A stretch of 64,000 bases of DNA from positions 62,001-126,000 of the forward strand of contig NZ_VAUP01000004.1 in assembly GCF_005871085.1 (NCBI RefSeq), read 5' to 3'. This stretch comes from Xanthobacter autotrophicus. Lineage in GTDB: Bacteria > Pseudomonadota > Alphaproteobacteria > Rhizobiales > Xanthobacteraceae. Below the pieces are notes generated by a model, which saw only the letters and a list, made by a program, of their open reading frames with translations, was not told the DNA's origin and made no database searches. Below, piece by piece: positions 1 to 64,000 of the stretch. Position numbers and translations under genes: made by a program. Position 1 is the stretch's first letter; the number at the start of each line of letters is the position of its first letter.

Positions 1-1
1 C

Positions 2-859
2 CACGGGCATGGCCACGGCCACTCCCATGGCGCGCCGGCCCCGCGCGGCATCTCGGTGCCGGGCGTCGCCTCCATCATCGCGGTGGCCTCGGGCAAGGGG
101 GGCGTGGGCAAGTCCACCACCTCCATCAACCTCGCCCTCGCCCTGCGCGACATGGGCCTGAAGGTGGGCCTGCTCGACGCCGACATCTACGGCCCCTCGG
201 TGCCGCGCCTTTCCGGCGTCGCCCAGAAGCCGGAGACCACGGCGGACGGCCGCACCATGATCCCGCTGGAGAATTTCGGCCTCCAGCTGATGTCCATCGG
301 CTTCCTGGTGGAGGAAGACACGCCGATGATCTGGCGCGGGCCCATGGTCATGTCCGCCATCTCGCAGATGCTGAAGGAAGTGAAGTGGGGCCCCCTCGAC
401 GTGCTGGTGGTGGACATGCCCCCCGGCACCGGCGACGCCCAGCTCACCATGGCGCAGCAGGTGAATCTGGCCGGCGCGGTCATCGTCTCCACCCCGCAGG
501 ATCTCGCCCTCATCGACGCGCGGCGAGGCGTCGCCATGTTCGAGAAGGTGAACATTCCCATCCTCGGCGTGGTGGAGAACATGTCCCATTTCATCTGCCC
601 CCATTGCGGCGGGCGGTCCGACATCTTCGGCCATGGCGGCGCCCATGCCGAGGCGGACAAGATGGGCGTGCCCTTCCTGGGCGAGATCCCGCTCCACATG
701 CGCATCCGCGAGATGTCGGACGCGGGCCTGCCCATCGTCGTGTCCGATCCTGAGAGCCCGCAGGCCGCCGCCTATCGCCATGTGGCGCAGGGCGTGAAGG
801 CGGCGCTGGATCGCGTCACCTCGTCCAGCAAGCAGGCTCCGCGCATCGTCATCGAGTGA
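2..859 (+). CDS. mrp: Mrp/NBP35-family ATP-binding iron-sulfur carrier protein, 5' partial
   Basis: P-loop ATPase thought to carry and deliver Fe-S clusters to apoproteins in the cytoplasm. The frame is open from base 2, so the N-terminal region (normally a DUF59/MIP18 domain) lies before the window. The visible part starts with a His/Gly-rich linker (HGHGHGHSHG), then the deviant Walker A GKGGVGKST, DADIYGPSVPRL, DMPPGTGD, and the C-terminal CPHCGG motif whose two cysteines bridge the cluster in this family. The GTG at 56 is internal, because the same frame continues upstream with sensible protein. The His-rich linker between the domains is seen in many alphaproteobacterial homologues and may bind metal; that role is inference. 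The next gene is 258 bases away and unrelated. Confidence 0.93.
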   Translation, partial: HGHGHGHSHGAPAPRGISVPGVASIIAVASGKGGVGKSTTSINLALALRDMGLKVGLLDADIYGPSVPRLSGVAQKPETTADGRTMIPLENFGLQLMSIGFLVEEDTPMIWRGPMVMSAISQMLKEVKWGPLDVLVVDMPPGTGDAQLTMAQQVNLAGAVIVSTPQDLALIDARRGVAMFEKVNIPILGVVENMSHFICPHCGGRSDIFGHGGAHAEADKMGVPFLGEIPLHMRIREMSDAGLPIVVSDPESPQAAAYRHVAQGVKAALDRVTSSSKQAPRIVIE

Positions 860-928
860 CGTGAGGGGGCCGGCCCTTGCCAAGAGGTGCCGGCGGTGCC
901 GGTGAAAACCACCGTTGCCCTCACCCTG

Positions 929-952
929 CCCTCCCCCGCCTGCGGGGGAGGG
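929..952. repeat. GC-rich palindromic repeat, single copy
   Basis: An 11-bp perfect stem (CCCTCCCCCGC / GCGGGGGAGGG) with a 2-base spacer, in the gap between mrp and the TRAP gene. It is the only unpaired member of a family with nine copies in this window (others near 6.9-7.0, 9.6-9.7, 12.2-12.4 and 21.5-21.6 kb). The form resembles bacterial REP elements. The rest of the 860-1117 gap shows no gene. Confidence 0.8.
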
Positions 953-1117
953 TCGCCGGGCGTGCCCAATCGCACCAGCCAAGCTTCTGTGACTTTAGGA
1001 TAAGTCGGGCCGTGATCCCGCCGCCGTGCGTTGCCAGCCGGTGATGGGGTGCTCTAGAACAGCGCTATGCCGGCCCTTGCGAGAGGCTGAGCCGCCAAAG
1101 AGCCTAGGGAGCCCTTC

Positions 1118-2209
1118 ATGAAACGCCGTGATTTCCTGACCGCCGCCGGTGCGGGCGTTGCCGCGTCCGCCGCTGTCGCCATGCCGGCCATCGCCCAGTC
1201 GGCGCCGGAAGTGAAATGGCGCTGCACCTCCTCCTTCCCCAAGTCGCTGGACACCATCTATGGCGCCGCCGAGCTGATGGCGAAGCAGGTGGCCGAGATC
1301 ACCGACGGCAAGTTCCAGATCCAGGTGTTCGCGGCGGGCGAGATCGTCCCCGGCCTGCAGGCGCTGGACGCCACCCAGAACAAGACCGTCGAGATGAGCC
1401 ACTCGGCGTCCTATTATTATGTGGGCAAGGACCCCACCTTCGGCTTCGGCACCGCCGTGCCGTTCGGCCTCAACGCCCGCCAGATCAATGCCTGGTTCCT
1501 GTTCGGGAACGGCCTGACCCTGATGAACGACTTCTACAAGAAGTACGGCGTGGTGATGTTCCCCGGTGGCAACACCGGCGGCCAGATGGGCGGCTGGTTC
1601 CGCAAGGAAATCAAGACCGTGGCCGATCTCCAGGGCCTCAAGATGCGCATCGCCGGCATCGGCGGGCAGGTGCTGGCCAAGCTCGGCGTGGTGCCGCAGC
1701 AGCTCGCCGGCGGCGACATCTATCCGGCGCTGGAAAAGGGCACCATCGATGCCGCCGAATGGGTCGGCCCCTATGACGACGAGCGCCTCGGCCTCTACAA
1801 GGTGGCGCAGTATTACTACTTCCCCGGCTGGTGGGAAGGTTCGGCGGCGCTGAACTTCTTCGTCAACCAGGAAAAGCTCGCCGAGCTGCCGAAGAACTAT
1901 CGCGCGGCGCTGACCACCGCCATGGCGCAGGCCAACGAGAGCATGCTGGCCAGCTACGACGCCAAGAACCCGGTGGCGATCCAGAGCCTGGTGAAGGCCG
2001 GCACCCAGCTGCGCCGCTACCCCAACGACGTGATGGATGCCGCCTACAAGGCGTCGCATCAGCTTTATGACGACATTGCCACCAAGAACGAAGACTTCAA
2101 AAAGGTCTACGAAGACATGAAGGCGTTCCGCAACAACGCCTATCTGTGGTGGCAGATTGTCGAGTTCACCTATGACGACTTCATGGTGCGCGCCCGCACC
2201 CGCGGCTGA
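1118..2209 (+). CDS. TRAP transporter solute-binding protein, TakP/DctP type, Tat-exported
   Basis: Periplasmic binding protein of a TRAP transporter, 363 residues. The N-terminus MKRRDFLTAAG followed by a hydrophobic, Ala-rich stretch ending in AIAQS is a twin-arginine signal. The mature protein carries the features of the TakP branch (2-oxo acid or related carboxylate binders): MRIAGIGGQVL near residue 170, then GTIDAAEWVGPYDDE and YYYFPGWWEG. Length fits the family. No dctQ or dctM membrane genes lie beside it, so it is an orphan binding protein within this window and its partner must be elsewhere. Ligand cannot be fixed from sequence. A strong rho-independent terminator follows 20 bases after the stop. 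Confidence 0.9.
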   Translation: MKRRDFLTAAGAGVAASAAVAMPAIAQSAPEVKWRCTSSFPKSLDTIYGAAELMAKQVAEITDGKFQIQVFAAGEIVPGLQALDATQNKTVEMSHSASYYYVGKDPTFGFGTAVPFGLNARQINAWFLFGNGLTLMNDFYKKYGVVMFPGGNTGGQMGGWFRKEIKTVADLQGLKMRIAGIGGQVLAKLGVVPQQLAGGDIYPALEKGTIDAAEWVGPYDDERLGLYKVAQYYYFPGWWEGSAALNFFVNQEKLAELPKNYRAALTTAMAQANESMLASYDAKNPVAIQSLVKAGTQLRRYPNDVMDAAYKASHQLYDDIATKNEDFKKVYEDMKAFRNNAYLWWQIVEFTYDDFMVRARTRG

Positions 2210-2229
2210 GCCGCGCCTGAGCTGACCAG

Positions 2230-2265
2230 AAAAGCCCCGGAGCGCTGCTCCGGGGCTTTTTGTTT
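2230..2265. terminator. Bidirectional rho-independent terminator
   Basis: A 14-bp stem (AAAAGCCCCGGAGC at 2230-2243, complement at 2247-2260) with a 3-base loop and T-runs on both sides. It sits between the TRAP binding-protein gene and the convergent small repeat-protein gene, overlapping the stop codon of the latter, so it can serve both. Confidence 0.9.
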
Positions 2266-2689
2266 AGCGGCTCACGCCCGGGGTGGCCTGGGTGCGGCCG
2301 CCTTCCTGCGCGGGGCCATGCTGGGTGTTGGGGCCGGGGGCGGTGCCGGAACGCGGCGTAACCGAGCCGGTGGTGTCCACGGTGGGCGTGCCGGGGGCGC
2401 TGCTCGTGCCCGGGGTGGCCTGGGTGCGGCCGCCTTCCTGGGCGGGACCGGCATGGGTGTTGGGACCGGGCGCGATGCCGGAGCGCGGGGTGGGCGGAAT
2501 GCCAGCCTCGGGCAGGGGGACGCTGCCGCCGGTCACGCCCGGGGTGGCCTGGGTGCGGCCGCCTTCCTGGGCGGGGCCGTGCTGGGTATTGGGGCTGGCC
2601 GCAGTGCCGCTGGTCTGCGCCTGGCTCGCACCCGAAAGGGCGATGAGGGCGGCGGCGGCGGCCGGAATGGCGAACTTCATGACGCTCAT
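2264..2689 (-). CDS. Small secreted protein with three Gly/Pro-rich repeats, function unknown
   Basis: A 141-residue protein I cannot assign to a named family. Residues 1-25 form a Sec-type signal peptide (MSVMKFAIPAA...ASQAQ). The mature part holds three near-identical units containing HGPAQEGGRTQATPG at about residues 33-51, 76-94 and 119-138, separated by linkers rich in Thr, Pro and Ser. The DNA of the three units is also nearly identical, so the repeat is recent or actively homogenised. No cysteine or hydrophobic segment remains after the signal, which suggests a disordered periplasmic or secreted protein. A GGAG ribosome site precedes the ATG at 2689; ATG 2680 is an alternative. It converges on the TRAP gene with a shared terminator. 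Confidence 0.7.
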   Translation of the reverse strand: MSVMKFAIPAAAAALIALSGASQAQTSGTAASPNTQHGPAQEGGRTQATPGVTGGSVPLPEAGIPPTPRSGIAPGPNTHAGPAQEGGRTQATPGTSSAPGTPTVDTTGSVTPRSGTAPGPNTQHGPAQEGGRTQATPGVSR

Positions 2690-2816
2690 GAACCTGTCTC
2701 CTGATGGTGCCGGTATGCCGGGTCAACAGCGCAGGAGGCGTTTGGTTCACGCACCGTAATGTGATGGGCCGCCGGGAACCCGCCGCGCCCGGAGAAGCGG
2801 CGGGGCAGGGGAAGCC

Positions 2817-5042
2817 TCAACCGCCGATGCGGTCGAAATCGGCGATGCCGCGGGTGGCGGCGCGGATTTCATCCAGCAGCTTCAGGCGGTTCTCGCGCAG
2901 GGCCGGGTCTGGATCATTCACCGTGACCGCGTCGAAGAAGGCATCCACCGGCGCGCGCAGGTCCGCCAGCGCAGTCATGGCGGTCTCGAAGTCCTCGGCG
3001 GCCACGGCGGTGGCCACGCGGCGCTTCACCTGCTCGATGGCATCGGCGAGGCGCTCCTCGGCCGGCTCCTTGAGCAGGGCGGCATTGGTGGGGCCGGTGA
3101 AGGCGCGGCCGTCCTTCTTCTCCTCGATGCGCAGGATGTTCACTGCGCGGCGATAGCCGGCCAGCAGGGTCTTGCCGTCCTCGGTCTCGAGGAAGCGGGC
3201 CAGCGCCGTCATGCGCTCCACCAGCAGGAACAGGTCGTCCTGGCCCTCCAGGGCGAAGACCGCATCCACGAGGTCATGGCGCGCACCATGCTCGCGCAGG
3301 TGGACCTTCAGCCGGTCGGCGAAGAAGGAGAGGAGGTCATCTGCGATCTTCACAGCCTCGCCGAATACTGTCAGCCTTAAGCCAGAAGATGCGAACTTAA
3401 ACAACAGCTCATCCTCTGCCGCCTGAACTCCCTTGAGCGTGCGGATATCAGGCGGAAGCGCTGAAATAGAGTCAATAGCTTCTTCAAATGGAAGCTGCTT
3501 GATGGTTTGAAGAACTTCGATTGCCCTGTTACGCAGAATGCTCCAAAGCCTTATCCGCAGCCCATTCTCCAGCACGATCCGGATCACCCCCAGTGCCGCC
3601 CGGCGGAGCGCGTAGGGGTCCTTGCTCCCGGTGGGCTTTTCATCAATGGCCCAGAAGCCCACCAAGGTGTCGATCTTGTCCGCCAGCGCCACGGCGATGG
3701 AGACCGGTGCGGTGGGCACACGGTCGCCGGGGCCTTGCGGCTTGTAGTGCTCCTCGCAGGCGGCGGCGACTTCCGGCGGCAGGTTCTCGTCCTGCGCGTA
3801 ATAGCGGCCCATGAGGCCCTGAAGCTCGGGGAACTCGCCCACCACTTCCGTGAGCAGGTCGGCCTTGGCGTAGAGCGCGGCTTCCTCGGCTAAAGCCGGC
3901 TGCGCGCCCACCTTCGGCGCGATCTCCACCGCGAGGCGGCGGATCCGCTCGATGCGCTCGGCCTGCGAGCCCAATTTCTCGTGGAAGGTGATGGACTGGA
4001 ACCGGGGCATCCGGCTTTCCAGCCCGTTCACCCGGTCCGTGTCCCAGAAGAATTTCGCATCCGACAGGCGGGCGCGGATGACGCGCTCGTTGCCAGCGAC
4101 GATGGCCGCGCCGCCGTCGCTCGCCACCAAGTTCGAGATGAGCAGGAAGCGGTTGGCGAGGCGCCCGGTGGCCGGGTTCTTCAGCACGAAGCACTTCTGG
4201 TTGGCGCGGATGGTGGCGCGGATCACCTCGTCCGGGATGTCGAGGAAGCGCTCCTCGAACGCGCCCATGAGCACCACGGGCCATTCCACCAGGCCCGCCA
4301 CCTCGTCCAAAAGGCCCTCGTCCTCCACCAGCTCAAGCCCGTTTGCTAGCGCCAGGTCCTTGGCATCGTTGAGGATGATGTCCTTGCGGCGGTCGCGGTC
4401 GACCACCACTTTCGCGGCCTCAAGCTTCGCCATCCAGTCGTCCAGCCGCTTCACCGTGATCGGCGCCGGGGCAAGGAAACGGTGGCCGTAGGTGACGTTG
4501 GACGAGACGATGCCGTCCACCTCGAAGCGCACCACCTCCGGCTCGTCCCCCTCCGCCCCGAAGGTGGCGACGATGGAATGCAGCGGCCGCACCCAGCGCA
4601 GGGAGCCAGACCCCCAGCGCATGGATTTCGGCCACGGGAAGCCGCGGATGATGGCGGGGATGATGTCAGCGATCACCTCCGGGGTGGGGCGGCCGGGCTT
4701 TTCCACCACGGCGACATAGAAATCGCCCTTCTTGGGGTCGCTCTGCACACTGGCCTGATCGAGGGAGGCGAGCCCCGCCGATTTCAGGAAGCCGGCGATG
4801 GCGCCTTCCGGCGCGCCGACGCGCGGACCCTTCTTCTCCTCCCGCTGGTCCGCCTGCCGGCCGGGCAGGCCGTGTACCGCCAGCGCCAGCCGGCGCGGGG
4901 TCACGAAGGCCTTCGCGCCCTCATAGAGCAGGCCCCGCTCCACCAGCGCGTCGGTGACGAGCTTCTTCAGCCCGTCGGCCGCCTGGGCCTGCATGCGGGC
5001 GGGGATTTCCTCGGAGAAGAGTTCGATGAGAAGGTCGGGCAT
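2817..5042 (-). CDS. glyS: Glycyl-tRNA synthetase beta subunit
   Basis: Beta subunit of the alpha2beta2 glycyl-tRNA synthetase (EC 6.1.1.14), which recognises tRNA-Gly while GlyQ carries the aminoacylation site. The start at [18 protein letters not shown] is preferred over an ATG six codons upstream because it matches the conserved family N-terminus, giving 741 residues. The tRNA-binding body and the C-terminal anticodon-binding region are complete. It lies 67 bases downstream of glyQ in the usual glyQS order. Oddity: the codons for a stretch of about 60-70 residues (roughly 3340-3560) are far poorer in G+C than the rest, with TTA, AAT and ATA codons scarcely used elsewhere in the gene. The protein stays in frame across the patch. 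Confidence 0.97.
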
Positions 5043-5109
5043 GGGATCAATCTTGATCAATCTGGGTCGCGCGGGGCGATGAAGGGGGCCGGAAGCGGGG
5101 GAGGGACCG

Positions 5110-6042
5110 TCAGGCCGCCCCGCCGGCCGCCGTCTTGAGCCAGGCGGCGCCGCAGGCCTTCGCCAGCTCGCGCACCCGCAGGATGTAGCTCTGCCGCTCG
5201 GTCACCGAGATCACGCCGCGCGCGTCGAGCAGGTTGAAGACGTGGGAAGCCTTGATGCACTGGTCATAGGCCGGCAGCGCCATCTCATGGCGTTCGCCCT
5301 TGTCGCCGAAGGCGAGATACTTGTGGCAGGCCTTCTCGGCCATGCGGAACTGCTCCAGCAGCATCTCGGTGTCGGCGGCCTCGAAATTGTGCCGCGAATA
5401 TTCCTGCTCGGCCTGGAGGAACACGTCGCCGTAGCTGATCTTCTCAGCCCCCTCGCGACCGTTGAAATTGAGGTCGTAGACGTTCTCGACCCCCTGCACA
5501 TACATGGCGAGGCGCTCCAGCCCATAGGTCAGCTCGCCGGAGACGGGGGCGCACTCGATGCCGGCCACCTGCTGGAAGTAGGTGAACTGCGACACCTCCA
5601 TGCCGTCGCACCAGCATTCCCAGCCAAGGCCCCAGGCGCCCAGCGTCGGGCTTTCCCAGTCGTCCTCCACGAAGCGCACGTCGTGCAGGCCCAGATCCAC
5701 GCCGATGGCCTGAAGCGACTTGAGGTACAGCTCCTGGAGGTTGTCCGGGGACGGCTTCAGGATCACCTGGAACTGGTAATAATGCTGCAGGCGGTTGGGG
5801 TTCTCGCCATAGCGGCCGTCCTTGGGGCGGCGGGAGGGCTGCACATAGGCCGCCTTCCAGGGCTTCGGCCCCAGCGCCCGCAGGGTGGTGGCGGGATGGA
5901 AGGTGCCGGCGCCCACTTCCATGTCGTAGGGCTGGAGAACCACGCAGCCCTGGTCTGCCCAGAAGCGCTGAAGGGTCAGCAGCAGGGCCTGGAAGGAACG
6001 GTCGGGCCGCATGTGGGCGGGAAGGGCGGGATCAATCATCAT
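5110..6042 (-). CDS. glyQ: Glycyl-tRNA synthetase alpha subunit
   Basis: Catalytic alpha subunit that activates glycine and charges tRNA-Gly together with GlyS. Highly conserved blocks are visible: [85 protein letters not shown] and [14 protein letters not shown]. Starting at ATG 6042 gives 310 residues; adjacent ATGs at 6039 and 6012 are alternatives. The frame stays open upstream for another 140 codons, but that part lacks any family similarity and is not counted. glyQ is the first gene of the glyQS operon. Confidence 0.97.
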
Positions 6043-6574
6043 GTGCTCGCAAGGCCATTTCCGGCGGCTGTGCGGCCCGGTCGTCCCGTTCGTGGGACGG
6101 CCGGGCGGCAGCGCCGCAGGCGCGCGGGACACTAGAGAGGCGTTGGCGGGATGGCAACTCGCCGGGTCCCCCTTCATTGGAAATGGAGCGCGGCCCATGC
6201 CCGGAAGGCCTTGCCTGCCCGGCCTTCCGCTGCCGGAGCGGGGCTTGGGTGCCACCCCCCTCAGGGGTGGAAGCGGGAAGCATCCGGCCCGGTGTCTCGG
6301 CCCGGATGCGGTCGCGCGGAGGCGGGACACGGTTTCGCGTGTGCCGGGATGGGCTCCGGGGCGGGCCCTGCCGCCACGCGGCGCATCCCAATTCCTTCCC
6401 GAAATCTTACCGGATTTGCATTCTGCGAAAACATCGGGGTCTTTACGTTTCGAGAATATCTTGTTCATGTGCTGTTAATACAAGTAAACATCCTGTTTTT
6501 CTGCGGCTTTAGCAAAGTTTTCATCGGCTGCTGCAATCTTGTATTGCGTTTTGATGTGTAGCAGGTGCGTAGCG
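6043..6574. other. Divergent intergenic region between glyQ and sciP
   Basis: About 530 bases without a credible gene. The half next to glyQ is GC-rich. The half next to sciP (about 6400-6570) is markedly A+T-rich, as expected for a promoter region. One TTAA at about 6474 is followed after seven bases by AAAC rather than TTAA, so it is only a half-match to a CtrA box. No repeat or RNA gene is apparent. Confidence 0.6.
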
Positions 6575-6850
6575 ATGACCGATGCCTATCGGCCGAGGGT
6601 GAAATATGTGATCGGCCCGGACGGCGGTCCGTTGACCATCGCCGACCTGCCGCCGCCGGATACGCGACGTTGGGTCATCCGCCGCAAGGCGGAGGTGGTG
6701 GCCGCCGTGCGCGGCGGGCTCCTGTCCCTTGAGGAGGCGTGCAGGCGCTATACCCTCACCGTGGATGAATTTTTGTCGTGGCAGGCCTCCATCGACCGCC
6801 ACGGCCTGCCCGGCCTGCGCACCACGCGCATCCAGCATTACCGGCAATAG
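6575..6850 (+). CDS. sciP: SciP-type CtrA inhibitor (DUF1153)
   Basis: A 91-residue helix-turn-helix protein. In Caulobacter, SciP binds the response regulator CtrA and blocks its activation of transcription in early G1. The whole protein matches the family: PRVKYVIGPDGGPLTIADLP at the N-terminus, then RRWVIRRKAEVVAAVRGGLL and LEEACRRYTLTVDEFLSWQ. The ATG at 6575 is chosen because the family N-terminus begins there. It is monocistronic, with the A+T-rich upstream region expected for a regulated gene. Its presence points to an alphaproteobacterium with a CtrA cell-cycle circuit. Confidence 0.93.
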   Translation: MTDAYRPRVKYVIGPDGGPLTIADLPPPDTRRWVIRRKAEVVAAVRGGLLSLEEACRRYTLTVDEFLSWQASIDRHGLPGLRTTRIQHYRQ

Positions 6851-6916
6851 GGGCGGGCGCGGCCCAGTGATGTCTCAGTTTGAAAAGCTGCGGCCCTGAC
6901 TGGGAGCCACCGCGAA

Positions 6917-7038
6917 CCCTCTCCCGCTTGCGGGGGAGGGCAGGGTGGGGGTCAAGCGGTCTTCTCAGGCCTGGCAGCGACGGTGCTTATGGCGCGGGTG
7001 TGCCCCCTCCCCAACCCTCCCCCGCAAGCGGGAGAGGG
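6917..7038. repeat. Inverted pair of GC-rich palindromic repeats
   Basis: Two copies in opposite orientation: 6917-6940 (CCCTCTCCCGC / GCGGGGGAGGG, TT spacer) and 7015-7038 (CCCTCCCCCGC / GCGGGAGAGGG, AA spacer). Each has a tail of the type CAGGGTGGGG or its complement. They fill the space between sciP and the end of phnN and may act as a shared 3' end structure. The paired arrangement is typical of BIME-like elements. Confidence 0.85.
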
Positions 7039-7070
7039 GGCAGGGCAGTGGCACGGGTAATAATCCAGCC

Positions 7071-7694
7071 TCACCCCGCCGCCAGCTCGGCCGCGATGAA
7101 GGCGCCGAGCTGTTCCCCGCCGTCCGCGGGCGTGCCCACATTGTCGATGACGAGGTCGGGGGCCACGTCCACCTCCGGCGCGCGCGACAGGCGCTCCTCG
7201 ATATCGGCCGCGTCCTCGCGGCCACGGGCGGCGAGGCGCCCGGCACGCACCGCCACCGGCGCCGTCACCTCCACCACGCGCACCCGTTGAAAGCGCGTTC
7301 GCGCCTCCGGCAAGGTGGCGCGGGAGCCGTTGGCCACCACCACGCCGCCTTCCGCGATGGCCTGCGCCACCTCCGGACCCAGCGCATAGCAGAGCCCATG
7401 CGCCCGCCAGAACAGGGGGAAGCGCCCCTCGACCCTGAGCGCCTCGAACTCCGCCTCGCTGAGGGTGCCGTGGGCCTCCCCCGCGCCGGCCGCGCGGGTG
7501 ACGAGCCGGCGGGCGAACAGCACGCGGGTGTTGTCGGCGAAGCGGGTGCGGGCGATGTCGATCAGCGTGTCCTTGCCGGCGCCCGAGGGGCCGACCACCA
7601 GCAGCAGCGTTCCCGGACCCAGCAGCGCGTCCGGCCCCGTGTCGGCTGGCCTGTGGTCGAGGGTCGCCCCTGCGCCGGTCTCCCGCGTGGTCAT
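7071..7694 (-). CDS. phnN: Ribose 1,5-bisphosphate phosphokinase
   Basis: Converts ribose 1,5-bisphosphate to PRPP with ATP, the last salvage step of the C-P lyase pathway. The 207-residue protein has a guanylate-kinase-like fold: Walker A VVGPSGAGKDT near residue 37, ARRLVTRAAG in the lid, and GVVVANGSRATLP, typical of PhnN. It overlaps phnM by 4 bases (ATGA), so the two are likely translationally coupled. It is the last gene of the phnGHIJKLMN operon, followed by the paired palindromic repeats. Confidence 0.92.
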   Translation of the reverse strand: MTTRETGAGATLDHRPADTGPDALLGPGTLLLVVGPSGAGKDTLIDIARTRFADNTRVLFARRLVTRAAGAGEAHGTLSEAEFEALRVEGRFPLFWRAHGLCYALGPEVAQAIAEGGVVVANGSRATLPEARTRFQRVRVVEVTAPVAVRAGRLAARGREDAADIEERLSRAPEVDVAPDLVIDNVGTPADGGEQLGAFIAAELAAG

Positions 7695-8830
7695 GCCACC
7701 CTTTGCCCCGCGCGATGGACGCTCCGCACCACCGGCATGTCACCGGCCAGCGTCACCCGCACAAGGTCGGCGCGCCGGCCCTGGGCGATTTCGCCCCGGT
7801 CGGTGAGGCCCGCCACCTCGGCCGGGGTCTTCGTCACCATGCGCACCGCCCGCGGCAGATCGATGGACGGCACCCGGCGGTTGAGGTCGAACGCCGACCA
7901 CAACAGGGAGGAGGGCACATAGTCGGACGAGAGGATGTCCAGCAGCCCGGCGCGGGCCAGCGCCTCGGCGGAGACGTTGCCGGTGTGGGAGCCGCCGCGC
8001 ACCAGGTTCGGCGCGCCCATGAGCACGCGGATGCCGGCGTCGTGGGAGAGCTTCGCCGCCTCCTCCGTGGTGGGAAATTCGGCCACGGCCACCCCGTCGC
8101 CGATGGCTTCGGCCACATGCTCGGGGGTGCCGTCGTCGTGGCTCGCCACCACGCAGCCGTGGGCGTGGGCCAACGCCACCAGCCCGGCGCGGTTCTCCCG
8201 CGCGAACCGCGCGTGGAAATCGAGCCGCGTCGCCACGATCACATCCATCTCCTCGGCCGTGATTCCGCTCTTCTTCATGTAATAGGAGCGGAACTGGTCC
8301 ACGCTCGCAAACTGCCTCTGGCCCGGCGTGTGGTCCATGAGCGAGATCAGGTGCACGTCGGTGGTGTCGAGGATGGCGGCGGCATCCTCCACCACCGTGT
8401 CGGTGGGCACCTCGCAGCGCAGGTGGATGAGGTGGTCGGCCCGCAGCACGCCGGCGGCGCGGGCCTCCTTCAGGGCGCGGATGAGGACGGGCGCGTCGCC
8501 GTCCATGCCCACCGCCTTCTTGTCCGGCCACACCCGCAGGCTGTCGAACACGGTGGTGATGCCGGACGATGCGATCTGTGCGTCATGGGCGAGCACGGCG
8601 GCGAGCGGGTTCCAGCGCACCTTGGGGCGCGGGGCGAGGTGGCCTTCCACATGGTCGGTGTGCAGTTCCACGAGGCCGGGCAGGAGAAAATCGCCCTCCA
8701 GGTCCACCGCGCATTGCGGCGCCGTGCCGGTGCCGATCGCATGGATGCGGCCGTCGCGCACCGTGAGGTGTCCGGTGACGATCTCGTCGGCGAGGACGAG
8801 GCGGGCATTGGCGAACACCTGTTCGGTCAT
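7691..8830 (-). CDS. phnM: Alpha-D-ribose 1-methylphosphonate 5-triphosphate diphosphatase
   Basis: Amidohydrolase-superfamily enzyme that removes pyrophosphate from the ribose 1-phosphonate 5-triphosphate made by PhnGHIL, giving the substrate for PhnJ. At 379 residues it is of family length. Visible metal-site motifs are LVELHTDHVEGH (family HxDxxE-type site), the Lys/His region around LISLMDHTPGQRQF, ASHDDGTPEH, and LSSDYVPSSLL near the C-terminus. It lies 15 bases downstream of phnL and overlaps phnN by 4 bases. Confidence 0.95.
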   Translation of the reverse strand: MTEQVFANARLVLADEIVTGHLTVRDGRIHAIGTGTAPQCAVDLEGDFLLPGLVELHTDHVEGHLAPRPKVRWNPLAAVLAHDAQIASSGITTVFDSLRVWPDKKAVGMDGDAPVLIRALKEARAAGVLRADHLIHLRCEVPTDTVVEDAAAILDTTDVHLISLMDHTPGQRQFASVDQFRSYYMKKSGITAEEMDVIVATRLDFHARFARENRAGLVALAHAHGCVVASHDDGTPEHVAEAIGDGVAVAEFPTTEEAAKLSHDAGIRVLMGAPNLVRGGSHTGNVSAEALARAGLLDILSSDYVPSSLLWSAFDLNRRVPSIDLPRAVRMVTKTPAEVAGLTDRGEIAQGRRADLVRVTLAGDMPVVRSVHRAGQRVA

Positions 8831-8845
8831 GTCTTCAATCCTGGC

Positions 8846-9769
8846 TCAGGCGGAAAAACGGGTGACGTCCACCACCCGGTCGGCGACGGCGTCGCGGGTC
8901 TCGGCATCGTGGAAAATGCCCAGCAGGCCGCAGCCCTGCGCCTTCTTCTCGTGGATGAGGTCGATCACCACCGCCCGGTTGGCGGCGTCCAGCGATGCGG
9001 TGGGCTCGTCCAGCAGCAGCAGGGGCTGGGAGCCGATGAAGCCGCGCGCCACGTTCACCCGCTGCTGCTCGCCGCCGGAGAAGGTGGCGGGGGGCAGGCC
9101 CCACAGCCGCTCCGGCAGGTTGAGCCGGGCCAGGCCCGCGCCGGCGCGGGCCTTGGCGGTCTCGGCGTCCACGCCTTCCGCGCGCAGGGGGGCGGCCACC
9201 ACGTCGAGGGCCGACACGCGGGGGATGACGCGCAGGAACTGGCTGACATAGCCGATGCGTGCGCGCCGCAGCCGCAGCATCAGGCGCGGGTCGGCGCCTG
9301 CCACCTCCACCAAAGCGCCGGCATCGGCCACCTGCACGGAGCCCTGATCCACCCGGTAATTGCCGTAGACCATCTTGAGGATGGAACTTTTCCCCGCCCC
9401 CGACGGCCCGCCCAGCGCCACGCACTCTCCCGCATGGACGGCGAAGGAGACGGCGGCCACCACGGGCAGGCTGAGGCCGCCCTGAAGGTGCAGGGTGAAG
9501 CTCTTGCCGAGGTTGTCGACGAGGAGGAGGGGGGTGCCTTGGGACGAGGCCGGCGTGCCCCCTCCCCAACCCTCCCCCGCAAGCGGGAGAGGGGGCGCAT
9601 CTGTGCGGGTGGCGGCCGCGGCGTTCGACGTTAGCCCGGACTGCGCGTCCGGAGCGTGCATGACAGGGCTGGATCGCGGGCGGAACCCTCTCCCGCTTGC
9701 GGGGGAGGGCAGGGAGGGGGCCGGGGCGTCTCCACTGAGCTTAGCCTCAGGGTTCGGATCGGTCATCAT
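8846..9769 (-). CDS. phnL: Phosphonate C-P lyase system ABC-type protein PhnL, with repeat-derived N-terminal extension
   Basis: ABC-type ATPase subunit that acts with PhnGHI in attaching methylphosphonate to ATP-derived ribose. The ABC domain starts at about residue 75 (LLLVDNLGKSF). Walker A GPSGAGKSS, signature FSGGEQQRVNVARG and Walker B LLLLDEPTASLD are intact. The first 75 residues are not family sequence: they are encoded by two GC-rich palindromic repeats (9570-9593 and 9686-9709) and the DNA between them, giving peptides such as PLPLAGEGWGGG. There is no ATG, GTG or TTG in frame between the inner repeat and the ABC domain, so translation must enter from the extension (ATG 9769 overlapping the phnK stop, or an internal ATG near 9662). 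Without the extension the length, about 232, matches normal PhnL. Confidence 0.92.
   Translation of the reverse strand: MMTDPNPEAKLSGDAPAPSLPSPASGRGFRPRSSPVMHAPDAQSGLTSNAAAATRTDAPPLPLAGEGWGGGTPASSQGTPLLLVDNLGKSFTLHLQGGLSLPVVAAVSFAVHAGECVALGGPSGAGKSSILKMVYGNYRVDQGSVQVADAGALVEVAGADPRLMLRLRRARIGYVSQFLRVIPRVSALDVVAAPLRAEGVDAETAKARAGAGLARLNLPERLWGLPPATFSGGEQQRVNVARGFIGSQPLLLLDEPTASLDAANRAVVIDLIHEKKAQGCGLLGIFHDAETRDAVADRVVDVTRFSA
9570..9709. repeat. Inverted palindromic repeat pair inside the phnL reading frame
   Basis: Copies at 9570-9593 (CCCTCCCCCGC / GCGGGAGAGGG) and 9686-9709 (CCCTCTCCCGC / GCGGGGGAGGG), in opposite orientation about 92 bases apart. Both are read in frame as part of the PhnL N-terminal extension. 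They belong to the same family as the copies at 6.9-7.0, 12.2-12.4 and 21.5-21.6 kb. Confidence 0.85.
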
Positions 9770-10563
9770 GCGGCGAGCACCGAGGAGACGAGGAGCTGGG
9801 TGTAGGGTTCGCGCGGGTCGTCGAGCACCTGGTCGGTGAGGCCCTGTTCGATCACGCGGCCGGATTTCATCACCATGATGCGGTGGGAGAGCAGCCGCGC
9901 CACAGCAAGGTCGTGGGTGACGATGACCACCGCGAGGCCGAATTCCTCCACCAACTGGCGGATGAGATCCAGCAGCCGCGCCTGCACCGACACGTCGAGG
10001 CCGGAGGTGGGCTCGTCCATGAACACCAGGCGCGGGCGGGTGACGAGGTTGCGCGCGATCTGGAGCCGCTGGCGCATGCCGCCGGAAAAGGTGCGCGGGT
10101 CATCGTCCATGCGCTCGGTGGCGATCTCCACGCGGACGAGCCAGTCGGCGGCCTCCTGGCGGATGTTGCCGTAGTGGCGCCAGCCCACGGCCATGAGGCG
10201 CTCGCCCACATTGCCGCCGGCCGAGACCGCCATGCGCAGGCCCTGTTCCGCATGCTGGCGCACGAAGCCCCAGTCTGTGCGCAAGAGCAGGCGCCGCTCG
10301 GCCTCCGACAGCGCCGCGAGGTCGCGCATCTCGCCATCGCGCATGCGGTAGGACACGTGCCCGGCACTGGGGGCAAGCTCGGTGGAGAGGAGGCTCAGAA
10401 GGGTGGACTTGCCGGAGCCGCTCTCGCCCACGATGGCCAGCACTTCGCCCGCGTGCAGGGTGAGGTCCACGTCGCGGCAGCCGAGGCGGGAGCCGTAATA
10501 TTTCGCCAGCCCCTCGGCGACGAGGAGGGGGGCATCGGGGAGCGAGGTCATCTCCTGGCTCAT
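9766..10563 (-). CDS. phnK: Phosphonate C-P lyase system ABC-type protein PhnK
   Basis: ABC-type ATPase that docks on the PhnGHIJ core complex and is needed in vivo for C-P bond cleavage. With ATG 10563 the protein has 265 residues. Walker A GESGSGKST, signature FSGGMRQRLQIARNL, Walker B LVFMDEPTSGLDVSVQ and switch histidine VTHDLAVARLL are visible. The start codon overlaps the phnJ stop (ATGA) and its stop overlaps the phnL start, so phnJ, K and L are tightly coupled. The frame runs open upstream through phnJ in another phase; that part is not protein coding. Confidence 0.95.
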   Translation of the reverse strand: MSQEMTSLPDAPLLVAEGLAKYYGSRLGCRDVDLTLHAGEVLAIVGESGSGKSTLLSLLSTELAPSAGHVSYRMRDGEMRDLAALSEAERRLLLRTDWGFVRQHAEQGLRMAVSAGGNVGERLMAVGWRHYGNIRQEAADWLVRVEIATERMDDDPRTFSGGMRQRLQIARNLVTRPRLVFMDEPTSGLDVSVQARLLDLIRQLVEEFGLAVVIVTHDLAVARLLSHRIMVMKSGRVIEQGLTDQVLDDPREPYTQLLVSSVLAA

Positions 10564-11468
10564 GGCTGGCCCTCCCCATAAGGCGCGCTCATGGAGCCGG
10601 TGTGGCCTTCGGCCTGCCGGGTGGCGCAATGGTCGGTGTCGGAGCACACGAACATGCGGCCACCCTTGTCGTCGAGGATCACCTCGTCGAGATAGACACC
10701 CTTGGCGCCGCACAGGGCGCAGGGCTCGGCGAAGGCCTGCACCGCGAACGGATGGTCCTCGAAATCCAGCGACACCACGCGGGTATAGGGCGGGATGGCA
10801 TAGATGCGCTTCTCGCGCCCCGCGCCGAACAATTGCAGCGCCGGGCTGTCGTCCATCTTCGGATTGTCGAACTTGGGGATGGGGGAGGGGTCCATCACAT
10901 AGCGGCCCGCCACCTTCACCGGATAGGCATAAGTCGTGGCGATGTGGCCATGCCTTGCGATGTCCTCGTAAAGCTTCACCTGCATCAGGCCGTAGTCGGA
11001 AAGTGCATGCAGACGCCGGGTCTCGGTCTCGCGCGGCTCCAGGAAGCGCAGCGGCTCGGGGATGGGCACCTGGTAGACGATCACCTGACCTGCGCGCAGC
11101 GGCGCCTCGGGAATGCGGTGGCGGGTCTGGATGATGGTGGCGTCCCGCGTGCGGGTGGTGGTGGCTACCCCCGCCGTGGTCTCGAAGAAGGAGCGGATGG
11201 CCACCGCGTTGGTGGTGTCGTCCGAGCCCTGGTCGATCACCTTCAGCACATCGTTCGCGCCGAGGATGGCGGCGGTCACCTGCACGCCGCCGGTGCCCCA
11301 GCCGTAGGGCATGGGCATCTCGCGCGAGGCGAAGGGCACCTGATAGCCGGGAATGGCGATGGCCTTCAGGATGGCCCGGCGGATCATCCGCTTCGTCTGC
11401 TCGTCGAGATAGGCGAAATTGTAGGTGATGGCGGGCATGCCGGAGGCGGTGCGGGCGAGGGCGGTCAT
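10560..11468 (-). CDS. phnJ: Alpha-D-ribose 1-methylphosphonate 5-phosphate C-P lyase (radical SAM)
   Basis: The radical-SAM enzyme that breaks the carbon-phosphorus bond, releasing methane from methylphosphonate or the matching hydrocarbon. From ATG 11468 it has 302 residues. The unusual PhnJ cluster motif C-x2-C-x21-C is present at Cys250, Cys253 and Cys275, and the thiyl-radical cysteine lies six residues further at Cys281. The spacing is the same as in the E. coli enzyme (241, 244, 266, 272). Start and stop overlap phnI and phnK by 4 bases each. No sign of damage. Confidence 0.96.
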   Translation of the reverse strand: MTALARTASGMPAITYNFAYLDEQTKRMIRRAILKAIAIPGYQVPFASREMPMPYGWGTGGVQVTAAILGANDVLKVIDQGSDDTTNAVAIRSFFETTAGVATTTRTRDATIIQTRHRIPEAPLRAGQVIVYQVPIPEPLRFLEPRETETRRLHALSDYGLMQVKLYEDIARHGHIATTYAYPVKVAGRYVMDPSPIPKFDNPKMDDSPALQLFGAGREKRIYAIPPYTRVVSLDFEDHPFAVQAFAEPCALCGAKGVYLDEVILDDKGGRMFVCSDTDHCATRQAEGHTGSMSAPYGEGQP

Positions 11469-12835
11469 TCGGCGGCCTCCTTGTGGGGGGCTTCGGCCAC
11501 GTCCGGCGCTTGTGCCTCTGCTTCGGCCGCGTGCTCCGCACGCATGCGGCGGATGAGGTCCAGCTCGGCCTGGAAGTCCACATAGTGGGGTAGCTTCAAG
11601 TGCTCCACGAAGCCGGTGGCCTGCACGTTGTCGCAATGGGAGAGCACGAATTCCTCGTCCTGCGCCGGGGCGCTCTTCTCCTCGCCCAGCTCGGCGAAGC
11701 GCAGCGATCGGTCCACCAGCGCCATGGACATGGCCTTGCGCTCCAGCTGGCCGAACACGAGGCCGTAGCCGCGGGTGAATTGCGGCGGCTGGGTGGCCGA
11801 GCCCTTGAACTGGTTCACGCTCTGGCATTCGGTGACGCTGATTTCCCCCAGCGGCACGGCAAAGCCCAGCTCTTCCGCGTGGAGGCTCACCTCCACCTCG
11901 CCAAAGCGAATCTCGCCCACGAAGGGATGCGTGCGCGCATAGCCGCGCTGGGTGGAATAGCCGAGCGCCAGGAGAAAGCCCTCGTCGCCCCGCGCCAACG
12001 CCTGGAGGCGCAGCGGCCGGTCGGCGGGGAAAGACAACGGCTCGCGGGTGAGGTCGCGCGGCGGCGTGCCATCGTCCGCCGGGGCGGGCTCGATGAGGCC
12101 TTCGTCGCCCAGCAGGTCGGTGACGCGGGGCATGGGCCCCGCTGGCGCTTCGGCAGCCTCTCCGGATGTATGGACCCGCGCTCCGGTGAACCCTCTCCCG
12201 CTCCGAAGCCGGATGTTTCCGGCTTCGGTCTCTGGAGTCGAACTCGGCAACAGCCGAGTTCGGTCGGAGGAGGGCAGTGAGGGGGCCGGGATCTCTCCGG
12301 CGGGTGAGGCGTCAGGCGTGGGGGCCGTGCCCCCTCCCCAGCCCTCCCCCGCAGGCGGGAGAGGGGGCACGTTGGGTCGGGCGGAGGTGGTGGTCTCTGC
12401 CGCCGTGCGGTCGGCGTCGTCCCCCGCCTGCGTTGCCAGCCGCTCGTCCAGCAGGCGGTGGGTGTAGTCGAAGGTCGGGCCCAGCACCTGGCCGCCGGGC
12501 AGGTCCTTGAAGGTGGCGGAGATGCGCCGGCGCACCCGCATGGCGCCGGTATCCACTGGCACCGAGGCGCCGAAGCGGGGCAGGGTGGTGCGGAAGGCGC
12601 GGGCGAGGAAGATCGCCTCGATCAGGTCGCCCCGCGCCTGCTTGATGGCCAGTGCCGCCAGTTCGCGGTCATAGAGCGAGCCCTCGGCCATCACCCGGTC
12701 CACCGCGAGGGATAATTGCCCGGTGATCTGGTCGAGCCCGATCTCGGGCACGGATGCATCGCCCCGCCGGCGCTGGGCGAGCAGCGCGTGGGCATTGCGG
12801 ATGGCGGCCTCGCCGCCTTTCACGGCCACATACAT
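11465..12835 (-). CDS. phnI: C-P lyase core subunit PhnI (nucleosidase) with in-frame repeat insertion
   Basis: PhnI displaces adenine from ATP and, with PhnGHL, forms ribose 1-phosphonate 5-triphosphate. The start at MYVAVKGGEAAI (ATG 12835) fits the family; the open frame further upstream overlaps phnH and is not used. The protein is 456 residues against about 355-370 in the family. The excess is a block of about 90 residues (about 140-232), rich in Pro, Ser and Thr, encoded by palindromic repeats at 12190-12365. It lies directly after the conserved LPGGQVLGPTFDYTHRLLDE segment. Sequence on both sides (VRRRISATFKDLPGG before, LGYSTQRGYARTHPFVGEIR after) is normal and in frame. Whether the inserted loop is tolerated in the core complex is unknown. 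Confidence 0.93.
   Translation of the reverse strand: MYVAVKGGEAAIRNAHALLAQRRRGDASVPEIGLDQITGQLSLAVDRVMAEGSLYDRELAALAIKQARGDLIEAIFLARAFRTTLPRFGASVPVDTGAMRVRRRISATFKDLPGGQVLGPTFDYTHRLLDERLATQAGDDADRTAAETTTSARPNVPPLPPAGEGWGGGTAPTPDASPAGEIPAPSLPSSDRTRLLPSSTPETEAGNIRLRSGRGFTGARVHTSGEAAEAPAGPMPRVTDLLGDEGLIEPAPADDGTPPRDLTREPLSFPADRPLRLQALARGDEGFLLALGYSTQRGYARTHPFVGEIRFGEVEVSLHAEELGFAVPLGEISVTECQSVNQFKGSATQPPQFTRGYGLVFGQLERKAMSMALVDRSLRFAELGEEKSAPAQDEEFVLSHCDNVQATGFVEHLKLPHYVDFQAELDLIRRMRAEHAAEAEAQAPDVAEAPHKEAAE
12191..12365. repeat. Palindromic repeat pair inside phnI, one copy with nested hairpins
   Basis: The copy at 12342-12365 is canonical (CCCTCCCCCGC / GCGGGAGAGGG). Its partner begins at 12191 with CCCTCTCCCGCTCCGA, but the complementary arm (TCGGAGGAGGG) appears only near 12264. 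Between the arms lie two further hairpins: GAAGCCGGA/TCCGGCTTC and CGAACTCGGC/GCCGAGTTCG. The result is a clover-like folded element inside a coding sequence, with no stop codon in the phnI frame. Confidence 0.8.
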
Positions 12836-12839
12836 GGGG

Positions 12840-13454
12840 TCAATCCTGTGTGTGGGGAGCAAGCGTGCGCGGCAGGCCGGCGACGAGGCCGGGCGCGCAC
12901 AGGATGAGGTCGATGCCGAGGGGGTAAAGCGCCCGGTTGGCGGCAAGGCGCCTGCCGAAATCCGCCGGCAAAGGCGCCGCGGAAAAGGTGCGCCGGCCCT
13001 TGATGCCGGGGCCTTCCAGCACCAGAGCGCCTTCGCTCTGTTCATCCATGCGCGCAACCTGCACGATCAGCGTCGCCGAGCGGTCGGGATAGTCCGGCTC
13101 GCCTTGGGCGAAGCGGGCGAAATCCGGCAGCCCTGCGCCATCGCCCATCAGGGCGAAGCGGGCGGCGGCGGGGTCCGTCACCAGCGGCGCGCCGGTGTGG
13201 AAGCGCAGGAAGGCGGCCACGTCCGGCACCGCAGCCAGTGTGGCGTCGAGATAGACCGGCGTCTCGTAATCCAGCAGCGCCAGCGCCGCCGCCGCCATTT
13301 CCGGCGAGAGCGGGGCGGGGGGCGCAAGAGCGCTCGCCAGCGGCACCAAGCGGGCCGGCTCGGCCATGGCCCGCATCAGCGCGGCGAAGGCGCGCTGGGC
13401 GTCGTGCACCGGATCGGCGAAGCCGGCGGAGAGGGCGGGGGCGAGCGCGGCCAT
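12840..13454 (-). CDS. phnH: C-P lyase core subunit PhnH
   Basis: PLP-transferase-fold subunit (without cofactor) of the PhnGHIJ core complex. From ATG 13454 the length is 204 residues, typical. Family features include GFADPVHDAQRAFAALMRAM at the N-terminus and the GPGIKGRRTF motif near residue 155, followed by FPLG-like ALYPLGIDLIL. It starts at the last base of the phnG stop (TGATG) and ends four bases before phnI. Confidence 0.93.
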   Translation of the reverse strand: MAALAPALSAGFADPVHDAQRAFAALMRAMAEPARLVPLASALAPPAPLSPEMAAAALALLDYETPVYLDATLAAVPDVAAFLRFHTGAPLVTDPAAARFALMGDGAGLPDFARFAQGEPDYPDRSATLIVQVARMDEQSEGALVLEGPGIKGRRTFSAAPLPADFGRRLAANRALYPLGIDLILCAPGLVAGLPRTLAPHTQD

Positions 13455-13954
13455 CAGTCCTCGCCCCGCGTCATGGTGAAGAAGTTGACCTTGGTGGCCT
13501 CCGCCTCGGCCGCGGCGGTTGCCTCTTCGGCGGCGAGGCGGCGGCGGATGGGGGCGAGGGCGTCGTTGACCGCGAGCTTCAGCGCCGGGTCCTGCCACAA
13601 GGCGTCGAGGATGGCCGCAGCCTCCGCCTTCTCCGGCGCGCGGCCCAGCATGTAGGAGACGCCGGTGGCGCCGCCCTCCAGCTGCACGGCGGCGCGGGTC
13701 ACCGTGGCCTCCCCCATGTTGAAGGGCGCGCCATCGCCGCCGGTGCGGCCCTGCACCATCACCAGCCCGGCCTCAGGCGGCCGCAGCTTCCTGACCTGAG
13801 GCAGAGGTGAGAAGCGCTCCACCGCTGCCTCCAGCTCGGCGCGGGTGGCGCGGGCATAGAGCGCCATCATGGCCTGCCGCTCGGTGCTGTCGGCCGTCGC
13901 CTCGGGGACGGGCGGGGGCGTCTTTGGTTCGGAAACGGGTGCGTCGGGCCCCAT
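13454..13954 (-). CDS. phnG: C-P lyase core subunit PhnG
   Basis: Smallest subunit of the C-P lyase core complex, required with PhnH, PhnI and PhnL for the first step of phosphonate activation. From ATG 13954 it has 166 residues. Typical parts are ERQAMMALYARATRAEL, GLVMVQGRTGGDGAPFNMGEATVTR and GVSYMLGRAPEKAE. The first 20 residues before ERQAMM are Pro-rich and not conserved, so an internal start is possible. It is the first gene of the phnGHIJKLMN operon, directly downstream of the PhnF palindrome. Confidence 0.92.
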   Translation of the reverse strand: MGPDAPVSEPKTPPPVPEATADSTERQAMMALYARATRAELEAAVERFSPLPQVRKLRPPEAGLVMVQGRTGGDGAPFNMGEATVTRAAVQLEGGATGVSYMLGRAPEKAEAAAILDALWQDPALKLAVNDALAPIRRRLAAEEATAAAEAEATKVNFFTMTRGED

Positions 13955-14029
13955 GATCGCCTCGAATGCAGGTGCCCGCCGGGGCAGGCACGCGGAAGGG
14001 ATGTGAGAGCCGAGGCTCCGCTGGACTTC

Positions 14030-14053
14030 ATTTGTATAATAATCTATACAAAT
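14030..14053. promoter_or_regulatory. Candidate PhnF operator between phnG and phnF
   Basis: A perfect inverted repeat, ATTTGTATA-N6-TATACAAAT, in the A+T-rich stretch between the divergent phnG (start 13954) and phnF (start 14087). HutC-subfamily GntR regulators bind such GT-x-TA...TA-x-AC palindromes. Its place between the regulator gene and the operon it would control makes autoregulation and control of phnGHIJKLMN likely; that is inference. Confidence 0.75.
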
Positions 14054-14086
14054 AGACAAGACGGCGAGGCCGTCAGGGAGGCAGAA

Positions 14087-14905
14087 ATGTCGGGGACGTC
14101 GCGCAGTCTCTCAGCCAAGGGTCACAACCCGATGACGCAGGCGACCCAAACGGAGGCGGACGGTGGGGCATCCGAAGGGCGCGAGGGCGTGGCCCGCGGA
14201 TCGGGCGTCACCCTGTGGCGGCAGATCGCCCAGCGGCTGGAGGAGGAAATCCATTCCGGCATCCTGAAGCCCGGTGCCCGCCTGCCGGTGGAGGCGGAGC
14301 TGTCGGAGACTTTCGGGGTCAACCGCCACACCCTGCGCCGGGCGCTGGCGCATCTGGCCGAGCAGGGGCTGATCGAGGCCACCGCCGGGCGTGGCACCTT
14401 CGTGAAGGAGCCGCCCCTACGCTATCCCATCGGCGCGCGCACCCGCTTCTCGGAGATCGTCTCGGCGGGCGGGCGCGAGCCGTTCGGTCGCTTCCTCGGC
14501 TCGAAGGTGGAGGATGCCTGCCCGGACGTGGCGCGCGAACTCGCCGTACCCGAGGGCACGCCGGTGCTGCGCATCGAGAGCATCCATGAGGCGGACGGGG
14601 TGCCCATCTCGTTTGGCACCGCCTGGTTTCCGCACGCGCGCCTGCGCGACCTCGACCTGGTCTATGCCGCCACCGGCTCGCTGACACGGGCGCTCGCGAC
14701 CCTCGGCATCGAGGATTATCGCCGCCGCGAGACCCGCATCACCGCGCGGCCCGCCAATGCGCGGGAGCTGGAACTGCTGTCGCTGGCCCCCGGCCGGGCG
14801 GTGCTGGTGCTGGAGCGGCTCGACGTGGAGCCGAACGGCGTACCCCTGCAATGGGGCCGCTCCTCCTTCGCCGCGGACCGGGTGCAACTGGTGTTCAAGG
14901 CGTGA
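14087..14905 (+). CDS. phnF: GntR-family (HutC subfamily) phosphonate regulator PhnF
   Basis: Transcriptional regulator of 272 residues. Residues about 45-110 form a winged helix (LWRQIAQRLEEEIHSGIL, LPVEAELSETFGVNRHTLRRAL, GRGTFV). The rest is a UTRA ligand-binding domain (RFSEIVSAGGREP, RIESIHEADGVPISFGTAWF). The ATG at 14087 is preceded by GGGAGG at good distance and lies after the palindrome; earlier in-frame codons run through the operator and are unlikely. It is divergent from phnG, the normal place of phnF. The ligand is unknown but phosphate or a phosphonate intermediate is likely. Confidence 0.92.
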   Translation: MSGTSRSLSAKGHNPMTQATQTEADGGASEGREGVARGSGVTLWRQIAQRLEEEIHSGILKPGARLPVEAELSETFGVNRHTLRRALAHLAEQGLIEATAGRGTFVKEPPLRYPIGARTRFSEIVSAGGREPFGRFLGSKVEDACPDVARELAVPEGTPVLRIESIHEADGVPISFGTAWFPHARLRDLDLVYAATGSLTRALATLGIEDYRRRETRITARPANARELELLSLAPGRAVLVLERLDVEPNGVPLQWGRSSFAADRVQLVFKA

Positions 14906-14971
14906 GCGCGTCCGCGCCGGCTCGGAGGGCAGGGCGCGGCATGCTCTTCAATTCAGCGTAGGGACGACACC

Positions 14972-15622
14972 ATGGCCGAGATTCGAGACGAAGACGCACT
15001 GCGCCGCCTTTATGGCCATCCGGGGGGACGCAGCGTCGCCAAGCAGCTCGACCGGCTGGATCGCCATTGCCTGGATTTCATCGCGTTGAGCCCCTTCGTG
15101 CTGATCGCAACGGCGGACGCGCACGGCGCCGCCGACGTGTCGCCCCGTGGCGACCTGCCGGGCTTCGTCGCCGCGCGCGCCCACGACCTGCTCATCCCCG
15201 ACCGTCCCGGCAACAACCGGCTGGATTCCCTCACCAACATCCTCGCGACGGGGCGGGTGGGCCTGCTCTTCCTCGTTCCCGGCGTGGACGAGACCCTGCG
15301 CGTGAACGGGCGCGCCGCCATCCACGACGACGCCGAGCTGACGGCCCGTTTCGCCGTGGGCGGCAAGGCGCCGCGCACGGTGCTGAAGGTGGAGGTGGAG
15401 GAGGCCTATCTCCACTGCGCCAAGGCCTTCATGCGCTCGCGCCTGTGGGACGTTGAGGCGCAGGTGGCGCGCTCCAGCCTGCCCACCATGGGCGAAATGC
15501 TGCGCGACCAGATCGCCGGCAAGATCGCCAATGAGAGCGGCAGCACGTCCGGGCCGTCGGTGGTCGTCGAGGCGGAAAGCCAGGAGGCGATGGTGGAGCG
15601 CTATCGCGCCATTCTGTACTGA
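14972..15622 (+). CDS. Pyridoxamine 5'-phosphate oxidase-like FMN-binding split-barrel protein
   Basis: A 216-residue flavin split-barrel protein of the MSMEG_1061/DR2398-like group. Visible features are the strand ALSPFVLIATADAHGAADVSPRGDLPGF, the loop LLIPDRPGNNRLDSLTNIL, and VGLLFLVPGVDETLRVNGRA, which shape the FMN pocket. These proteins are not true PNP oxidases and their substrates are mostly unknown. It follows phnF by 66 bases on the same strand and converges on phnE2 with 7 bases between the stops. It may share the phnF transcript, but a role in phosphonate metabolism is only suggested by position. Confidence 0.85.
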   Translation: MAEIRDEDALRRLYGHPGGRSVAKQLDRLDRHCLDFIALSPFVLIATADAHGAADVSPRGDLPGFVAARAHDLLIPDRPGNNRLDSLTNILATGRVGLLFLVPGVDETLRVNGRAAIHDDAELTARFAVGGKAPRTVLKVEVEEAYLHCAKAFMRSRLWDVEAQVARSSLPTMGEMLRDQIAGKIANESGSTSGPSVVVEAESQEAMVERYRAILY

Positions 15623-15629
15623 GCGCGCC

Positions 15630-16493
15630 TCACGGCTCCAGCCGGGTCTTGCCGATGATGGAGAAGCGCAGGCGCGAGGAGATGAAGTCGATCACCGCCA
15701 CCATCACCAGCATCATCAGGATGAGGAACGACACCTTCTGCCATTCCAGCACGCGGATCTGCTCGGCGAGGTGCAGGCCCAGCCCGCCCGCGCCCACGAT
15801 GCCGACGATGGTGGACTGGCGGGCGTTGGATTCGAAGTAATAGAGCAGCTGGCTCGCCAGCACGGGGAGCACCTGCGGCAGCATGCCGAAGCGCACCGCT
15901 TCCACCTCCGACCCGCCGGTGGAGACGATGCCTTCCACCGGCTTGCGATCCAGTGCTTCCACCGCCTCCGAGAACAATTTGCCCAGCTCCGCGAAGCTCG
16001 CCGTGGCGATGGCGAGGATGCCGGCGAACGGGCCGAGCCCCACCACGGTGACGAAGATCAGCGCCCAGATCAGCCGGTCCACCCCGCGCACCGTATCGAG
16101 CAGGCGGCGCACGGCGAAATGGGCGAAGATGTTGGGGATCACGTTCTTGGCCGCGAGGAAGCCGAACGGGAACGCCACCAGCGCCCCCAAAAGCGTGCCG
16201 AGGAAGGCGATGGCCAGCGTCTCGCCCAAGGCGTGGATATAGAGCGGCAGCTGGGTGCCGGGGTCCGGCGGGATCATCAGCGTGAGGAAATGGCCGAGCT
16301 GGACAAGGCCCGAGCCGATGCGGTCCAGGTTGAAATCCAGCCGCCAGAAGCCGAACATGGCCATACCCGCCAGCGCGGCGACGATGGCGATCATGCGCAG
16401 CCGCTGCGCCGGGGAGGGGGCGAGCGCCTCAGGATAGGCGGCGGCAAGGCGCGCCCGCGCCTCCGCGTCGAGGGTGATGCGGGCGCGGCTCAT
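15630..16493 (-). CDS. phnE: Phosphonate ABC transporter permease, second copy
   Basis: Inner-membrane permease (287 residues) of the phosphonate importer, PhnE2 type. A leading cytoplasmic part of about 35 residues is followed by a membrane helix (MIAIVAALAGMAMFGFW) and the BPD_transp_1 domain. The EAA-type loop near the end reads ESNARQSTIVGIVGAGGLGLHLAEQI. Its ATG overlaps the phnE1 stop by 4 bases. PhnE1 and PhnE2 probably pair as a heterodimer, as in other rhizobial phnCDE1E2 systems. Confidence 0.93.
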   Translation of the reverse strand: MSRARITLDAEARARLAAAYPEALAPSPAQRLRMIAIVAALAGMAMFGFWRLDFNLDRIGSGLVQLGHFLTLMIPPDPGTQLPLYIHALGETLAIAFLGTLLGALVAFPFGFLAAKNVIPNIFAHFAVRRLLDTVRGVDRLIWALIFVTVVGLGPFAGILAIATASFAELGKLFSEAVEALDRKPVEGIVSTGGSEVEAVRFGMLPQVLPVLASQLLYYFESNARQSTIVGIVGAGGLGLHLAEQIRVLEWQKVSFLILMMLVMVAVIDFISSRLRFSIIGKTRLEP

Positions 16494-17374
16494 CGCCCGC
16501 CTCCCACGCCCAAGAGCCGGTGGCGGACCTGCTCGGTGACAAGGTCTATGATCATCACCGCAGCGATGATGAGCAGCAGGATGGCGGAGACATCCGAATA
16601 GTAGAATTTGCGGATCGCCTCCACCAGATCCTGCCCGATGCCGCCGGCCCCCACGAAGCCCATGATGGAGGCCTCCCGCACGTTGATCTCGAAGCGCAGC
16701 AGCCCGTAGGAGGCGAAATTGGAGGTCACCTGCGGCACCACGGCGAAACGCACCATCTTGGGCCAGGAGGCGCCGGCGGCAATCGCGCCTTCCACCGGGT
16801 TCATGTCGATGTTCTCCACCACCTCGGCGAACAGCTTTCCCAGCGCTCCCATGGTGTGGATGGCGAGGGCCAGCACGCCGGGCATGGGCCCGAGCCCGAA
16901 CGCCACCACGAACAGCAGGGCGAATACCAGTTCCGGCACGGTGCGGCAGAATTCCAGATAACGCCGTGCGGCGAGGCGGATGATCCGGCTGCGCACCAGG
17001 TTGGCGCAGGCCAGGAAGCACAGGAAGAAGGCGCCGATGCCGCCGATCAGTGTGCCGAGATAGGCGATGAGGATGGTGTCGAGCAGCAGCTTCAGCCAGT
17101 GGTCGAGGTTCCAGTACCACTCGGCGAGGTCTGCCCCCAGGCTGTCCCAGCGCAGGGTGGGCACGATGGAAGCGAAATAGGTGGTGAGGCGGCCGGCATT
17201 GGCGAACAGCACGCCGGGCTTCACCTCGCCCATCCAGGCGGCCAGGGCGATGCACACCGTCACCACCGCGGCAGCGATGAAAGAATGCCGCCGACGTTCC
17301 CGCACCGCCGCCTCGTAGGCGGCCAGCATGGGCGCGAGCTGCGCGTCGGGCAGGCGGGTGACGGCGTGGGCCAC
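16490..17374 (-). CDS. phnE: Phosphonate ABC transporter permease, first copy
   Basis: Inner-membrane permease (294 residues from GTG 17374). The GTG start is chosen because GAGAGGGGG stands at proper distance upstream; an ATG further up lies in repeat DNA. Membrane segments follow (FIAAAVVTVCIALAAWM, LIAYLGTLIGGIGAFFLCFL, ELVFALLFVVAFGLGPMPG). The coupling loop reads EINVREASIMGFVGAGGIGQDLVEAI. Between phnD and this gene lie 358 bases holding hairpins, which may reduce permease expression relative to the binding protein. Confidence 0.93.
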   Translation of the reverse strand: MAHAVTRLPDAQLAPMLAAYEAAVRERRRHSFIAAAVVTVCIALAAWMGEVKPGVLFANAGRLTTYFASIVPTLRWDSLGADLAEWYWNLDHWLKLLLDTILIAYLGTLIGGIGAFFLCFLACANLVRSRIIRLAARRYLEFCRTVPELVFALLFVVAFGLGPMPGVLALAIHTMGALGKLFAEVVENIDMNPVEGAIAAGASWPKMVRFAVVPQVTSNFASYGLLRFEINVREASIMGFVGAGGIGQDLVEAIRKFYYSDVSAILLLIIAAVMIIDLVTEQVRHRLLGVGGGR

Positions 17375-17509
17375 GTTTTTTCCCCCTCTCGCGCCCCGGC
17401 CGACTGGAACGGAGCGCGAGCGCATTGGACGCAGACCCGGTGCCCAGCGCAAGACGGCGCCGAAGGCGCTTCAAGCGAGGCGACCGGTTGTTCTTGCCGG
17501 CATCGCCGG

Positions 17510-17670
17510 ACCTTATCCTGGGCCCCGGATCAGCGCTCCGGCTGCGCCGTCGCTTGTCCGGGGCGCGGGCTTTCCCCGCCGTCATGCTCCGGCTTGACCG
17601 GAGCATCGATCCTTCTGCCGGGCAGCGTACCCGGCCCTTCCATGGGTCCTCCGGTCAAGCCGGAGGACGA
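17510..17670. repeat. Hairpin-rich dispersed element between phnD and phnE1
   Basis: Two 9-bp hairpins with 5-base loops in opposite orientation: ATGCTCCGG/CCGGAGCAT at 17584-17606 and GTCCTCCGG/CCGGAGGAC at 17646-17668. Their loops are complementary (CTTGA and TCAAG). A further CCGGATCAGCGCTCCGG region lies upstream at about 17523. The general form (CCTCCGGTCAAGCCGGAGG) is common in rhizobial genomes. It fills most of the 358-base gap inside the phnCDE unit. Confidence 0.75.
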
Positions 17671-17732
17671 CGGGGAGAGGGGCCCGCGGCACGCGAGGGC
17701 GAGGGCGAGGGCCCTGTGGGCGAGGAGTTGCC

Positions 17733-18641
17733 TCAGCTCTTCTTCTTGCGCAGCTCGTCCACGAACTTGTTCAGCTCGATGATGGAGACGTAGGATTCAT
17801 TATCCACCGGCTGCCACATCTGCTGCTTGCCTTCATAGATCTTGTCGAAGGCGGCCTTGTCGTTCTTGTCGATGGAGAAGAAGGCGTCGCGGATCTTCGC
17901 CTTCAGCTCGGCCGGCATGTCGGCGAGATAGGCGTAGGGCGAGTTCACGATCTGGTCGGACTTGAAGATGATCCGGTAGTCGTCGTACTTCGCCATCCCC
18001 TTGCGCTCCATGCGCTTGAGGTTGGATTCCTGCTCGTCGTTCCACCAGTTGAAGGCGGCATCGCAGGTGCCCTGCTGCACGGCGATCACCGCATTCTCGT
18101 GGGAGCCGGCATAGACCACCTTGCCGAAGAATTCGTCCGGCTTGATGCCCATCTTGTTCAGGGAGAAGCGCGGCACGTTGTTGCCGGAGGTGGAATTGGG
18201 GTCCACCAGGCACAGGTTCTTGCCCTTCAGGTCCTCGATCGACTTGTAGGGGCTGTCGGCCTTCACGTAGAGCACCGAGTGATAGCCCTTGGTGCCGTCC
18301 GCGTTCACCTCGATGGCGAAGGCCTCGATCTTGGCGCCGGTCATCAGCGCGCGGGCGAAGGAGGAGGGGCCGTAGGAAGCGATGTGGATGTTGCCGGCGC
18401 GCTGGCCCTCGATCACCGCCGCATAATCATTGGCGATGCGCAGGGTCACCTTGGTGCCGAGCTGCTTGGTGAGATAGTCCGTGAGGGGGGTGAAGCGCTC
18501 GGTGACGCCGGAGGCGTTCTCGGCCGGGATGATGGCGAACACCAGCTCGGGATACTTCGCCTTCCAGTCCTGCGCGGCGGCGGCGCCGGCAGAAACGGCG
18601 AGCGCGGCGGCAGCCGCGATCAGGGTACGACGGTTCAGCAT
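17733..18641 (-). CDS. phnD: Phosphonate ABC transporter periplasmic binding protein
   Basis: Periplasmic receptor (302 residues) that binds phosphonates and hands them to PhnE. Signal peptide MLNRRTLIAAAAALAVSAG...AAAQ. The mature part has the PhnD motifs VFAIIPAENASGVTERFTPL, IHIASYGPSSFARAL, LCLVDPNSTSGNNVPRF and AGSHENAVIAVQQGTCDAAF; the DPNSTSG segment shapes the phosphonate pocket. It lies 79 bases downstream of phnC. Confidence 0.95.
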   Translation of the reverse strand: MLNRRTLIAAAAALAVSAGAAAAQDWKAKYPELVFAIIPAENASGVTERFTPLTDYLTKQLGTKVTLRIANDYAAVIEGQRAGNIHIASYGPSSFARALMTGAKIEAFAIEVNADGTKGYHSVLYVKADSPYKSIEDLKGKNLCLVDPNSTSGNNVPRFSLNKMGIKPDEFFGKVVYAGSHENAVIAVQQGTCDAAFNWWNDEQESNLKRMERKGMAKYDDYRIIFKSDQIVNSPYAYLADMPAELKAKIRDAFFSIDKNDKAAFDKIYEGKQQMWQPVDNESYVSIIELNKFVDELRKKKS

Positions 18642-18720
18642 TCAGGGCTCCTGTCGGCAGGTCTGGATTTCGAACGAACGGGTGCAACCGGCCATCGGCT
18701 GGCCGGTTTGGCGGCAACTG

Positions 18721-19530
18721 TCAGGCCAGCGCCGCAGCTTGCGGAATGGCGTCGCCGTAGGCGGGCTTTGCCGCGGGCAGGTCCATCACCTCGCCGGCCT
18801 CCAGGCCGTAGAGGTCGTGGGCCACCTGCTCGGTGAGGGCGGCCGGCGCGCCGTCGAACACCACCCGGCCCTGCGCCATGCCTACCAGGCGGTCGCAATA
18901 GGTGCGGGCGAGGTCGAGGGAATGCAGGTTGCACAACACGGTGATGCCGAAGTGCTTGTTGATGCGCAAAAGCGCGTCCATCACAATGCGGGTGTTGCGC
19001 GGGTCGAGGGAGGCGATGGGCTCGTCGGCGAGGATGAGCGCCGGCTCCTGCGCCAGCGCACGGGCGATGGCCACGCGCTGCTGCTGCCCGCCGGACAGGC
19101 TGTCGGCGCGTTGGGCGGCCAGAGACGCGATGTCGAACTGGTCGAGGGCGGAGAGGGCGATGGCCCGGTCCTCCGCGCTCCAGCTCTTGGTGAGGGCGCG
19201 CCACGCCGGCGCGGTGGCGAGCCGGCCCATGAGCACGTTGGTGAGCACGTCGAGCCGGCCCACGAGATTGAACTGCTGGAAGATCATGGCCGCCTCGGCC
19301 CGCCACGCGCGCAGGGCGCGGCCGCTGAGGGCGGTCACGTCGCGGCCATCATGGAGGATGCGGCCGGACGAAGGATCCTGAAGGCGGTTGATCATGCGCA
19401 GCAGGGTCGATTTGCCGGCGCCGGATCGTCCGATGACGCCGACGAAGGCCCCCGCCCCGATCTGAAGGTCAACGTTGGACACGGCCTCTTTGTCGCCGAA
19501 GCGGCGGGTGAGGCCCTCGATTACCAGCAT
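18721..19530 (-). CDS. phnC: Phosphonate ABC transporter ATP-binding protein
   Basis: ATPase of the phosphonate importer, 269 residues from ATG 19530 (GGAG site upstream); ATG 19563 is an alternative. Walker [11 protein letters not shown]-loop [18 protein letters not shown], signature [15 protein letters not shown], Walker [14 protein letters not shown] and switch [12 protein letters not shown] are complete. It is the first gene of phnCDE1E2, separate from the phnG-N operon, and has a Pho-box-like direct repeat about 145 bases upstream. Confidence 0.94.
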
Positions 19531-19674
19531 CGGGTCGCTCCGTTGCGCGTCCCGACCGCTCATAAGGGGCGAGCGCAACAGCCGTGTGACGCTTGGCCGG
19601 CCAACGGTCGCTGATGGGTTTTCAGTCTGTCTTCAAGGTTGCCGCGCGACCGTCGCGCGACCGTCGTAGGGGGG

Positions 19675-19692
19675 GCGTCAGAAAAGCGTCAT
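19675..19692. promoter_or_regulatory. Pho-box-like direct repeat upstream of phnC
   Basis: GCGTCAG-AAAA-GCGTCAT on the plus strand: two 7-mers spaced by 4 bases, an 11-base period as in PhoB sites (consensus CTGTCAT-N4-CTGTCAT). GTCA is kept in both halves. It lies about 145 bases before phnC but reads in the opposite orientation to that gene, which lowers confidence. Confidence 0.35.
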
Positions 19693-19766
19693 GGGATCGG
19701 CGATTGTGACAAGAGCGCATCCAGGCCGGATCGCCCCACATGACGCCCCGCTGTTCCGCGTGGAGA

Positions 19767-19792
19767 CGCCGGGGAGGCATGCCTCCCCGGCG
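19767..19792. repeat. 26-bp perfect palindrome
   Basis: A gapless inverted repeat centred on GGCATGCC with arms CGCCGGGGAGGCA. It lies about 65 bases beyond the stop of the 27-codon minus-strand frame at 19857-19940 and could be its 3' hairpin; there is no U-run. A large operator is the other reading. Confidence 0.55.
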
Positions 19793-19856
19793 CCGCGGAT
19801 CGACCGGACCACGCTTTGTTGTGTTCTTCGATCCGGCGGGCGGTGCGGCCAGCGGC

Positions 19857-19940
19857 TCAAACCATTCCGAGGAGTACCGCGCCAATGAAGGCGAAGGCGG
19901 CACAGGTCTCGATCACAGTGAGCAGATGGCCAAAGGTCAC
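19857..19940 (-). CDS. Possible 27-residue membrane miniprotein
   Basis: A short frame from GTG 19940, preceded by GAGG at 5 bases, coding for a peptide that begins VTFGHLLTVIETC and continues as AAFAFIGAVLLGMV. It would be one membrane helix. A strong palindrome follows it. I do not recognise a family, and a frame this short can arise by chance. The flanking stretch 19941-20138, up to the amidase stop, is A+T-rich and shows no other gene. Confidence 0.3.
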   Translation of the reverse strand: MTFGHLLTVIETCAAFAFIGAVLLGMV

Positions 19941-20138
19941 CTTGTCCTCGCAAAGTCGATCTCGCAAGGAACCTTAACAAATTCTCAGAACGCGGAAAGA
20001 GGTAAGATGTGCTGCAACGCGGCGGGTATTGTGTTGCGGCGCATGACTATCAGGCGGCAAGTGTGCCCCCGTTCTGCCTTTTTATCGACGCTGCGACGCA
20101 AGCGGCGGCGTTGGGAAAATACCGTGAAATATTGTATT

Positions 20139-21404
20139 TCAGCGGGCAATGGCGCTTTCGACCAGATTTGCCACCGTCAGTGCCTGCCGGTCGCGGCCGA
20201 AACGGCCCACCAGCTGCACGCCCACGGGCAGTCCGTCCGCCGTCTCAAGGCCGGCGATGTTGATGGCCGGGCAGCCCAGCAGGGTCCACAGCCGGCAGAA
20301 CATGGCCGAGCCGGTGGTGGCGAAGCCCTCCGGCGCCGGGCCGGGCGCGGAGAAGGTGAGGAGCGCGTCCACCTCGGAGAACACATCGCCCAGCTTCTGC
20401 CGCGCGCGCTTGGCCGTGCGGCGCGCCTGGTCGTAGGTGTCGGGCGCGATCTGCTGCGCGGCATCGAGATGGGCGGCGAGCAGCGGCGAGAGGCCGGCGC
20501 GGTCGTAGGCCAGCTCGTCGGCGAAGGCGAGGGCGGCCTCGAAATCCTGGATGATGGGCTGGGCGGCGTCGGCGGCCTCCAGCTCCTCCGGCAGGTCGAG
20601 GTCGAAGACGCGGGCGCCTTTGGCCTCGGCGGCGCGGGCGGCGGCGTCCAGCGCGGCATGGGCCTCGGCGGAGGCGCTGCCGGCGCGGGCGGTGCGCACG
20701 ATGCCGATGCGCGGGCGCTCGGCGATTTCGGCCCCGATGTCGAGATCGCGGCCGGTGATGGCGGCGGCGGCGAAGGCGGCATCGCGCACCCGCGCGGCGA
20801 ACAGGCCCATGGTGTCGAGGTGCCAGGAGAAGGTTTTCATGCCCAGCGTGGGCAAGAGGCGGAAGGTGGGCTTGTAGCCGGTGACCCCGCAGAAGGCGGC
20901 CGGGCGGATGACCGAGCCGGCGGTCTGGGTGCCGATGGCGAATGGCAGCATGCCCGCCGCCACCGCCGCCGCCGAGCCCGCCGAGGAGCCGCCCGGCGAA
21001 TGGGTGAGCCGGCGCGGGTTGCGGGTTTGCGACGGCTTCAGGAAGGCGAATTCCGTGGTCACGGTCTTGCCCACGATGATGCCGCCGGCGCGGCGCGTCA
21101 TGGCCACCACGGGGGCGTCGTTGCGCGGGCGATGGCCGGCATAAAGCGGGCTGCCATAGGCGGTGGGCAGGTCCCGCGTGTCGATGATGTCCTTCACCCC
21201 CACCGGCAGGCCGGCGAGGGGCAGCCCCGCAAGGCCCGCCTGATCCGCCGCCGCGCGCGCCCGGTCGAGGTCGAGGGCGGCGAAGGCCTGCACCTCGCCC
21301 TCGTGGGCGGCGATGGCGCGCGCCACCTGTTCCAGCACGGCGCGGGGCGTGGTCTGCCCGGCGTGGAGGTCGGCGGCGAGGTCGCGGGCGAGAAGGAGGC
21401 TCAT
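20139..21404 (-). CDS. Amidase of the amidase-signature family
   Basis: Cytoplasmic amide hydrolase, 421 residues from ATG 21404 (MSLLLARDLAADLHAG). The Ser-cisSer-Lys triad is visible: Lys in LPVGVKDIIDTRDLPT, the cis-Ser in HSPGGSSAGSAAAVAAG, and the nucleophile in GTQTAGSVIRPAAFCG. It is AtzE/GatA-like in form but carries no gatB/gatC neighbours, so it is not the tRNA amidotransferase. Substrate unknown. The open frame continues upstream through a palindromic repeat pair; those residues are not conserved and are left out. Transcribed alone, with polysaccharide deacetylase upstream on the same strand. Confidence 0.88.
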   Translation of the reverse strand: MSLLLARDLAADLHAGQTTPRAVLEQVARAIAAHEGEVQAFAALDLDRARAAADQAGLAGLPLAGLPVGVKDIIDTRDLPTAYGSPLYAGHRPRNDAPVVAMTRRAGGIIVGKTVTTEFAFLKPSQTRNPRRLTHSPGGSSAGSAAAVAAGMLPFAIGTQTAGSVIRPAAFCGVTGYKPTFRLLPTLGMKTFSWHLDTMGLFAARVRDAAFAAAAITGRDLDIGAEIAERPRIGIVRTARAGSASAEAHAALDAAARAAEAKGARVFDLDLPEELEAADAAQPIIQDFEAALAFADELAYDRAGLSPLLAAHLDAAQQIAPDTYDQARRTAKRARQKLGDVFSEVDALLTFSAPGPAPEGFATTGSAMFCRLWTLLGCPAINIAGLETADGLPVGVQLVGRFGRDRQALTVANLVESAIAR

Positions 21405-21521
21405 GGATCTACTCGGGGGGGTGACGCAAAGGGCGCCCACCATGCGCAGGCGGCGGCGGGGGCGCAATGGTGGGGGAGTCTCAATTTGAAAGTCGGCTGC
21501 TTTGATCGGGCAGTCCCGGAA

Positions 21522-21641
21522 CCCTCTCCCGCGTGCGGGGGAGGGCAGGCAGGGGGCGGGCTGTGTCCGCAATCCAGCGCGTCGGTGTTCTGCCTCGCCG
21601 CCGCGCCCCCTCCCCAATCCTCCCCCGCAGGCGGGAGAGGG
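21522..21641. repeat. Inverted pair of GC-rich palindromic repeats
   Basis: Copies at 21522-21545 (CCCTCTCCCGC / GCGGGGGAGGG) and 21619-21641 (CCTCCCCCGC / GCGGGAGAGG), opposite orientation, about 73 bases apart, between the deacetylase stop and the amidase start. The same paired layout occurs at three other places in the window. No gene is seen elsewhere in 21405-21700. Confidence 0.85.
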
Positions 21642-21700
21642 GGCGACCGCCCCGCTTTTCCGACGGAGACACGACCCTGCGGGCATAGCCCCCTCTACGC

Positions 21701-22693
21701 CTACTGCACCGGCAGGATGCGCTTGCCGGTGCGGGCGGCATCGTCATAGACGCGGGTGTCGCCGGGCTTCAGGGAATAGCAGGTGTCGGCGATCACCGGC
21801 CGGCCCGCCGCCAGAAGCTGGCTCACCGTGGCGAAACGGTAGCCCTTGGCCCGCAGCGCCGGGATCAGGATCTTGAGCGCCTCGGCGGTGTGTTTGCCGC
21901 GCCCGTTGGCATGCATCAGCACGATGGAGCCGGGACGGATGCCGCGCAGCATGTCGTCGGCCATGCCCTTGGCGCCGATGAAGGCGGGATCGCCCGAATC
22001 CACGTCCCACTGGATGGCGAGGTGGCCGGTGTCGTTCACATAATTCAGCGATTCGGCGCTGCACGAGCCGTAGGGGAAGCGAAACAGCGCCGCCCCGCCG
22101 GTCGCCCCACCCTGGGCTTGCGCCGGCGCGCTGGGCAGCATGCAGCCCTTGGCCTTCACCTCGGTGCGGCGCAGGGCGAGGGCCACGTCCGCGTCGTCCA
22201 CCTGCCGGCGCATGGCGTCCCCGGTGCGCACGGTGAGGTTGGCGTGGGACCAGGTGTGGTTGCCCATCTCGAACGTGTGGTCAGCTGTGAGCTGGTCTCC
22301 GCGCTCCGCATGGCTCATCAGCCATTTGCCGCCGGCGAAGAAGGTGGCGGCGACGTTCTCGGCGCGCAGATAGTCCACCAGCGCACCGTCATAGCCGGAA
22401 ATTTCGCTGGAGGCTTCGCACAGGTCGAAGGTGAGGGCGACCAGCTTTTCCCCCGGCGGCAGCTCGACCCGCCGGATGGAGCCGCGGAGCGCCGTCGGCA
22501 CCGGGGGCAGGGAAGGTGCCGCCATGTCGGGCAGGTTGATCGGGCCGCCGGCGCGCGGGCGCACGATCTCCTCCCCCGGCTTCGCGGCCAGCGCCGCAGG
22601 CGAATAGCAGGCCGGCCCCGCCGCCGGCCCGGCAAGAACCGGAAAGGAGACGGGCAGCAGCAGGAGCGCGAGGCAGATGGATCGGACGGACAC
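21701..22693 (-). CDS. Secreted polysaccharide deacetylase (NodB domain, CE4 family)
   Basis: Predicted extracytoplasmic carbohydrate N-deacetylase, about 330 residues from GTG 22693, chosen because a good Sec signal follows (VSVRSICLALLLLPVSFPVLAG). The NodB domain spans roughly residues 85-290: motif 1 ALTFDLCEAS, motif 2 GNHTWSHANL with the H-x3-H metal pair, motif 3 FRFPYGSC, motif 4 WDVDSGDP, motif 5 IVLMHANG. Motif 1 is unusual: the normal TFDDG reads TFDLCE, so the metal-binding second Asp is replaced by Leu. Loss of that Asp occurs in some CE4 proteins, and activity cannot be judged from sequence. Confidence 0.85.
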   Translation of the reverse strand: MSVRSICLALLLLPVSFPVLAGPAAGPACYSPAALAAKPGEEIVRPRAGGPINLPDMAAPSLPPVPTALRGSIRRVELPPGEKLVALTFDLCEASSEISGYDGALVDYLRAENVAATFFAGGKWLMSHAERGDQLTADHTFEMGNHTWSHANLTVRTGDAMRRQVDDADVALALRRTEVKAKGCMLPSAPAQAQGGATGGAALFRFPYGSCSAESLNYVNDTGHLAIQWDVDSGDPAFIGAKGMADDMLRGIRPGSIVLMHANGRGKHTAEALKILIPALRAKGYRFATVSQLLAAGRPVIADTCYSLKPGDTRVYDDAARTGKRILPVQ

Positions 22694-22910
22694 GGCAAAC
22701 TCGACAGGTGCGAAGGATTGGCCATCGGCATAGGCGCCCGCGCCGCCCTTGGCCAGAGCAGGCCGGTCACGAGCTGTTGCGCGCGGAAACATCAGCGCGA
22801 GCAGGGGGGCCGATCAACAGATTCCATTTGAGAAGGGCGCGGCGGCAGGCTAACCGGCGGGACGGCGTGCGCCCACCATCGGACGGCCCTGATCGCAGGA
22901 TCAAAAGCCC

Positions 22911-23759
22911 ATGAACCTCCTCTCCATCCAGTCCCATGTCGCATACGGCCATGTGGGCAATGCCTCCGCCGTGTTCCCGCTCCAGCGGCTCGGGGTGGAG
23001 GTGTGGGCCATCAACACCGTGCAGTTCTCCAACCACACCGGCTATGGGGCGTGGCGTGGGCAGGTGTTCGACGCGGCCGTCATCGGCGATCTGGTGGAGG
23101 GCATCACCGAGCGCGGGGTGCTGCCGCGCTGCGACGGCGTGCTGTCGGGCTACATGGGCTCGGCGGACATCGGCGCCGCCATCCTCGATGCGGTGGCGCG
23201 GGTGAAGGCGGCCAACCGCAATGCCGCCTATTGCTGCGACCCGGTGATTGGCGACGTGGGGCGCGGCATCTTCGTGCGCCCCGGCATTCCCGAGCTGATG
23301 CGCGATCTCGCGGTGCCGGCGGCGGATGTGATCACCCCCAACCAGTTCGAGCTGGAGCTGCTCTCGGGCCGCAGCTGCGCTTTCCTCGACGATGCCATCG
23401 CCGCCTGCGAGGCCCTGCACGCGCGCGGGCCGAAGGTGATTCTCGTCACCAGCCTCAACGTGGCGGAGACGCCGCCCGACTGCATCGACCTGATCGCCTC
23501 GGGGCCGGACGGGCGCTTCCTGGTGCGCACGCCGCGCCTCGCGGTGTCGCTCAACGGGGCGGGAGATGCCATCGCCGCCCTGTTCTTCTTCCACGTGCAG
23601 CGCACGGGCTCGACGGCGGAGGCCGTTTCCGCTGCCGCATCCTCCATTTACGGGGTGCTGGAGCGGACGGAAAAAGCACAGTCTGCGGAATTGCTGCTGG
23701 TGGAGGCCCAGGACGAGTTCGTGCGGCCCTCCCGGCTCTTTCCTGCCTCGGTGATCTGA
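22911..23759 (+). CDS. pdxY: Pyridoxal kinase
   Basis: Phosphorylates pyridoxal to PLP in the vitamin B6 salvage route (EC 2.7.1.35). The 282-residue ribokinase-fold protein shows MNLLSIQSHVAYGHVGNASAVFP at the start, NTVQFSNHTGYG, the YCCDPVIGDVGRG substrate loop, DVITPNQFELELLSG, and the catalytic anion hole LNGAGDAIAALFF with its Asp. Transcribed alone; the next gene begins 107 bases on. Confidence 0.95.
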   Translation: MNLLSIQSHVAYGHVGNASAVFPLQRLGVEVWAINTVQFSNHTGYGAWRGQVFDAAVIGDLVEGITERGVLPRCDGVLSGYMGSADIGAAILDAVARVKAANRNAAYCCDPVIGDVGRGIFVRPGIPELMRDLAVPAADVITPNQFELELLSGRSCAFLDDAIAACEALHARGPKVILVTSLNVAETPPDCIDLIASGPDGRFLVRTPRLAVSLNGAGDAIAALFFFHVQRTGSTAEAVSAAASSIYGVLERTEKAQSAELLLVEAQDEFVRPSRLFPASVI

Positions 23760-23866
23760 GGCAAAAATGTGGCAGCCACCCCCGTGGCTACCATGACCGG
23801 AAGACGCCGTGCCCAGAGGCGTGGGGTTGCCCTGTCACCGAGACCTTGCCGCAGAGAACTGCTCGT

Positions 23867-24763
23867 ATGCCGCGCCGCTTCGTGACCCTGGATGTGTTCA
23901 CCTCCCGCCCGTTCGGGGGCAATCCGCTCGCCGTGGTGCTCGATGCCCAGGGGCTCGACGAGGCGGCGATGCAGCAGATCTCCCGCGAGTTCAACGTGTC
24001 CGAGACGGTGTTTGTGCTGCCGCCGAAGAACCCGGCCAATCGCGCCCGCATCCGCATCTTCTCGGTGGCCCACGAGATGCCGTTCGCCGGCCATCCCACG
24101 GTGGGGGCGGCGGTGCTGCTGGCGCTGGAGGACAAGCTGGTCAAGGGCACCCTGAAGATCGAGGAGCCCATCGGCACCGTCACCTGCGAGGTGACGACCC
24201 TCGGCGCCGGCTCGCGCAAGGGGGCGGCGGTGTTCACCGCGCCGCGCAAGGGTGAGCTGGAGGAGATCGACATCTCCCGCGCCGCCTGCGCCGAGGCGCT
24301 CAGTCTCGATGAGAGCGACATCGGCTTCGACGCCCACCGTCCGGTGGTGGCCTCGGCCGGGGTGCCCTTCCTGTTCGTGCCGCTGGCCGACCTCACGGCG
24401 CTGGCGCGTGCACGGCCGGACGAGGCGGCCTTCATCAATTCCCTGGGCGGCTTCGGCGAGGCGCTCTACCTCTACACCCTGGATGAGGAGGGCGACGCCG
24501 ACTTCCGCGCCCGCATGTTCTCCCCCGGCCTCGGCACCGAGGAGGACCCCGCCACCGGTGCCGCCGCCGCCGCCTTCCCCTGCGTCCTGCTCGATGCCGA
24601 GAACCGGGTGGATGGCCACCACAAGGTGCGCATCGACCAGGGCTTCGAGATGGGCCGCCCCAGCCGGGTGGACCTCGGCTTCACGGTGAAGGGCGGGCAG
24701 GTGCTCGATGCCACCATCGGCGGCTCCGCCGTGGTGATCGCCGAGGGCGTGCTCCACATCTGA
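23867..24763 (+). CDS. PhzF-family isomerase/epimerase
   Basis: A two-domain DapF-like fold protein of 298 residues from ATG 23867. Signature parts are VDVFTSRPFGGNPLAVV-like FVTLDVFTSRPFGGNP, the catalytic-Glu segment FNVSETVFV, FSVAHEMPFAGHPTVG and PGLGTEEDPATGAAAAAF. True PhzF isomerises DHHA in phenazine synthesis, but no other phz genes are near. This is one of the widespread genomic PhzF-like proteins of unknown substrate. The open frame reaches far upstream through pdxY in another phase and is not used. Confidence 0.9.
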   Translation: MPRRFVTLDVFTSRPFGGNPLAVVLDAQGLDEAAMQQISREFNVSETVFVLPPKNPANRARIRIFSVAHEMPFAGHPTVGAAVLLALEDKLVKGTLKIEEPIGTVTCEVTTLGAGSRKGAAVFTAPRKGELEEIDISRAACAEALSLDESDIGFDAHRPVVASAGVPFLFVPLADLTALARARPDEAAFINSLGGFGEALYLYTLDEEGDADFRARMFSPGLGTEEDPATGAAAAAFPCVLLDAENRVDGHHKVRIDQGFEMGRPSRVDLGFTVKGGQVLDATIGGSAVVIAEGVLHI

Positions 24764-24901
24764 GACTTATCAATATGTGGATTTGACAGAACTCACGGAA
24801 AGCGTGGGGAATAGCGTGCAGTGTGACCTTGGCGATGGCGGGATCGCTCCTATGTGTGCTGCATCGCAACACTCCCACTGGCCCTTCCGGAGGGTATCAT
24901 C

Positions 24902-25996
24902 ATGAGCGCACCCACCCTGTTCGACAGCTTCCAACTCGGCGGCATGACCCTGCCCAACCGCATCGTCATGGCCCCTCTGACCCGCAATCGCGCCGGCGCC
25001 GGCTTCGTGCCGAGCCCGCTGGCCCCGGAATATTACGCCCAGCGCGCCGATGCGGGCCTGCTCATCACCGAGGCCTCGCAGATCTCCCAGCAGGGTCAGG
25101 GCTATCAGGACACCCCCGGCATCTATACCGACGCCCAGGTCGAGGGCTGGAAGGCCGTGACCGACGCCGTGCATGCGCGCGGCGGGCACATCGTCATCCA
25201 GCTCTGGCATGTGGGCCGTGTCTCCCACACCGCGCTGCAGCCGAACGGCGGCGCGCCGGTGGCGCCCTCCGCCATCACGGCCGCCACCAAGACCTTCGTG
25301 AACAACGGCTTCGTCGAGACCTCCGAGCCCCGCGCGCTGGAGCTTGCCGAGATCCCCGGCATCCTTGAGGATTATCGCCGCGCCGCCGCCAACGCCATCA
25401 AGGCCGGCTTCGACGGCGTGGAGATCCACGGCGCCAACGGCTACCTGATCGATCAGTTCCTGAAGGATGGCTCGAACCAGCGCACCGACGATTACGGCGG
25501 CTCCATCGAGAACCGCGCCCGCTTCCTGCTGGAGGTGGTGGACACCATCGTCGCCGAGATCGGCGCCAACCGGACCGGCCTGCGCCTGTCGCCCGTCTCC
25601 CCGGCCAACGGCGTAAGCGATTCCAATCCGCAGGCTCTCTTCAACTACGTGGCCGAGCAGTTGGAGAAGCGCCACCTGCTCTTCGTCCATGTGGTGGAGG
25701 GCGCCACCGGCGGCCCGCGCGACGTGGCCCCGGACTTCTCCTTCGATGCGCTGCGCCAGCGTTTCACCGGCCCCTGGATCGTCAACAACGGCTATGACCT
25801 GGAGCTGGCCCAGCGCGCCATCGGCGACGGCAAGGCGGACCTCGTCGCCTTCGGCAAGCCGTTCATCGCCAATCCGGACCTGGTGGAGCGTCTGCGCCGC
25901 AACGCCCCGCTGAACGAGCCCGACCGCGACACTTTCTACGGCGGCGGCGCCAAGGGCTATACGGACTATCCCACCCTCGCGGATGCGGCGGCGTGA
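24902..25996 (+). CDS. Old-yellow-enzyme family ene-reductase (NADH:flavin oxidoreductase)
   Basis: FMN enzyme reducing activated C=C bonds or nitro groups with NAD(P)H, 364 residues. The start ATG 24902 follows GGAGGG. Class I OYE markers are PNRIVMAPLTRNRA (FMN Thr), IQLWHVGRVSH (first part of the substrate pocket), GANGYLIDQFL, DYGGSIENRARFLLEV and LVAFGKPFIANPDLVERL. It is close to NemA and XenB in form. The physiological substrate is not evident. The next gene overlaps its end. Confidence 0.93.
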   Translation: MSAPTLFDSFQLGGMTLPNRIVMAPLTRNRAGAGFVPSPLAPEYYAQRADAGLLITEASQISQQGQGYQDTPGIYTDAQVEGWKAVTDAVHARGGHIVIQLWHVGRVSHTALQPNGGAPVAPSAITAATKTFVNNGFVETSEPRALELAEIPGILEDYRRAAANAIKAGFDGVEIHGANGYLIDQFLKDGSNQRTDDYGGSIENRARFLLEVVDTIVAEIGANRTGLRLSPVSPANGVSDSNPQALFNYVAEQLEKRHLLFVHVVEGATGGPRDVAPDFSFDALRQRFTGPWIVNNGYDLELAQRAIGDGKADLVAFGKPFIANPDLVERLRRNAPLNEPDRDTFYGGGAKGYTDYPTLADAAA

Positions 25997-26736
25997 CCAC
26001 CGACGCCGGCTGGGGTTTCAAATGGAACGTGGACCGGCGTATCGCGCCGGTCCATCGCCTTGATCTGCGCGCCGAGCCGGGCGGCTGGCCCGAGCTGGAG
26101 GCTCAGCGCGCGGAGGTGGACGCCCATTTCGCCCGGAGGGCGGCGGACAATCCGCATTTGTGGAACGGTCCCATATTGCTGCTGCGCGATTATGCCTTTG
26201 CCGACGGGGTGCTCTCCGGCGGTTTCCGGCACACGGATTTTGCCGCCTTCACCTTCTGGCGGGATGAGGGGTGGCGCGACCTCGGCATGGTCAACGCCTT
26301 CGCACTCGCCGCCATCGAGGGGGCGGACGGCGGCTTCATCCTGGGGGTGATGGGGCCGACCACGGCCTCGGCCGGGCGCACCTATTTTCCCGGCGGCACC
26401 CCCGATCCTTCCGACATCACCGCCGACGGGCGGGTGGACCTCCACGCCTCCATGCTCCGCGAACTGGAGGAGGAGACCGGCCTTTTGCCCTCCGACATCG
26501 CCCGCGACGACGGCTTCACCGGCCTGTTCGACGGCCCGCGCGTGGCGCTGCTGGGCCGCCTGGTCTTCGACGCCCCGGCCGACGCTTTGGCCGCACGCAT
26601 CCGCGCGTTCCTGGCGCGGGAGGAGCAGCCGGAACTGTCCGACGTGGCGGTGGTGCATTCGGAAGCCGACATCACCCCGCAGATGGCGCCGTTCGCGGTG
26701 GACTACATGCGGGCGCGCTGGGCGGAGCGGGGGTAG
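25993..26736 (+). CDS. NUDIX hydrolase-like protein
   Basis: A 247-residue protein with a Nudix box near residue 145: GG...DLHASMLRELEEETGLLP, containing the RELEEETG core. The first 130 residues (WNVDRRIAPVHRLDLR, HLWNGPILLLRDY, FTFWRDEGWRD) are a less conserved N-terminal domain. It starts at GTG 25993, overlapping the ene-reductase stop by 4 bases, so the two are coupled. Substrate unknown; a flavin or nicotinamide nucleotide would suit the neighbour, but that is a guess. Confidence 0.78.
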   Translation: MTTDAGWGFKWNVDRRIAPVHRLDLRAEPGGWPELEAQRAEVDAHFARRAADNPHLWNGPILLLRDYAFADGVLSGGFRHTDFAAFTFWRDEGWRDLGMVNAFALAAIEGADGGFILGVMGPTTASAGRTYFPGGTPDPSDITADGRVDLHASMLRELEEETGLLPSDIARDDGFTGLFDGPRVALLGRLVFDAPADALAARIRAFLAREEQPELSDVAVVHSEADITPQMAPFAVDYMRARWAERG

Positions 26737-26762
26737 GGGGCCACGCGGCGGTCGTTACCCCC

Positions 26763-26791
26763 TTGCGCCCGCGCCCTCCCTCCGGTATGAG
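26763..26791 (+). promoter_or_regulatory. Candidate sigma-70 promoter of the leuA leader
   Basis: TTGCGC at 26763-26768 and TATGAG at 26786-26791 with a 17-base spacer, about 40 bases before the leader peptide start. Spacing is ideal and each hexamer departs from consensus at about two bases. Confidence 0.4.
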
Positions 26792-26829
26792 CTTCCTCCC
26801 GATCTATTGAGCGAAGAGTAGAGCGCCCC

Positions 26830-26934
26830 GTGTCGTCCCGTGCGACCAAGACTGCCGCCTCTGCCCCCCGGACCATCAAGGTTCCGGGCAACGCTCTGAT
26901 TCTGCGCGCGCTTCTTCTCCTTAGCCGCCCCTGA
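26830..26934 (+). CDS. leuL: Leucine leader peptide of the leuA attenuator
   Basis: A 34-residue frame from GTG 26830. It ends in ALILRALLLLSRP with six leucine codons among nine (CTG ATT CTG CGC GCG CTT CTT CTC CTT). Its stop codon lies inside a hairpin arm, and leuA starts 142 bases later. This is the layout of ribosome-mediated transcription attenuation: with scarce leucyl-tRNA the ribosome stalls on the leucine run and changes RNA folding downstream. Such leaders precede leuA in other Hyphomicrobiales. Confidence 0.85.
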   Translation: MSSRATKTAASAPRTIKVPGNALILRALLLLSRP

Positions 26935-26997
26935 GGGCCGGCCGGGCTTTGCCTGGGCACTCAGGGGACACGCCGCCGCCGGGTTGAAGACCCGGCG
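26928..26997 (+). promoter_or_regulatory. leuA attenuator: leader hairpin and terminator-like hairpin
   Basis: CCCCTGAG (26928-26935, containing the leader stop) pairs perfectly with CTCAGGGG (26960-26967). Downstream a second stem CGCCGGGT/ACCCGGCG (26977-26997, loop TGAAG) is followed by CCCGTTT, a weak U-tract. The first hairpin would be opened or blocked by a ribosome on the leader. Which structure acts as anti-terminator was not modelled. Confidence 0.65.
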
Positions 26998-27076
26998 CCC
27001 GTTTCGGCTTATGATCCGGCAAAACCGCGCCCGACCGATGAAGGGCACCGCCGGACCGCCAGAAGGACCGTTTCCG

Positions 27077-28660
27077 ATGACCGACACTTCCTCTGCCCCC
27101 GTCTCCGGGAAGCCCGTATCCGACCGCGACCGCGTGGTCATCTTCGACACCACCCTGCGCGACGGCGAGCAGTGCCCCGGCGCCTCCATGACCTTCGAGG
27201 AGAAGCTGGAAGTGGCCGCGCTCCTCGACGAGATGGGCGTGGACGTGATCGAGGCCGGCTTTCCCATCGCCTCCATCGGCGATTTCGAGAGCGTGGCGGA
27301 GATCGCCCGCCGGACGAAGAACGCCACCATCGCCGGCCTCTCCCGCGCCGCGCTCAACGACATCGACCGCTGCGCCGAGGCGGTGAAGCACGCCCGCCGC
27401 GGGCGCATCCACACCTTCCTGTCCACCTCGCCGGTGCACATGAAGTACAAGCTTCAGAAGCAGCCCCACGAGGTGCTGGAGATGGTGGTGGCGTCCGTCA
27501 CCCGCGCCCGCAACCATGTGGAGGACGTGGAGTGGTCGTCCGAGGACGGCACCCGCACCGAGATCGATTTCCTGTGCCGCTGCGTGGAAGCCGCCATCAA
27601 GGCCGGCGCCACCACCATCAACATCCCCGACACCGTGGGCTACACCACCCCGGCCGAGTACCAGGCCCTGTTCCGCACCGTGATCGAGCGCGTGCCGAAC
27701 TCGGACAAGGCCATCTTCTCGGTGCATTGCCATGACGACCTCGGCATGGCGGTGGCCAATTCGCTGGCCGGCCTCGCCGGCGGCGCGCGGCAGATCGAAT
27801 GCACCATCAACGGCATCGGCGAGCGCGCGGGCAATGCGGCGCTCGAAGAAGTGGTCATGGCCATCGAGACCCGCTCGGACGTGCTGCCCTATCGCTCGGG
27901 CATCAACACCAAGATGTTGACCCGCGCCTCCAAGCTGGTGTCGGCGGTGACTTCGTTCCCGGTGCAGTACAACAAGGCCATCGTGGGCCGGAACGCCTTC
28001 GCCCATGAGAGCGGCATCCACCAGGACGGCATGCTCAAGCACACCCAGACCTACGAGATCATGACGCCGGAGAGTGTCGGCGTCTCCAAGACCTCGCTGG
28101 TCATGGGCAAGCATTCGGGCCGCGCCGCCTTCCGCGACAAGCTCAAGACCATGGGCTACGAGCTGGGCGAGAACGCCCTGAACGATGCCTTCACCCGCTT
28201 CAAGGACCTCGCCGACCGCAAGAAGGTGGTCTACGACGAGGACATCGAGGCGCTGGTGGACCAGGGCATCGCGGCGGCCTACGACCGCATCAAGCTCATC
28301 TCCCTGTCGGTCATCGCCGGCACTCGCGGCCCGCAGCGCGCCACCATGCGGCTGGAGGTGGACGGCGTGGTGAAGACCGAGGAGGCCGAGGGCAACGGCC
28401 CGGTGGACGCCACCTTCAACGCCATCAAGGCGCTGGTGCCCCACCAGGTGAAGCTCGACCTCTACCAGGTCCACGCCGTGACCGAGGGCACCGACGCCCA
28501 GGCCGAGGTCTCGGTGCGGCTGGAGGAGAACGGCAAGGCCGTCACCGCCCGCGCGGCGGACCCGGACACGCTGGTCGCCTCGGCGCAGGCCTACATCACC
28601 GCGCTCAACAAGCTGCACATGAAGCGCCAGACCATGAACCCGCAGAGCGCCGTGGGCTGA
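27077..28660 (+). CDS. leuA: 2-isopropylmalate synthase
   Basis: First committed step of leucine synthesis: acetyl-CoA plus 2-oxoisovalerate to 2-isopropylmalate (EC 2.3.3.13). 527 residues from ATG 27077. The TIM barrel carries FDTTLRDGEQCPGASM, EAGFPIASIGDFESV, HTFLSTSPVHMKYKL, the metal motif SVHCHDDLGMAVANSLAG, and NGIGERAGNAALEEVVMA. The linker has GRNAFAHESGIHQDGMLK, and the C-terminal 130 residues form the LeuA allosteric domain that binds leucine. It is monocistronic, controlled by the leader peptide upstream, and ends at a clear terminator. Confidence 0.97.
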   Translation: MTDTSSAPVSGKPVSDRDRVVIFDTTLRDGEQCPGASMTFEEKLEVAALLDEMGVDVIEAGFPIASIGDFESVAEIARRTKNATIAGLSRAALNDIDRCAEAVKHARRGRIHTFLSTSPVHMKYKLQKQPHEVLEMVVASVTRARNHVEDVEWSSEDGTRTEIDFLCRCVEAAIKAGATTINIPDTVGYTTPAEYQALFRTVIERVPNSDKAIFSVHCHDDLGMAVANSLAGLAGGARQIECTINGIGERAGNAALEEVVMAIETRSDVLPYRSGINTKMLTRASKLVSAVTSFPVQYNKAIVGRNAFAHESGIHQDGMLKHTQTYEIMTPESVGVSKTSLVMGKHSGRAAFRDKLKTMGYELGENALNDAFTRFKDLADRKKVVYDEDIEALVDQGIAAAYDRIKLISLSVIAGTRGPQRATMRLEVDGVVKTEEAEGNGPVDATFNAIKALVPHQVKLDLYQVHAVTEGTDAQAEVSVRLEENGKAVTARAADPDTLVASAQAYITALNKLHMKRQTMNPQSAVG

Positions 28661-28684
28661 GCCCTTCGGCCCTGTCCTGATGCG

Positions 28685-28717
28685 AAAGGCCGCCCGTTTG
28701 GGCGGCCTTTTTCTTTG
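28685..28717 (+). terminator. Rho-independent terminator of leuA
   Basis: An 11-bp stem AAAGGCCGCCC/GGGCGGCCTTT with loop GTTT, followed by TTCTTT, 24 bases after the leuA stop. Confidence 0.93.
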
Positions 28718-29042
28718 GGCGGGGGATCGCGCCAATAGACTTCGCCGGCCGTGCGCCGTGCATTGCGGCGAGGGGGCTGTGAAATTCTGCTGGCGTCTTC
28801 GGAGCGGACTTCTGTATTGCGGCGCCGCATGAGGTCTTGAGAAACACCTATTGGGTTCAATGACCTGTTGGAGATTGTGCGGTGCGTTCGGACGCCCGCG
28901 CGGCAGGTGACGGGCCGGCGTCCATTCCCGAGCGGCATCCCACGGGGAGGGTTACCTCCATTTCGCACTTGACGGTTGCCGCTACGCGACCTTCAAAAGA
29001 GAGAAGGGCGTTCGTCAGAAACACCCTCAAGGAGGAAATCCC
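28718..29042. other. Intergenic region before tctC
   Basis: About 325 bases, somewhat less GC-rich than the genes around it, with no credible reading frame. It ends in a strong ribosome site (AAGGAGGAAA) eight bases before the tctC start. It presumably holds the promoter of tctCBA; no clear hexamers or operator were found. Confidence 0.6.
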
Positions 29043-30029
29043 ATGCGTATCCTGTCAGCGGCGCTGGCCTTCGCGGCCGCGCTCGGACTTTCGACCGGAA
29101 CTGCCACCGTCGCCGGCGCCCAGGCCTACCCCAGCCGCCCCATCACCATGGTGGTGCCCTTCGCCGCCGGCGGGCCCACCGACACGGTGGCGCGGCTGGT
29201 GGCCGAATCCATGTCGAAGTCGCTGGGCCAGCAGGTGATCGTGGAGAATGTGGGCGGCGCCGGCGGCACCCGTGGCGCGGGCCAGGTGGCCAAGGCCGCG
29301 CCGGACGGATACACGCTGCTGCTCCACCATATCGGCCACGCCACCGCCGCCAGCCTCTACCGCAAGCTGCCCTATAATCCCGCCACGGATTTCGAGGCGG
29401 TGGGCCTCGTCACCGCCGTGCCCATGACCCTCATCGCCAAGACCGGCTTCGCCCCCAAGACCATGGGCGAGGTGGTGGAATTCGTAAAGGTGAACAAGGA
29501 CAAGGTCACTTACGGCAATGCCGGCGTCGGCTCGGCCTCGCACCTGTGCGGCATGCTGCTGATGTCCTCCATGGGCGCGCAGATGACCACGGTGCCCTAT
29601 CAGGGCACGGGCCCGGCCATGAATGACCTGGTGGGCGGCCAGATCGACCTCATGTGCGACCAGACCACCAACACCACCGGCCAGATCAAGGGCGGCAAGG
29701 TGAAGGTCTATGGCGTCACCACCAAGGACCGGGTGAAGTCGCTGCCCGACGTGCCCACCATGCAGGAAAGCGGGCTGAAGGACTTCGAGGTGGCGGTGTG
29801 GCACGGCGTTTATGTGCCCAAGGGCACGCCGAAGGACATCGTGGACAAGCTGAACGCCGCCCTGAACACGGCGCTGGATGATCCCAAGGTGATCGCCCGC
29901 TTCGCCGACCTCGGCACCGAGCCGGAGCCCAAGGATCGCCGCAGCCCGGCCTTCCACAAGGACTTCGTGATCGCCGAGATCGCCAAGTGGAAGCCCGTGA
30001 TCCAGTCCGCCGGCGTCTACGCCGACTGA
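29043..30029 (+). CDS. tctC: Tripartite tricarboxylate transporter solute-binding protein (TctC/Bug family)
   Basis: Periplasmic receptor of a TTT-type carboxylate importer, 328 residues. Signal peptide MRILSAALAFAAALGLSTGTATVAGAQA. The mature protein starts with the Bug-family YPSRPITMVVPFAAGGPTDTVARL, then QQVIVENVGGAGGTRGAGQVAKA, and DGYTLLLHHIGHATAASLYRKLPY. It leads the operon tctC-tctB-tctA. Ligand not predictable: citrate, aromatic acids and amino acids are all known for the family. Two hairpins in the gap after it may give the receptor a higher message level than the membrane subunits. Confidence 0.93.
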   Translation: MRILSAALAFAAALGLSTGTATVAGAQAYPSRPITMVVPFAAGGPTDTVARLVAESMSKSLGQQVIVENVGGAGGTRGAGQVAKAAPDGYTLLLHHIGHATAASLYRKLPYNPATDFEAVGLVTAVPMTLIAKTGFAPKTMGEVVEFVKVNKDKVTYGNAGVGSASHLCGMLLMSSMGAQMTTVPYQGTGPAMNDLVGGQIDLMCDQTTNTTGQIKGGKVKVYGVTTKDRVKSLPDVPTMQESGLKDFEVAVWHGVYVPKGTPKDIVDKLNAALNTALDDPKVIARFADLGTEPEPKDRRSPAFHKDFVIAEIAKWKPVIQSAGVYAD

Positions 30030-30039
30030 TCGGTCGATC

Positions 30040-30178
30040 CGCCGGACGCTGTCCGGCGAACGGTGTGGTCTCTGGTGAAGCGCACGGCGGCAAAGCCGGC
30101 GCCGACATATGGAACCCAACAACAGACGGCCTGAACGGGCTGCCAAACGCTCCGCCCGGGGGAGACATCCTCCGGGCG
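30040..30178 (+). promoter_or_regulatory. Two intercistronic hairpins between tctC and tctB
   Basis: Stem 1: CGCCGGAC/GTCCGGCG (30040-30058, 3-base loop), 10 bases after the tctC stop. Stem 2: CGCCCGGGGGA/TCCTCCGGGCG (30153-30178, 4-base loop, one G-U pair). Neither has a U-run, so they look like message-stabilising or partial-termination structures rather than full terminators. Confidence 0.6.
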
Positions 30179-30242
30179 TACCCGTCCCGGCACCCTTGTG
30201 CCCGGCCGCGTCCTCACCTTCCACCTCGCTGCCGAGGGGCTC

Positions 30243-30704
30243 ATGCAGATCATCCGCAATCCCAAGGACGTCCTTTCGGGCATTCTGTTCATCGTCCTTG
30301 CGCTGCTGTTCGCCTGGCAGACGCAGGAGTTGCCCATGGGCACGGCGGTGCGCATGGGGCCGGGCTACTTCCCGCTGCTGCTCGCCATCCTGCTCGGGGG
30401 GCTGGGGCTGGTGGTGCTCGTCAACGGCCTGCGCTTTCCCGGCGAGATGCCGAGCGGCATCGCCTGGCGGGCGCTCGGCATCATCACCCTCGCCGTCGTC
30501 TTCTTCGGCTTTGCGGTACGTCCGCTCGGCTTCCTGCCGGCGCTCGCCGCCTCGGTGTTCGTCTCGGCGCTGGCCAGCCGCAAGTTCCACGTGGTGACCG
30601 CGCTGGCCATCACCGCGGTGATGGTGGTGTTCGCCTGGGCGGTGTTCATCAAGGGGCTGGGCCTGCCGCTGCCGCTGCTCGGCCCGTGGCTCGGCGGCTA
30701 TTGA
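30243..30704 (+). CDS. tctB: Tripartite tricarboxylate transporter small membrane subunit (TctB)
   Basis: Four-helix membrane subunit of the TTT importer, 153 residues from ATG 30243, preceded by GAGGGG. Hydrophobic segments are visible at VLSGILFIVLALLFAW, YFPLLLAILLGGLGLVVLV, GIITLAVVFFGFAV and VVTALAITAVMVVFAWAVF. The RMGPGYFP motif after the first helix is typical of TctB (DUF1468). It lies ten bases before tctA. Confidence 0.92.
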   Translation: MQIIRNPKDVLSGILFIVLALLFAWQTQELPMGTAVRMGPGYFPLLLAILLGGLGLVVLVNGLRFPGEMPSGIAWRALGIITLAVVFFGFAVRPLGFLPALAASVFVSALASRKFHVVTALAITAVMVVFAWAVFIKGLGLPLPLLGPWLGGY

Positions 30705-30714
30705 GGGGGCGATC

Positions 30715-32214
30715 ATGGAACTCATCGACAATCTCGCCCTCGGCTTCTCCGTCGCCCTCTCGCTGCAGAATGTCCTCTACTGCTTCGTGGGCGTATTGCT
30801 CGGCACCCTCATCGGCGTGCTGCCGGGCCTCGGCCCCATCGCCACCATCGCCATGCTCCTGCCCATCACCTTCGGGCTGCCCCCGGTGTCGGCGCTCATC
30901 ATGCTGTCGGGCATCTATTACGGCGCCCAATATGGCGGCTCCACCACCGCCATCCTCATCAACCTGCCGGGCGAATCCTCTTCTGTGGTGACCGCCATCG
31001 ACGGCCACCAGATGGCGCGGAAGGGCCGCGCCGGGGCGGCGCTGGCCACCGCCGCGTTGGGCTCCTTCTTCGCCGGCACGGTGGCCACCTTCCTGCTCGC
31101 GGTGTTCGCGCCTCCGCTGGCGGAGCTGGCGCTCCAGTTCGGCCCGCCGGAATATTTCTCGCTGATGGTGCTGGGCCTCATCGCCTCGGTGACGCTGGCG
31201 TCGGGATCGGTGGTGAAGGCCATCGCGATGATCGTTCTGGGCCTGCTGCTGGGCCTGTCGGGGCAGGACATCTACACCGGCGCCCCGCGCTTCACCTTCG
31301 ACCTGCCGGAACTCTCCGATGGCTTCGATTTCGTGGCGCTGGCCATGGGCATGTTCGGCATCAGCGAGATCATCCGCAACCTGGAGGACGAGCACCAGCG
31401 CTCGCTGGTGGCGGCCAAGGTGAAGAGCCTGATGCTGACAAGGGAAGAGTTCAAGCGCATCATCGGCCCGGTGCTGCGCGGCACGGCGCTGGGCTCCTTC
31501 CTCGGCATCCTGCCCGGCGGCGGGGCCATGCTGTCGTCCTTCGCGTCCTATTCCATCGAGAAGAAGATCTCGAAGACCCCGCGGGAGTTCGGACGCGGCG
31601 CCATCGAGGGCGTGGCGGGGCCGGAAAGCGCCAACAATGCCGGCGCGCAGACCTCCTTCATCCCCATGCTGACGCTGGGCATCCCCTCCAACCCGGTGAT
31701 GGCGCTGATGATCGGCGCGCTGATCATCCAGGGCATCACGCCGGGGCCGAACGTGGTCACCGAGAAGCCAGACCTGTTCTGGGGCGTCATCGCCTCCATG
31801 TGGATCGGCAATTTCATGCTGGTGCTGCTGAACCTGCCGCTGATCGGGCTGTGGGTGCGGCTCCTGACCGTGCCGTACCACGTGATGTTCCCGGCCATCA
31901 TCGCGTTCTGCTGCATCGGCGTATACAGCGTGAACAACAATACGTTCGACGTTTATTCCATGGCCCTGTTCGGGGTGCTGGGCTACGCGCTGGTGAAGCT
32001 CGACTGCGAGCCGGCGCCGCTGCTGCTGGGCTTCGTCATCGGCCCCATGCTGGAGGAATATCTGCGCCGCGCCATGCTGATCTCCCGTGGCGATCCCATG
32101 GTGTTCGTGACGCGGCCCATCTCCGCCGTCCTGCTGGGATTGGCGGTGGCGGCCCTGGTGGTGGTGCTCCTGCCCTCCGTGCAGAAGACCCGCGAGGAGG
32201 CGTTCAAGGAATAG
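30715..32214 (+). CDS. tctA: Tripartite tricarboxylate transporter large membrane subunit (TctA)
   Basis: The transport subunit, 499 residues with about 11-12 membrane helices. Diagnostic motifs are GVLPGLGPIATIAMLLPITFG near residue 40, GIYYGAQYGGSTTAILINLPGESSS near 70 and the second half repeat LGILPGGGAMLSSFASYSIEKK near 270. Complete, and last in the operon. About 130 bases separate it from the tRNA-Lys gene. Confidence 0.95.
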   Translation: MELIDNLALGFSVALSLQNVLYCFVGVLLGTLIGVLPGLGPIATIAMLLPITFGLPPVSALIMLSGIYYGAQYGGSTTAILINLPGESSSVVTAIDGHQMARKGRAGAALATAALGSFFAGTVATFLLAVFAPPLAELALQFGPPEYFSLMVLGLIASVTLASGSVVKAIAMIVLGLLLGLSGQDIYTGAPRFTFDLPELSDGFDFVALAMGMFGISEIIRNLEDEHQRSLVAAKVKSLMLTREEFKRIIGPVLRGTALGSFLGILPGGGAMLSSFASYSIEKKISKTPREFGRGAIEGVAGPESANNAGAQTSFIPMLTLGIPSNPVMALMIGALIIQGITPGPNVVTEKPDLFWGVIASMWIGNFMLVLLNLPLIGLWVRLLTVPYHVMFPAIIAFCCIGVYSVNNNTFDVYSMALFGVLGYALVKLDCEPAPLLLGFVIGPMLEEYLRRAMLISRGDPMVFVTRPISAVLLGLAVAALVVVLLPSVQKTREEAFKE

Positions 32215-32286
32215 GACGCAAGCGGGGAGGGGCGGGTTCCAGAACGGGGTAACGACATCCCTGTGGAAAAACCACCCCTCCCGCTC

Positions 32287-32315
32287 TTGCCAGCCCCGAA
32301 TGCATTTGGTACACG
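32287..32315 (+). promoter_or_regulatory. Candidate promoter of the tRNA-Lys gene
   Basis: TTGCCA at 32287-32292 and TACACG at 32310-32315, spacer 17 bases, 33 bases ahead of the tRNA. Confidence 0.4.
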
Positions 32316-32347
32316 AACGCCTCCTTCCGGGGGCACACCTTCGGAAC

Positions 32348-32423
<76 letters not shown>

Positions 32424-32450
32424 CTTAAATCAACGACTTCGGGCGGTTTC

Positions 32451-32482
32451 GCCGTTTCGGTCTCACGACCTGAAACGGCTTT
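32451..32482 (+). terminator. Likely terminator of tRNA-Lys
   Basis: Stem GCCGTTTC/GAAACGGC, extended inward by GGTC/GACC past one bulged base with loop TCAC, then TTT. It begins 28 bases after the CCA end. Confidence 0.7.
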
Positions 32483-32779
32483 CGCCAAAGTTTGCGATCC
32501 GGCCGTATCGCGCTCGCCGAAGCACGAATCGGCACGCTCGGAAGGCGAGACAAGCCTCCAACTCTTCCAACGTAAGCTCCGCCCCGTCCGTGCGAGGGTT
32601 CGGGACATCGGTGATGACGATACCGGTTGCATAATGCATCCGCTCTCGCGCGCGTGGGCTGCTGTTGCAGTCAGGCCATGATGAGGTTCGCGCACGTGGA
32701 TGGGCGCCCTGTTCGTGGTCTGCGAGCAATAAAAGATAGCTTAGGGTGTCGGCGAATTGGATGGTCGTATGCTATTTGC

Positions 32780-33306
32780 GGCAAAAATTACTTTTCACTC
32801 TGACAGTGAAAAGCGTTTTATTCAACGCGCTGCTGAACAAAAATGATGTGAGCTGGCCATCGTCGAACAAAATATCCAAAGCGATACGAGCGGCCTTGAG
32901 CTGTTCGGTCGTCGTTGCGGTCAGCTCTTCGGTCAAGCGCGGTTGATATCGGGATAATGCATCTTCACGGCGCGAAGGAGGGGAAGAGCCCGTTGCGGCG
33001 AGACACGCGCCGGGAGACCGAGAAAACAATGCCCGCAGGTTTTGAACCCGAAGTGGCGACCGCAGCCTTCATATTGTCGATTTGCTTCAGGATCGTCTGA
33101 GCGTGCTCATAGAAGGTCTACCCTGCCTCGGTGGGCTTGACGCCCTGGGCGGAACGATGGAGCAGCTGAGTGCCCACTCGTCTCCAAGGGGCGAAGCTGA
33201 TGGCAGAGGAGAGGGCGGCTCGTGCGACGTTGAGCACACCGACGGCACTCGACAATGAGCCCTGGTCGGCGATCGCCATAAAGTAGCGAAGCTGGCGAAG
33301 TTACAT
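32780..33306 (-). pseudogene. LysR-family regulator remnant
   Basis: Reading from ATG 33306, the second codon is TAA. After it comes a clear LysR helix-turn-helix: LRQLRYFMAIADQGSLSSA, VGVLNVARAALSSAIS, a locally shifted stretch, then GTQLLHRSAQGVKPTEAG, a TAG, and TFYEHAQTILKQIDNMKAAV. After further frame changes the effector domain follows as VKMHYPDIN and LTEELTATTTEQLKAARIAL, DILFDDGQLTSFLFSSALNK. At least two stops and three frameshifts make it inactive. G+C is visibly lower than in core genes. A 9-bp hairpin (CTTTTCACT/AGTGAAAAG, 32791-32813) lies at its decayed end. The stretch 32483-32779 shows nothing I recognise. Confidence 0.85.
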
Positions 33307-33847
33307 GCAGGTGCCGGGAGTTGCGACGTGGGCGGATCCGGTTGACGCGAGGCAACCGAATAAACGCGTTCTCTTGGGAACGCGACGTACCCCATTTCGC
33401 CAGTTTGCCCAGTGCCCCGGTGGCAGGCTCGCTTAAAGCGACTTCCCCGGCGTTGGCCGCGTGCTGGAACCCGGAGCGCAACTTCGATTGCGCCCCAATC
33501 CCAATATGGGGCGTCTGGGTCAACGACGGCATGGCATGAAGGCGCCGTGCGGACATCGAACCGAAGCGAATCTTCTGTCATTTCGGAGGGTGATGCACCC
33601 GAACCGCCATCCGTTTCTCCCGCTGCAGCGGGACTTGCGCGCGACGACGTCCATGCCACTCCAGGGGCTCGCTGATCTGCGGCACCCTTGTCCCGAGGCG
33701 ATGTCGAGGGATGGCAAAAATTGCGATGCACCGTTCGAACAATTTCAACTATGCGGCAGCGCACAACGGGCGCCGCGCAGGTCATAATCCCGTCGTTCAA
33801 TCCGATCCGGACAAGAGATTGGAAGGACAGGTCCAGATGGGGAAATT
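33307..33847. other. Degenerate region upstream of the nitrile-associated ABC importer
   Basis: About 540 bases with no recognisable protein on either strand and lower G+C than core genes. It probably contains the promoter of the importer-nitrilase unit next to it, but no operator stands out. Confidence 0.55.
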
Positions 33848-34627
33848 ATGGCACAAGATATTCAACTCAGACTTCGGTCGATACGAAAGTCGTTCGATGG
33901 GCAAAATGGCAGGATTGATGTCCTGAAGGGCGTCGACTTCGATGTCTACGAGCGTGACTTCGTTAGCATTATCGGGCCAAGCGGCTGCGGAAAGTCGACG
34001 GTCTTCAATATCGTCGCCGGCCTGCTCGCGCCGGACGACGGGGACATCATCTATCGGCACGAACGGGTCTCCAACCTGCGTGGACGCGTCGGCTACATGA
34101 TGCAGCGGGACCTGTTGTTTCCGTGGCGTACGGTGCTTGAGAACATCATGCTGGGTCCGGAGATGCAGCGGCTGCCCAAGGCCGAGGCCCGCGACAACGC
34201 GATGGAGTATCTCAACACGTTCGGGCTCGCGGGGGTCGAGAATGCCTATCCGAAAATGCTTTCGGGTGGCATGCGCCAGCGGGTGGCGCTGATCCGCACT
34301 CTGCTTACGGATCCCGATATTCTCTTGCTCGACGAGCCCTTTTCCGCGCTCGACTACCAGACGCGGCTCTATCTCGAAGGCGTGCTGGTCGATGCCGTGG
34401 AGACCTTCAACAAGACCGTGATCCTCGTGACTCATGACATCGACGAGGCCGTTGCGCTGTCCAAGAGGGTGGTGGTGCTGGGCGGCAAGCCTTCCCAGGT
34501 CAAGAGCGTTCACCAGATCGATCTTGGAAGCCGTTCTCCCGTCGGGGCACGCAGCGACCCCCATTTCTCTGAATACTTCCATACGCTCTGCGGGGAACTC
34601 GATATCCAGACGAAGGTGAAGCAATGA
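33848..34627 (+). CDS. ABC transporter ATP-binding protein, nitrate/sulfonate/taurine type
   Basis: ATPase (259 residues) of an SsuB/TauB-like importer. Walker A GPSGCGKST at 43-51, Q-loop GYMMQRDLLFPWRTVLENI, signature LSGGMRQRVALIRTL at 138-152, Walker B ILLLDEPFSALD at 158-169, and switch VTHDIDEAVAL. It is the first gene of a unit of ATPase, permease, two binding proteins and nitrilase; it overlaps the permease by 4 bases. The nitrilase in the same unit suggests that the cargo is a nitrile or related small organic; that is inference. Confidence 0.92.
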   Translation: MAQDIQLRLRSIRKSFDGQNGRIDVLKGVDFDVYERDFVSIIGPSGCGKSTVFNIVAGLLAPDDGDIIYRHERVSNLRGRVGYMMQRDLLFPWRTVLENIMLGPEMQRLPKAEARDNAMEYLNTFGLAGVENAYPKMLSGGMRQRVALIRTLLTDPDILLLDEPFSALDYQTRLYLEGVLVDAVETFNKTVILVTHDIDEAVALSKRVVVLGGKPSQVKSVHQIDLGSRSPVGARSDPHFSEYFHTLCGELDIQTKVKQ

Positions 34628-35478
34628 GCCGCGCCACAGCCCTCTCCCGCTCCCGCGCCCGGTCTATGAATCCGCGCCGCACCAGGCATGGCTTGATCAA
34701 CACCTCCCTCGGCCGAGGCCTCATCCAGCTCGTTTCCGTCGCCGCTGTCCTTGCCCTGTGGCAGGTCGGGGTCGAAATGGGCTGGGTCTCCGCCTTCATG
34801 GTGGGCGCTCCGCGCCAGATCCTGAAGGTTCTGGTGGATGGCATCGTATCCGGCAGTCTGCTCGTGGACACGTACTACACGGTGGTCGAAGCGGTCCTTG
34901 GCTTCGTCATCGGCACGGCGCTGGGCTCGTTCGCCGGCCTTGCCCTGTGGTACTCGCCCCTCGTGGCGCGGCTGACGGAGCCGTTCCTCATCGCCATCAA
35001 CAGCGTGCCGAAAATCGCCTTCGGGCCGATCGTGATCCTGTGGTTTGGAACCGGCCTGGTCTCCAAGGTGGCGCTGGCCGTCTCGCTCACCGCCATCGTG
35101 GCACTCATCGCCGCCTATCAGGCGGCCAAGACTGCCGACCGGGACCTTCAGGCCCTGTTGCTCACGCTGGGCGCGGACAAGAACCAGGTGTTCTTCAATC
35201 TCGTGGTGCCGTCCTCCCTGCCGGCCATCATCGCCACCTTCCACATCAACATCGGCTTCGGTCTCGTGGGGGCGGTAGTCGGTGAATTCATATCCTCCGA
35301 ACGCGGCCTTGGGCATCTCATCTTCACGGCCTCGGGACTTTACGATCTCAACACGGTGTGGGCGGGACTGTTCATGCTGATGCTGATCGGCTTCCTGCTG
35401 TACTTCGTCATAGACTTCATCGAACGCCGCCTGTTGCCCTGGAAGGAAGCTGCCACGGCTAACGCGTTTCACGTCTGA
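34624..35478 (+). CDS. ABC transporter permease, nitrate/sulfonate/taurine type
   Basis: Inner-membrane permease of 284 residues, SsuC-like. After a basic N-terminus comes LIQLVSVAAVLALWQVGVE, then VVEAVLGFVIGTALGSFAGL, PKIAFGPIVILWFGTGLVSKV and the coupling loop FHINIGFGLVGAVVGEFISSERGLG, followed by two last helices. It overlaps the ATPase gene and is followed after 17 bases by the first binding protein. Confidence 0.92.
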   Translation: MSRATALSRSRARSMNPRRTRHGLINTSLGRGLIQLVSVAAVLALWQVGVEMGWVSAFMVGAPRQILKVLVDGIVSGSLLVDTYYTVVEAVLGFVIGTALGSFAGLALWYSPLVARLTEPFLIAINSVPKIAFGPIVILWFGTGLVSKVALAVSLTAIVALIAAYQAAKTADRDLQALLLTLGADKNQVFFNLVVPSSLPAIIATFHINIGFGLVGAVVGEFISSERGLGHLIFTASGLYDLNTVWAGLFMLMLIGFLLYFVIDFIERRLLPWKEAATANAFHV

Positions 35479-35495
35479 TACGAACAGGTGACATC

Positions 35496-36509
35496 ATGAA
35501 AAATGTGAGAAATATACTGAGTTGCGCGTTCGTGGCCCTGGCCTGTGCCTGTGGCGCGATGGCCCCCGCCCGCGCGGAATATCGCAAGGTCGTGCTTTCC
35601 CAGTTGTTCCAGTCCATTCAGTTGTTGCCGGTCTATGTCGCCATCGATGGCGGCTTCTTCCGTGCCCAGGGCCTGGACGTGACGAAGCAGACCGCGGGGT
35701 CGGCCAACGCCGCGCTGTCGGCCCTGATATCCAAGAGCGCCGATTTCTCCCTTCATGGGCCGGAATGGACGGCCATCGCGGCCGAGAAGGGCGCTTCGGT
35801 GCAGGTGGTCGCCAGCGTCGTATCGCGGCCGTCGTTCTGGATCGCGGCGGCTCCGGACTTCAAGTTCCAGAGCGTGTCCGACCTCAAGGGGGAGACCGTC
35901 GTGGCTGGCCTCATGCCGACCACCAGCACCTCCCTCTTCATGAAGCTGCTCAAGCAGAACGGGCTGGAGCCCAAGACAGACGTGAAGATCACGCAGGTCC
36001 AGATCGGGTCCGAGCTTGGACCTCTGCTGGCTGGGCAGGCGCGCGTCGCGGTGCTTTACCAGCCGGGCCTGGACCAGGCGGTGGCACAGGGCATGAAAGT
36101 CGTCTACGGCTTTTCTCAGCTCTATGACGAATACACCGTTGCCGCGATCTCCACCCGTAAGGACGTGGATCCCGACACCGCTCAGCGCTTCGTCACCGGG
36201 CTCCAGAACGCGCTTGTGTTCATGCAGGACAATCCCGAGCGCACGAAGGACATCGCCCGGCAGGAGTTTCCGAGCCTGCCGCCCGCGGTGGTCGATGCCG
36301 CGGTCACGCGCATGCTGAACGAGCACATCTACTCCACTTCGGTCGCCATCTCGCAGAAGGCCTTCGAGGCGGCCATGCAGACCCAGGTCGACCTCGGCAA
36401 CCTGAAGGCCATGCCCGGCTACACCGACGTGGTCAACGACACCTACGCGCGCAAGGACACCCATGCGCGCAAGGACACCCACACGCGCAAGGGTCTCTCG
36501 GCGAACTGA
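35496..36509 (+). CDS. ABC transporter substrate-binding protein (NMT1/SsuA-like), copy 1
   Basis: Periplasmic binding protein, 337 residues, with signal peptide MKNVRNILSCAFVALACACG...APARA. Mature sequence: YRKVVLSQLFQSIQLLPVYVAIDGGFF, SADFSLHGPEWTAIAAEKGA, TTSTSLFMKLLKQNGLEP, TQVQIGSELGPLLAGQARV. It is a clear tandem paralogue of the next gene. Its C-terminus ends in a short repetitive tail (three ARKDTH-like units, about 36443-36495) absent from the second copy. The two receptors probably serve one membrane channel with different ligand preference; that is inference. Confidence 0.9.
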   Translation: MKNVRNILSCAFVALACACGAMAPARAEYRKVVLSQLFQSIQLLPVYVAIDGGFFRAQGLDVTKQTAGSANAALSALISKSADFSLHGPEWTAIAAEKGASVQVVASVVSRPSFWIAAAPDFKFQSVSDLKGETVVAGLMPTTSTSLFMKLLKQNGLEPKTDVKITQVQIGSELGPLLAGQARVAVLYQPGLDQAVAQGMKVVYGFSQLYDEYTVAAISTRKDVDPDTAQRFVTGLQNALVFMQDNPERTKDIARQEFPSLPPAVVDAAVTRMLNEHIYSTSVAISQKAFEAAMQTQVDLGNLKAMPGYTDVVNDTYARKDTHARKDTHTRKGLSAN

Positions 36510-36551
36510 CCTGAGATGTCCGTCGTCCTCCCACAGATGAAGGATCGAAGC

Positions 36552-37532
36552 ATGACTTCGCTTTTCCAACGCCTGCTTGCCGGCATCATTGCCGCGACGC
36601 TGGCCATCGGCGTGGCCGCACCCGCCGCCGCCGAAAACCGCAAGGTGGTCCTGTCCCAGCTGTTCCAGTCGGTCATGTTCCTGCCGGTCTACGTGGCCAT
36701 CGACAAGGGCTTCTTCGCCCAGGAGGGGCTTGATGTGCGCAAGGACACCTCCGGCTCGCCCAATGCCTCCCTGTCGGCGGTTATCGCCAGGAGCGCCGAC
36801 TTCTCGCTCCATGGACCCGAATGGACCGCCATAGCCGCGTCCAAGGGAGCGCCGGTGCAGATCGTCGCCGGGGTGGTGAACCGGGCCGCCGTCTGGATCG
36901 CGGCCCGGCCCGACATCGACTACAAGGACCCGGCGAGCTTCTCCGGCAAGACTGTCGCAACCGGCATGATGCCGATCGCCAGTACCTCGTTGTTCACCAA
37001 GCTGCTCCGAGAGAGCGGCGTTGATCCGGCCAAAGAGCACATCCAGGTGATGCAGGTTCAGGCCGGTTCCGAGCTCGGCCCATTGCTGGCGGGCAAGGCC
37101 GATGTGGCGGTGCTGTACGAGCCAGCCCTCGACCAGGTGGCGGCCAAGGGCATGAAGGTGATCCACAGCTTCCCGGCCCAGTACGGACCTTATCTGCTGT
37201 CGGCCATCACCACCCGCCGCGACGCCGACCCTGACATGGTGCAGCGGTTCGTGACGGGTCTTCAGCACGCGCTGGCCTTCATGCGTGCCAATCCAAAAGC
37301 TGCAACGGAGGTGGCGAAGGCGCAGTTTCCGAGCATCGAGCCCGCGGTGATCGAGAGCGCGGTGGGGCGTATGCTCGACGAGCAGGTCTATCCGGCATCG
37401 GTGGAGATTTCCCCCGCCGCCCTGAAGATCGCCATGGAAACCCAGATTTCCCTCGGCAACCTGAATGCCCAGCCTGATTTCGAAACGTTCGTCGGCGGCC
37501 GCTTTATCGCCGGTGCCCTGGCAGCGAACTAA
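36552..37532 (+). CDS. ABC transporter substrate-binding protein (NMT1/SsuA-like), copy 2
   Basis: Paralogue of the preceding gene, 326 residues from ATG 36552 (AAGGA upstream; an earlier in-frame ATG at 36516 lacks a signal context). Signal peptide MTSLFQRLLAGIIAATLAIG...APAAA. It shares RKVVLSQLFQSVMFLPVYVAID, SADFSLHGPEWTAIAA, and GSELGPLLAGKADVAVLYEPALDQV with copy 1 throughout its length. Retained duplication of a receptor within one operon suggests divergence in ligand range. Confidence 0.9.
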   Translation: MTSLFQRLLAGIIAATLAIGVAAPAAAENRKVVLSQLFQSVMFLPVYVAIDKGFFAQEGLDVRKDTSGSPNASLSAVIARSADFSLHGPEWTAIAASKGAPVQIVAGVVNRAAVWIAARPDIDYKDPASFSGKTVATGMMPIASTSLFTKLLRESGVDPAKEHIQVMQVQAGSELGPLLAGKADVAVLYEPALDQVAAKGMKVIHSFPAQYGPYLLSAITTRRDADPDMVQRFVTGLQHALAFMRANPKAATEVAKAQFPSIEPAVIESAVGRMLDEQVYPASVEISPAALKIAMETQISLGNLNAQPDFETFVGGRFIAGALAAN

Positions 37533-37585
37533 AGCATTTTCGCGCGAAGTGGATACCGGTTCGCGTGAAGAAAATGCGTCAAGAC
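37533..37585. repeat. Rhizobial-type intergenic element, copy 1
   Basis: Begins AGCATTTTCGCGCGAAGTGG, continues with ACCGGTTCGCGTGAAGAAAA and ends TGCGTCAA. The same sequence, inverted and longer, lies at 58169-58272. It sits directly at the stop codon of the second binding-protein gene, inside the importer-nitrilase unit, and contains the hairpin-forming pairs TTTTCGCGCGAA and TTCGCGTGAA. Confidence 0.8.
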
Positions 37586-37637
37586 AAGCCCCACCAAATC
37601 AGCGGCTCCATTTTTCCATCAGCTGAAGGAACAGATC

Positions 37638-38720
37638 GTGACTTCCTATCCAAGGTTCAAGGCGGCCGCGTGCCACGTAGCCCCCATCTATTTCGATACG
37701 CCAGCCACGGTGGACAAGGCCTGCGCCCTGATCGCCGAGGCCGCGCGCAACGGGGCCACGTTGGTGACTTTTCCGGAGGCCTACATCTCCTCCTTCCCGG
37801 TCTGGTGCGGTGTATGGGCGCCGGTGGACACCCACGAGTTCTTCGCAAAGTTCGCCGGCTCCGCGATCCGCATCGACGGCCCGGAGATGGCGCGCCTGCG
37901 GGAAGCCGCGCGGCGTCACCAGGTGTTTGTCTCCATCGGCATCAACGAGGGCACGCCCATCAGCCTTGGCTGCGTGTGGGACACCAACGTGCTGATCGGC
38001 GATGACGGCACGATCCTGAACCGCCATCGCAAGCTGATGCCGACCCATTGGGAGCGCCTGGCATGGGCCCCGGGCGATGGCAGCGGCCTGCGCGTGGTGG
38101 ACACCAGCATCGGCCGCATCGGCGCGTTGATCTGCGGCGAGAACACCAATGCCCTCGCCCGCTTCGCGCTCATGTCGCAGGGGGAGAGCGTTCACATTTC
38201 CTGCTTCTCGCCGCGTTATCCGACCCATCCCCCGGGCGAGGCGGCCTATGATCTGGAGGCCTCCATCCGGCTACGCACCGGGGCCCACGCGTTTGAAGGC
38301 AAGTTGTTCAACGTGGTGGTATCCGGCTTCCTGCCGCCCGAGGCCATCGATATGATCAGCCGCGGCAACGCGCGTGTCCATGAGTTGCTGGAAGGCGCGT
38401 CGAAGAGCATCTCCATGATCCTCGGCCCCGACGGCACGCCCGTCAGCGACGTGATCCGCGATCAGGAGGGTATCGTCTACGGCGACATCGACCTCTCGCG
38501 TTGTGTCGTTCCCAAGCAATTCCAGGACGTGGTCGGTTACTACAACCGTTTCGACGTGTTCGAGTTCAAGGTGAACCGGCGTGCGCTCGCACCGGCGCAG
38601 TTCCAGGACGGCTCCTTCTCCGAGAGCTCCGCCACGAATGGCGGGACGGGCGGCAGCACGGGCGGATCTTGGCCGTTGAGCGAGACGACGCCATTCACCG
38701 CGGTCGCCCAGGCGTCGTGA
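37638..38720 (+). CDS. Nitrilase (aliphatic/arylacetonitrile type)
   Basis: Hydrolyses a nitrile to carboxylic acid and ammonia (EC 3.5.5.1). 360 residues from GTG 37638, preceded by AAGGA. The catalytic triad is present: Glu47 in LVTFPEAYISSFP, Lys132 in NRHRKLMPTHWER, Cys166 in GALICGENTNALAR. CGEN with HW after the Lys places it among true nitrilases rather than amidases or cyanide hydratases. The last 40 residues are Ser/Gly/Thr-rich and not conserved. It ends the importer operon and stands near mandelate racemase and hydroxyacid dehydrogenase genes, so a cyanohydrin such as mandelonitrile is a reasonable candidate substrate; that is inference. Confidence 0.9.
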   Translation: MTSYPRFKAAACHVAPIYFDTPATVDKACALIAEAARNGATLVTFPEAYISSFPVWCGVWAPVDTHEFFAKFAGSAIRIDGPEMARLREAARRHQVFVSIGINEGTPISLGCVWDTNVLIGDDGTILNRHRKLMPTHWERLAWAPGDGSGLRVVDTSIGRIGALICGENTNALARFALMSQGESVHISCFSPRYPTHPPGEAAYDLEASIRLRTGAHAFEGKLFNVVVSGFLPPEAIDMISRGNARVHELLEGASKSISMILGPDGTPVSDVIRDQEGIVYGDIDLSRCVVPKQFQDVVGYYNRFDVFEFKVNRRALAPAQFQDGSFSESSATNGGTGGSTGGSWPLSETTPFTAVAQAS

Positions 38721-38770
38721 CCCAGGGTACGCTCCAGACAGAAGGCGGCGCGCCCTTGCGGGCGCGCCGC

Positions 38771-39742
38771 TCACCTGGCGATGCGGGAGCCCCGCCGCTG
38801 CGCGACCGGTTGGCTTTCAGTGTTGATGGCCGTCGGCAACCGTTCAGGCGGATCATGCTGAAGGTTCGCCTGGAGCCACGCAATGAAGGCGCTGACCTGT
38901 GGGCGCGCCAGGGCCTCCGGCGTGGCCGTCGCGTAATAGGCGTAAGCCGGAACCGCTTCCAGATCGAACAGGCGAACCAGCCGGCCGGCGGACAGGTAGT
39001 TCACGATCATGCTCTGACGCGCCAGCGCGATGCCCTGGTGGCAGGCCGCGGCTTCCACGACCAGGCCGATATCGACGAACTGGATGGCGGAGCACGGTTC
39101 GGGGAATTGGAGCGACGCCGCGCGGAACCAGGGTTGCCACGGTTCGATGATGCATTGCAGCAGGCTGCCCTTGAGAATGTCGATGGGCTCCATGAACGGC
39201 CCGTGCGCCCTGGCGTAGGCGGGGCTGCAGACCGGAAAGACCTGCTCCTCAAGGATGCTGACGGCGTTGAAGCCCGGGTAGACCCCGTTGCCGAAGCGGA
39301 TTTCCACGTCCGCATGCTCGGCCTTCAGCCCGACCAGTGGCACCGACAGATGGAGTTCAAGGTCGACATCAGGAAAAGCTTCGCGGATGCGATCGAGCCG
39401 GGGGACCAGGATCTGCGTCGCGAAGGTGGGTGGCGCGCAGACCTGGATCCGGCGCCGGCGCTGGACGCGCTGGGCGGCGCCATCCGACAGGTGGCTGAGC
39501 ACGCCCAGCGCTTCTCGCACCGCGCCGAGATATTCGTGGCCTTTTGCGGTCAGGATGAGGTCGCCTTCGGTCTTGGCGAATAACGGCGTGCCGATCAAAG
39601 TTTCGAGTTGCTTGATCCGGTGGCTCAGGGCGCTCGGCGTGATGCACAATTCCCGTGCCGCCAGAACCCCCGTGCCGAGACGCGCCCGCGCCTCGAAGGC
39701 GAGCAGGCAATGGGTGGGCGGAAGCTGGTATCTGGTGCTCAT
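38771..39742 (-). CDS. LysR-family regulator (GcvA-like)
   Basis: Transcriptional regulator of 323 residues. HTH at residues 8-65: LPPTHCLLAFEARARLGTG, AARELCITPSALSHRIKQLE, GTPLFAKTEGDLILTAKG. Effector domain follows with RIQVCAPPTFATQILVPRL and HADVEIRFGNGVYPGF, as in the GcvA subgroup. It converges on the nitrilase gene (50 bases between stops) and is divergent from the next LysR gene. It probably controls part of this cluster. Confidence 0.9.
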   Translation of the reverse strand: MSTRYQLPPTHCLLAFEARARLGTGVLAARELCITPSALSHRIKQLETLIGTPLFAKTEGDLILTAKGHEYLGAVREALGVLSHLSDGAAQRVQRRRRIQVCAPPTFATQILVPRLDRIREAFPDVDLELHLSVPLVGLKAEHADVEIRFGNGVYPGFNAVSILEEQVFPVCSPAYARAHGPFMEPIDILKGSLLQCIIEPWQPWFRAASLQFPEPCSAIQFVDIGLVVEAAACHQGIALARQSMIVNYLSAGRLVRLFDLEAVPAYAYYATATPEALARPQVSAFIAWLQANLQHDPPERLPTAINTESQPVAQRRGSRIAR

Positions 39743-40090
39743 ATCATCTGATGGTTCAAGGTTTTATGGCTCGATGCCGGACGCCGGGCACGCCAGATGC
39801 CAATGGGAAAAAGCACGCTGCCGTCTGGTTCGCGAGGGCCGAGGCTATGGACAAGCAAAATGCATACCCCGGCTGCAAGGCAAGCTTTTTCGAAGCCCGG
39901 TGGCATTTCCGTGTGATGCAGGGAGATCCTCGGGCCGTGCGACCGCTGTCAGGATCGCTCAAATGTGGGTCAGGGTGCCGTTAAATCGAGCGCATCACGC
40001 CGCCTCTATTCTGGGTAGCCTCTTTCATTCTAGCGAAATCCCTGGCCCGCATCGGCCCCGAGCAAGGTGCACATGAAGAGCGAGGTGCAC
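39743..40090. other. Divergent region between two LysR genes
   Basis: 348 bases without a credible gene, expected to hold both LysR promoters. No clear LysR box palindrome could be singled out by eye. Confidence 0.5.
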
Positions 40091-40999
40091 ATGGAAATCC
40101 GTCAATTCCGCTGCTTTGTCGCCGTCGCGGAGCAACTGCATTTCAGCCGGGCGGCAGAGCAACTCGGCATGGCGGCCCCCTCCATGACGAAGCAGATCCA
40201 GGACATGGAGCGCGCCCTGGGCGTGCGCCTCTTCCACCGGACCAAGCGGTCGGTCCAGCTCACTGCCGCCGGGTCGTTGTTCCTGGATGACGCGCGGCGG
40301 GTTCTGGAACAGGCAGAGCGGGCCCAAGACACCGCCCGCCGCGCCGGTCGGGGGGAACTGGGCCGCATCGTCATCGGCTATGTCGCGTCCACCGGCTATG
40401 CCGGCGTGCTCCAGGAGCAGGTGGCAGCCTTCCGCTGCACGCACCCCAGCATCGACCTCGAATTCAGGGAGGTGGCGATGGACCTCCTGCCCGAGATGCT
40501 CGACGACGGGCGTATCGACATTGCCTTTCTGCGTCCACCCATGGCGTATCCGCCCGGCATCTTCGCTGTGCCGCTGCTGCGCGATCCATTCGTGGTCGCG
40601 CTCCCGGAAAGGCACCCGCTCGGCACCCGCGCGGTGATCGAGCCGCGCGATCTCGCGGGTGAGATCTTCGTGCTTCCCGAACAGGATGCGGGGACCTGGG
40701 AAGTGGCACGACGCGGGGGCTTCGATCCCAAGCTTGGCCCGAGGCCGGGCAGCCTTGCCGCTGTGGTCATTCTGGTGTCGCTTGGCGCCGGGATCGCCAT
40801 CGTGCCGGGTTCATTGTTCCGTGCGGTGAGCGTGGAGCACGTGGTGTATCGCCAGCTTTCGACATCTCCGATCCTGTCGGAGATCGCGGCGGCTTTCCGG
40901 CGTACCGAATGGGCTCCGGCGACGAAGGCCTTTATCGCGCAGATCCGTGCGGCTGTCCGGTGTCCTGGCGAGGAAACACCGGCGATGCCACGCCGCTAA
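40091..40999 (+). CDS. LysR-family regulator (CatR/BenM-like)
   Basis: Regulator of 302 residues from ATG 40091. HTH: MEIRQFRCFVAVAEQLHFSR, AAEQLGMAAPSMTKQIQDME, GVRLFHRTKRSVQLTAAG. The effector domain (VIGYVASTGYAGVLQEQV, DGRIDIAFLRPP) is of the type that senses aromatic acids in catabolic operons. It precedes the aminotransferase, dehydrogenase and racemase genes on the same strand and likely controls them. Confidence 0.9.
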   Translation: MEIRQFRCFVAVAEQLHFSRAAEQLGMAAPSMTKQIQDMERALGVRLFHRTKRSVQLTAAGSLFLDDARRVLEQAERAQDTARRAGRGELGRIVIGYVASTGYAGVLQEQVAAFRCTHPSIDLEFREVAMDLLPEMLDDGRIDIAFLRPPMAYPPGIFAVPLLRDPFVVALPERHPLGTRAVIEPRDLAGEIFVLPEQDAGTWEVARRGGFDPKLGPRPGSLAAVVILVSLGAGIAIVPGSLFRAVSVEHVVYRQLSTSPILSEIAAAFRRTEWAPATKAFIAQIRAAVRCPGEETPAMPRR

Positions 41000-41132
41000 A
41001 TTCTCCGGCAGGAAATTATTTCGCTGAATATCATGAATTCACAGAAATAATCGATGATGAAATAGTTGTTTCCAAGAATTTCTGCCCGCAGCCGTGGCCG
41101 GTGCCGCGCGCCGCTGGCGCCCGGAGACCTCC

Positions 41133-42350
41133 ATGCTCAAGCTCGATTTTCATCCGTCCGGCCGCCACGTCCTCCAGATCCCAGGCCCGAGCCCGGTGCC
41201 CGCCCGCCTCCTGCGAGCCATGAGCTACCCGACGATCGACCATCGCGGCCCGGAATTCGCCATGCTCGGACTGAAGGTCCTTGCCGGAATCAAGCGCATC
41301 TTCAAGACCACCCAGCCGGTCATCATTTATTCTTCGTCGGGGACCGGTGCTTGGGAGGGTGCGCTGGTCAATACTCTCTGCCCGGGCGACCACATTCTCA
41401 TGTACGAGACCGGTCACTTCGCCAGCCTGTGGCGTGAGATGGCGGAAAACCTCGGCCTGAGGCCGGAACGCATCGGGCGCGACGGCGTCGAGGGCTGGCG
41501 CCGGGGGGTTGAAGCCGACCTGATCGAGCAACGCCTGAGGGCGGATGGTGGTCACGCCATCAAGGCAGTCTGCGTGGTCCATAACGAGACCTCCACCGGC
41601 GTGACGTCCGACATTGCGTCGGTGCGGCGCGCCATCGATGCCGCCGGCCACCCTGCCTTGCTTCTCGTCGACACCATCTCCGGCCTCGCCTCGGCTGACT
41701 ACCGGCATGACGCTTGGGGCGCGGACGTGACGGTCTCGGGATCGCAGAAGGGGCTGATGCTGCCACCCGGCCTCGGCTTCAATGCCGTGTCGCAGAAGGC
41801 CCTGCACGCCCACGCCGCCGCGCGGCTACCCCGTAGCTACTGGGATTGGACGCCGATCCTGAAGGCTAACGAGACGGGATACTGGCCGACCACTCCCAAC
41901 ACGAACCTGCTCTATGCGCTGTCCGAAGCCATCGAGATGATCGAGGAGGAGGGCCTTGATCGCGTGTTCGCGCGCCACGCGCGCCTTGCCGAGGCCTGCC
42001 GGGCGGCGGTGCGCGGCTGGGGCCTCGACATCCAGTGCGCGGACCCACAGGTCTATTCCCCCGTGCTCACCGGCGTGATGATGCCCGAGGGTGTGGACGC
42101 CAATGCCGTTCGCCAGTGTATTGCGGAGACGTTCGACCTTTCCCTTGGCACTGGCCTCGGCAGGATGGCCGGCCGCATGTTCCGCATCGGTCACCTCGGC
42201 GACTGCAACGACCTGTCGCTCATGGCTGCGCTCACCGGCTGCGAGATGGGGCTGAAGCTGTCTGGCGTGCGGCTCGCCGGCAGCGGGGTGGTCGCTGCCA
42301 TGGATCTGCTCGCGCGCACCGAGGTGCACAGCCTCACCAAGGTCGCCTGA
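41133..42350 (+). CDS. Class V aminotransferase, serine/alanine-glyoxylate type
   Basis: PLP enzyme of 405 residues (ATG 41133). Conserved parts: HVLQIPGPSPVPARLLRAM, SSSGTGAWEGALVNTL (PLP phosphate), VVHNETSTGVTSD, LLLVDTISGLASADYRHDAW (PLP-binding Asp), and the Schiff-base Lys206 in VSGSQKGLMLPPG. It resembles serine-glyoxylate aminotransferase. No hydroxypyruvate reductase or other serine-cycle gene is near; beside a 2-hydroxyacid dehydrogenase it may transaminate the 2-oxo acid formed, or remove glyoxylate. The true amino donor and acceptor are unknown. Confidence 0.88.
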   Translation: MLKLDFHPSGRHVLQIPGPSPVPARLLRAMSYPTIDHRGPEFAMLGLKVLAGIKRIFKTTQPVIIYSSSGTGAWEGALVNTLCPGDHILMYETGHFASLWREMAENLGLRPERIGRDGVEGWRRGVEADLIEQRLRADGGHAIKAVCVVHNETSTGVTSDIASVRRAIDAAGHPALLLVDTISGLASADYRHDAWGADVTVSGSQKGLMLPPGLGFNAVSQKALHAHAAARLPRSYWDWTPILKANETGYWPTTPNTNLLYALSEAIEMIEEEGLDRVFARHARLAEACRAAVRGWGLDIQCADPQVYSPVLTGVMMPEGVDANAVRQCIAETFDLSLGTGLGRMAGRMFRIGHLGDCNDLSLMAALTGCEMGLKLSGVRLAGSGVVAAMDLLARTEVHSLTKVA

Positions 42351-42380
42351 ACGGCCCGGCCATCTGTGATCGGACGCGCC

Positions 42381-45300
42381 ATGACGCACACAGTCCTCCC
42401 CGGACGTTCACCGAGACGGGAGACCGGCCAGGGTTCTGCATCCCCGTTCGCCCGATGCCTCGCCAGGGAAATGCGCGGCGACGTGCTGTTCGATGAGGGG
42501 AGCCGGGGACGCTATGCCACCGATGCTTCCATCTACCAGATCATGCCCATCGGCGTGGTCGTGCCCCGCGACCAGGCCGACGCGCGCATCGCACTCGATA
42601 TCGCGCGCGACCATGGCATGCCGTTCCTGGCCCGGGGTGCGGGGTCGAGCCAGTGCGGTCAGACCATAGGTGAGGCGCTTGTCCTCGACACCACGCGGTG
42701 GCTCAACAAGGTCATCCACTTCGATCCGTCGCGGCGGATGGTGACCGTGGAGCCCGGCATCGTCCTCGATCATCTCAACGCGATCCTGAAGCCCCATGGC
42801 TTGTGGTATCCGGTGGATGTCTCCACCAGCGCGCAAGCCACCATCGGCGGCATGGCGGGCAACAACTCGTGCGGCTCGCGCTCGCTGCACTACGGCAACA
42901 TGGTTCACAATGTGGAGGCCATCGACGCGGTGCTGCCGGACGGCAAGGAGCTGGAGTTCGGTCCCCTTGCGCAGATGGAGGCGACGCCATACGCGCAGCA
43001 TCTCGTCGGGGCCATTCAGTCCATCGCGCGGGGCGTGGATGGCGAGCTTGCCGCCAACACGCCCAAGGTGCTGCGCCGCGTCGCCGGCTACAACCTCGAC
43101 TTGTTCAACTGCCAGAATCCGAAGCCCTACACGCTGGACGGAATGCCCAATCTGTCCCACCTGCTGGTGGGCTCCGAGGGCACGCTTGCCTTCAGCCGGC
43201 AGATCACCCTGCGCCTTTCTCCCCTGCCGGTTAACAAGGTGCTCGGGGTGGTGAACTTTCCCACGTTCCACCAGGCCATGGATCTGACGCGGCACATCGT
43301 CGGCCTCGCCCCCATGGCGGTGGAGCTGGTGGACCGCACCATGATCGATCTGGCGCTCCACAATCCCGCCTTCCGTCCAGTGATCGAGAGCGCGCTGGTG
43401 GGCTCGCCCCAGGCCCTGCTGCTGGTGGAGTTCGCCGGCGACGATCTGGATGTCCAGAGGCGAGCCCTGAAGCATCTCGCCACCCTCATGGGCGACCTCG
43501 GCCTGCCCGGCTCGGTGGTGGAAATGGCCGGCGCTGCGGAGCAGAAGGCCCTGTGGGACGTGCGCAAGGCCGGGCTCAACATCATGATGAGCATGAAGGG
43601 GGACGGCAAGCCGATTTCCTTTATCGAGGATTGCGCGGTTCCTCTCGAACATCTCGCCGAATACACACAGACCCTGACCGAGCTGTTCCGCCGATACGGC
43701 ACCGAGGGTACCTGGTATGCCCATGCAGGAGTGGGGTTGCTGCATGTGCGCCCGATCCTCGACATGCGGCGCGACGGGGCGGCGAAAATGCGGGCTATGG
43801 CGGAGGAAGCCTCCGCGCTGGTGCGCCGCTTCAAGGGGGCCTATTCGGGCGAGCATGGCGACGGCATCTGCCGGGGCGAGTGGGTCGCCTGGCAATACGG
43901 GCCGAAGGTCAACGCCGCGTTCCGGGCCATCAAGGCCCTGTTCGACCCGGACAACCGCTTCAGCCCGGACCGCATCGTCGATCCGCCGCGCATGGATGAT
44001 GCCCGGCTGTTCCGGTTTCCGCCGGGCTATGGCGAAACGCCGCTTGAGCCCAGGCTCGACTGGTCACGGTGGAACGTGCGGCGCGATGCGGCGACAGGCA
44101 TCGAGAGCGCACCTGGCACCGGCGGCGATCGCACCGGTGGCTTGGCCAAGGCCGTCGAGATGTGCAACAACAACGGGCATTGCCGTAAATTCGATGCGGG
44201 CACCATGTGCCCCTCCTACCGTGTCACCCGGGACGAGAAACACGTCACGCGCGGGCGCGCCAACACGCTGCGCCTCGCCCTGTCGGGCCAGATCGGCCGC
44301 GACGGGCTTGCCAGCCCGCTGGTCAAGGAAGCTCTGGACCTTTGCGTGAGCTGCAAGGGCTGCAAGCGAGACTGCCCCACCGGGGTGGACATGGCCCGCG
44401 TGAAAATCGAGGCGCGGGCCGCCTGGACCGCACGGCACGGCCTTCGCCTGCGGGACCGGCTCGTGGCCTACATGCCGTTCTATGCGCCTGTCGTCAGCCG
44501 CCTGTCCTGGCTGTTGGCGATCGGCGAGAACATTCCCGTCGTTTCGCCGTGGCTGAAGCGGCGCATCGGCCTTGCACCCGAACGCTCGCTGCCGCGCTTC
44601 CGCCGGCCGTTCCTTGCGAGGCCCGCGCCACGCCACGCCGCGCCCGCCGACAGGGAGGTGTTCCTGTTCATCGACACCTTCAACAATTCCATGGAGCCCG
44701 AGAACGCGGCCGCTGCTCGCGACGTGCTTCAGGCGGCGGGCTATCGGGTGCATTTGCATGGCGGCAGGGGCAAGCAACCCTTGTGTTGCGGGCGCACCCT
44801 GCTGGCTGCCGGCCTCGTCGACGCGGCGAAGGCCCAAGCCCGGCGGGTCTTGGACACGCTTCTGCCTTTCGTGGAGCGGGGTGTTCCGATCGTCGGGCTG
44901 GAGCCGTCGTGCCTCCTGACACTCCGGGACGAATTTCTCGGCTACGGCTTCGGCGATGCGGCCCACAAGCTGTCGCAGAGCGCGTATCTGTTCGAGGAAT
45001 TTCTGGTGTGCGAACGCGCCGCCGGCCGCATGCAGCTGGCTCTCCATCCCCTCGACGCCACGACCGCCCTGCTGCATGGCCATTGTCACCAGAAGGCATT
45101 CGACGCCATGCGGCCGGTACGAGCCGTCTTGTCCTGGATCCCGGGGCTCGAGGTCCGCGAGGTGGAAGGCTCGTGCTGCGGCATGGCCGGAAGCTTCGGC
45201 TACGAAGCGGAGCATTACGCCATGTCTCGCGCCATGGGCGAACTCACCTTGCTGCCGGCCGTGCGGGAGGCCTCGCCCGGGACGATCGTCATCGCCGATG

Positions 45301-45410
45301 GCACGAGCTGCCGCCACCAGATCCTCGACTGCGCGCAAGTGGAGGCGCGGCATGTCGCCTGCGTTCTCGCCGCTGCCCTGATCCCCCCGGCGCGTTTGTG
45401 CCCGACCTGA
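42381..45410 (+). CDS. Large FAD/4Fe-4S D-2-hydroxyacid dehydrogenase (YdiJ-like)
   Basis: A 1009-residue multidomain flavoprotein. FAD_binding_4 domain at about 45-200 (PFLARGAGSSQCGQTIG, QATIGGMAGNNSCGSRSLHYG), FAD-oxidase C-terminal domain to about 545 (FKGAYSGEHGDGICRGEW, FDPDNRFSPDRI), Fe-S region at about 590-670 (CNNNGHCRKFDAGTMCPSYR and CVSCKGCKRDCPTG), and two CCG domains (CCGRTLLAAG near 808, CCGMAGSFGYE near 931). This order is that of YdiJ, a D-2-hydroxyglutarate dehydrogenase in some bacteria. It likely oxidises a D-2-hydroxy acid and passes electrons to the membrane quinone chain or ETF. Between aminotransferase and mandelate racemase, a D-mandelate-like substrate is plausible. 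Confidence 0.88.
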   Translation: MTHTVLPGRSPRRETGQGSASPFARCLAREMRGDVLFDEGSRGRYATDASIYQIMPIGVVVPRDQADARIALDIARDHGMPFLARGAGSSQCGQTIGEALVLDTTRWLNKVIHFDPSRRMVTVEPGIVLDHLNAILKPHGLWYPVDVSTSAQATIGGMAGNNSCGSRSLHYGNMVHNVEAIDAVLPDGKELEFGPLAQMEATPYAQHLVGAIQSIARGVDGELAANTPKVLRRVAGYNLDLFNCQNPKPYTLDGMPNLSHLLVGSEGTLAFSRQITLRLSPLPVNKVLGVVNFPTFHQAMDLTRHIVGLAPMAVELVDRTMIDLALHNPAFRPVIESALVGSPQALLLVEFAGDDLDVQRRALKHLATLMGDLGLPGSVVEMAGAAEQKALWDVRKAGLNIMMSMKGDGKPISFIEDCAVPLEHLAEYTQTLTELFRRYGTEGTWYAHAGVGLLHVRPILDMRRDGAAKMRAMAEEASALVRRFKGAYSGEHGDGICRGEWVAWQYGPKVNAAFRAIKALFDPDNRFSPDRIVDPPRMDDARLFRFPPGYGETPLEPRLDWSRWNVRRDAATGIESAPGTGGDRTGGLAKAVEMCNNNGHCRKFDAGTMCPSYRVTRDEKHVTRGRANTLRLALSGQIGRDGLASPLVKEALDLCVSCKGCKRDCPTGVDMARVKIEARAAWTARHGLRLRDRLVAYMPFYAPVVSRLSWLLAIGENIPVVSPWLKRRIGLAPERSLPRFRRPFLARPAPRHAAPADREVFLFIDTFNNSMEPENAAAARDVLQAAGYRVHLHGGRGKQPLCCGRTLLAAGLVDAAKAQARRVLDTLLPFVERGVPIVGLEPSCLLTLRDEFLGYGFGDAAHKLSQSAYLFEEFLVCERAAGRMQLALHPLDATTALLHGHCHQKAFDAMRPVRAVLSWIPGLEVREVEGSCCGMAGSFGYEAEHYAMSRAMGELTLLPAVREASPGTIVIADGTSCRHQILDCAQVEARHVACVLAAALIPPARLCPT

Positions 45411-45427
45411 CATTCCGGAGAACTGCC

Positions 45428-46507
45428 ATGCCTGCTCCCGCCATCACCCGCGTTGTCGTGCGCCCGGTCGTCGCCCCTCTGCCTCGCCCGCTGCGAACCG
45501 CGAGCGGCATGATGGAGAGCGCGCCACTGGTTCTCGTGGATATCGAAACCTCGGCCGGCATCACGGGGCATGCCTATGCCTTCGCCTACACGCCGGTGCT
45601 GCTGGGCGCCCTGGCGCGGCTGACGGGCGATGTGGGGACGCTGCTGGAAGGACGCGCGATCTATCCCGCCGATCTCACCCGCTGGCTGCGCGGGCGCTTC
45701 GTCATCGCCGGTACGTCCGGCCTGCTCGACATGGCTCTCGCCGTACTGGACATTGCCGCTTGGGACGCCCACGCCAAGCTTGCCGGATTGCCACTCGCGC
45801 GCCTTCTCGGCGGTGATGTCGCCCCCCTTCCAGCCTATGCGAGCTTCGGCATGGATGGGTTGGAGGACACTGCCTCGGCGGCCGCCGGCGCGGCGGCGGA
45901 AGGGTTCGGCGCGGTCAAGATCAAGATCGGCTACGAGACATTCGCGCAGGACCTTGCCGTGGTCCGGGCGACGAAGCACGCCTTGGGGGATGCCGTCGCG
46001 TTGCTCGTTGACTACAACCAGAGCCTCACCGTTCCCGAAGCGGTCCTGCGCTGCCGCGCGCTCGACCATGAGGGCCTGTCGTGGATCGAGGAGCCGACCC
46101 GGGCCGACGACACGGCGGGGCACGCCCGTATCGCCGCCGAGATCGAGACGCCGCTTCAGCTGGGTGAAAGCCTGTTTGGGCCGCAGGCCATCGCGGACAG
46201 CATCCGGGGCGGGGCCTCCGACCTGATGATGCCGGACCTGATCAAGGTGGGCGGCGTAACCGGGTGGCTTGCCGCCTCCGCCATCTGCCAAGCGGCGCGC
46301 ATGCCGGTGAGCAACCACTTCTTCCAGGAGGCGAGCGCCCATCTCATGGCGGCGACGCCCACCGCTCATCTCGTCGAGTTTTTCGACATTGCCGGCCCGA
46401 TCCTCCGGGTTCCCTTGCAGGCCATCGACGGCAGGGTCCGCGCAAGCGAAGAGCCGGGCCTCGGGATCGAATGGAGCGAAGAGGCGGTCGCCCGCTATGC
46501 GGCGTGA
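45428..46507 (+). CDS. mdlA: Mandelate racemase
   Basis: Enolase-superfamily enzyme interconverting (R)- and (S)-mandelate or a close analogue (EC 5.1.2.2). 359 residues, the same length as Pseudomonas putida MdlA. Every catalytic residue falls at the same number: base pair Lys166 (with Lys164, AVKIKIGY) and His297 (VSNHFFQEASAHLM), metal ligands Asp195 (LLVDYNQSL), Glu221 (WIEEPT) and Glu247 (LGESLF), Asp270 of the His-Asp dyad, and Glu317. Ser139 and Asn197 are also kept. It begins 17 bases after the dehydrogenase stop, so the two are co-transcribed. Other 2-hydroxy acids remain possible. Confidence 0.85.
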   Translation: MPAPAITRVVVRPVVAPLPRPLRTASGMMESAPLVLVDIETSAGITGHAYAFAYTPVLLGALARLTGDVGTLLEGRAIYPADLTRWLRGRFVIAGTSGLLDMALAVLDIAAWDAHAKLAGLPLARLLGGDVAPLPAYASFGMDGLEDTASAAAGAAAEGFGAVKIKIGYETFAQDLAVVRATKHALGDAVALLVDYNQSLTVPEAVLRCRALDHEGLSWIEEPTRADDTAGHARIAAEIETPLQLGESLFGPQAIADSIRGGASDLMMPDLIKVGGVTGWLAASAICQAARMPVSNHFFQEASAHLMAATPTAHLVEFFDIAGPILRVPLQAIDGRVRASEEPGLGIEWSEEAVARYAA

Positions 46508-46886
46508 ATCCGGTGTTTCCAATCAGGGACGAGCTTGAACAGGTTTTCAGGTCAGGACGGGTGCGGGCATGTCCCGAGGATGCTGACCGGCAGCACGGCC
46601 TTCCAGCGCGAGAAAGGCAACGTGTTCGCCGGCCAGACCGAAGGTTTGCACATCGGATTGCAGCTTTCGCGGATCCCCTCGTCGGAGGAATGGCCGCCTG
46701 ACAAGGCGTCCCCCGACCCGGCCTTTTCCAGCGCCTCGGCACGCCATCCGTGGAGATGCCGGCGGGGAGCCGTCGGGCGACTTCAACAATCGTCCGACGG
46801 CTGCTTGAACCCATCAGCTGCGGCGCCAATGGCGACGCCGCGCCTGCCGCCGGATCTATGGGCGGCGGCGGGCGGAGCGTGGCGCC
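46508..46886. other. Intergenic region after the racemase
   Basis: 379 bases with open frames on both strands but no protein I recognise and no ribosome site of note. No terminator stem with a T-run is apparent. Confidence 0.5.
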
Positions 46887-47378
46887 TCAGGCCGCCTTTC
46901 TGTTCACGTCGGCGTTGGCCAGGCGCGTGAGAAGAGCGTCAGTCTCCTCCTCCTCCTTCAGCGTCGCCTCAAGGAGGGGAACCGCCTCCTGCATGCCGAG
47001 TTGCGCCGCCCAGGTCTTCAGCGTGCCATAACGGGAAATCTCGTAGTGCTCCACCGCTTGCGCCCCCGCAAGCAGGCCGGCGTCGAGCGCATCCGAGCCA
47101 GCGAAATCCTCCATGATTTCCTTCCCCTCGTCGATGATCCCGACGATGGCGGGGCAATGCTTGCCGCGTGCCGCCTTCCCCAGCAGTTCGAATACCCGCT
47201 CCAGCCGCTCGATCTGGCCTTCGGTCTGCTCCTGGTGATGCTGGAAGGCCGACTTCAGCTCTGGCGATTGGGCGCTCTTCGCCATCTTCGGCAGGGCCTT
47301 CAGGATCTGTTTCTCGGCGTAATAGATATCCTTGAGCGTTTCCGTGAAAAGGTCATGCAGGGACTTGTCCTGTGCCAT
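46887..47378 (-). CDS. Ferritin-like DUF892 protein (YciE/YciF type)
   Basis: A 163-residue four-helix protein starting MAQDKSLHDLFTETLKDIYYAEKQIL. The family has paired Glu/His positions forming a diiron-like site; here DIYYAEKQIL, HHQEQTEGQIERLERVFELL, GSDALDAGLLAGAQAVEHYEIS and EEEETDALLTRLA fit. It is linked to stress responses in enterobacteria, with unknown activity. From ATG 47378 the upstream ribosome site is GGGAG. It stands alone on the minus strand. Confidence 0.9.
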   Translation of the reverse strand: MAQDKSLHDLFTETLKDIYYAEKQILKALPKMAKSAQSPELKSAFQHHQEQTEGQIERLERVFELLGKAARGKHCPAIVGIIDEGKEIMEDFAGSDALDAGLLAGAQAVEHYEISRYGTLKTWAAQLGMQEAVPLLEATLKEEEETDALLTRLANADVNRKAA

Positions 47379-47554
47379 GATGTACGCTCCCGTTTGTTTG
47401 ATCAAAGCTTGCCGGAGGCAGCCTGGGCCTGCACGGACTAAGGCCACAACGACATGGGGCCGGTTGTGTTCCGCTGCATGGGCCACCGCCATCGGCGTAC
47501 CAAAGGGGAGGGTTGAAAAGGTCGGCTCACCGAAAGGCGTGAGTTGTCGCCAGG

Positions 47555-48043
47555 TCATGGTATCCAGGTGGTGCGGACGACGAAGGCGAGCCAGACCAGC
47601 GCTCCGAGGGTCGTGGCCTGCTGCGCCCCGCGATAGTTTTCCGCGATCAATGCCACCAGCGAGGGCAACAGCGCCGCCCCTGCGGCGCCCGAGAGGGCCT
47701 GGGCGATGATCATGACCGTGGCGTTGGGGCTGAAGGTCATCAGCACCTGCGCGAGGCCGAACAGCAGCACCACGATCCGGAACACCCGGACCGCGCCGAA
47801 ACGCTGGTTCAGCTTGGCACCGAGCATGACGAAGCCAGCCACGAGCATGGAGTACATGATGATGCCGGTGGCGACCGTGGTGGGCGGAACATTGAAGCTC
47901 GCCACCATGCCGCCGAGGGCCACGGGCAGCGAGGCGACGTTGAAGGACATCAGCACCTGGCCGAGCGCGATGGCGATCATGGGGACCCAGGAATCCCGCA
48001 CTTCCACGCCGGTGCCAGGTCGGGGCGTCGAAAGACTGGTCAT
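47555..48043 (-). pseudogene. Truncated MFS transporter
   Basis: From ATG 48043 the frame codes 162 residues of an MFS drug-type transporter: WVPMIAIALGQVLMSFNVAS, TVATGIIMYSMLVAGFVMLGAKL, AQALSGAAGAALLPSLVALI, AENYRGAQQATTLGALVWLA, then VVRTTWIP and stop. Homologues run to about 450-500 residues; only the first four or five helices remain. No continuation is found in the next 176 bases in any frame, so the 3' two thirds were deleted. It follows the glutaminase gene by 64 bases, a common pairing. Confidence 0.8.
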
Positions 48044-48107
48044 GAGTGCTTCCTCTCGTTCTTCTTTTTTTGCGGGCTCGAGGCACGGTCTGGGGTGGCG
48101 CGCGGCC

Positions 48108-49112
48108 TCAGACCTCCGGTGCGGAGACGAAGAGGTCCATGCCGAGGCGCTGGGATAGATAGCGCGCCGCCAACTGGCCCTTGATGCTGTTGCCGGCCCC
48201 GTCGAGAGGGGGCGCGAAAGTGCCGAGGCCGCCCTTGCCCGGCGAGACAGTGACGATGCCGCCGCCAATGCCGCTCTTGCCCGGCAGTCCGATCTCGTAG
48301 AGCCAGTCGCCGGAGGTCTCGTAGAGCCCCGCCGTGGTCATCACCGCGAGGGCGTAGTGGCAGACATGCGCATTCACGACGCGCTCACCGGTGACCGGAT
48401 TGACGCCGCCGTCGGCGAGGGTCGCCCCCATCACCGCCAGATCCTTCGCATTCACGTTGAGGGAGCACTGGCGGGTGTAGAGGTCGACCGCCTCGCCCGG
48501 ATCGCAATAGATGCGCCCCATGCTTTGCAGCATCCGGGCAATGGCGCGGTTGCGGAAATTGGTGTCGAGGGCAGAGGCGCAGACCTCCTCGTTCATCGAC
48601 AGGCGGCGCCCGGCGAAGCGGGAAAGACCCTCGTGGATGAAGGCCCATTTCTCCTCTCGCGTCGCCCCTGGAACGAGGCTGGTGGCGGCGATGGCGCCGG
48701 CATTCACCATCGGGTTGGTCAGGCCGCCGGGCATGGTCTCGATGGCGGCCAACGAGTTGAAGGCGCGTCCCGTGGCATTGGCGCCGAGCTTCGCGCGCGC
48801 CTCGGCGGGGCCGAAGAGCTGGCAGACCAGGGCGAAGATGAAGGGCTTCGATACGCTCATGATGGAGAAGTCGTGGTCGGTGTCGCCCGCGGCATAGACT
48901 CGTCCGCTGGTGCCCACGACGCAGACGCCGAACAGGTCGCGCGACACCCGGGCCAGCGCAGGATAGACCTGCGAGTTTTCTCCCTCGTCGTTGGATTTGA
49001 AGCGGTGGTAGGCCGAATTCACCAACCCTTCCACCATCTCAGCTTCAGGCAGATGACCTGTGGATACGTAGCTGTCAGAAATCATGTCGTCGTCAAAAGC
49101 AGGCATTGCCAT
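48108..49112 (-). CDS. glsA: Glutaminase A
   Basis: Hydrolyses L-glutamine to glutamate and ammonia (EC 3.5.1.2). 334 residues from ATG 49112, preceded by GGAGGA at five bases; the open frame before it lacks such a site. Beta-lactamase-like fold with the nucleophile in FSIMSVSKPFIFALV (Ser-x-x-Lys), NPMVNAGAIAATSLV, TNFRNRAIARML, and GKSGIGGGIVTVSPGKGGLG near the C-terminus. The MFS remnant next to it may once have been a partner transporter. Confidence 0.93.
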   Translation of the reverse strand: MAMPAFDDDMISDSYVSTGHLPEAEMVEGLVNSAYHRFKSNDEGENSQVYPALARVSRDLFGVCVVGTSGRVYAAGDTDHDFSIMSVSKPFIFALVCQLFGPAEARAKLGANATGRAFNSLAAIETMPGGLTNPMVNAGAIAATSLVPGATREEKWAFIHEGLSRFAGRRLSMNEEVCASALDTNFRNRAIARMLQSMGRIYCDPGEAVDLYTRQCSLNVNAKDLAVMGATLADGGVNPVTGERVVNAHVCHYALAVMTTAGLYETSGDWLYEIGLPGKSGIGGGIVTVSPGKGGLGTFAPPLDGAGNSIKGQLAARYLSQRLGMDLFVSAPEV

Positions 49113-49150
49113 TTGTCCTCCGCGCAGCCAAATCCTAGTTGCGGTGCATT

Positions 49151-49184
49151 CAATATATACCGTAATACAGCGCAGCATATATTG
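49151..49184. promoter_or_regulatory. Inverted repeat upstream of glsA
   Basis: CAATATAT (49151-49158) and ATATATTG (49177-49184) separated by 18 bases in an A+T-rich patch 39-72 bases before the glsA start. Could be an operator or part of the promoter. Confidence 0.3.
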
Positions 49185-49280
49185 CCATGCACATCGTTAG
49201 ACATTGAATTATTGCCTGCTTCGGATGGTCGCGCAACCGCTTACCTACCGGCGCCGTGCGCAAATCCCGTCAATCATTCA

Positions 49281-49766
49281 CAGGGCGGCCGGCGTGGCGC
49301 TCGCCCTGGTGGTGGCGCTGTTCCTGTGGCTGAAACGCGCCGAGTTCGGGCGGGCCACCCGTGCCTGGCCGAGCAGCGCGAGGCGGCGGTGCTGGTGGGC
49401 ATCAACGTGTCCCAGATGCATGCCCTCGCCTTCGGCCGGTCGGCGGCCCTTGGTGCGGCCACCGGCGTCATCATGAGCTTCCTTGGCGCGATCTCGCCTT
49501 TCATGGGTTTCCACAGGCGGGCCCCTTTGCCACCGTCCTCGCGGCCCTGGTGATGGGCGCCGTCCTGGGGGCGATCCTGGCGTCGGTGACGGGAACCCTG
49601 AAAGGAATCGTCTTCGCCATCGCCACCCTCGCCTTGTCCGAGGGCCTGCGCATCGCCGCCCTGATGCTGCCGGACGTGACCGGCGGCGCGGTCGGCCTGT
49701 TCCTCAACCCGGCCCTGCGGCCGAGCCAGCATGCGCTCTATCTGTTCGCGGCGCTGGCGGTGATGG
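49281..49766 (+). pseudogene. Frameshifted remnant of livH-livM branched-chain-type permease genes
   Basis: Pieces of two permeases in three reading frames. The tail of LivH reads VALALVVALFLWLKRAEFGRATRA, then in another frame REAAVLVGINVSQMHALAFG and GVIMSFLGAISPFMGF. A LivM piece follows: ATVLAALVMGAVLGAILASV, TGTLKGIVFAIATLALSEGL, RIAALMLPDVTGGAVGLFL. Start, most helices and the LivM C-terminus are gone. In phenylacetate and benzoate gene clusters such permeases carry aromatic acids; here the system is dead. Confidence 0.8.
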
Positions 49767-50044
49767 CCAACGAGGGGGCGAAGGCGTTGGGCGAGGGCGT
49801 CGCGTTGCGCGCATCCGACATTGATCTCGCCTTCATCCATGGCTACGGCTTCCCACGCACAAAGGGAGGGCCCATGTGGGCAGCGGACGAACTGGGCCTG
49901 CTGGAGGTGTTCAAGGAGGTGGAGGCGGCCCATGCCGCCGGCGGCACCGGCTCCGAGCCCGCCCCGCTCCTGCTGGAGCTCGCGTGCAGCGGCGGGCGCT
50001 TCGGCACGTGCGATCTCGCTCGCAGCGGGCCCCGGGCCGGATGA
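49767..50044 (+). pseudogene. C-terminal remnant of a 3-hydroxyacyl-CoA dehydrogenase
   Basis: NEGAKALGEGVALRASDIDL, AFIHGYGFPRTKGGPMWAAD and ELGLLEVFKEVEAAH are the last domain of FadB/FadJ-type 3-hydroxyacyl-CoA dehydrogenases. The fragment continues without a stop from the LivM piece; the junction lies at about 49762-49770. The NAD-binding domain is absent, so this is a deletion scar rather than a working fusion. The intact paaG-like gene follows 45 bases later. Confidence 0.8.
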
Positions 50045-50089
50045 GGATCGGGTGTCAGGGCGACCATGGAGCAGGAAGGGGACGGTGGT

Positions 50090-50890
50090 ATGGAGACGGT
50101 TCTGGTCGATCGCCGCGCGGGCTGGATGGTTCTGACACTGAACCGGCCAGCGCGGCTGAACGCATTCAATGAAGAGATGCACCTCGCCTTGCGGCGGGCG
50201 CTCGAAGAGGCCGCCGGCGATGCCGCATGTCGGGCGGTGCTGCTGACGGGCGCCGGGCGGGCCTTCTGCGCCGGGCAGGATCTCGCGGAGCGGGTCCAGA
50301 CCGGCGGCGCGCCGGATCTCGGCGCCTCCCTCGACCGGCTTTACAACCCGCTGGTGCGGCAGCTGCGGGCGCTGGACAAGCCGGTGGTGTGCGCGGTCAA
50401 CGGGGTGGCGGCGGGCGCCGGCGCCAATATTGCGCTGGCCTGCGACATCGTGCTGGCGGCGCGCTCCGCGACCTTCATCCAGGCCTTCTCCAATATCGGC
50501 CTCATCCCGGATTCCGGCGGCACCTTCTTCCTGCCACGCCTGATCGGCGATGCCCGGGCGCGCGCCCTCGCCCTGCTGGGCCTGCCGCTTGATGCCGCCA
50601 CGGCCGCCCAATGGGGGCTCATCTGGGCGGTGGCGGAGGACGAGGCCCTCGCCGGCGAAGCCGAGGCGATCACCGCCCGCCTCGCCGCCCGCGCCACCCA
50701 TGCCCTGGGCCTGGTGAAGCAGGCGCTCAATGCCTCGCCCGGCAATACGCTGGACCAGCAACTGGATCTGGAACGGGACCTTCAGCGGCTGGCGGGATAC
50801 GCGCCGGATTATGCCGAGGGCGTGCGCGCCTTCACCCAGAAGCGGCCGCCCGTCTTCGGCGGACAACCCGGGCGCGTGCCTGAAGCCTGA
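50090..50890 (+). CDS. paaG: Enoyl-CoA hydratase/isomerase, PaaG-like
   Basis: Crotonase-fold protein, 266 residues from ATG 50090 (50066 is an alternative). PaaG isomerises ring-epoxide phenylacetyl-CoA to the oxepin-CoA. The group's markers are [60 protein letters not shown] and the ending [36 protein letters not shown]. No other intact paa gene is in the window; its upstream neighbour is a broken dehydrogenase, so the pathway here is incomplete. Confidence 0.8.
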
Positions 50891-51028
50891 TCGCGGACGC
50901 GGATCTCATCGCACAGCCGGGACAATGCGTCCGGCGGTGGCCGGGGCATCCCGGAGCTGTTCTGGGGGAAAGCTGCTCCGGGGAACGGAAGGGTCCATCC
51001 CCCGGAGCGTGGCGACAGGGCGCCTCGA

Positions 51029-53254
51029 TCAGGCCGGCTTGAATGCCTGCCCGGCGAAGGGCAGGCGGTGGACCGGCCGGCCGGTGGCGGCGAGCACCGC
51101 ATTGGCCACGGCGGGCGCGAGGGGCGGCACGCCCGGCTCGCCCACACCGGTGGGCGCGACATCCGAGGCCACGATGTGTACTTCCACCTTCGGCATTTCG
51201 GACATGCGCAGGGGGGCATAGGTGTCGAAGTTGCCCTGCTCCACGGCGCCCTTGTCGAGGGTGATGGCATCATGCAGCGCGGCGCCGAGGCCGAAGCCGA
51301 TGCCGCCCTCGATCTGGGCCCGCACCACGTCCGGATTGACCACCACGCCGCAATCCACCGCCGCCACCACGCGCTCCACCTTCACGCCGGAATCGGCGAG
51401 GGAAATCTCCACCACCTCCGCCACATAGGTGTTGAAGCTCTTGTGGGCGGCGATGCCGCGGGTGCGGCCTGCCGGCAGCGGCGTGCCCCAGCCGGCCTTG
51501 TCGGCGGCAAGGCGGATGACGGCCTTCAGCCGTTCGTCCGTGGCATGGGCGAGGCGGAAGGCCACCGGGTCCTGCCCCGCCGCGCGGGCGAGCTGGTCCA
51601 TCACCACCTCCACCGCATAGGCGGTGTGGGTGTGGCCCACCGAGCGCCACCACAGCACCGGCACGCCGGCCTTCATGGTGGTGAGCTCCACTTTCATGTT
51701 GGGGATGTCGTAGGCGCCGTGGGTGCCCTCGACGGAGGTGTCGTCGATGCCGTCCTTCACGAGCATGGGCTCGAAGAAGGTGCCCGCGATGATGGACTGG
51801 CCGACCACATGGTGATGCCAGGCCACCGGCTTGCCGGAGGCATCCACCGCCGCGCGCACCTTGTGGACATAGACCGGCCGATAATAGCCGGACTTCATGT
51901 CGTCCTCGCGGGTCCACACCAGCTTCACCGGCACGCCCTTGCCGTGGGCCTTGGCGATGGCCACCGCCTCCACCACGAAGTCGGAGCTGGCGAGCGCCCG
52001 GCGGCCGAAGCTGCCGCCGGCCCATTGGGTGCGGATCTCCACCTTGTCCGGCGAAACGCCGGCGGTCCGGGCGGCGTTGGGTACATCGGCGACGGGAAGC
52101 TGCGAGCCGGTCCAGATGGTGACCGCCCCGTCCTTCACCCGCGCCGCCGCGTTCATGGGCTCCATGGCGGCGTGGGCGAGATAGGGGAACTCGAATTCCG
52201 CCTCCACCAGCTTCACGCCGGGGGCCTTGAGCGCCGCCTCCACGTCGCCGTGGGTCTCCACCGGCAGGCCGGGCTTGGCAAGCGCGCCGCGATAGTCGGC
52301 GAGCATGTCTGCGGTGCTGCGGGTTTCGGCCTTGCTCTCGTCCCACTCCACCTTCAGGGCGTCGCGGCCCTTGATGGCGGCGTGGGTGGTGGTGGCGAGC
52401 ACGGCGACGCCCTGCGGCACCATCACCACGTCCTGCACGCCCTTCACCGCCTTCGCGGCCGTGGCGTCGAAGCTCTTAGGCGTGGCGCCGAAGCGCGGCG
52501 GATGGGCGACCACCGCCACCAGCATGTCCGGCAGCTTGAGGTCCTGGGTGTAGATGCGGGCGCCGGTGGTCTTGGCCACATTGTCCACCCGGTGGACGCC
52601 CTCCTTGCCGATGAGGGTGAAGGCGGACGCCTCCTTCAGCTTCGGCTCGGCGGGCACCGGCTCCTTGGCGGCGGCCTCGGCGAGGGCGCCGAAGCCGGCG
52701 CTGCGGCTGCCGGCGCTGACCATGCCTTTGGATACCTTGATCGTGGCGGGATCAACGCCCCACTGCCGCGCCGCGGCGGCCACCAGCATGGCGCGGGCGG
52801 CAGCACCCGCGGTGCGGTAGACGGTGTAGCTCGCGGCGATGGAGGTGGAGCCGCCGGTGCCCTGGGCGCCACCGAACAGAGCGTTGCCGTAGGTCTTGCC
52901 GTCGGCGGGGGCGAACTGCGTGGTCACCTTCGACCAGTCCGCGTCCATTTCGTCTGCGGCGAGGGTCGCAAGTCCGGTGGCGATGCCCTGGCCCTTGTCG
53001 AGATGCTTGACGATGACGGTGACCGTGCCGTCCGGCGCGATCTTGACGAAGGGATTGAAGGCTTGCCCGGCCGCATTCGCGCCGGCCGGAGCGGCGTGCG
53101 CCACATCAGCCTTCAGCCCGAGTACGAGGCCGATGCCCGCCCCGCCCATGGCGGCGAGGACGAAGCGGCGGGAGAGCGGCGTTTGCGCGGCACCGGAGAG
53201 CGCGGCGGCAAGGCCGGACACGGCGCCGGGTTCCAACTTCTGGAGCATGTGCAT
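51029..53254 (-). CDS. Molybdenum hydroxylase large subunit, isoquinoline 1-oxidoreductase (IorB) type, Tat-exported
   Basis: Molybdopterin-binding subunit of 741 residues, single chain with a twin-arginine motif [20 protein letters not shown] at about 28-48, which marks the periplasmic IorB-like branch. Mo-cofactor motifs: [17 protein letters not shown] near 128 and [20 protein letters not shown] near 400; the C-terminal [38 protein letters not shown] block is intact. It follows the Fe-S subunit gene by three bases. Enzymes of this type oxidise N-heterocycles, aldehydes or nicotine-like compounds; the substrate here is unknown. No cytochrome or XdhC-type maturation gene is adjacent. Confidence 0.9.
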
Positions 53255-53257
53255 GGA

Positions 53258-53719
53258 TCAGGCCTCCAGCCGGCGGGCCGCGTCATGGATCGCGGCGCGG
53301 ATGCGGTGGTAGGTGGCGCAGCGGCAGACATTGCCGTCCATCGCCGCGTCGATGTCGGGATCGGTGGGCTTCTTGTTCTCCGACAGCAGCGCCACGGCGG
53401 ACATGATCTGCCCGGACTGGCAATAGCCGCACTGGACCACGTCGAGGCTGACCCAGGCGGCGCGGACCGCCTCGGCCTCGCGGCCCTGGATGCCTTCGAT
53501 GGTGACAACCTTGCCGTCGCCGACATCGCCGAGCGCGGTCTGGCAGGACCGCACCGGGGTGCCGTCGAGATGCACGGTGCAGGCGCCGCATAGGGCCTGG
53601 CCGCACCCGAACTTCGTGCCGACGAGATCCAGCTCGTCGCGCAGGACCCAGAGCAGCGGCGTATCGGGATCGGCGTCGACGGTGCGCGCCTGTCCGTTCA
53701 CTGTGAGTGTGACGGCCAT
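53258..53719 (-). CDS. (2Fe-2S)-binding small subunit of the molybdenum hydroxylase (IorA type)
   Basis: A 153-residue subunit with two [2Fe-2S] clusters. The plant-type site is [20 protein letters not shown] plus Cys in VRSCQTALG. The second cluster is CGYCQSGQ with [15 protein letters not shown]. The start at [10 protein letters not shown] (ATG 53719) fits the family. It has no signal of its own, so it probably travels through Tat bound to the large subunit. Directly upstream of that gene in one operon. Confidence 0.93.
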
Positions 53720-54112
53720 GGGTACCTCGTTGTTGCGAGAGGCACAGCCGCATCTGTGCTTGATAGGGGGGAGGGCGCGCATGTGACACGCCCCAAGGCA
53801 CCATGGCGTCGCCCCGACGCAGATGGTTCCACAACGGAATGCTAGCCCGCTTTCTCGACGGATTCCAGACTGCGGCAGCTTCACGATCCCGGGAGCACGC
53901 GTGGCCGCGCCTCTTGTCGTTTCCGACGTCCTGTGGAAGTTACGACCGATCAATCAAAAAAACTGATCCATGATTTGGAGATTGCATGGTGGCCGCGCGG
54001 CGCATTTCTCTGGCCGTTCCGTTTCGCATCGTGGCCACCCCCCGGCCAGATCGCGAATCTGCGGGTATCGCGCGGCCGGCGTTGCAGGTCACACAAACCA
54101 GTGGGGTTGCGC
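53720..54112. other. Divergent intergenic region between the molybdenum hydroxylase and biotin operons
   Basis: 393 bases with no clear gene. An A-rich patch (CAATCAAAAAAACTGATCC) at about 53950 may be part of the bio promoter. I looked for the alphaproteobacterial BioR box (TTATCTATAA-like) and did not find it. Confidence 0.5.
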
Positions 54113-55276
54113 ATGGAGGCGCATGAGGCGGCGCTCGTGGCGCTGGGCCGTCGCGGCCGGCTGCGCACGCTCGCACCCGCGCAGGGGGCCGACTTCGCCT
54201 CCAACGACTATCTGGGCCTTGCCCAATCCGAGGAGCTGCGGCAGGCCGCCGCCGCCGCGCTGGCTCGTGGCGTGCCGCTTGGAGCCGGCGGATCGCGCCT
54301 GCTGCGCGGCAACCACCCGGAGCACGAGGCGCTGGAGGCCGCGGCTGCGGCCTTCTTCGGCGCCGAGGCGGCTTTGTTCTTCGCCGGCGGATTTGCCGCC
54401 AACGCCGCGCTGGTTTCCACCCTGCCGCGTCGCGGCGATCTGGTGGTCTATGACGAACTCATCCATGCCAGCGTCCATGAGGGCCTTGCCGGGGCCTCTT
54501 CGGCCGAGCGCGTGGAGGCGGTGGCGACGCGGCATGCCGATGCCCATGCCGTGGACGACGCCATCCGCGCCTGGCGCGCAAAGGGCGGGCGCGGGCGAGC
54601 CTGGATCGCGGCGGAAACCCTCTACAGCATGGACGGCGATTTCGCCCCGCTGGACGATCTTTGCGCAGTGGCCGAGCGGCACGACGCCATGTTGCTGCTG
54701 GATGAGGCCCACGCCACCGGCGTCTATGGGCCGGCGGGGCGGGGGCTTGCCGCGCATCTGGAAGGTCGCGCCAACGTGGTGACGCTGCACACCTGCGGCA
54801 AGGCGCTGGGGGTCATGGGTGCGCTGGTGTGCCTGCCGCGCGGGCTGAAGGATTACATGGTCAACCGGTCGCGGCCCTTCATCTACGCCACCGCGCCGTC
54901 GCCGCTGCTGGCCGCCACCGTGCGGGCCGCGCTGACCCTTGTCGAGGCGGCGCAGGACCGGCGGGACCGCCTCATGGCGCGCATCGCCCACGCGCAGCGC
55001 GCGCTGGCGGGGATCGGTCTGCCGGCGACCTCTTCGCAAATCCAGAAGGTGATTCTGGGGTCCGACCGACGGGCGACCGCCATCGCCGCCGCCTTGCAGG
55101 CGCAGGGGTTCGACGTGCGCGCGATCCGCCCGCCCACCGTGCCGGAGGGCACGGCGCGCCTGCGTGTCGCGTTGACGCTCAATGTGCCCGAGGCCGCTCT
55201 GGATGGGCTGGTTGAGGCGCTGTCGCAGGCCCTCGCGGCGGAGCCGGGAAGTCAGGTCGAAAGGCGCGCGGAATGA
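54113..55276 (+). CDS. bioF: 8-amino-7-oxononanoate synthase
   Basis: PLP enzyme joining pimeloyl-thioester and alanine in biotin synthesis (EC 2.3.1.47). 387 residues from ATG 54113. [12 protein letters not shown] at the start, [66 protein letters not shown] and the Schiff-base segment [14 protein letters not shown]. The frame extends 60 codons upstream without family similarity. First of bioFDAZ; overlaps bioD by 4 bases. Confidence 0.94.
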
Positions 55277-55914
55277 CCGGCTACATCGTCACCGGGACGG
55301 ATACCGGGATCGGCAAGACCGTGTTCGCCGCCGGCCTCGCCGGCGCGCTGGACGCCGCCTATTGGAAGCCGGTGCAGTCCGGCCTGGACGAAGAGACGGA
55401 TTCTCAGGTTGTGCGGCGGCTGTCAGGCCTTGCGCCCGATCGCATCCTGCCGGAGGCCTACCGGCTTGCCCTGCCGGCGTCCCCCCATCGGGCCGCGGAG
55501 GCCGAGGGTATCGCCATCGATCCCGATGCGCTGGTGCTTCCGGTCACGTCGCGGCCGCTGGTGGTCGAAGGGGCCGGCGGACCTTTGGTGCCGCTCACCC
55601 GCCGCCGGCTCTTCGCGGATGTGTTCGTCGTGTGGGGATTGCCGGTGATCCTGTGCGCCCGCACCAGCCTCGGCACCATCAACCACACATTGCTCGCCAT
55701 TGAGGCCCTGTCGCGCCGGGGCATCACGCTGCACGGCGTCGCCTTCATCGGCGAGGCCAACGAGGACAGCGAGCAGATCATCGCGGACCTTGGCGGCACG
55801 CGCCGCCTCGGGCGCCTGCCGCACTTACCGGCGGTGACGCCCGACACGCTCAAAGCCGCCTTCGCGACGGCTTTCTCCCTGGATGACTTTCGCCGAGAGG
55901 ACCTCCGGCCATGA
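55273..55914 (+). CDS. bioD: Dethiobiotin synthase
   Basis: ATP-dependent carboxylation of 7,8-diaminononanoate to dethiobiotin (EC 6.3.3.3). 213 residues with P-loop [43 protein letters not shown] and [18 protein letters not shown]. Overlaps bioF and bioA by 4 bases each. Confidence 0.95.
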
Positions 55915-57176
55915 CCGCAAGCCCTTCTCCTGTCTGGCATCCCTTCACCCAGCACGCGCTTGCGCCCGAGCCGCCGGTGGTGGTGCGCGGGCAAGGCGCG
56001 TGGCTGGAAACCGCCAGTGGCGGGCGCATTCTGGACGCCATCTCGTCGTGGTGGGTCATCACCCACGGCCATTGCCATCCGCGCATCGTCGCCGCCATCG
56101 CGGAGCAGGCCGGGCAGCTCGATCAGGTGATCTTCGCCGGCCACACCCATCCCGCCGCCGAGGCGCTGGCGCGCGGCCTCGTGGCCATGACGCCTGAGGG
56201 GCTCGATCACGTCTTCTTTTCCGACAGCGGCTCCACTGCGGTCGAGGTGGCGCTGAAAATGGCGGCAGGCTACTGGCGCCACACCGGCGAGCAGCGCACC
56301 CGTATCCTCGCGCTGGAGCACGGCTATCACGGCGATACCATTGGCACCATGTCGGTGGGCGCGCGCGGCGTCTACAACGCGGCCTACGAGCCGTTCCTGT
56401 TCGAGGTGACGCGCCTGCCGTTTCCAGAGAAGGGCCGCGAGCAGGTGACCCTGGACGCGCTGGAAGCCGCCTGCCGTGAGGCGCCGGCCGCGCTGCTGGT
56501 GGAACCGCTGATCCTCGGCGCCGGCGGCATGCACATCTATGCCCCGGCGGTGCTGGCCGAAATGGCGGCGATCTGCGCCCGCCACGGCGTGCTCTTCATC
56601 GCCGACGAGGTGATGACCGGCTTCGGCCGCACCGGTACCCTGTTTGCCTGCGAGCAGGCGGGCGCGGTGCCGGACATCGCCTGCTATGCCAAGGGCCTCA
56701 CCGGCGGGTCGCTGCCGCTGGCCGTCACCCTGTGCCGGCGCGCCATCTTCGATGCCCATTATTCCACCGACCGGGCGCGCACCTTTTTCCATTCCAGCTC
56801 GTTCACGGCCAATCCCATCGCCTGCGCGGCGGCGGTCGCCAACCTGAAGATCTGGGCGGACGAGCCGGTTGGCGCGCGCATCGCCGCGCTGGGGGACGCG
56901 CACGAAGAACGCCTGGCGCGCTTCCGCGACGACCGGCGCTTCGCCAACGTGCGTCGCCTCGGCACCATCGCGGCGCTGGACCTTGTGGCGCCCGATCCCG
57001 GCTATCTGGCGGATGTGGGGCCGCGGCTCGCCGCCTTCTTCCGGGACGAGGGGCTGCTCATCCGCCCGCTGGGCAACACGCTCTATGTGATGCCGCCCTA
57101 TTGCGTCACGGCGGAAGACCTCGACCTCGTCTATGGCGCCATCGCCACCGCCGCCGACCGCTTCGGGCGGGCCTGA
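55911..57176 (+). CDS. bioA: Adenosylmethionine-8-amino-7-oxononanoate aminotransferase
   Basis: PLP enzyme making 7,8-diaminononanoate with SAM as amino donor (EC 2.6.1.62). 421 residues: [14 protein letters not shown] at the start, [16 protein letters not shown] (the BioA-specific WW), [55 protein letters not shown] and the PLP lysine in [14 protein letters not shown]. Overlaps bioD and precedes bioZ by two bases. Confidence 0.96.
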
Positions 57177-57178
57177 GC

Positions 57179-58168
57179 ATGGCAAAAGCGCCCGTGGCGG
57201 GAACCCGCATCGCCGGCTTCGGCCATTATGCGCCGGACGAGGTGATGACCAGCGCGCAGATCGAGCGCGGGCTGGGCCTTGCGGAGGGGTGGATCGTCGG
57301 CCGCACCGGCATCCGCGCGCGGCGGGTGGCGGCGCCGCACGAGGCGGTGAGCGACCTTGCCTTCGCCGCCGCCGAAATGGCGCTGGCCGATGCCGGCCTG
57401 CCGAAGGCCGCCATCGGCCTCACTTTGCTGGCCACCAGCACGCCGGATCATCTGCTGCCGCCGACCGCGCCTCTGCTCGCCCACCGCCTCGGCCTGCCGG
57501 CGAGCGGCGCGGTGGACCTGACCGGGGCCTGCGCCGGCTTCCTCTATGCGCTCGTGCTGGCCGATGGCTTCGTGCGGACCACAGGTCGCGCGGTGCTGGT
57601 GGTGGCGGCCAACATCCTGTCCCGCCGCGTCGATCCCGCAGATCCTTCGACGGCGGCGTTGTTCGCCGATGCGGCCGGCGCCGTGGTGCTTGCCCCCTCG
57701 CCTCGGGAGGGGGCCGGCGTGGTCGGGTCTTGCCTTGCCTCCGACGGGTCGGGCTACGACCTTATCCAGATCCCCGACAGCGGCAGCCGCTTGTCGACAA
57801 GCGGGCAGGCAGGGGCTGGGCGGATGGTGATGCGGGAGGGCCGCACGGTGTTTTCCCGGGCGGTGGGCATGATGGCCGCCTCCTGCCGTACGGCGCTGGA
57901 GGAGGCCGGGCTCACCCTCGATGAGGTGACCCATTTCCTGCCGCATCAGGCCAATGCCCGCATCATCACGGCGGTGGCGGAGCGGCTCGCCATCGGCCCG
58001 GAGCGGACCCTGTCGAGCGTTGCCGACTATGGCAATTCGTCCGCCGCCACCGTGCCCTTCACGCTGTCGGCGCTACGGGCCACCCGGGCGTATCGCGAGG
58101 GCGACGTGCTGCTCATCGCCGCCGCCGGCGCCGGCCTCACCGGCGGCGCCGCCGTTTTCCGGTTCTAG
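57179..58168 (+). CDS. bioZ: BioZ, ketoacyl-ACP synthase III-like enzyme of biotin synthesis
   Basis: FabH-like condensing enzyme of 329 residues. In alphaproteobacteria BioZ makes the pimeloyl-ACP precursor by condensing glutaryl-CoA with malonyl-ACP, replacing BioC/BioH. The Cys-His-Asn triad is visible: DLTGACAGFLYAL, HFLPHQANARII, DYGNSSAATVPFTL. The start ATG 57179 lies two bases after the bioA stop. Position as last gene in bioFDAZ supports BioZ rather than housekeeping FabH. No bioB is in the window. Confidence 0.9.
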   Translation: MAKAPVAGTRIAGFGHYAPDEVMTSAQIERGLGLAEGWIVGRTGIRARRVAAPHEAVSDLAFAAAEMALADAGLPKAAIGLTLLATSTPDHLLPPTAPLLAHRLGLPASGAVDLTGACAGFLYALVLADGFVRTTGRAVLVVAANILSRRVDPADPSTAALFADAAGAVVLAPSPREGAGVVGSCLASDGSGYDLIQIPDSGSRLSTSGQAGAGRMVMREGRTVFSRAVGMMAASCRTALEEAGLTLDEVTHFLPHQANARIITAVAERLAIGPERTLSSVADYGNSSAATVPFTLSALRATRAYREGDVLLIAAAGAGLTGGAAVFRF

Positions 58169-58272
58169 AGCGCTTTCCGCTCGCCTTGGCTCACGTAAAC
58201 CGCTCTAGAGTCATGATTTGACGTATTTTCTTCACGCGAACCGGTGTCCACTTCGCTCGAAAATACGCTAGA
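58169..58272. repeat. Rhizobial-type intergenic element, copy 2 (long form)
   Basis: Contains, in reverse, GCGAAGTGGACACCGGTTCG and CGTGAAGAAAA, as at 37533-37585, plus an extra part with AGAGCG...CGCTCTAGA inverted ends (TAGAGCGCTTTCCGC and AAACCGCTCTAGAG). It fills nearly all of the gap between the convergent bioZ and sodC. Confidence 0.8.
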
Positions 58273-58277
58273 CCACC

Positions 58278-58838
58278 TCAGGGCTTGAACGCGGCGCAGG
58301 CGATGCGCGCGCCGGCGCCGCCGATGGGCTGGGTGGTGTGGTCGTCCGGCGCGGCATGGACCACCAGCGCGAAGCCCGTCGCAGAAAGCAGGCCGTTGGC
58401 GCCGGTGAGGCCGACGGGGCTCGTCACCTCGGCCGAGACCGAGCCATCGGCGACGGCGAAGATGTTGGGCAGGTCGCCTTCGTCGGGGCCGTTGGGATTG
58501 AGCAGGCCGTGGGCCTTGCCGCCGTGGTTCACATGCGCCTTGGAGGCCAGGAACTTCTCGGTGTCCGAGCAGTCGGCCACCGCGTGGAAGTGGATGCCGT
58601 GCCAGCCGGGCGGGATGGCACCGGGCTGAAGCACGAGGCGCACGATGGTGACGCGGTCGGTCCCGGTGGCGGTGGCGGTGCCGATGGGCTTGCCATTATT
58701 GCCGACCAATTCCGCCTTGACCACGGTGGGCGCCGGGGAAGCTGCCGGAACGGGCGCCGGCGCGGGTGTCTGGGCCAGCGCGACCGGCGCGCCGGCGATC
58801 AGGATCGAAGCTGCGAGAAGCCAGTATTTCGAGCACAT
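58278..58838 (-). CDS. sodC: Periplasmic Cu/Zn superoxide dismutase
   Basis: Dismutates superoxide in the periplasm (EC 1.15.1.1). 186 residues from ATG 58838 with signal peptide MCSKYWLLAASILIAG...ALAQ, then a Pro/Ala-rich linker. Metal ligands: GIHFHAVADCSD, HVNHGGKAHGLLNPNGPDEG, and FALVVHAAPDDHTTQPIG; GGAGARIACAAF is the family C-terminus. The disulfide cysteines (ADCSD and RIACA) are present. Upstream gap 213 bases. Confidence 0.95.
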   Translation of the reverse strand: MCSKYWLLAASILIAGAPVALAQTPAPAPVPAASPAPTVVKAELVGNNGKPIGTATATGTDRVTIVRLVLQPGAIPPGWHGIHFHAVADCSDTEKFLASKAHVNHGGKAHGLLNPNGPDEGDLPNIFAVADGSVSAEVTSPVGLTGANGLLSATGFALVVHAAPDDHTTQPIGGAGARIACAAFKP

Positions 58839-59052
58839 GGGGTGCCTCCTTGTCCTGCGACGCGTCGGGCGCGCCGCACATCGAACCGCCACGTGCTTAT
58901 ATCACCCGCTTCGGCCAGAGGTCTCGGCAATGGGAAGGGCAGGGGCCTGCGCAAGCCGCGGAACGCGAGGCGCCGGAGAGCGGTTTCGGTTCGCGGGACC
59001 ATCATGGTGGCGGGAATATCAGGCCAGCTCGGCGAACGAGCCTCGCCGAGGC

Positions 59053-60072
59053 CTATCCATAGCCGGACCTGCCCTTGCGCAGGTGGGTGGGTGGCGCCGA
59101 GGTCCAGCGGCGCACGGCGCGGGTGAAGCTGGCGCCGGAGCCGTAGCCCATCTCGGCCGCAACTTCCTGCACGGGCGAGGTGCTGGCCGTCAGCAGCGCC
59201 AGGGCGCGGGCGGCGCGCTCCTGCTCGATCAGCCGGGACAGGCTGGCGCCCTCGGCGGTGAGCCGGCGTTGCAGGGTGCGCGTGCTCATGTAGGCGAACC
59301 GGGCCACCTCGGCCAGCGTCGGCTCGCCGCCGCGCGCCAGCAGCAGCGGCAGGACGGCGCGGATGGAGCCGGCGAGGGTGCCGTCGCCCCGGATCACCGC
59401 ACACCCCTCGGTCACTTGCTGGTCGAGGGGAATGCGGGGCTGGGCATAGGGCCGGTCGAGCATCGCGTCGGAGAGGGTCACGGCCACCGCGCCGGTGAGG
59501 GTGGGGCTGACGGGGCAGCCGAAATGGGATTCGAGCAGCGAGAGTCCGAACACCGGATGGGGCGTCAGTTCCACGCGCTCGACGGCGGGCCCGTCCTGGC
59601 CGCCACGGGTCACCACGCTGGCGATCAGGGCCGCTGTGAATTGCTGCGTGATGAAGAGAGCTTCGTCATCGAGCGGCACCCGGAACACGTGCCGGACAGT
59701 TCCCCCGCCAGCGTGGGGCGTGAAGGTGAGCACCTCGTGGGAGCCGTGGTGGAAGAAGGCGCGGGTCACCAGCTGGAAGGCTTCGCGCGGGGTCTGCGAC
59801 GCCCGCACCAGCAGCCCGATGAGGCCGAGCTGGTCGACGCCGGCATGGGCGACGACCCGGCAGCCGATGTCGGGCCCTTCGGCGTGCGCCACGGCACGCA
59901 GGAATTCGATGCCCACCTGCAGGGGAATGGGCTGGTCGGGATTGGCGACGAAGCCGGGGGGCAATCCGGCATCCTGGAGCAGGAGGTCCAGCGGGTGCCC
60001 TTGGTCCCTGAGCCAGATCATGAACGGGAAGGCGGCGGCCGCCCGCACCAGAGGAAGAGTTGTCGTCGCCAT
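59053..60072 (-). CDS. AraC-family transcriptional regulator
   Basis: 339 residues: an N-terminal arabinose-binding-like domain (PF12625 type, LLLQDAGLPPGFVANPDQPI, GLIGLLVRASQTPREAFQLV) and a C-terminal double HTH from about 245 (PTLAEVARFAYMSTRTLQRR, LTAEGASLSRLIEQERAARA, EVAAEMGYGSGASFTRAVRR). Regulators of this type (OruR/ArgR-like) often govern a neighbouring catabolic gene, but none of that kind adjoins it. Target unknown. Confidence 0.92.
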   Translation of the reverse strand: MATTTLPLVRAAAAFPFMIWLRDQGHPLDLLLQDAGLPPGFVANPDQPIPLQVGIEFLRAVAHAEGPDIGCRVVAHAGVDQLGLIGLLVRASQTPREAFQLVTRAFFHHGSHEVLTFTPHAGGGTVRHVFRVPLDDEALFITQQFTAALIASVVTRGGQDGPAVERVELTPHPVFGLSLLESHFGCPVSPTLTGAVAVTLSDAMLDRPYAQPRIPLDQQVTEGCAVIRGDGTLAGSIRAVLPLLLARGGEPTLAEVARFAYMSTRTLQRRLTAEGASLSRLIEQERAARALALLTASTSPVQEVAAEMGYGSGASFTRAVRRWTSAPPTHLRKGRSGYG

Positions 60073-60253
60073 ATCGCTGTCGGAGTCGCTGTCCGTGTCG
60101 GTGTTGCCTGCAATGGGGCCATGGTGACGCGGTGGCGCACAAGATCAAGGATTCGTCCTGGGCCCAGGGGCGATTTCCCCCAAGGTGCTGGAAAAGCTTC
60201 ATGCAGCCGTCAAGCTCCCCGGGCGCGGCGATCGGGCCACGGCTGGTCGGCGC

Positions 60254-60287
60254 GCGGCCCGGCTCAGGATGTCCTGAGCCGGGCCGC
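60254..60287. terminator. Strong hairpin downstream of the DUF4394 gene
   Basis: A 16-bp perfect stem (GCGGCCCGGCTCAGGA / TCCTGAGCCGGGCCGC) with a two-base loop, 21 bases after the DUF4394 stop on the minus strand. No U-run on that side, so termination would need Rho or be partial. Confidence 0.6.
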
Positions 60288-60308
60288 TTGAGGTCACGCC
60301 GGCCGTCG

Positions 60309-61091
60309 TCACATGGCCTTGATGATGGCGATGTCTGTGACCGTGCCATCGAGGCCGGCCACCTTCCCCGCGCTGCTCGCCTTGCCGGTGGCGAGATCCA
60401 CGCGGTACAGCATGGTCCCGGCCATCAGCCAGCCTTCATTGGCACCGGCGTCCGCCGCCACGATGTCAAAGGCGTAGCCTTTGCCTTCCACGCCGATCGT
60501 GCCCACGGTGTTGAGGATCCCGTCATTGGGCGGCGCCTGCTTCACCAGCAGGCCCAGCTTGCCGTCGATGTCGTAGAGCGCGGTTTCCTTCGCGCCTTTC
60601 ATCGAATTGGTGTAGGCCCCCGCCACGATGACCGCCGGCTTGCCCATGTGCTTGTCGGCATCGGCGAACTTCAGCATGCCGTCGCGCACCACCTTGCCGT
60701 CATCCACATTGACCCGCAGGTTGGTTCCATCGGCGCCGATGACGCGCAGGCGGTCGGCGACCGGGTTGAAGTCCACGGTGGCGGCGGTGCCGGCGGGCAG
60801 CATGGCTTCCAGCTTCGCCTTCACCGTGGCAGTGCCGCTCACCGGGTCGATGGTGGCCACCGTGCCATCCTCGAACAGGCCGTAGAGCTTGCCGTCCGCC
60901 GGGCGCACGTCGATGCCCAGCAGCTTGCCGGAGACGCCCGACACCTTCAGCGGGGTTGCGGCCTTCAGCGCCTTGGCGTCCACCACCGCGATGCGGTTGC
61001 CATCCATCAGCGCCACCACAGTCTGGGCAGAGGCGGCCGCGGGCACCGTCATCGCGCCGGCGAGGGCGACCATCATGAGCGTGCTCTTCAT
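60309..61091 (-). CDS. Exported DUF4394 (beta-propeller-like) protein
   Basis: 260 residues with signal peptide MKSTLMMVALAGAMTVPAAASAQ. The DUF4394 domain fills the rest: LLGIDVRPADGKLYGLFEDG, TVDFNPVADRLRVIGADGTN, RVNVDDGKVV and TLYRVDLATGKASSAGKV-like repeats. Function in the cell envelope is not known. It is divergent from an ECF sigma / anti-sigma pair 171 bases away and may be a member of their regulon. Confidence 0.88.
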   Translation of the reverse strand: MKSTLMMVALAGAMTVPAAASAQTVVALMDGNRIAVVDAKALKAATPLKVSGVSGKLLGIDVRPADGKLYGLFEDGTVATIDPVSGTATVKAKLEAMLPAGTAATVDFNPVADRLRVIGADGTNLRVNVDDGKVVRDGMLKFADADKHMGKPAVIVAGAYTNSMKGAKETALYDIDGKLGLLVKQAPPNDGILNTVGTIGVEGKGYAFDIVAADAGANEGWLMAGTMLYRVDLATGKASSAGKVAGLDGTVTDIAIIKAM

Positions 61092-61261
61092 CTCGTTCTC
61101 CTGCTGTCGCTCCGACCATCGCGGCCGGGTCGAAGCGGCTACACGCGGCCCTCGCCAACGGATGCGGCGGCGTTGAGAATTATTTCATCCGACGCATCCG
61201 CCGTTCCTCGGGCGCCGTAACGGAAGGCAGGTCACCAGCAACGCGGAAGGCTGAGCAGGCG

Positions 61262-61831
61262 ATGGCCGTAATGACATCGAGCGCCACGCGGATCGATCCC
61301 GACGCGCTGGCGCGTGCGCTGGAGGGCTGCGCGCGCGGCGACCATGCCTGCCTGCGGGAGATTTATGATCGGATCGCGCCGCAGATGACCGGCGTCGCGA
61401 TCCGCCTGCTGCGCCGGCGCGATCTTGCCGAGGACGTGGTGCACGACACATTCGTGCGCATCTGGGAGAAGGCGGCGACGTTCGATCCCGCCCGCGGCAG
61501 CGCCGTCACCTGGATATTTGCGATCCTGCGCCACCGCGCGCTCAACGTGCTGCGCGCGGAGGGCCGCACCGACCTCACCGACGATTTCGAGCCCCTGGCC
61601 CTCGCCAGCGACGCGCCCGACGCCGAGGCCGTGGTGTGCGCCCTGTCGGAGGCGGGCGCGCTGCGGCGCTGCCTGGAGCGGCTCGATCCGCCGCGCCGCG
61701 TCGCCATCGTGCTCGCCTACACGCGCGGCCTCAGCCATGGTGAACTGGCGGGCCGCATGGGCATTCCCCTCGGCACCGCCAAATCGTGGATCCGCAGGAG
61801 CCTGCTTGCGCTCAGGGAGTGCATGGCATGA
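61262..61831 (+). CDS. ECF RNA polymerase sigma factor (SigK-like)
   Basis: 189 residues. Region 2 is ALREIYDRIAPQM-like HACLREIYDRIAPQMTGVAI, AEDVVHDTFVRIWEKAATFD, GSAVTWIFAILRHRALNVLR. Region 4 is RCLERLDPPRRVAIVLAYTR, GLSHGELAGRMGIPLGTAKS and WIRRSLLALRECM. The stop overlaps the anti-sigma start (ATGA), so both are made together. ATG 61271 is an alternative start. Confidence 0.93.
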   Translation: MAVMTSSATRIDPDALARALEGCARGDHACLREIYDRIAPQMTGVAIRLLRRRDLAEDVVHDTFVRIWEKAATFDPARGSAVTWIFAILRHRALNVLRAEGRTDLTDDFEPLALASDAPDAEAVVCALSEAGALRRCLERLDPPRRVAIVLAYTRGLSHGELAGRMGIPLGTAKSWIRRSLLALRECMA

Positions 61832-62556
61832 GCGAGGATCTCGACGCCCGCGCCGGCGAATATGTGCTCGGGCTGCTCGACCATGATGAGGCCGAGGCCT
61901 GCGCGGCGCGCCTTGTGGCCGATCCCGCCTTTGCCAGGGCGGTGGAGCACTGGCGCTCCCGCCTCGCCGAATTCGATCTCTCCGCTCCCGCGCAGGTCCC
62001 CTCGGCCGCGGTCTGGGCGCGCATTGCCGCCGCCACCGCGCGGCCGGCCGCCGCCCCGTCGCCCGCCCGCACCACGCGGCCGGCATCCGGCTGGCGCCTG
62101 GCGCTGGCCGCCGCGTGGGAGAGCCTGCCGGTGTGGCGCGGCATCGGCATGGGAGCTGCGGCTGCGGCGCTGCTGCTCGCCATCGGCCTCGGCTTCCAGA
62201 TGCGCGAGACGGCGCGCGCGCCGGTGCTGGTGGCCGTGCTGCTGTCCGATGACAACCGGCCGGCCGCGGTGGTCAACACCTTCAGGGACGGCCGCGCCGA
62301 ACTGGTTCCGCTCGCCGCGCTGCGGGCGCCGGAGGGCAAGGCGCTTCAGGTCTGGACCCTGTGGGACCGCGCGCGCGGTCCGGTCTCGGTGGGCCTGGTG
62401 AACGCCTTGCACAGCCTCGACCTGCAACTCAAGGGCCTGCCCACGGCGGTGCCGGAGCAGCTCTTCGAGGTGACGCTGGAACCGGCCGGCGGCTCCCCCA
62501 CCGGCCGCCCCACCGGCCCCATCCTGATGAAGGGCACCGCCAGCCGCGCGCTGTGA
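61828..62556 (+). CDS. Anti-sigma factor, RskA type
   Basis: Membrane-bound anti-sigma factor of 242 residues. A cytoplasmic N-terminal part (EDLDARAGEYVLGLLDHDEA, FARAVEHWRSRLAEFD) binds the sigma factor, a single membrane helix lies at about 104-124 (RGIGMGAAAAALLLAIGLGF), and the periplasmic RskA domain follows (ALQVWTLWDRARGPVSVGLV, FEVTLEPAGGSPTGRPTGPI). Normally released by proteolysis on envelope stress. Translationally coupled to the sigma factor gene. Confidence 0.92.
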   Translation: MSEDLDARAGEYVLGLLDHDEAEACAARLVADPAFARAVEHWRSRLAEFDLSAPAQVPSAAVWARIAAATARPAAAPSPARTTRPASGWRLALAAAWESLPVWRGIGMGAAAAALLLAIGLGFQMRETARAPVLVAVLLSDDNRPAAVVNTFRDGRAELVPLAALRAPEGKALQVWTLWDRARGPVSVGLVNALHSLDLQLKGLPTAVPEQLFEVTLEPAGGSPTGRPTGPILMKGTASRAL

Positions 62557-62745
62557 GGGGACCGGCGGAGGCCCCGCGGACTGCATGGCGGTGGAGCTCT
62601 GTGCCGGGATGGGCGGACGTGGAACGACAGCAGGAGATACAGTCGACGAAAGAGTTTCGGCAAGAAAAACACCGGTGTTCCCGAACATCCGGCAGCGATC
62701 GTGACGGACTTGACACCTCCGGCGAATTGAGTTCTTTCCTAAGGC

Positions 62746-63171
62746 ATGCTTCGCGTTCTGGCACTGGTTCTGGCATCCTTCCGCGGCCTGGCGTTTCGCC
62801 GGGTCCTCGCGGTGATGGTCAGCCTCTGCCTGGTGGTCGGCTCGCTTGAGGCTTCGTTTGCAGCGTGCGTCAGCGATGAGACGGCGGGTGCGGTATCGCA
62901 CCCATCGGCATCGGCCCTGATGGCTGTGGCCGGCGAGCCGGATGCGGGCGCCCCGGATGCGAGCGTGATCGAGCCCGCGCCGGCCGAGACACAGTCGCCA
63001 GCGAAATCGCAGACCTCCGTGCTTCATGATTGCCACGGCTGCCATGTGGCGGTCATGCCGGCGCATTCGGCCTCCCTGGGCCAGCGCCTTGCCGTCGTGT
63101 CCGCCGACGTAACCGAGCCCTCCGTTCTCGGCCGTACCGTCCCGACGGACCTTCGCCCCCCACGCGCCTGA
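62746..63171 (+). CDS. Small exported protein with CHGCH motif, upstream of czcC
   Basis: 141 residues with signal peptide LAVMVSLCLVVGSLEASFA, a variable Ala/Pro-rich part, then a metal-ligand-like HDCHGCHVAVMPAH near residue 95. It ends 65 bases before the CzcC-type gene. Small His/Cys proteins of the CzcI kind stand in this place in cation-efflux operons and are thought to sense or bind metal. I cannot place it in a family with certainty. A TTGACA (62710-62715) stands upstream but lacks a good -10 partner. Confidence 0.6.
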   Translation: MLRVLALVLASFRGLAFRRVLAVMVSLCLVVGSLEASFAACVSDETAGAVSHPSASALMAVAGEPDAGAPDASVIEPAPAETQSPAKSQTSVLHDCHGCHVAVMPAHSASLGQRLAVVSADVTEPSVLGRTVPTDLRPPRA

Positions 63172-63236
63172 TCCGCATTCTGTCCGCGCGCTGACGCTTT
63201 GCGTCGGCGCTGTGCCATCAGACATCGGATCACATC

Positions 63237-64000
63237 ATGTTCCCCCGTGCCCAAGGACGCGCGCTCCGACGCGCGCTCGGACGCGTGCTCGCGCTTGGGG
63301 CAGCGCTCGCGCTGCTTCCGGCGTTGCCGCTGCGCGCCGAGCCCGCGCATCCCTTGACCCTCACCAGCGCCCTGGCGCGTGCGCTTGCCGCCAATCCGCG
63401 CCTCACCGCGGCAGAGCGGGATATCGGCATGGCGAGCGGCCGCGATCGGCAGGCCGCCGCCCTGCCGAACCCGAACCTGTCGCTGGAGGTGGACAACGCT
63501 TTCGGCTCAAACAGTTACCAGGGCCTCGACCTCGCCGAGCAGACGCTCCAGATCAGCCAGCTCGTCGAGCTGGGCGGCAAGCGCGAGGCGCGCATGGCCG
63601 CGGCCGGCGCCGGCACCAGTGTCGCGCGCTGGGAGCGGGAGGCGACGCGCCTCCAGGTGTTGGCTGAGACCACAGCCGCCTTCGCCTCCGTGCTGGGCGC
63701 CCAGCAGCGGATGCACGTGCTGCAGACCCAGGCGGACGCCATCGCGCGGCTCCATCCGCTGCTCCAACAGCGGGTGGAAACCGGCGCCTCGTCTCCAGCC
63801 GAGATCTCCCGCGCCCGCGTCGCCGGGGATTTCGCCCGGGTGGAGCTGGACCGGGCCCGGGCGGCGCTCGGCACCGCCCGGCGCGAGCTGGCGCTGCTGA
63901 TGGGCCAGCCGGACGCAAAGTTCGGGCGCGTCACCGGTAACCTCCTGCGGATCCATGTCCCACCCCCGCTGCCGCGGCTCCTGAAGGAAGCGCAGGGCAA
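63237..64000 (+). CDS. czcC: CzcC-type outer-membrane efflux protein, 3' partial
   Basis: TolC-family outer-membrane channel of a CzcCBA heavy-metal RND pump; 254 residues are visible and the frame is open at the window end. Signal peptide VLALGAALALLPALPLRA. Motifs of the group: LTLTSALARALAANPRLTAA, AAALPNPNLSLEVDN and the CzcC-type QISQLVELGGKREARMAAAG, with the coiled-coil QQRVETGASSPAEISRARVA. The czcB and czcA genes would be expected next, beyond the window. Confidence 0.88.
   Translation, partial: MFPRAQGRALRRALGRVLALGAALALLPALPLRAEPAHPLTLTSALARALAANPRLTAAERDIGMASGRDRQAAALPNPNLSLEVDNAFGSNSYQGLDLAEQTLQISQLVELGGKREARMAAAGAGTSVARWEREATRLQVLAETTAAFASVLGAQQRMHVLQTQADAIARLHPLLQQRVETGASSPAEISRARVAGDFARVELDRARAALGTARRELALLMGQPDAKFGRVTGNLLRIHVPPPLPRLLKEAQG

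Follow-up and report, generated by a model that had tools for sequence, protein, structure and literature searches.

Do the importer, nitrilase, racemase, dehydrogenase and aminotransferase genes that lie side by side in Xanthobacter autotrophicus serve one pathway and, if so, for which nitrile? The question is raised by a 64,000-nucleotide stretch of contig NZ_VAUP01000004.1 (hereafter the window), where positions 33848-46507 hold ten genes, each with an intact and full-length open reading frame (Table 1). Most likely, the five functions form one nitrile-using pathway. At a probability of roughly 0.55, we favour a catabolic module that has spread by horizontal transfer and acts on 2-hydroxynitriles, the substrate being more likely a small aliphatic compound of the lactonitrile/glycolonitrile class than mandelonitrile. 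Gene families, catalytic residues, nitrilase-racemase co-occurrence and clade structure were computed; no experimentally tested cluster member was found in the open-licence literature searched.

Gene content and proposed reactions

Table 1. Genes of the cluster, in window coordinates.
Gene	Position	Strand	Basis
ABC importer ATPase, SsuB/TauB type	33848..34627	+	PF00005 (ABC_tran) 111 bits
ABC importer permease	34624..35478	+	PF00528 (BPD_transp_1)
SBP1, NMT1/SsuA-type periplasmic receptor	35496..36509	+	PF09084
SBP2, second receptor, tandem duplicate of SBP1	36516..37532 (probable start ATG 36552)	+	PF09084; 56% identity to SBP1
Nitrilase, GTG start	37638..38720	+	PF00795 (CN_hydrolase) 139 bits, cut-off 23.2; Glu47-Lys132-Cys166
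LysR_G, GcvA-like LysR regulator	38771..39742	-	family/NCBIfam models; 51% ortholog on pAt1
LysR_A, AlsR/HcaR-like LysR regulator	40067..40999	+	family/NCBIfam models; 66-73% homologs at other loci
AT, class V aminotransferase, glyoxylate-aminotransferase group (BhcA/SGAT-like)	41133..42350 (probable start ATG 41133)	+	PF00266 (Aminotran_5)
DH, single-chain FAD + 4Fe-4S D-2-hydroxyacid dehydrogenase (YdiJ/GlcD-GlcF-like)	42366..45410	+	domains; 79% homolog in L167
Racemase, mandelate-racemase-subgroup enolase superfamily (MR_MLE)	45428..46507 (probable start ATG 45428)	+	337 bits to P. putida mandelate racemase
Probable starts are from comparison with relatives.

The gene families and coordinates of an earlier note on this DNA hold, with Pfam matches for all ten genes, but its view of a single operon does not: gene order gives two transcription units, importer-nitrilase and LysR-AT-DH-racemase, and LysR_G is convergent to the nitrilase gene. 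The gap between these two genes contains an 11-pair all-GC hairpin (38745-38770), while promoter and terminator scans as a whole gave chance-level numbers (2 found versus 2.2 expected; 8 versus 7.7). Insertion of an island at the tRNA-Lys gene (32348-32423) was rejected, as no second copy of its 20-base 3' stretch 32399-32418 occurs in the window at up to 3 mismatches.

The nitrilase belongs to its superfamily with the catalytic Glu-Lys-Cys triad, noted earlier as intact and here invariant in an alignment of eight nitrilases. Its best PDB matches are the nitrilases 8uxu and 6zby, and its nearest NCBIfam model is Nit6803 (TIGR04048); membership of Nit6803/Nit1C was rejected at 204 bits versus an equivalog cut-off of 502.6. 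The dehydrogenase has the domain order FAD_binding_4, FAD-oxidase_C, Fer4_8 and CCG of a FAD/Fe-S D-2-hydroxyacid dehydrogenase, with CCG barely above its cut-off (22.2 versus 20.6 bits). Likeness to YdiJ, proposed earlier, extends to the HVRPxLDM and GEHG stretches common to both this enzyme and E. coli YdiJ, but not to equivalog identity, since the score on the YdiJ D-2-hydroxyglutarate dehydrogenase model (NF049975) is 467 bits against a cut-off of 1350. Similarly, the aminotransferase best matches serine-glyoxylate aminotransferase 6pk1 in the PDB (339 bits) and scores 428 bits on the BhcA L-aspartate-glyoxylate aminotransferase equivalog (NF045640, cut-off 650), on which the BhcA of M. 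brachythecii reaches 729 bits.

Mechanistically, we infer the following order. The importer would take up the nitrile or its precursor, which the nitrilase would hydrolyse, releasing ammonia and giving a 2-hydroxy acid. Both enantiomers of this acid would be interconverted by the enolase-superfamily racemase, and the FAD/Fe-S dehydrogenase would oxidise the D enantiomer to the 2-oxo acid, probably passing electrons to the respiratory chain. In turn, the aminotransferase would link the 2-oxo acid to amino acid metabolism. For an aliphatic nitrile, lactate or glycolate would thus yield pyruvate or glyoxylate, and these alanine or glycine. Comparison of the receptors with solved structures gave two weak matches only (25 and 24 bits), with uninformative names.

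Recurrence of the nitrilase-racemase pair

Nitrilases (73-77% identity) and racemases (51-75%) of the same clades stand together at six other loci (L066/L166, L167, L168, L169, L170 and L184), hosted by two closely related Rhizobiales MAGs, Ancylobacter, two Methylobacterium and one Agrobacterium plasmid (pAt1). This recurrence shows that their link is more than chance, and the earlier note's refuting case, homologous clusters in which the two never co-occur, fails. As L066 (racemase 74%, nitrilase 76%) and L167 are near-identical in this region, the loci represent five lineages, not six. The seven racemase-linked nitrilases, including that of the window, form one clade (none of 500 shuffles gave so low a value), and the nitrilase-linked racemases form another (support 100/99), which also takes in the racemase of Nocardia, where the nitrilase has no match. 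Genomes with both a racemase of at least 60% and a nitrilase of at least 70% identity number 2 of 61 relatives and 2 of 397 genomes sampled from the order, with cut-offs picked after the fact; in both sets the window's own genome is among the two, and the same genomes carry both enzymes at those cut-offs. Named genomes were scanned with just two peptide patterns, so that many racemases, such as those of 46-49%, were missed.

Participation of the other genes is more variable. The dehydrogenase belongs to the cluster in the window, in an unbroken DH-racemase-nitrilase run in L167, and as a remnant in L066, where LysR_A is followed by remnants of AT and DH and then by racemase-nitrilase; one intact and one decayed case thus accompany the window. 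The aminotransferase is a member in the window and as the L066 remnant only. LysR_A homologs adjoin the pair in L066/L166, L168 and L170. The dehydrogenase is absent from the Ancylobacter, M. brachythecii and pAt1 clusters, the first two having a separate AT-DH pair, and in C25 it is interrupted by the contig end. The importer is a member in the window and pAt1 only: there, homologs of importer, nitrilase, receptor, racemase and LysR_G lie inside 6.5 kb, with ATPase and permease at 74% and 70% identity, the single receptor at 71% to SBP1, and the racemase at 51% on a long branch.

Could the window simply join two unrelated neighbours by chance, an importer-nitrilase unit that handles a simple nitrile or amide, and an AT-DH-racemase unit that handles a hydroxy acid? 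The two transcription units each have their own LysR gene, and the G007 importer (72/64/58%, the first two being ATPase and permease) has as neighbours an amidase (PF01425) and a 54% identical nitrilase from a different clade, but no racemase. Moreover, all 22 AT-DH loci compared have the pair without racemase or nitrilase matches. Against this stand the nitrilase directly after the racemase in L066, L167, L168, L169 and L170, and the importer, nitrilase and racemase of pAt1, all in one direction. A chance neighbourhood was rejected on its recurrence in other genera, and we consider two unrelated units highly improbable.

The window seems to be mosaic in origin: two types of operon, each found with both enzymes in other genomes, would have left one enzyme apiece here. 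Its racemase groups with the Ancylobacter/MAG racemases (support 100/98), whereas its nitrilase is rejected from the Ancylobacter/MAG group (p-AU 0.0008). A clade of window and pAt1 racemases is not rejected (p-AU 0.064; long branch), so the mosaic is significant on the nitrilase side only; both AU-tested groups were defined only on inspection of the finished trees.

Racemase pocket and candidate substrate

The window racemase retains K164, K166, D195, N197, E221, E247, D270, H297 and E317 of mandelate racemase, which include the catalytic Lys166/His297, Asp270 and Glu317 and the metal ligands D195, E221 and E247. However, it lies in a clade apart from the racemases of P. putida, K84, RCAM05350, Caballeronia, Cupriavidus and Variovorax, and differs from the P. 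putida enzyme at pocket residues 22, 26, 29, 298 and 319. As its L22 and S26 are also found among mandelate-context racemases, only positions 29, 298 and 319 distinguish the nitrilase-linked clade, in which M29, F298 and F319, bulkier than their mandelate-type counterparts, are present in 7 of 7 members. These results call into question the "mandelate racemase" label of this clade, and give it and its nitrilase clade a shared, testable role.

A dehydratase or epimerase of some other nitrile-derived acid, with the dehydrogenase and aminotransferase acting on glycolate and glyoxylate only, would also fit a glyoxylate-type aminotransferase and bhc neighbours, for which a racemase is not required. 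The best NCBIfam model of the enzyme is indeed talarate/galactarate dehydratase, at 204 bits versus a cut-off of 500. Among solved structures, by contrast, P. putida mandelate racemase is the closest, far above a chain named talarate/galactarate dehydratase (150 bits), and Lys166 and His297 are both present, making this alternative unlikely.

An aromatic route is a possible but doubtful alternative, in which the nitrilase would make mandelate from mandelonitrile, the racemase would racemise it, the FAD/Fe-S enzyme would oxidise D-mandelate, and a benzoylformate decarboxylase encoded elsewhere would act next. The closest solved structure agrees with it, and the host has such a decarboxylase (67% to that of K84) beside a membrane D-lactate-dehydrogenase-type gene. 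Decarboxylases at least 90% identical to it occur in 2 of 6 cluster-bearing genomes (host included) versus 1 of 59 others (Fisher p 0.02). Yet no benzoylformate decarboxylase (E<=1e-100) was found in four of the six, three of these four being genomes of no stated completeness. Neither this enzyme nor an FMN dehydrogenase is among the ten genes; an FMN dehydrogenase has no match in the cluster flanks read or on the window's contig, and the host's decarboxylase and FMN_dh lie on other contigs. To our knowledge, moreover, an aminotransferase has no role in a mandelate route.

Other neighbours point to small acids. In C25, an LctP lactate/glycolate permease sits between the nitrilase and the start of the dehydrogenase, and in M. 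brachythecii BhcR, A, C and D, all above curated cut-offs, adjoin racemase-nitrilase, each kind of neighbour in one genome. At all 22 loci with a full-length DH, the parent AT-DH pair is divergent, and 9 of them have a GntR-family gene nearby. Together with the separate racemase clade and its M29, F298 and F319, the glyoxylate-type aminotransferase and the decarboxylase not found in four of six genomes, these lactate, glycolate and glyoxylate neighbours weaken mandelonitrile, the earlier note's lead substrate, while its pathway logic is sustained by the nitrilase-racemase linkage. An aliphatic 2-hydroxynitrile is the better guess. Against it, glycolate is achiral and would have no use for a racemase. 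Two reviews put turnover of trifluorolactate by P. putida mandelate racemase about 100-fold and about 318-fold below that of mandelate, which would make unactivated lactate a hard substrate for this fold.

A more specific, and tentative, proposal is that Rhizobiales, some of them of methylotrophic genera, share a mobile and so far undescribed pathway for the aliphatic cyanohydrins that cyanide forms with formaldehyde or acetaldehyde. Here the enolase-superfamily enzyme would racemise lactate, or a different unactivated 2-hydroxy acid, without nickel, and would feed the single-chain FAD/Fe-S dehydrogenase and an aminotransferase of glyoxylate or pyruvate. If the aliphatic reading is true, bacteria would have a route that uses cyanohydrins as nitrogen and carbon, and a nitrilase-racemase enzyme set for hydroxy acid chemistry.

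Relation to described systems

The matches listed for nitrilase, mandelonitrile, mandelate racemase and related terms in open-licence literature, as far as their excerpted text goes, hold no description of this gene set. The earlier note likewise knew of no such operon, but a nitrilase-mandelate-racemase cluster of other make is already public. Plasmid pAtK84c of Rhizobium rhizogenes K84 (CP000631.1) likewise unites nitrilase-family genes, a mandelate racemase homolog (48%) and a hydroxy-acid oxidising enzyme, a pairing with a mandelate route that favours the aromatic alternative. It encodes an amidohydrolase/nitrilase, a nitrilase, benzoylformate decarboxylase, FMN alpha-hydroxyacid dehydrogenase, mandelate racemase, aldehyde dehydrogenase and catechol genes. 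However, its nitrilases are of another branch (35% identity for one and 37% for the other, the latter across half the length), its oxidising enzyme is FMN- rather than FAD/Fe-S-dependent, and it adds decarboxylase and aromatic-ring genes, while an ABC importer and aminotransferase are not among the annotated genes of the 19 kb read. The window thus has a predicted D-type FAD/Fe-S enzyme in the place of the FMN hydroxyacid dehydrogenase of mandelate clusters, as the earlier note had supposed.

In the mdl pathway of P. putida, the racemase supplies one enantiomer to an FMN (S)-mandelate dehydrogenase; we know of no nitrilase in that operon. Its racemase has catalytic residues identical to those of the window's, but a different clade. 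In 2007, Zhu et al. reportedly assigned the Bradyrhizobium japonicum USDA110 nitrilase bll6402 by its neighbours as the mandelonitrile hydrolase of a mandelonitrile pathway, a likeness to the present case.

In the Nit1C cluster (NitC, Pseudomonas pseudoalcaligenes CECT5344), the nitrilase acts on a cyanohydrin formed with cyanide (PMC8567248); none of the partners named there, which are a sigma-54 regulator and proteins of radical SAM, acetyltransferase and AIR-synthase type, is among the ten genes. Glycolate oxidation and the beta-hydroxyaspartate cycle, described in PMC11323563 with glycolate oxidase, bhcABCD, BhcR and GlcR, share with the cluster the BhcA-like aminotransferase and GlcD/GlcF-like domains. 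The ten genes differ in having no bhcB, C or D, a dehydrogenase fused in one chain, and the extra nitrilase and racemase. GntR-family genes lie near 9 of the 22 parent AT-DH loci (one of ten members typed), a further likeness, and the true bhc genes of M. brachythecii tie this system to the cluster.

Gene content and layout of the cluster

The ten genes listed in the earlier note are all present and open, and judged from gene order they form two putative transcription units. The first half runs ATPase, permease, receptors SBP1 and SBP2, nitrilase and a convergent GcvA-like LysR gene; ATPase and permease overlap by 4 bases, a 105-base gap precedes the nitrilase, and the receptors are a tandem duplicate (56% identity). 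After a further 324 bases come an AlsR/HcaR-like LysR gene, the class V aminotransferase (AT), the FAD/Fe-S dehydrogenase (DH) 15 bases on, and the mandelate-racemase-like gene (MR) close after. The nitrilase catalytic triad shows no variation across eight aligned sequences, and the MR keeps all catalytic residues of the Pseudomonas putida enzyme (PpMR). The DH matches the FAD-domain families and a 4Fe-4S dicluster family, matches CCG weakly, and scores well below the YdiJ cut-off. Beyond the cluster lies a shortened MFS-like gene; the gene on the flank opposite its glutaminase neighbour resembles one for a YciE-type ferritin-like protein.

Coordinates of the cluster, its flanking features and related loci
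Feature	Position	Strand	Remarks
TctC-TctB-TctA-type carboxylate transporter operon	29043-32214		directly before tRNA-Lys
LysR gene remains	~33000-33350	-	between tRNA-Lys and importer operon; internal stop
Ten-gene cluster	33848-46507		
MFS-like transporter	47555-48190	-	ends early, ~200 residues (read by eye); probably decayed
Glutaminase (PF04960)	48108-49178		flanks the MFS-like gene
AT and DH pieces, Rhizobiales bacterium 32-66-11	L066:8452-8867		short pieces; LysR, MR, nitrilase still open
Orthologous importer, same-genus genome	L068:5240-9419		then PF01425 amidase, with convergent sister-group nitrilase
Benzoylformate decarboxylase, window's genome (L227)	G000:C22:345-3789		adjoins membrane D-lactate-dehydrogenase-type gene

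Conservation of the nitrilase-racemase linkage

The link that the earlier note drew between nitrilase and racemase is borne out: same-clade genes stand together in seven loci, the window included, from at least four genera. With identity cut-offs of at least 70% (nitrilase) and 60% (MR), fixed only after the lists were seen, each gene was found in the same 2 of 61 relatives, the window's genome (counted in the 61) and 32-66-11, while among 397 genomes drawn from the order both occurred in the window's genome and Methylobacterium brachythecii only. Fisher tests gave p = 5e-4 and 1e-5, respectively, with these post-hoc cut-offs and the window counted.

Named species genomes, scanned once with two patterns and an MR alignment, yielded 18 loci. 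A nitrilase (73-77%) lies immediately 3' of MR in all five with MR at 64% or more (L166-L170: 32-66-11, 24-66-13, Ancylobacter dichloromethanicus, Methylobacterium sp. C25 and M. brachythecii), and a nitrilase match at 1e-6 was found in none of the remaining 13 (MR at most 54%; some contigs very short). The 32-66-11 locus keeps the order AlsR/HcaR-like LysR (73%), AT 5' remnant (84%), DH remnants (86%), MR (74%) and nitrilase (76%), and Rhizobiales 24-66-13 has the run DH (79%)-MR-nitrilase; since MR and nitrilase are near-identical in these two MAGs, we treat them as one lineage. The 32-66-11 genome also holds a separate AT-DH pair (C235).

Only one of 213 nitrilase-matching plasmid records exceeded 60%, Agrobacterium tumefaciens cl001 pAt1, from walnut. 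Within 6.5 kb and in a single direction it carries an ATPase (74%), permease (70%), nitrilase (74%), receptor (71%, nearest SBP1), MR (51%) and LysR (51%, matching the GcvA-like one). In a 30-row tree all seven nitrilases linked to an MR fall into a single clade (100/98); linkage takes one change on this tree, a value equally low in 0 of 500 shuffles.

The nitrilase-racemase-dehydrogenase route is not new as an idea, because the nitrilase-to-catechol set on pAtK84c of Rhizobium rhizogenes K84 is already in the public record and a nitrilase in a mandelonitrile pathway was described by Zhu et al. 2007, as cited in PMC3599355. Searches of one open-licence library gave no description of this importer, this nitrilase and racemase clade, the FAD/Fe-S DH and the AT as a set.

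Probable mosaic history

The window nitrilase pairs with that of pAt1 (98/95; 94/91 in a smaller tree), and constraining it into the Ancylobacter/MAG group was rejected (p-AU 0.0008). The window MR clusters with the Ancylobacter and two MAG racemases (100/98; 92/95 in a smaller tree), and its placement with the pAt1 MR was not rejected (p-AU 0.064). GC in the importer-nitrilase half is 0.60-0.65 per 2 kb, below most of the window, and no second nitrilase or racemase copy was found in the window. The simplest reading is a probable mosaic origin, in which a pAt1-type importer-nitrilase operon, a type known from one example, would have landed next to a LysR-AT-DH-MR(-nitrilase) operon, a single nitrilase and a single racemase then being retained. 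That each function survives once would argue that both serve one pathway.

The LysR remains were read by eye from an HTH and a 'GVKPTEAG' stretch; they lie where the window's GC is lowest (0.595). As the same-genus importer neighbours an amidase and a nitrilase, its cargo may be an amide or a nitrile. Sister-group nitrilases (~50-55%; L069, L071, L072, L218, L219, L220) have paired ABC ATPase genes close by in some genomes; where they are carried on plasmids of bacteria associated with legumes, their vicinity holds acetate symporters, molybdopterin oxidoreductases or nitronate monooxygenases.

Substrate of the proposed pathway

The seven nitrilase-linked racemases group with that of Nocardia brevicatena (100/99, 22-row tree), where an FMN dehydrogenase adjoins MR. 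A second clade (100/99) holds PpMR and the K84, RCAM05350, Caballeronia, Cupriavidus and Variovorax enzymes; K84, Caballeronia and Cupriavidus have benzoylformate decarboxylase and FMN dehydrogenase as neighbours, RCAM05350 likewise though partly broken, and Variovorax an FMN dehydrogenase with indolepyruvate-oxidoreductase-type genes. All seven linked racemases have L22, S or T26, M29, F298 and F319, against V22, V26, V29, L298 and L319 in PpMR; L22 and S26 are seen in the second clade as well, which leaves 29, 298 and 319 as the telling positions. Positions 298 and 319 presumably line the pocket. Residues 22, 26 and 29 sit on the active-site flap touching the substrate side group, according to PMC9835602.

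Outside the cluster, AT (57-65%) and DH (50-54%) homologs are adjacent and divergent in 22 of 22 loci, that is, every locus outside the window with a DH match above 700 bits; one AT is ended by its contig, and L100, whose DH is partial, offers too little sequence for a verdict. Nine of these pairs have a GntR-family gene nearby, and seven to eight have Tct transporter genes (one member of each typed). The Tct receptors flanking several pairs are only ~25% alike to the window's. Within this DH family the window and 24-66-13 enzymes stand as a separate pair (100/100). The AT is a member of the serine-glyoxylate/BhcA group, and its homolog adjoins a GntG/threonine-aldolase-like gene in M. brachythecii and lies ~3.4 kb from bhcA-, bhcC- and bhcD-like genes in C25. 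A role of AT and DH in taking glycolate or D-lactate through the oxo acid to the amino acid would fit; glycolate by itself would not explain a racemase.

In C25 an LctP lactate/glycolate permease (above the TIGR00795 cut-off) sits between nitrilase and DH start, and in M. brachythecii BhcR, BhcA, BhcC and BhcD, each above its curated cut-off, adjoin a run of the AlsR/HcaR-like LysR, nitrilase and MR. Together with the AT group and the altered pocket, these neighbours favour a small aliphatic hydroxynitrile, and we put the probability that the substrate is not mandelate-type at about 0.6. The nitrile-to-hydroxyacid logic of the earlier note, at the level of sequence, is supported by conservation and the probable mosaic history; mandelonitrile as its substrate is weakened but keeps some probability. 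Mandelonitrile would agree with PpMR being the closest solved racemase structure and with a benzoylformate decarboxylase in the window's genome, 67% identical to that of K84. At E<=1e-100, 10 of the 65 genomes searched contained a match to this decarboxylase. Identity was 92% or more in three of them (the window's, 32-66-11 with the cluster, and G011 without it) and 44-50% in the other seven; M. brachythecii, C25, Ancylobacter and 24-66-13 gave no match at that threshold. The L227 pair may serve to convert D-2-hydroxy acids into aldehydes by way of decarboxylation. PpMR is reported to racemise trifluorolactate, if slowly, so the enzyme does not strictly require unsaturation beside the centre.
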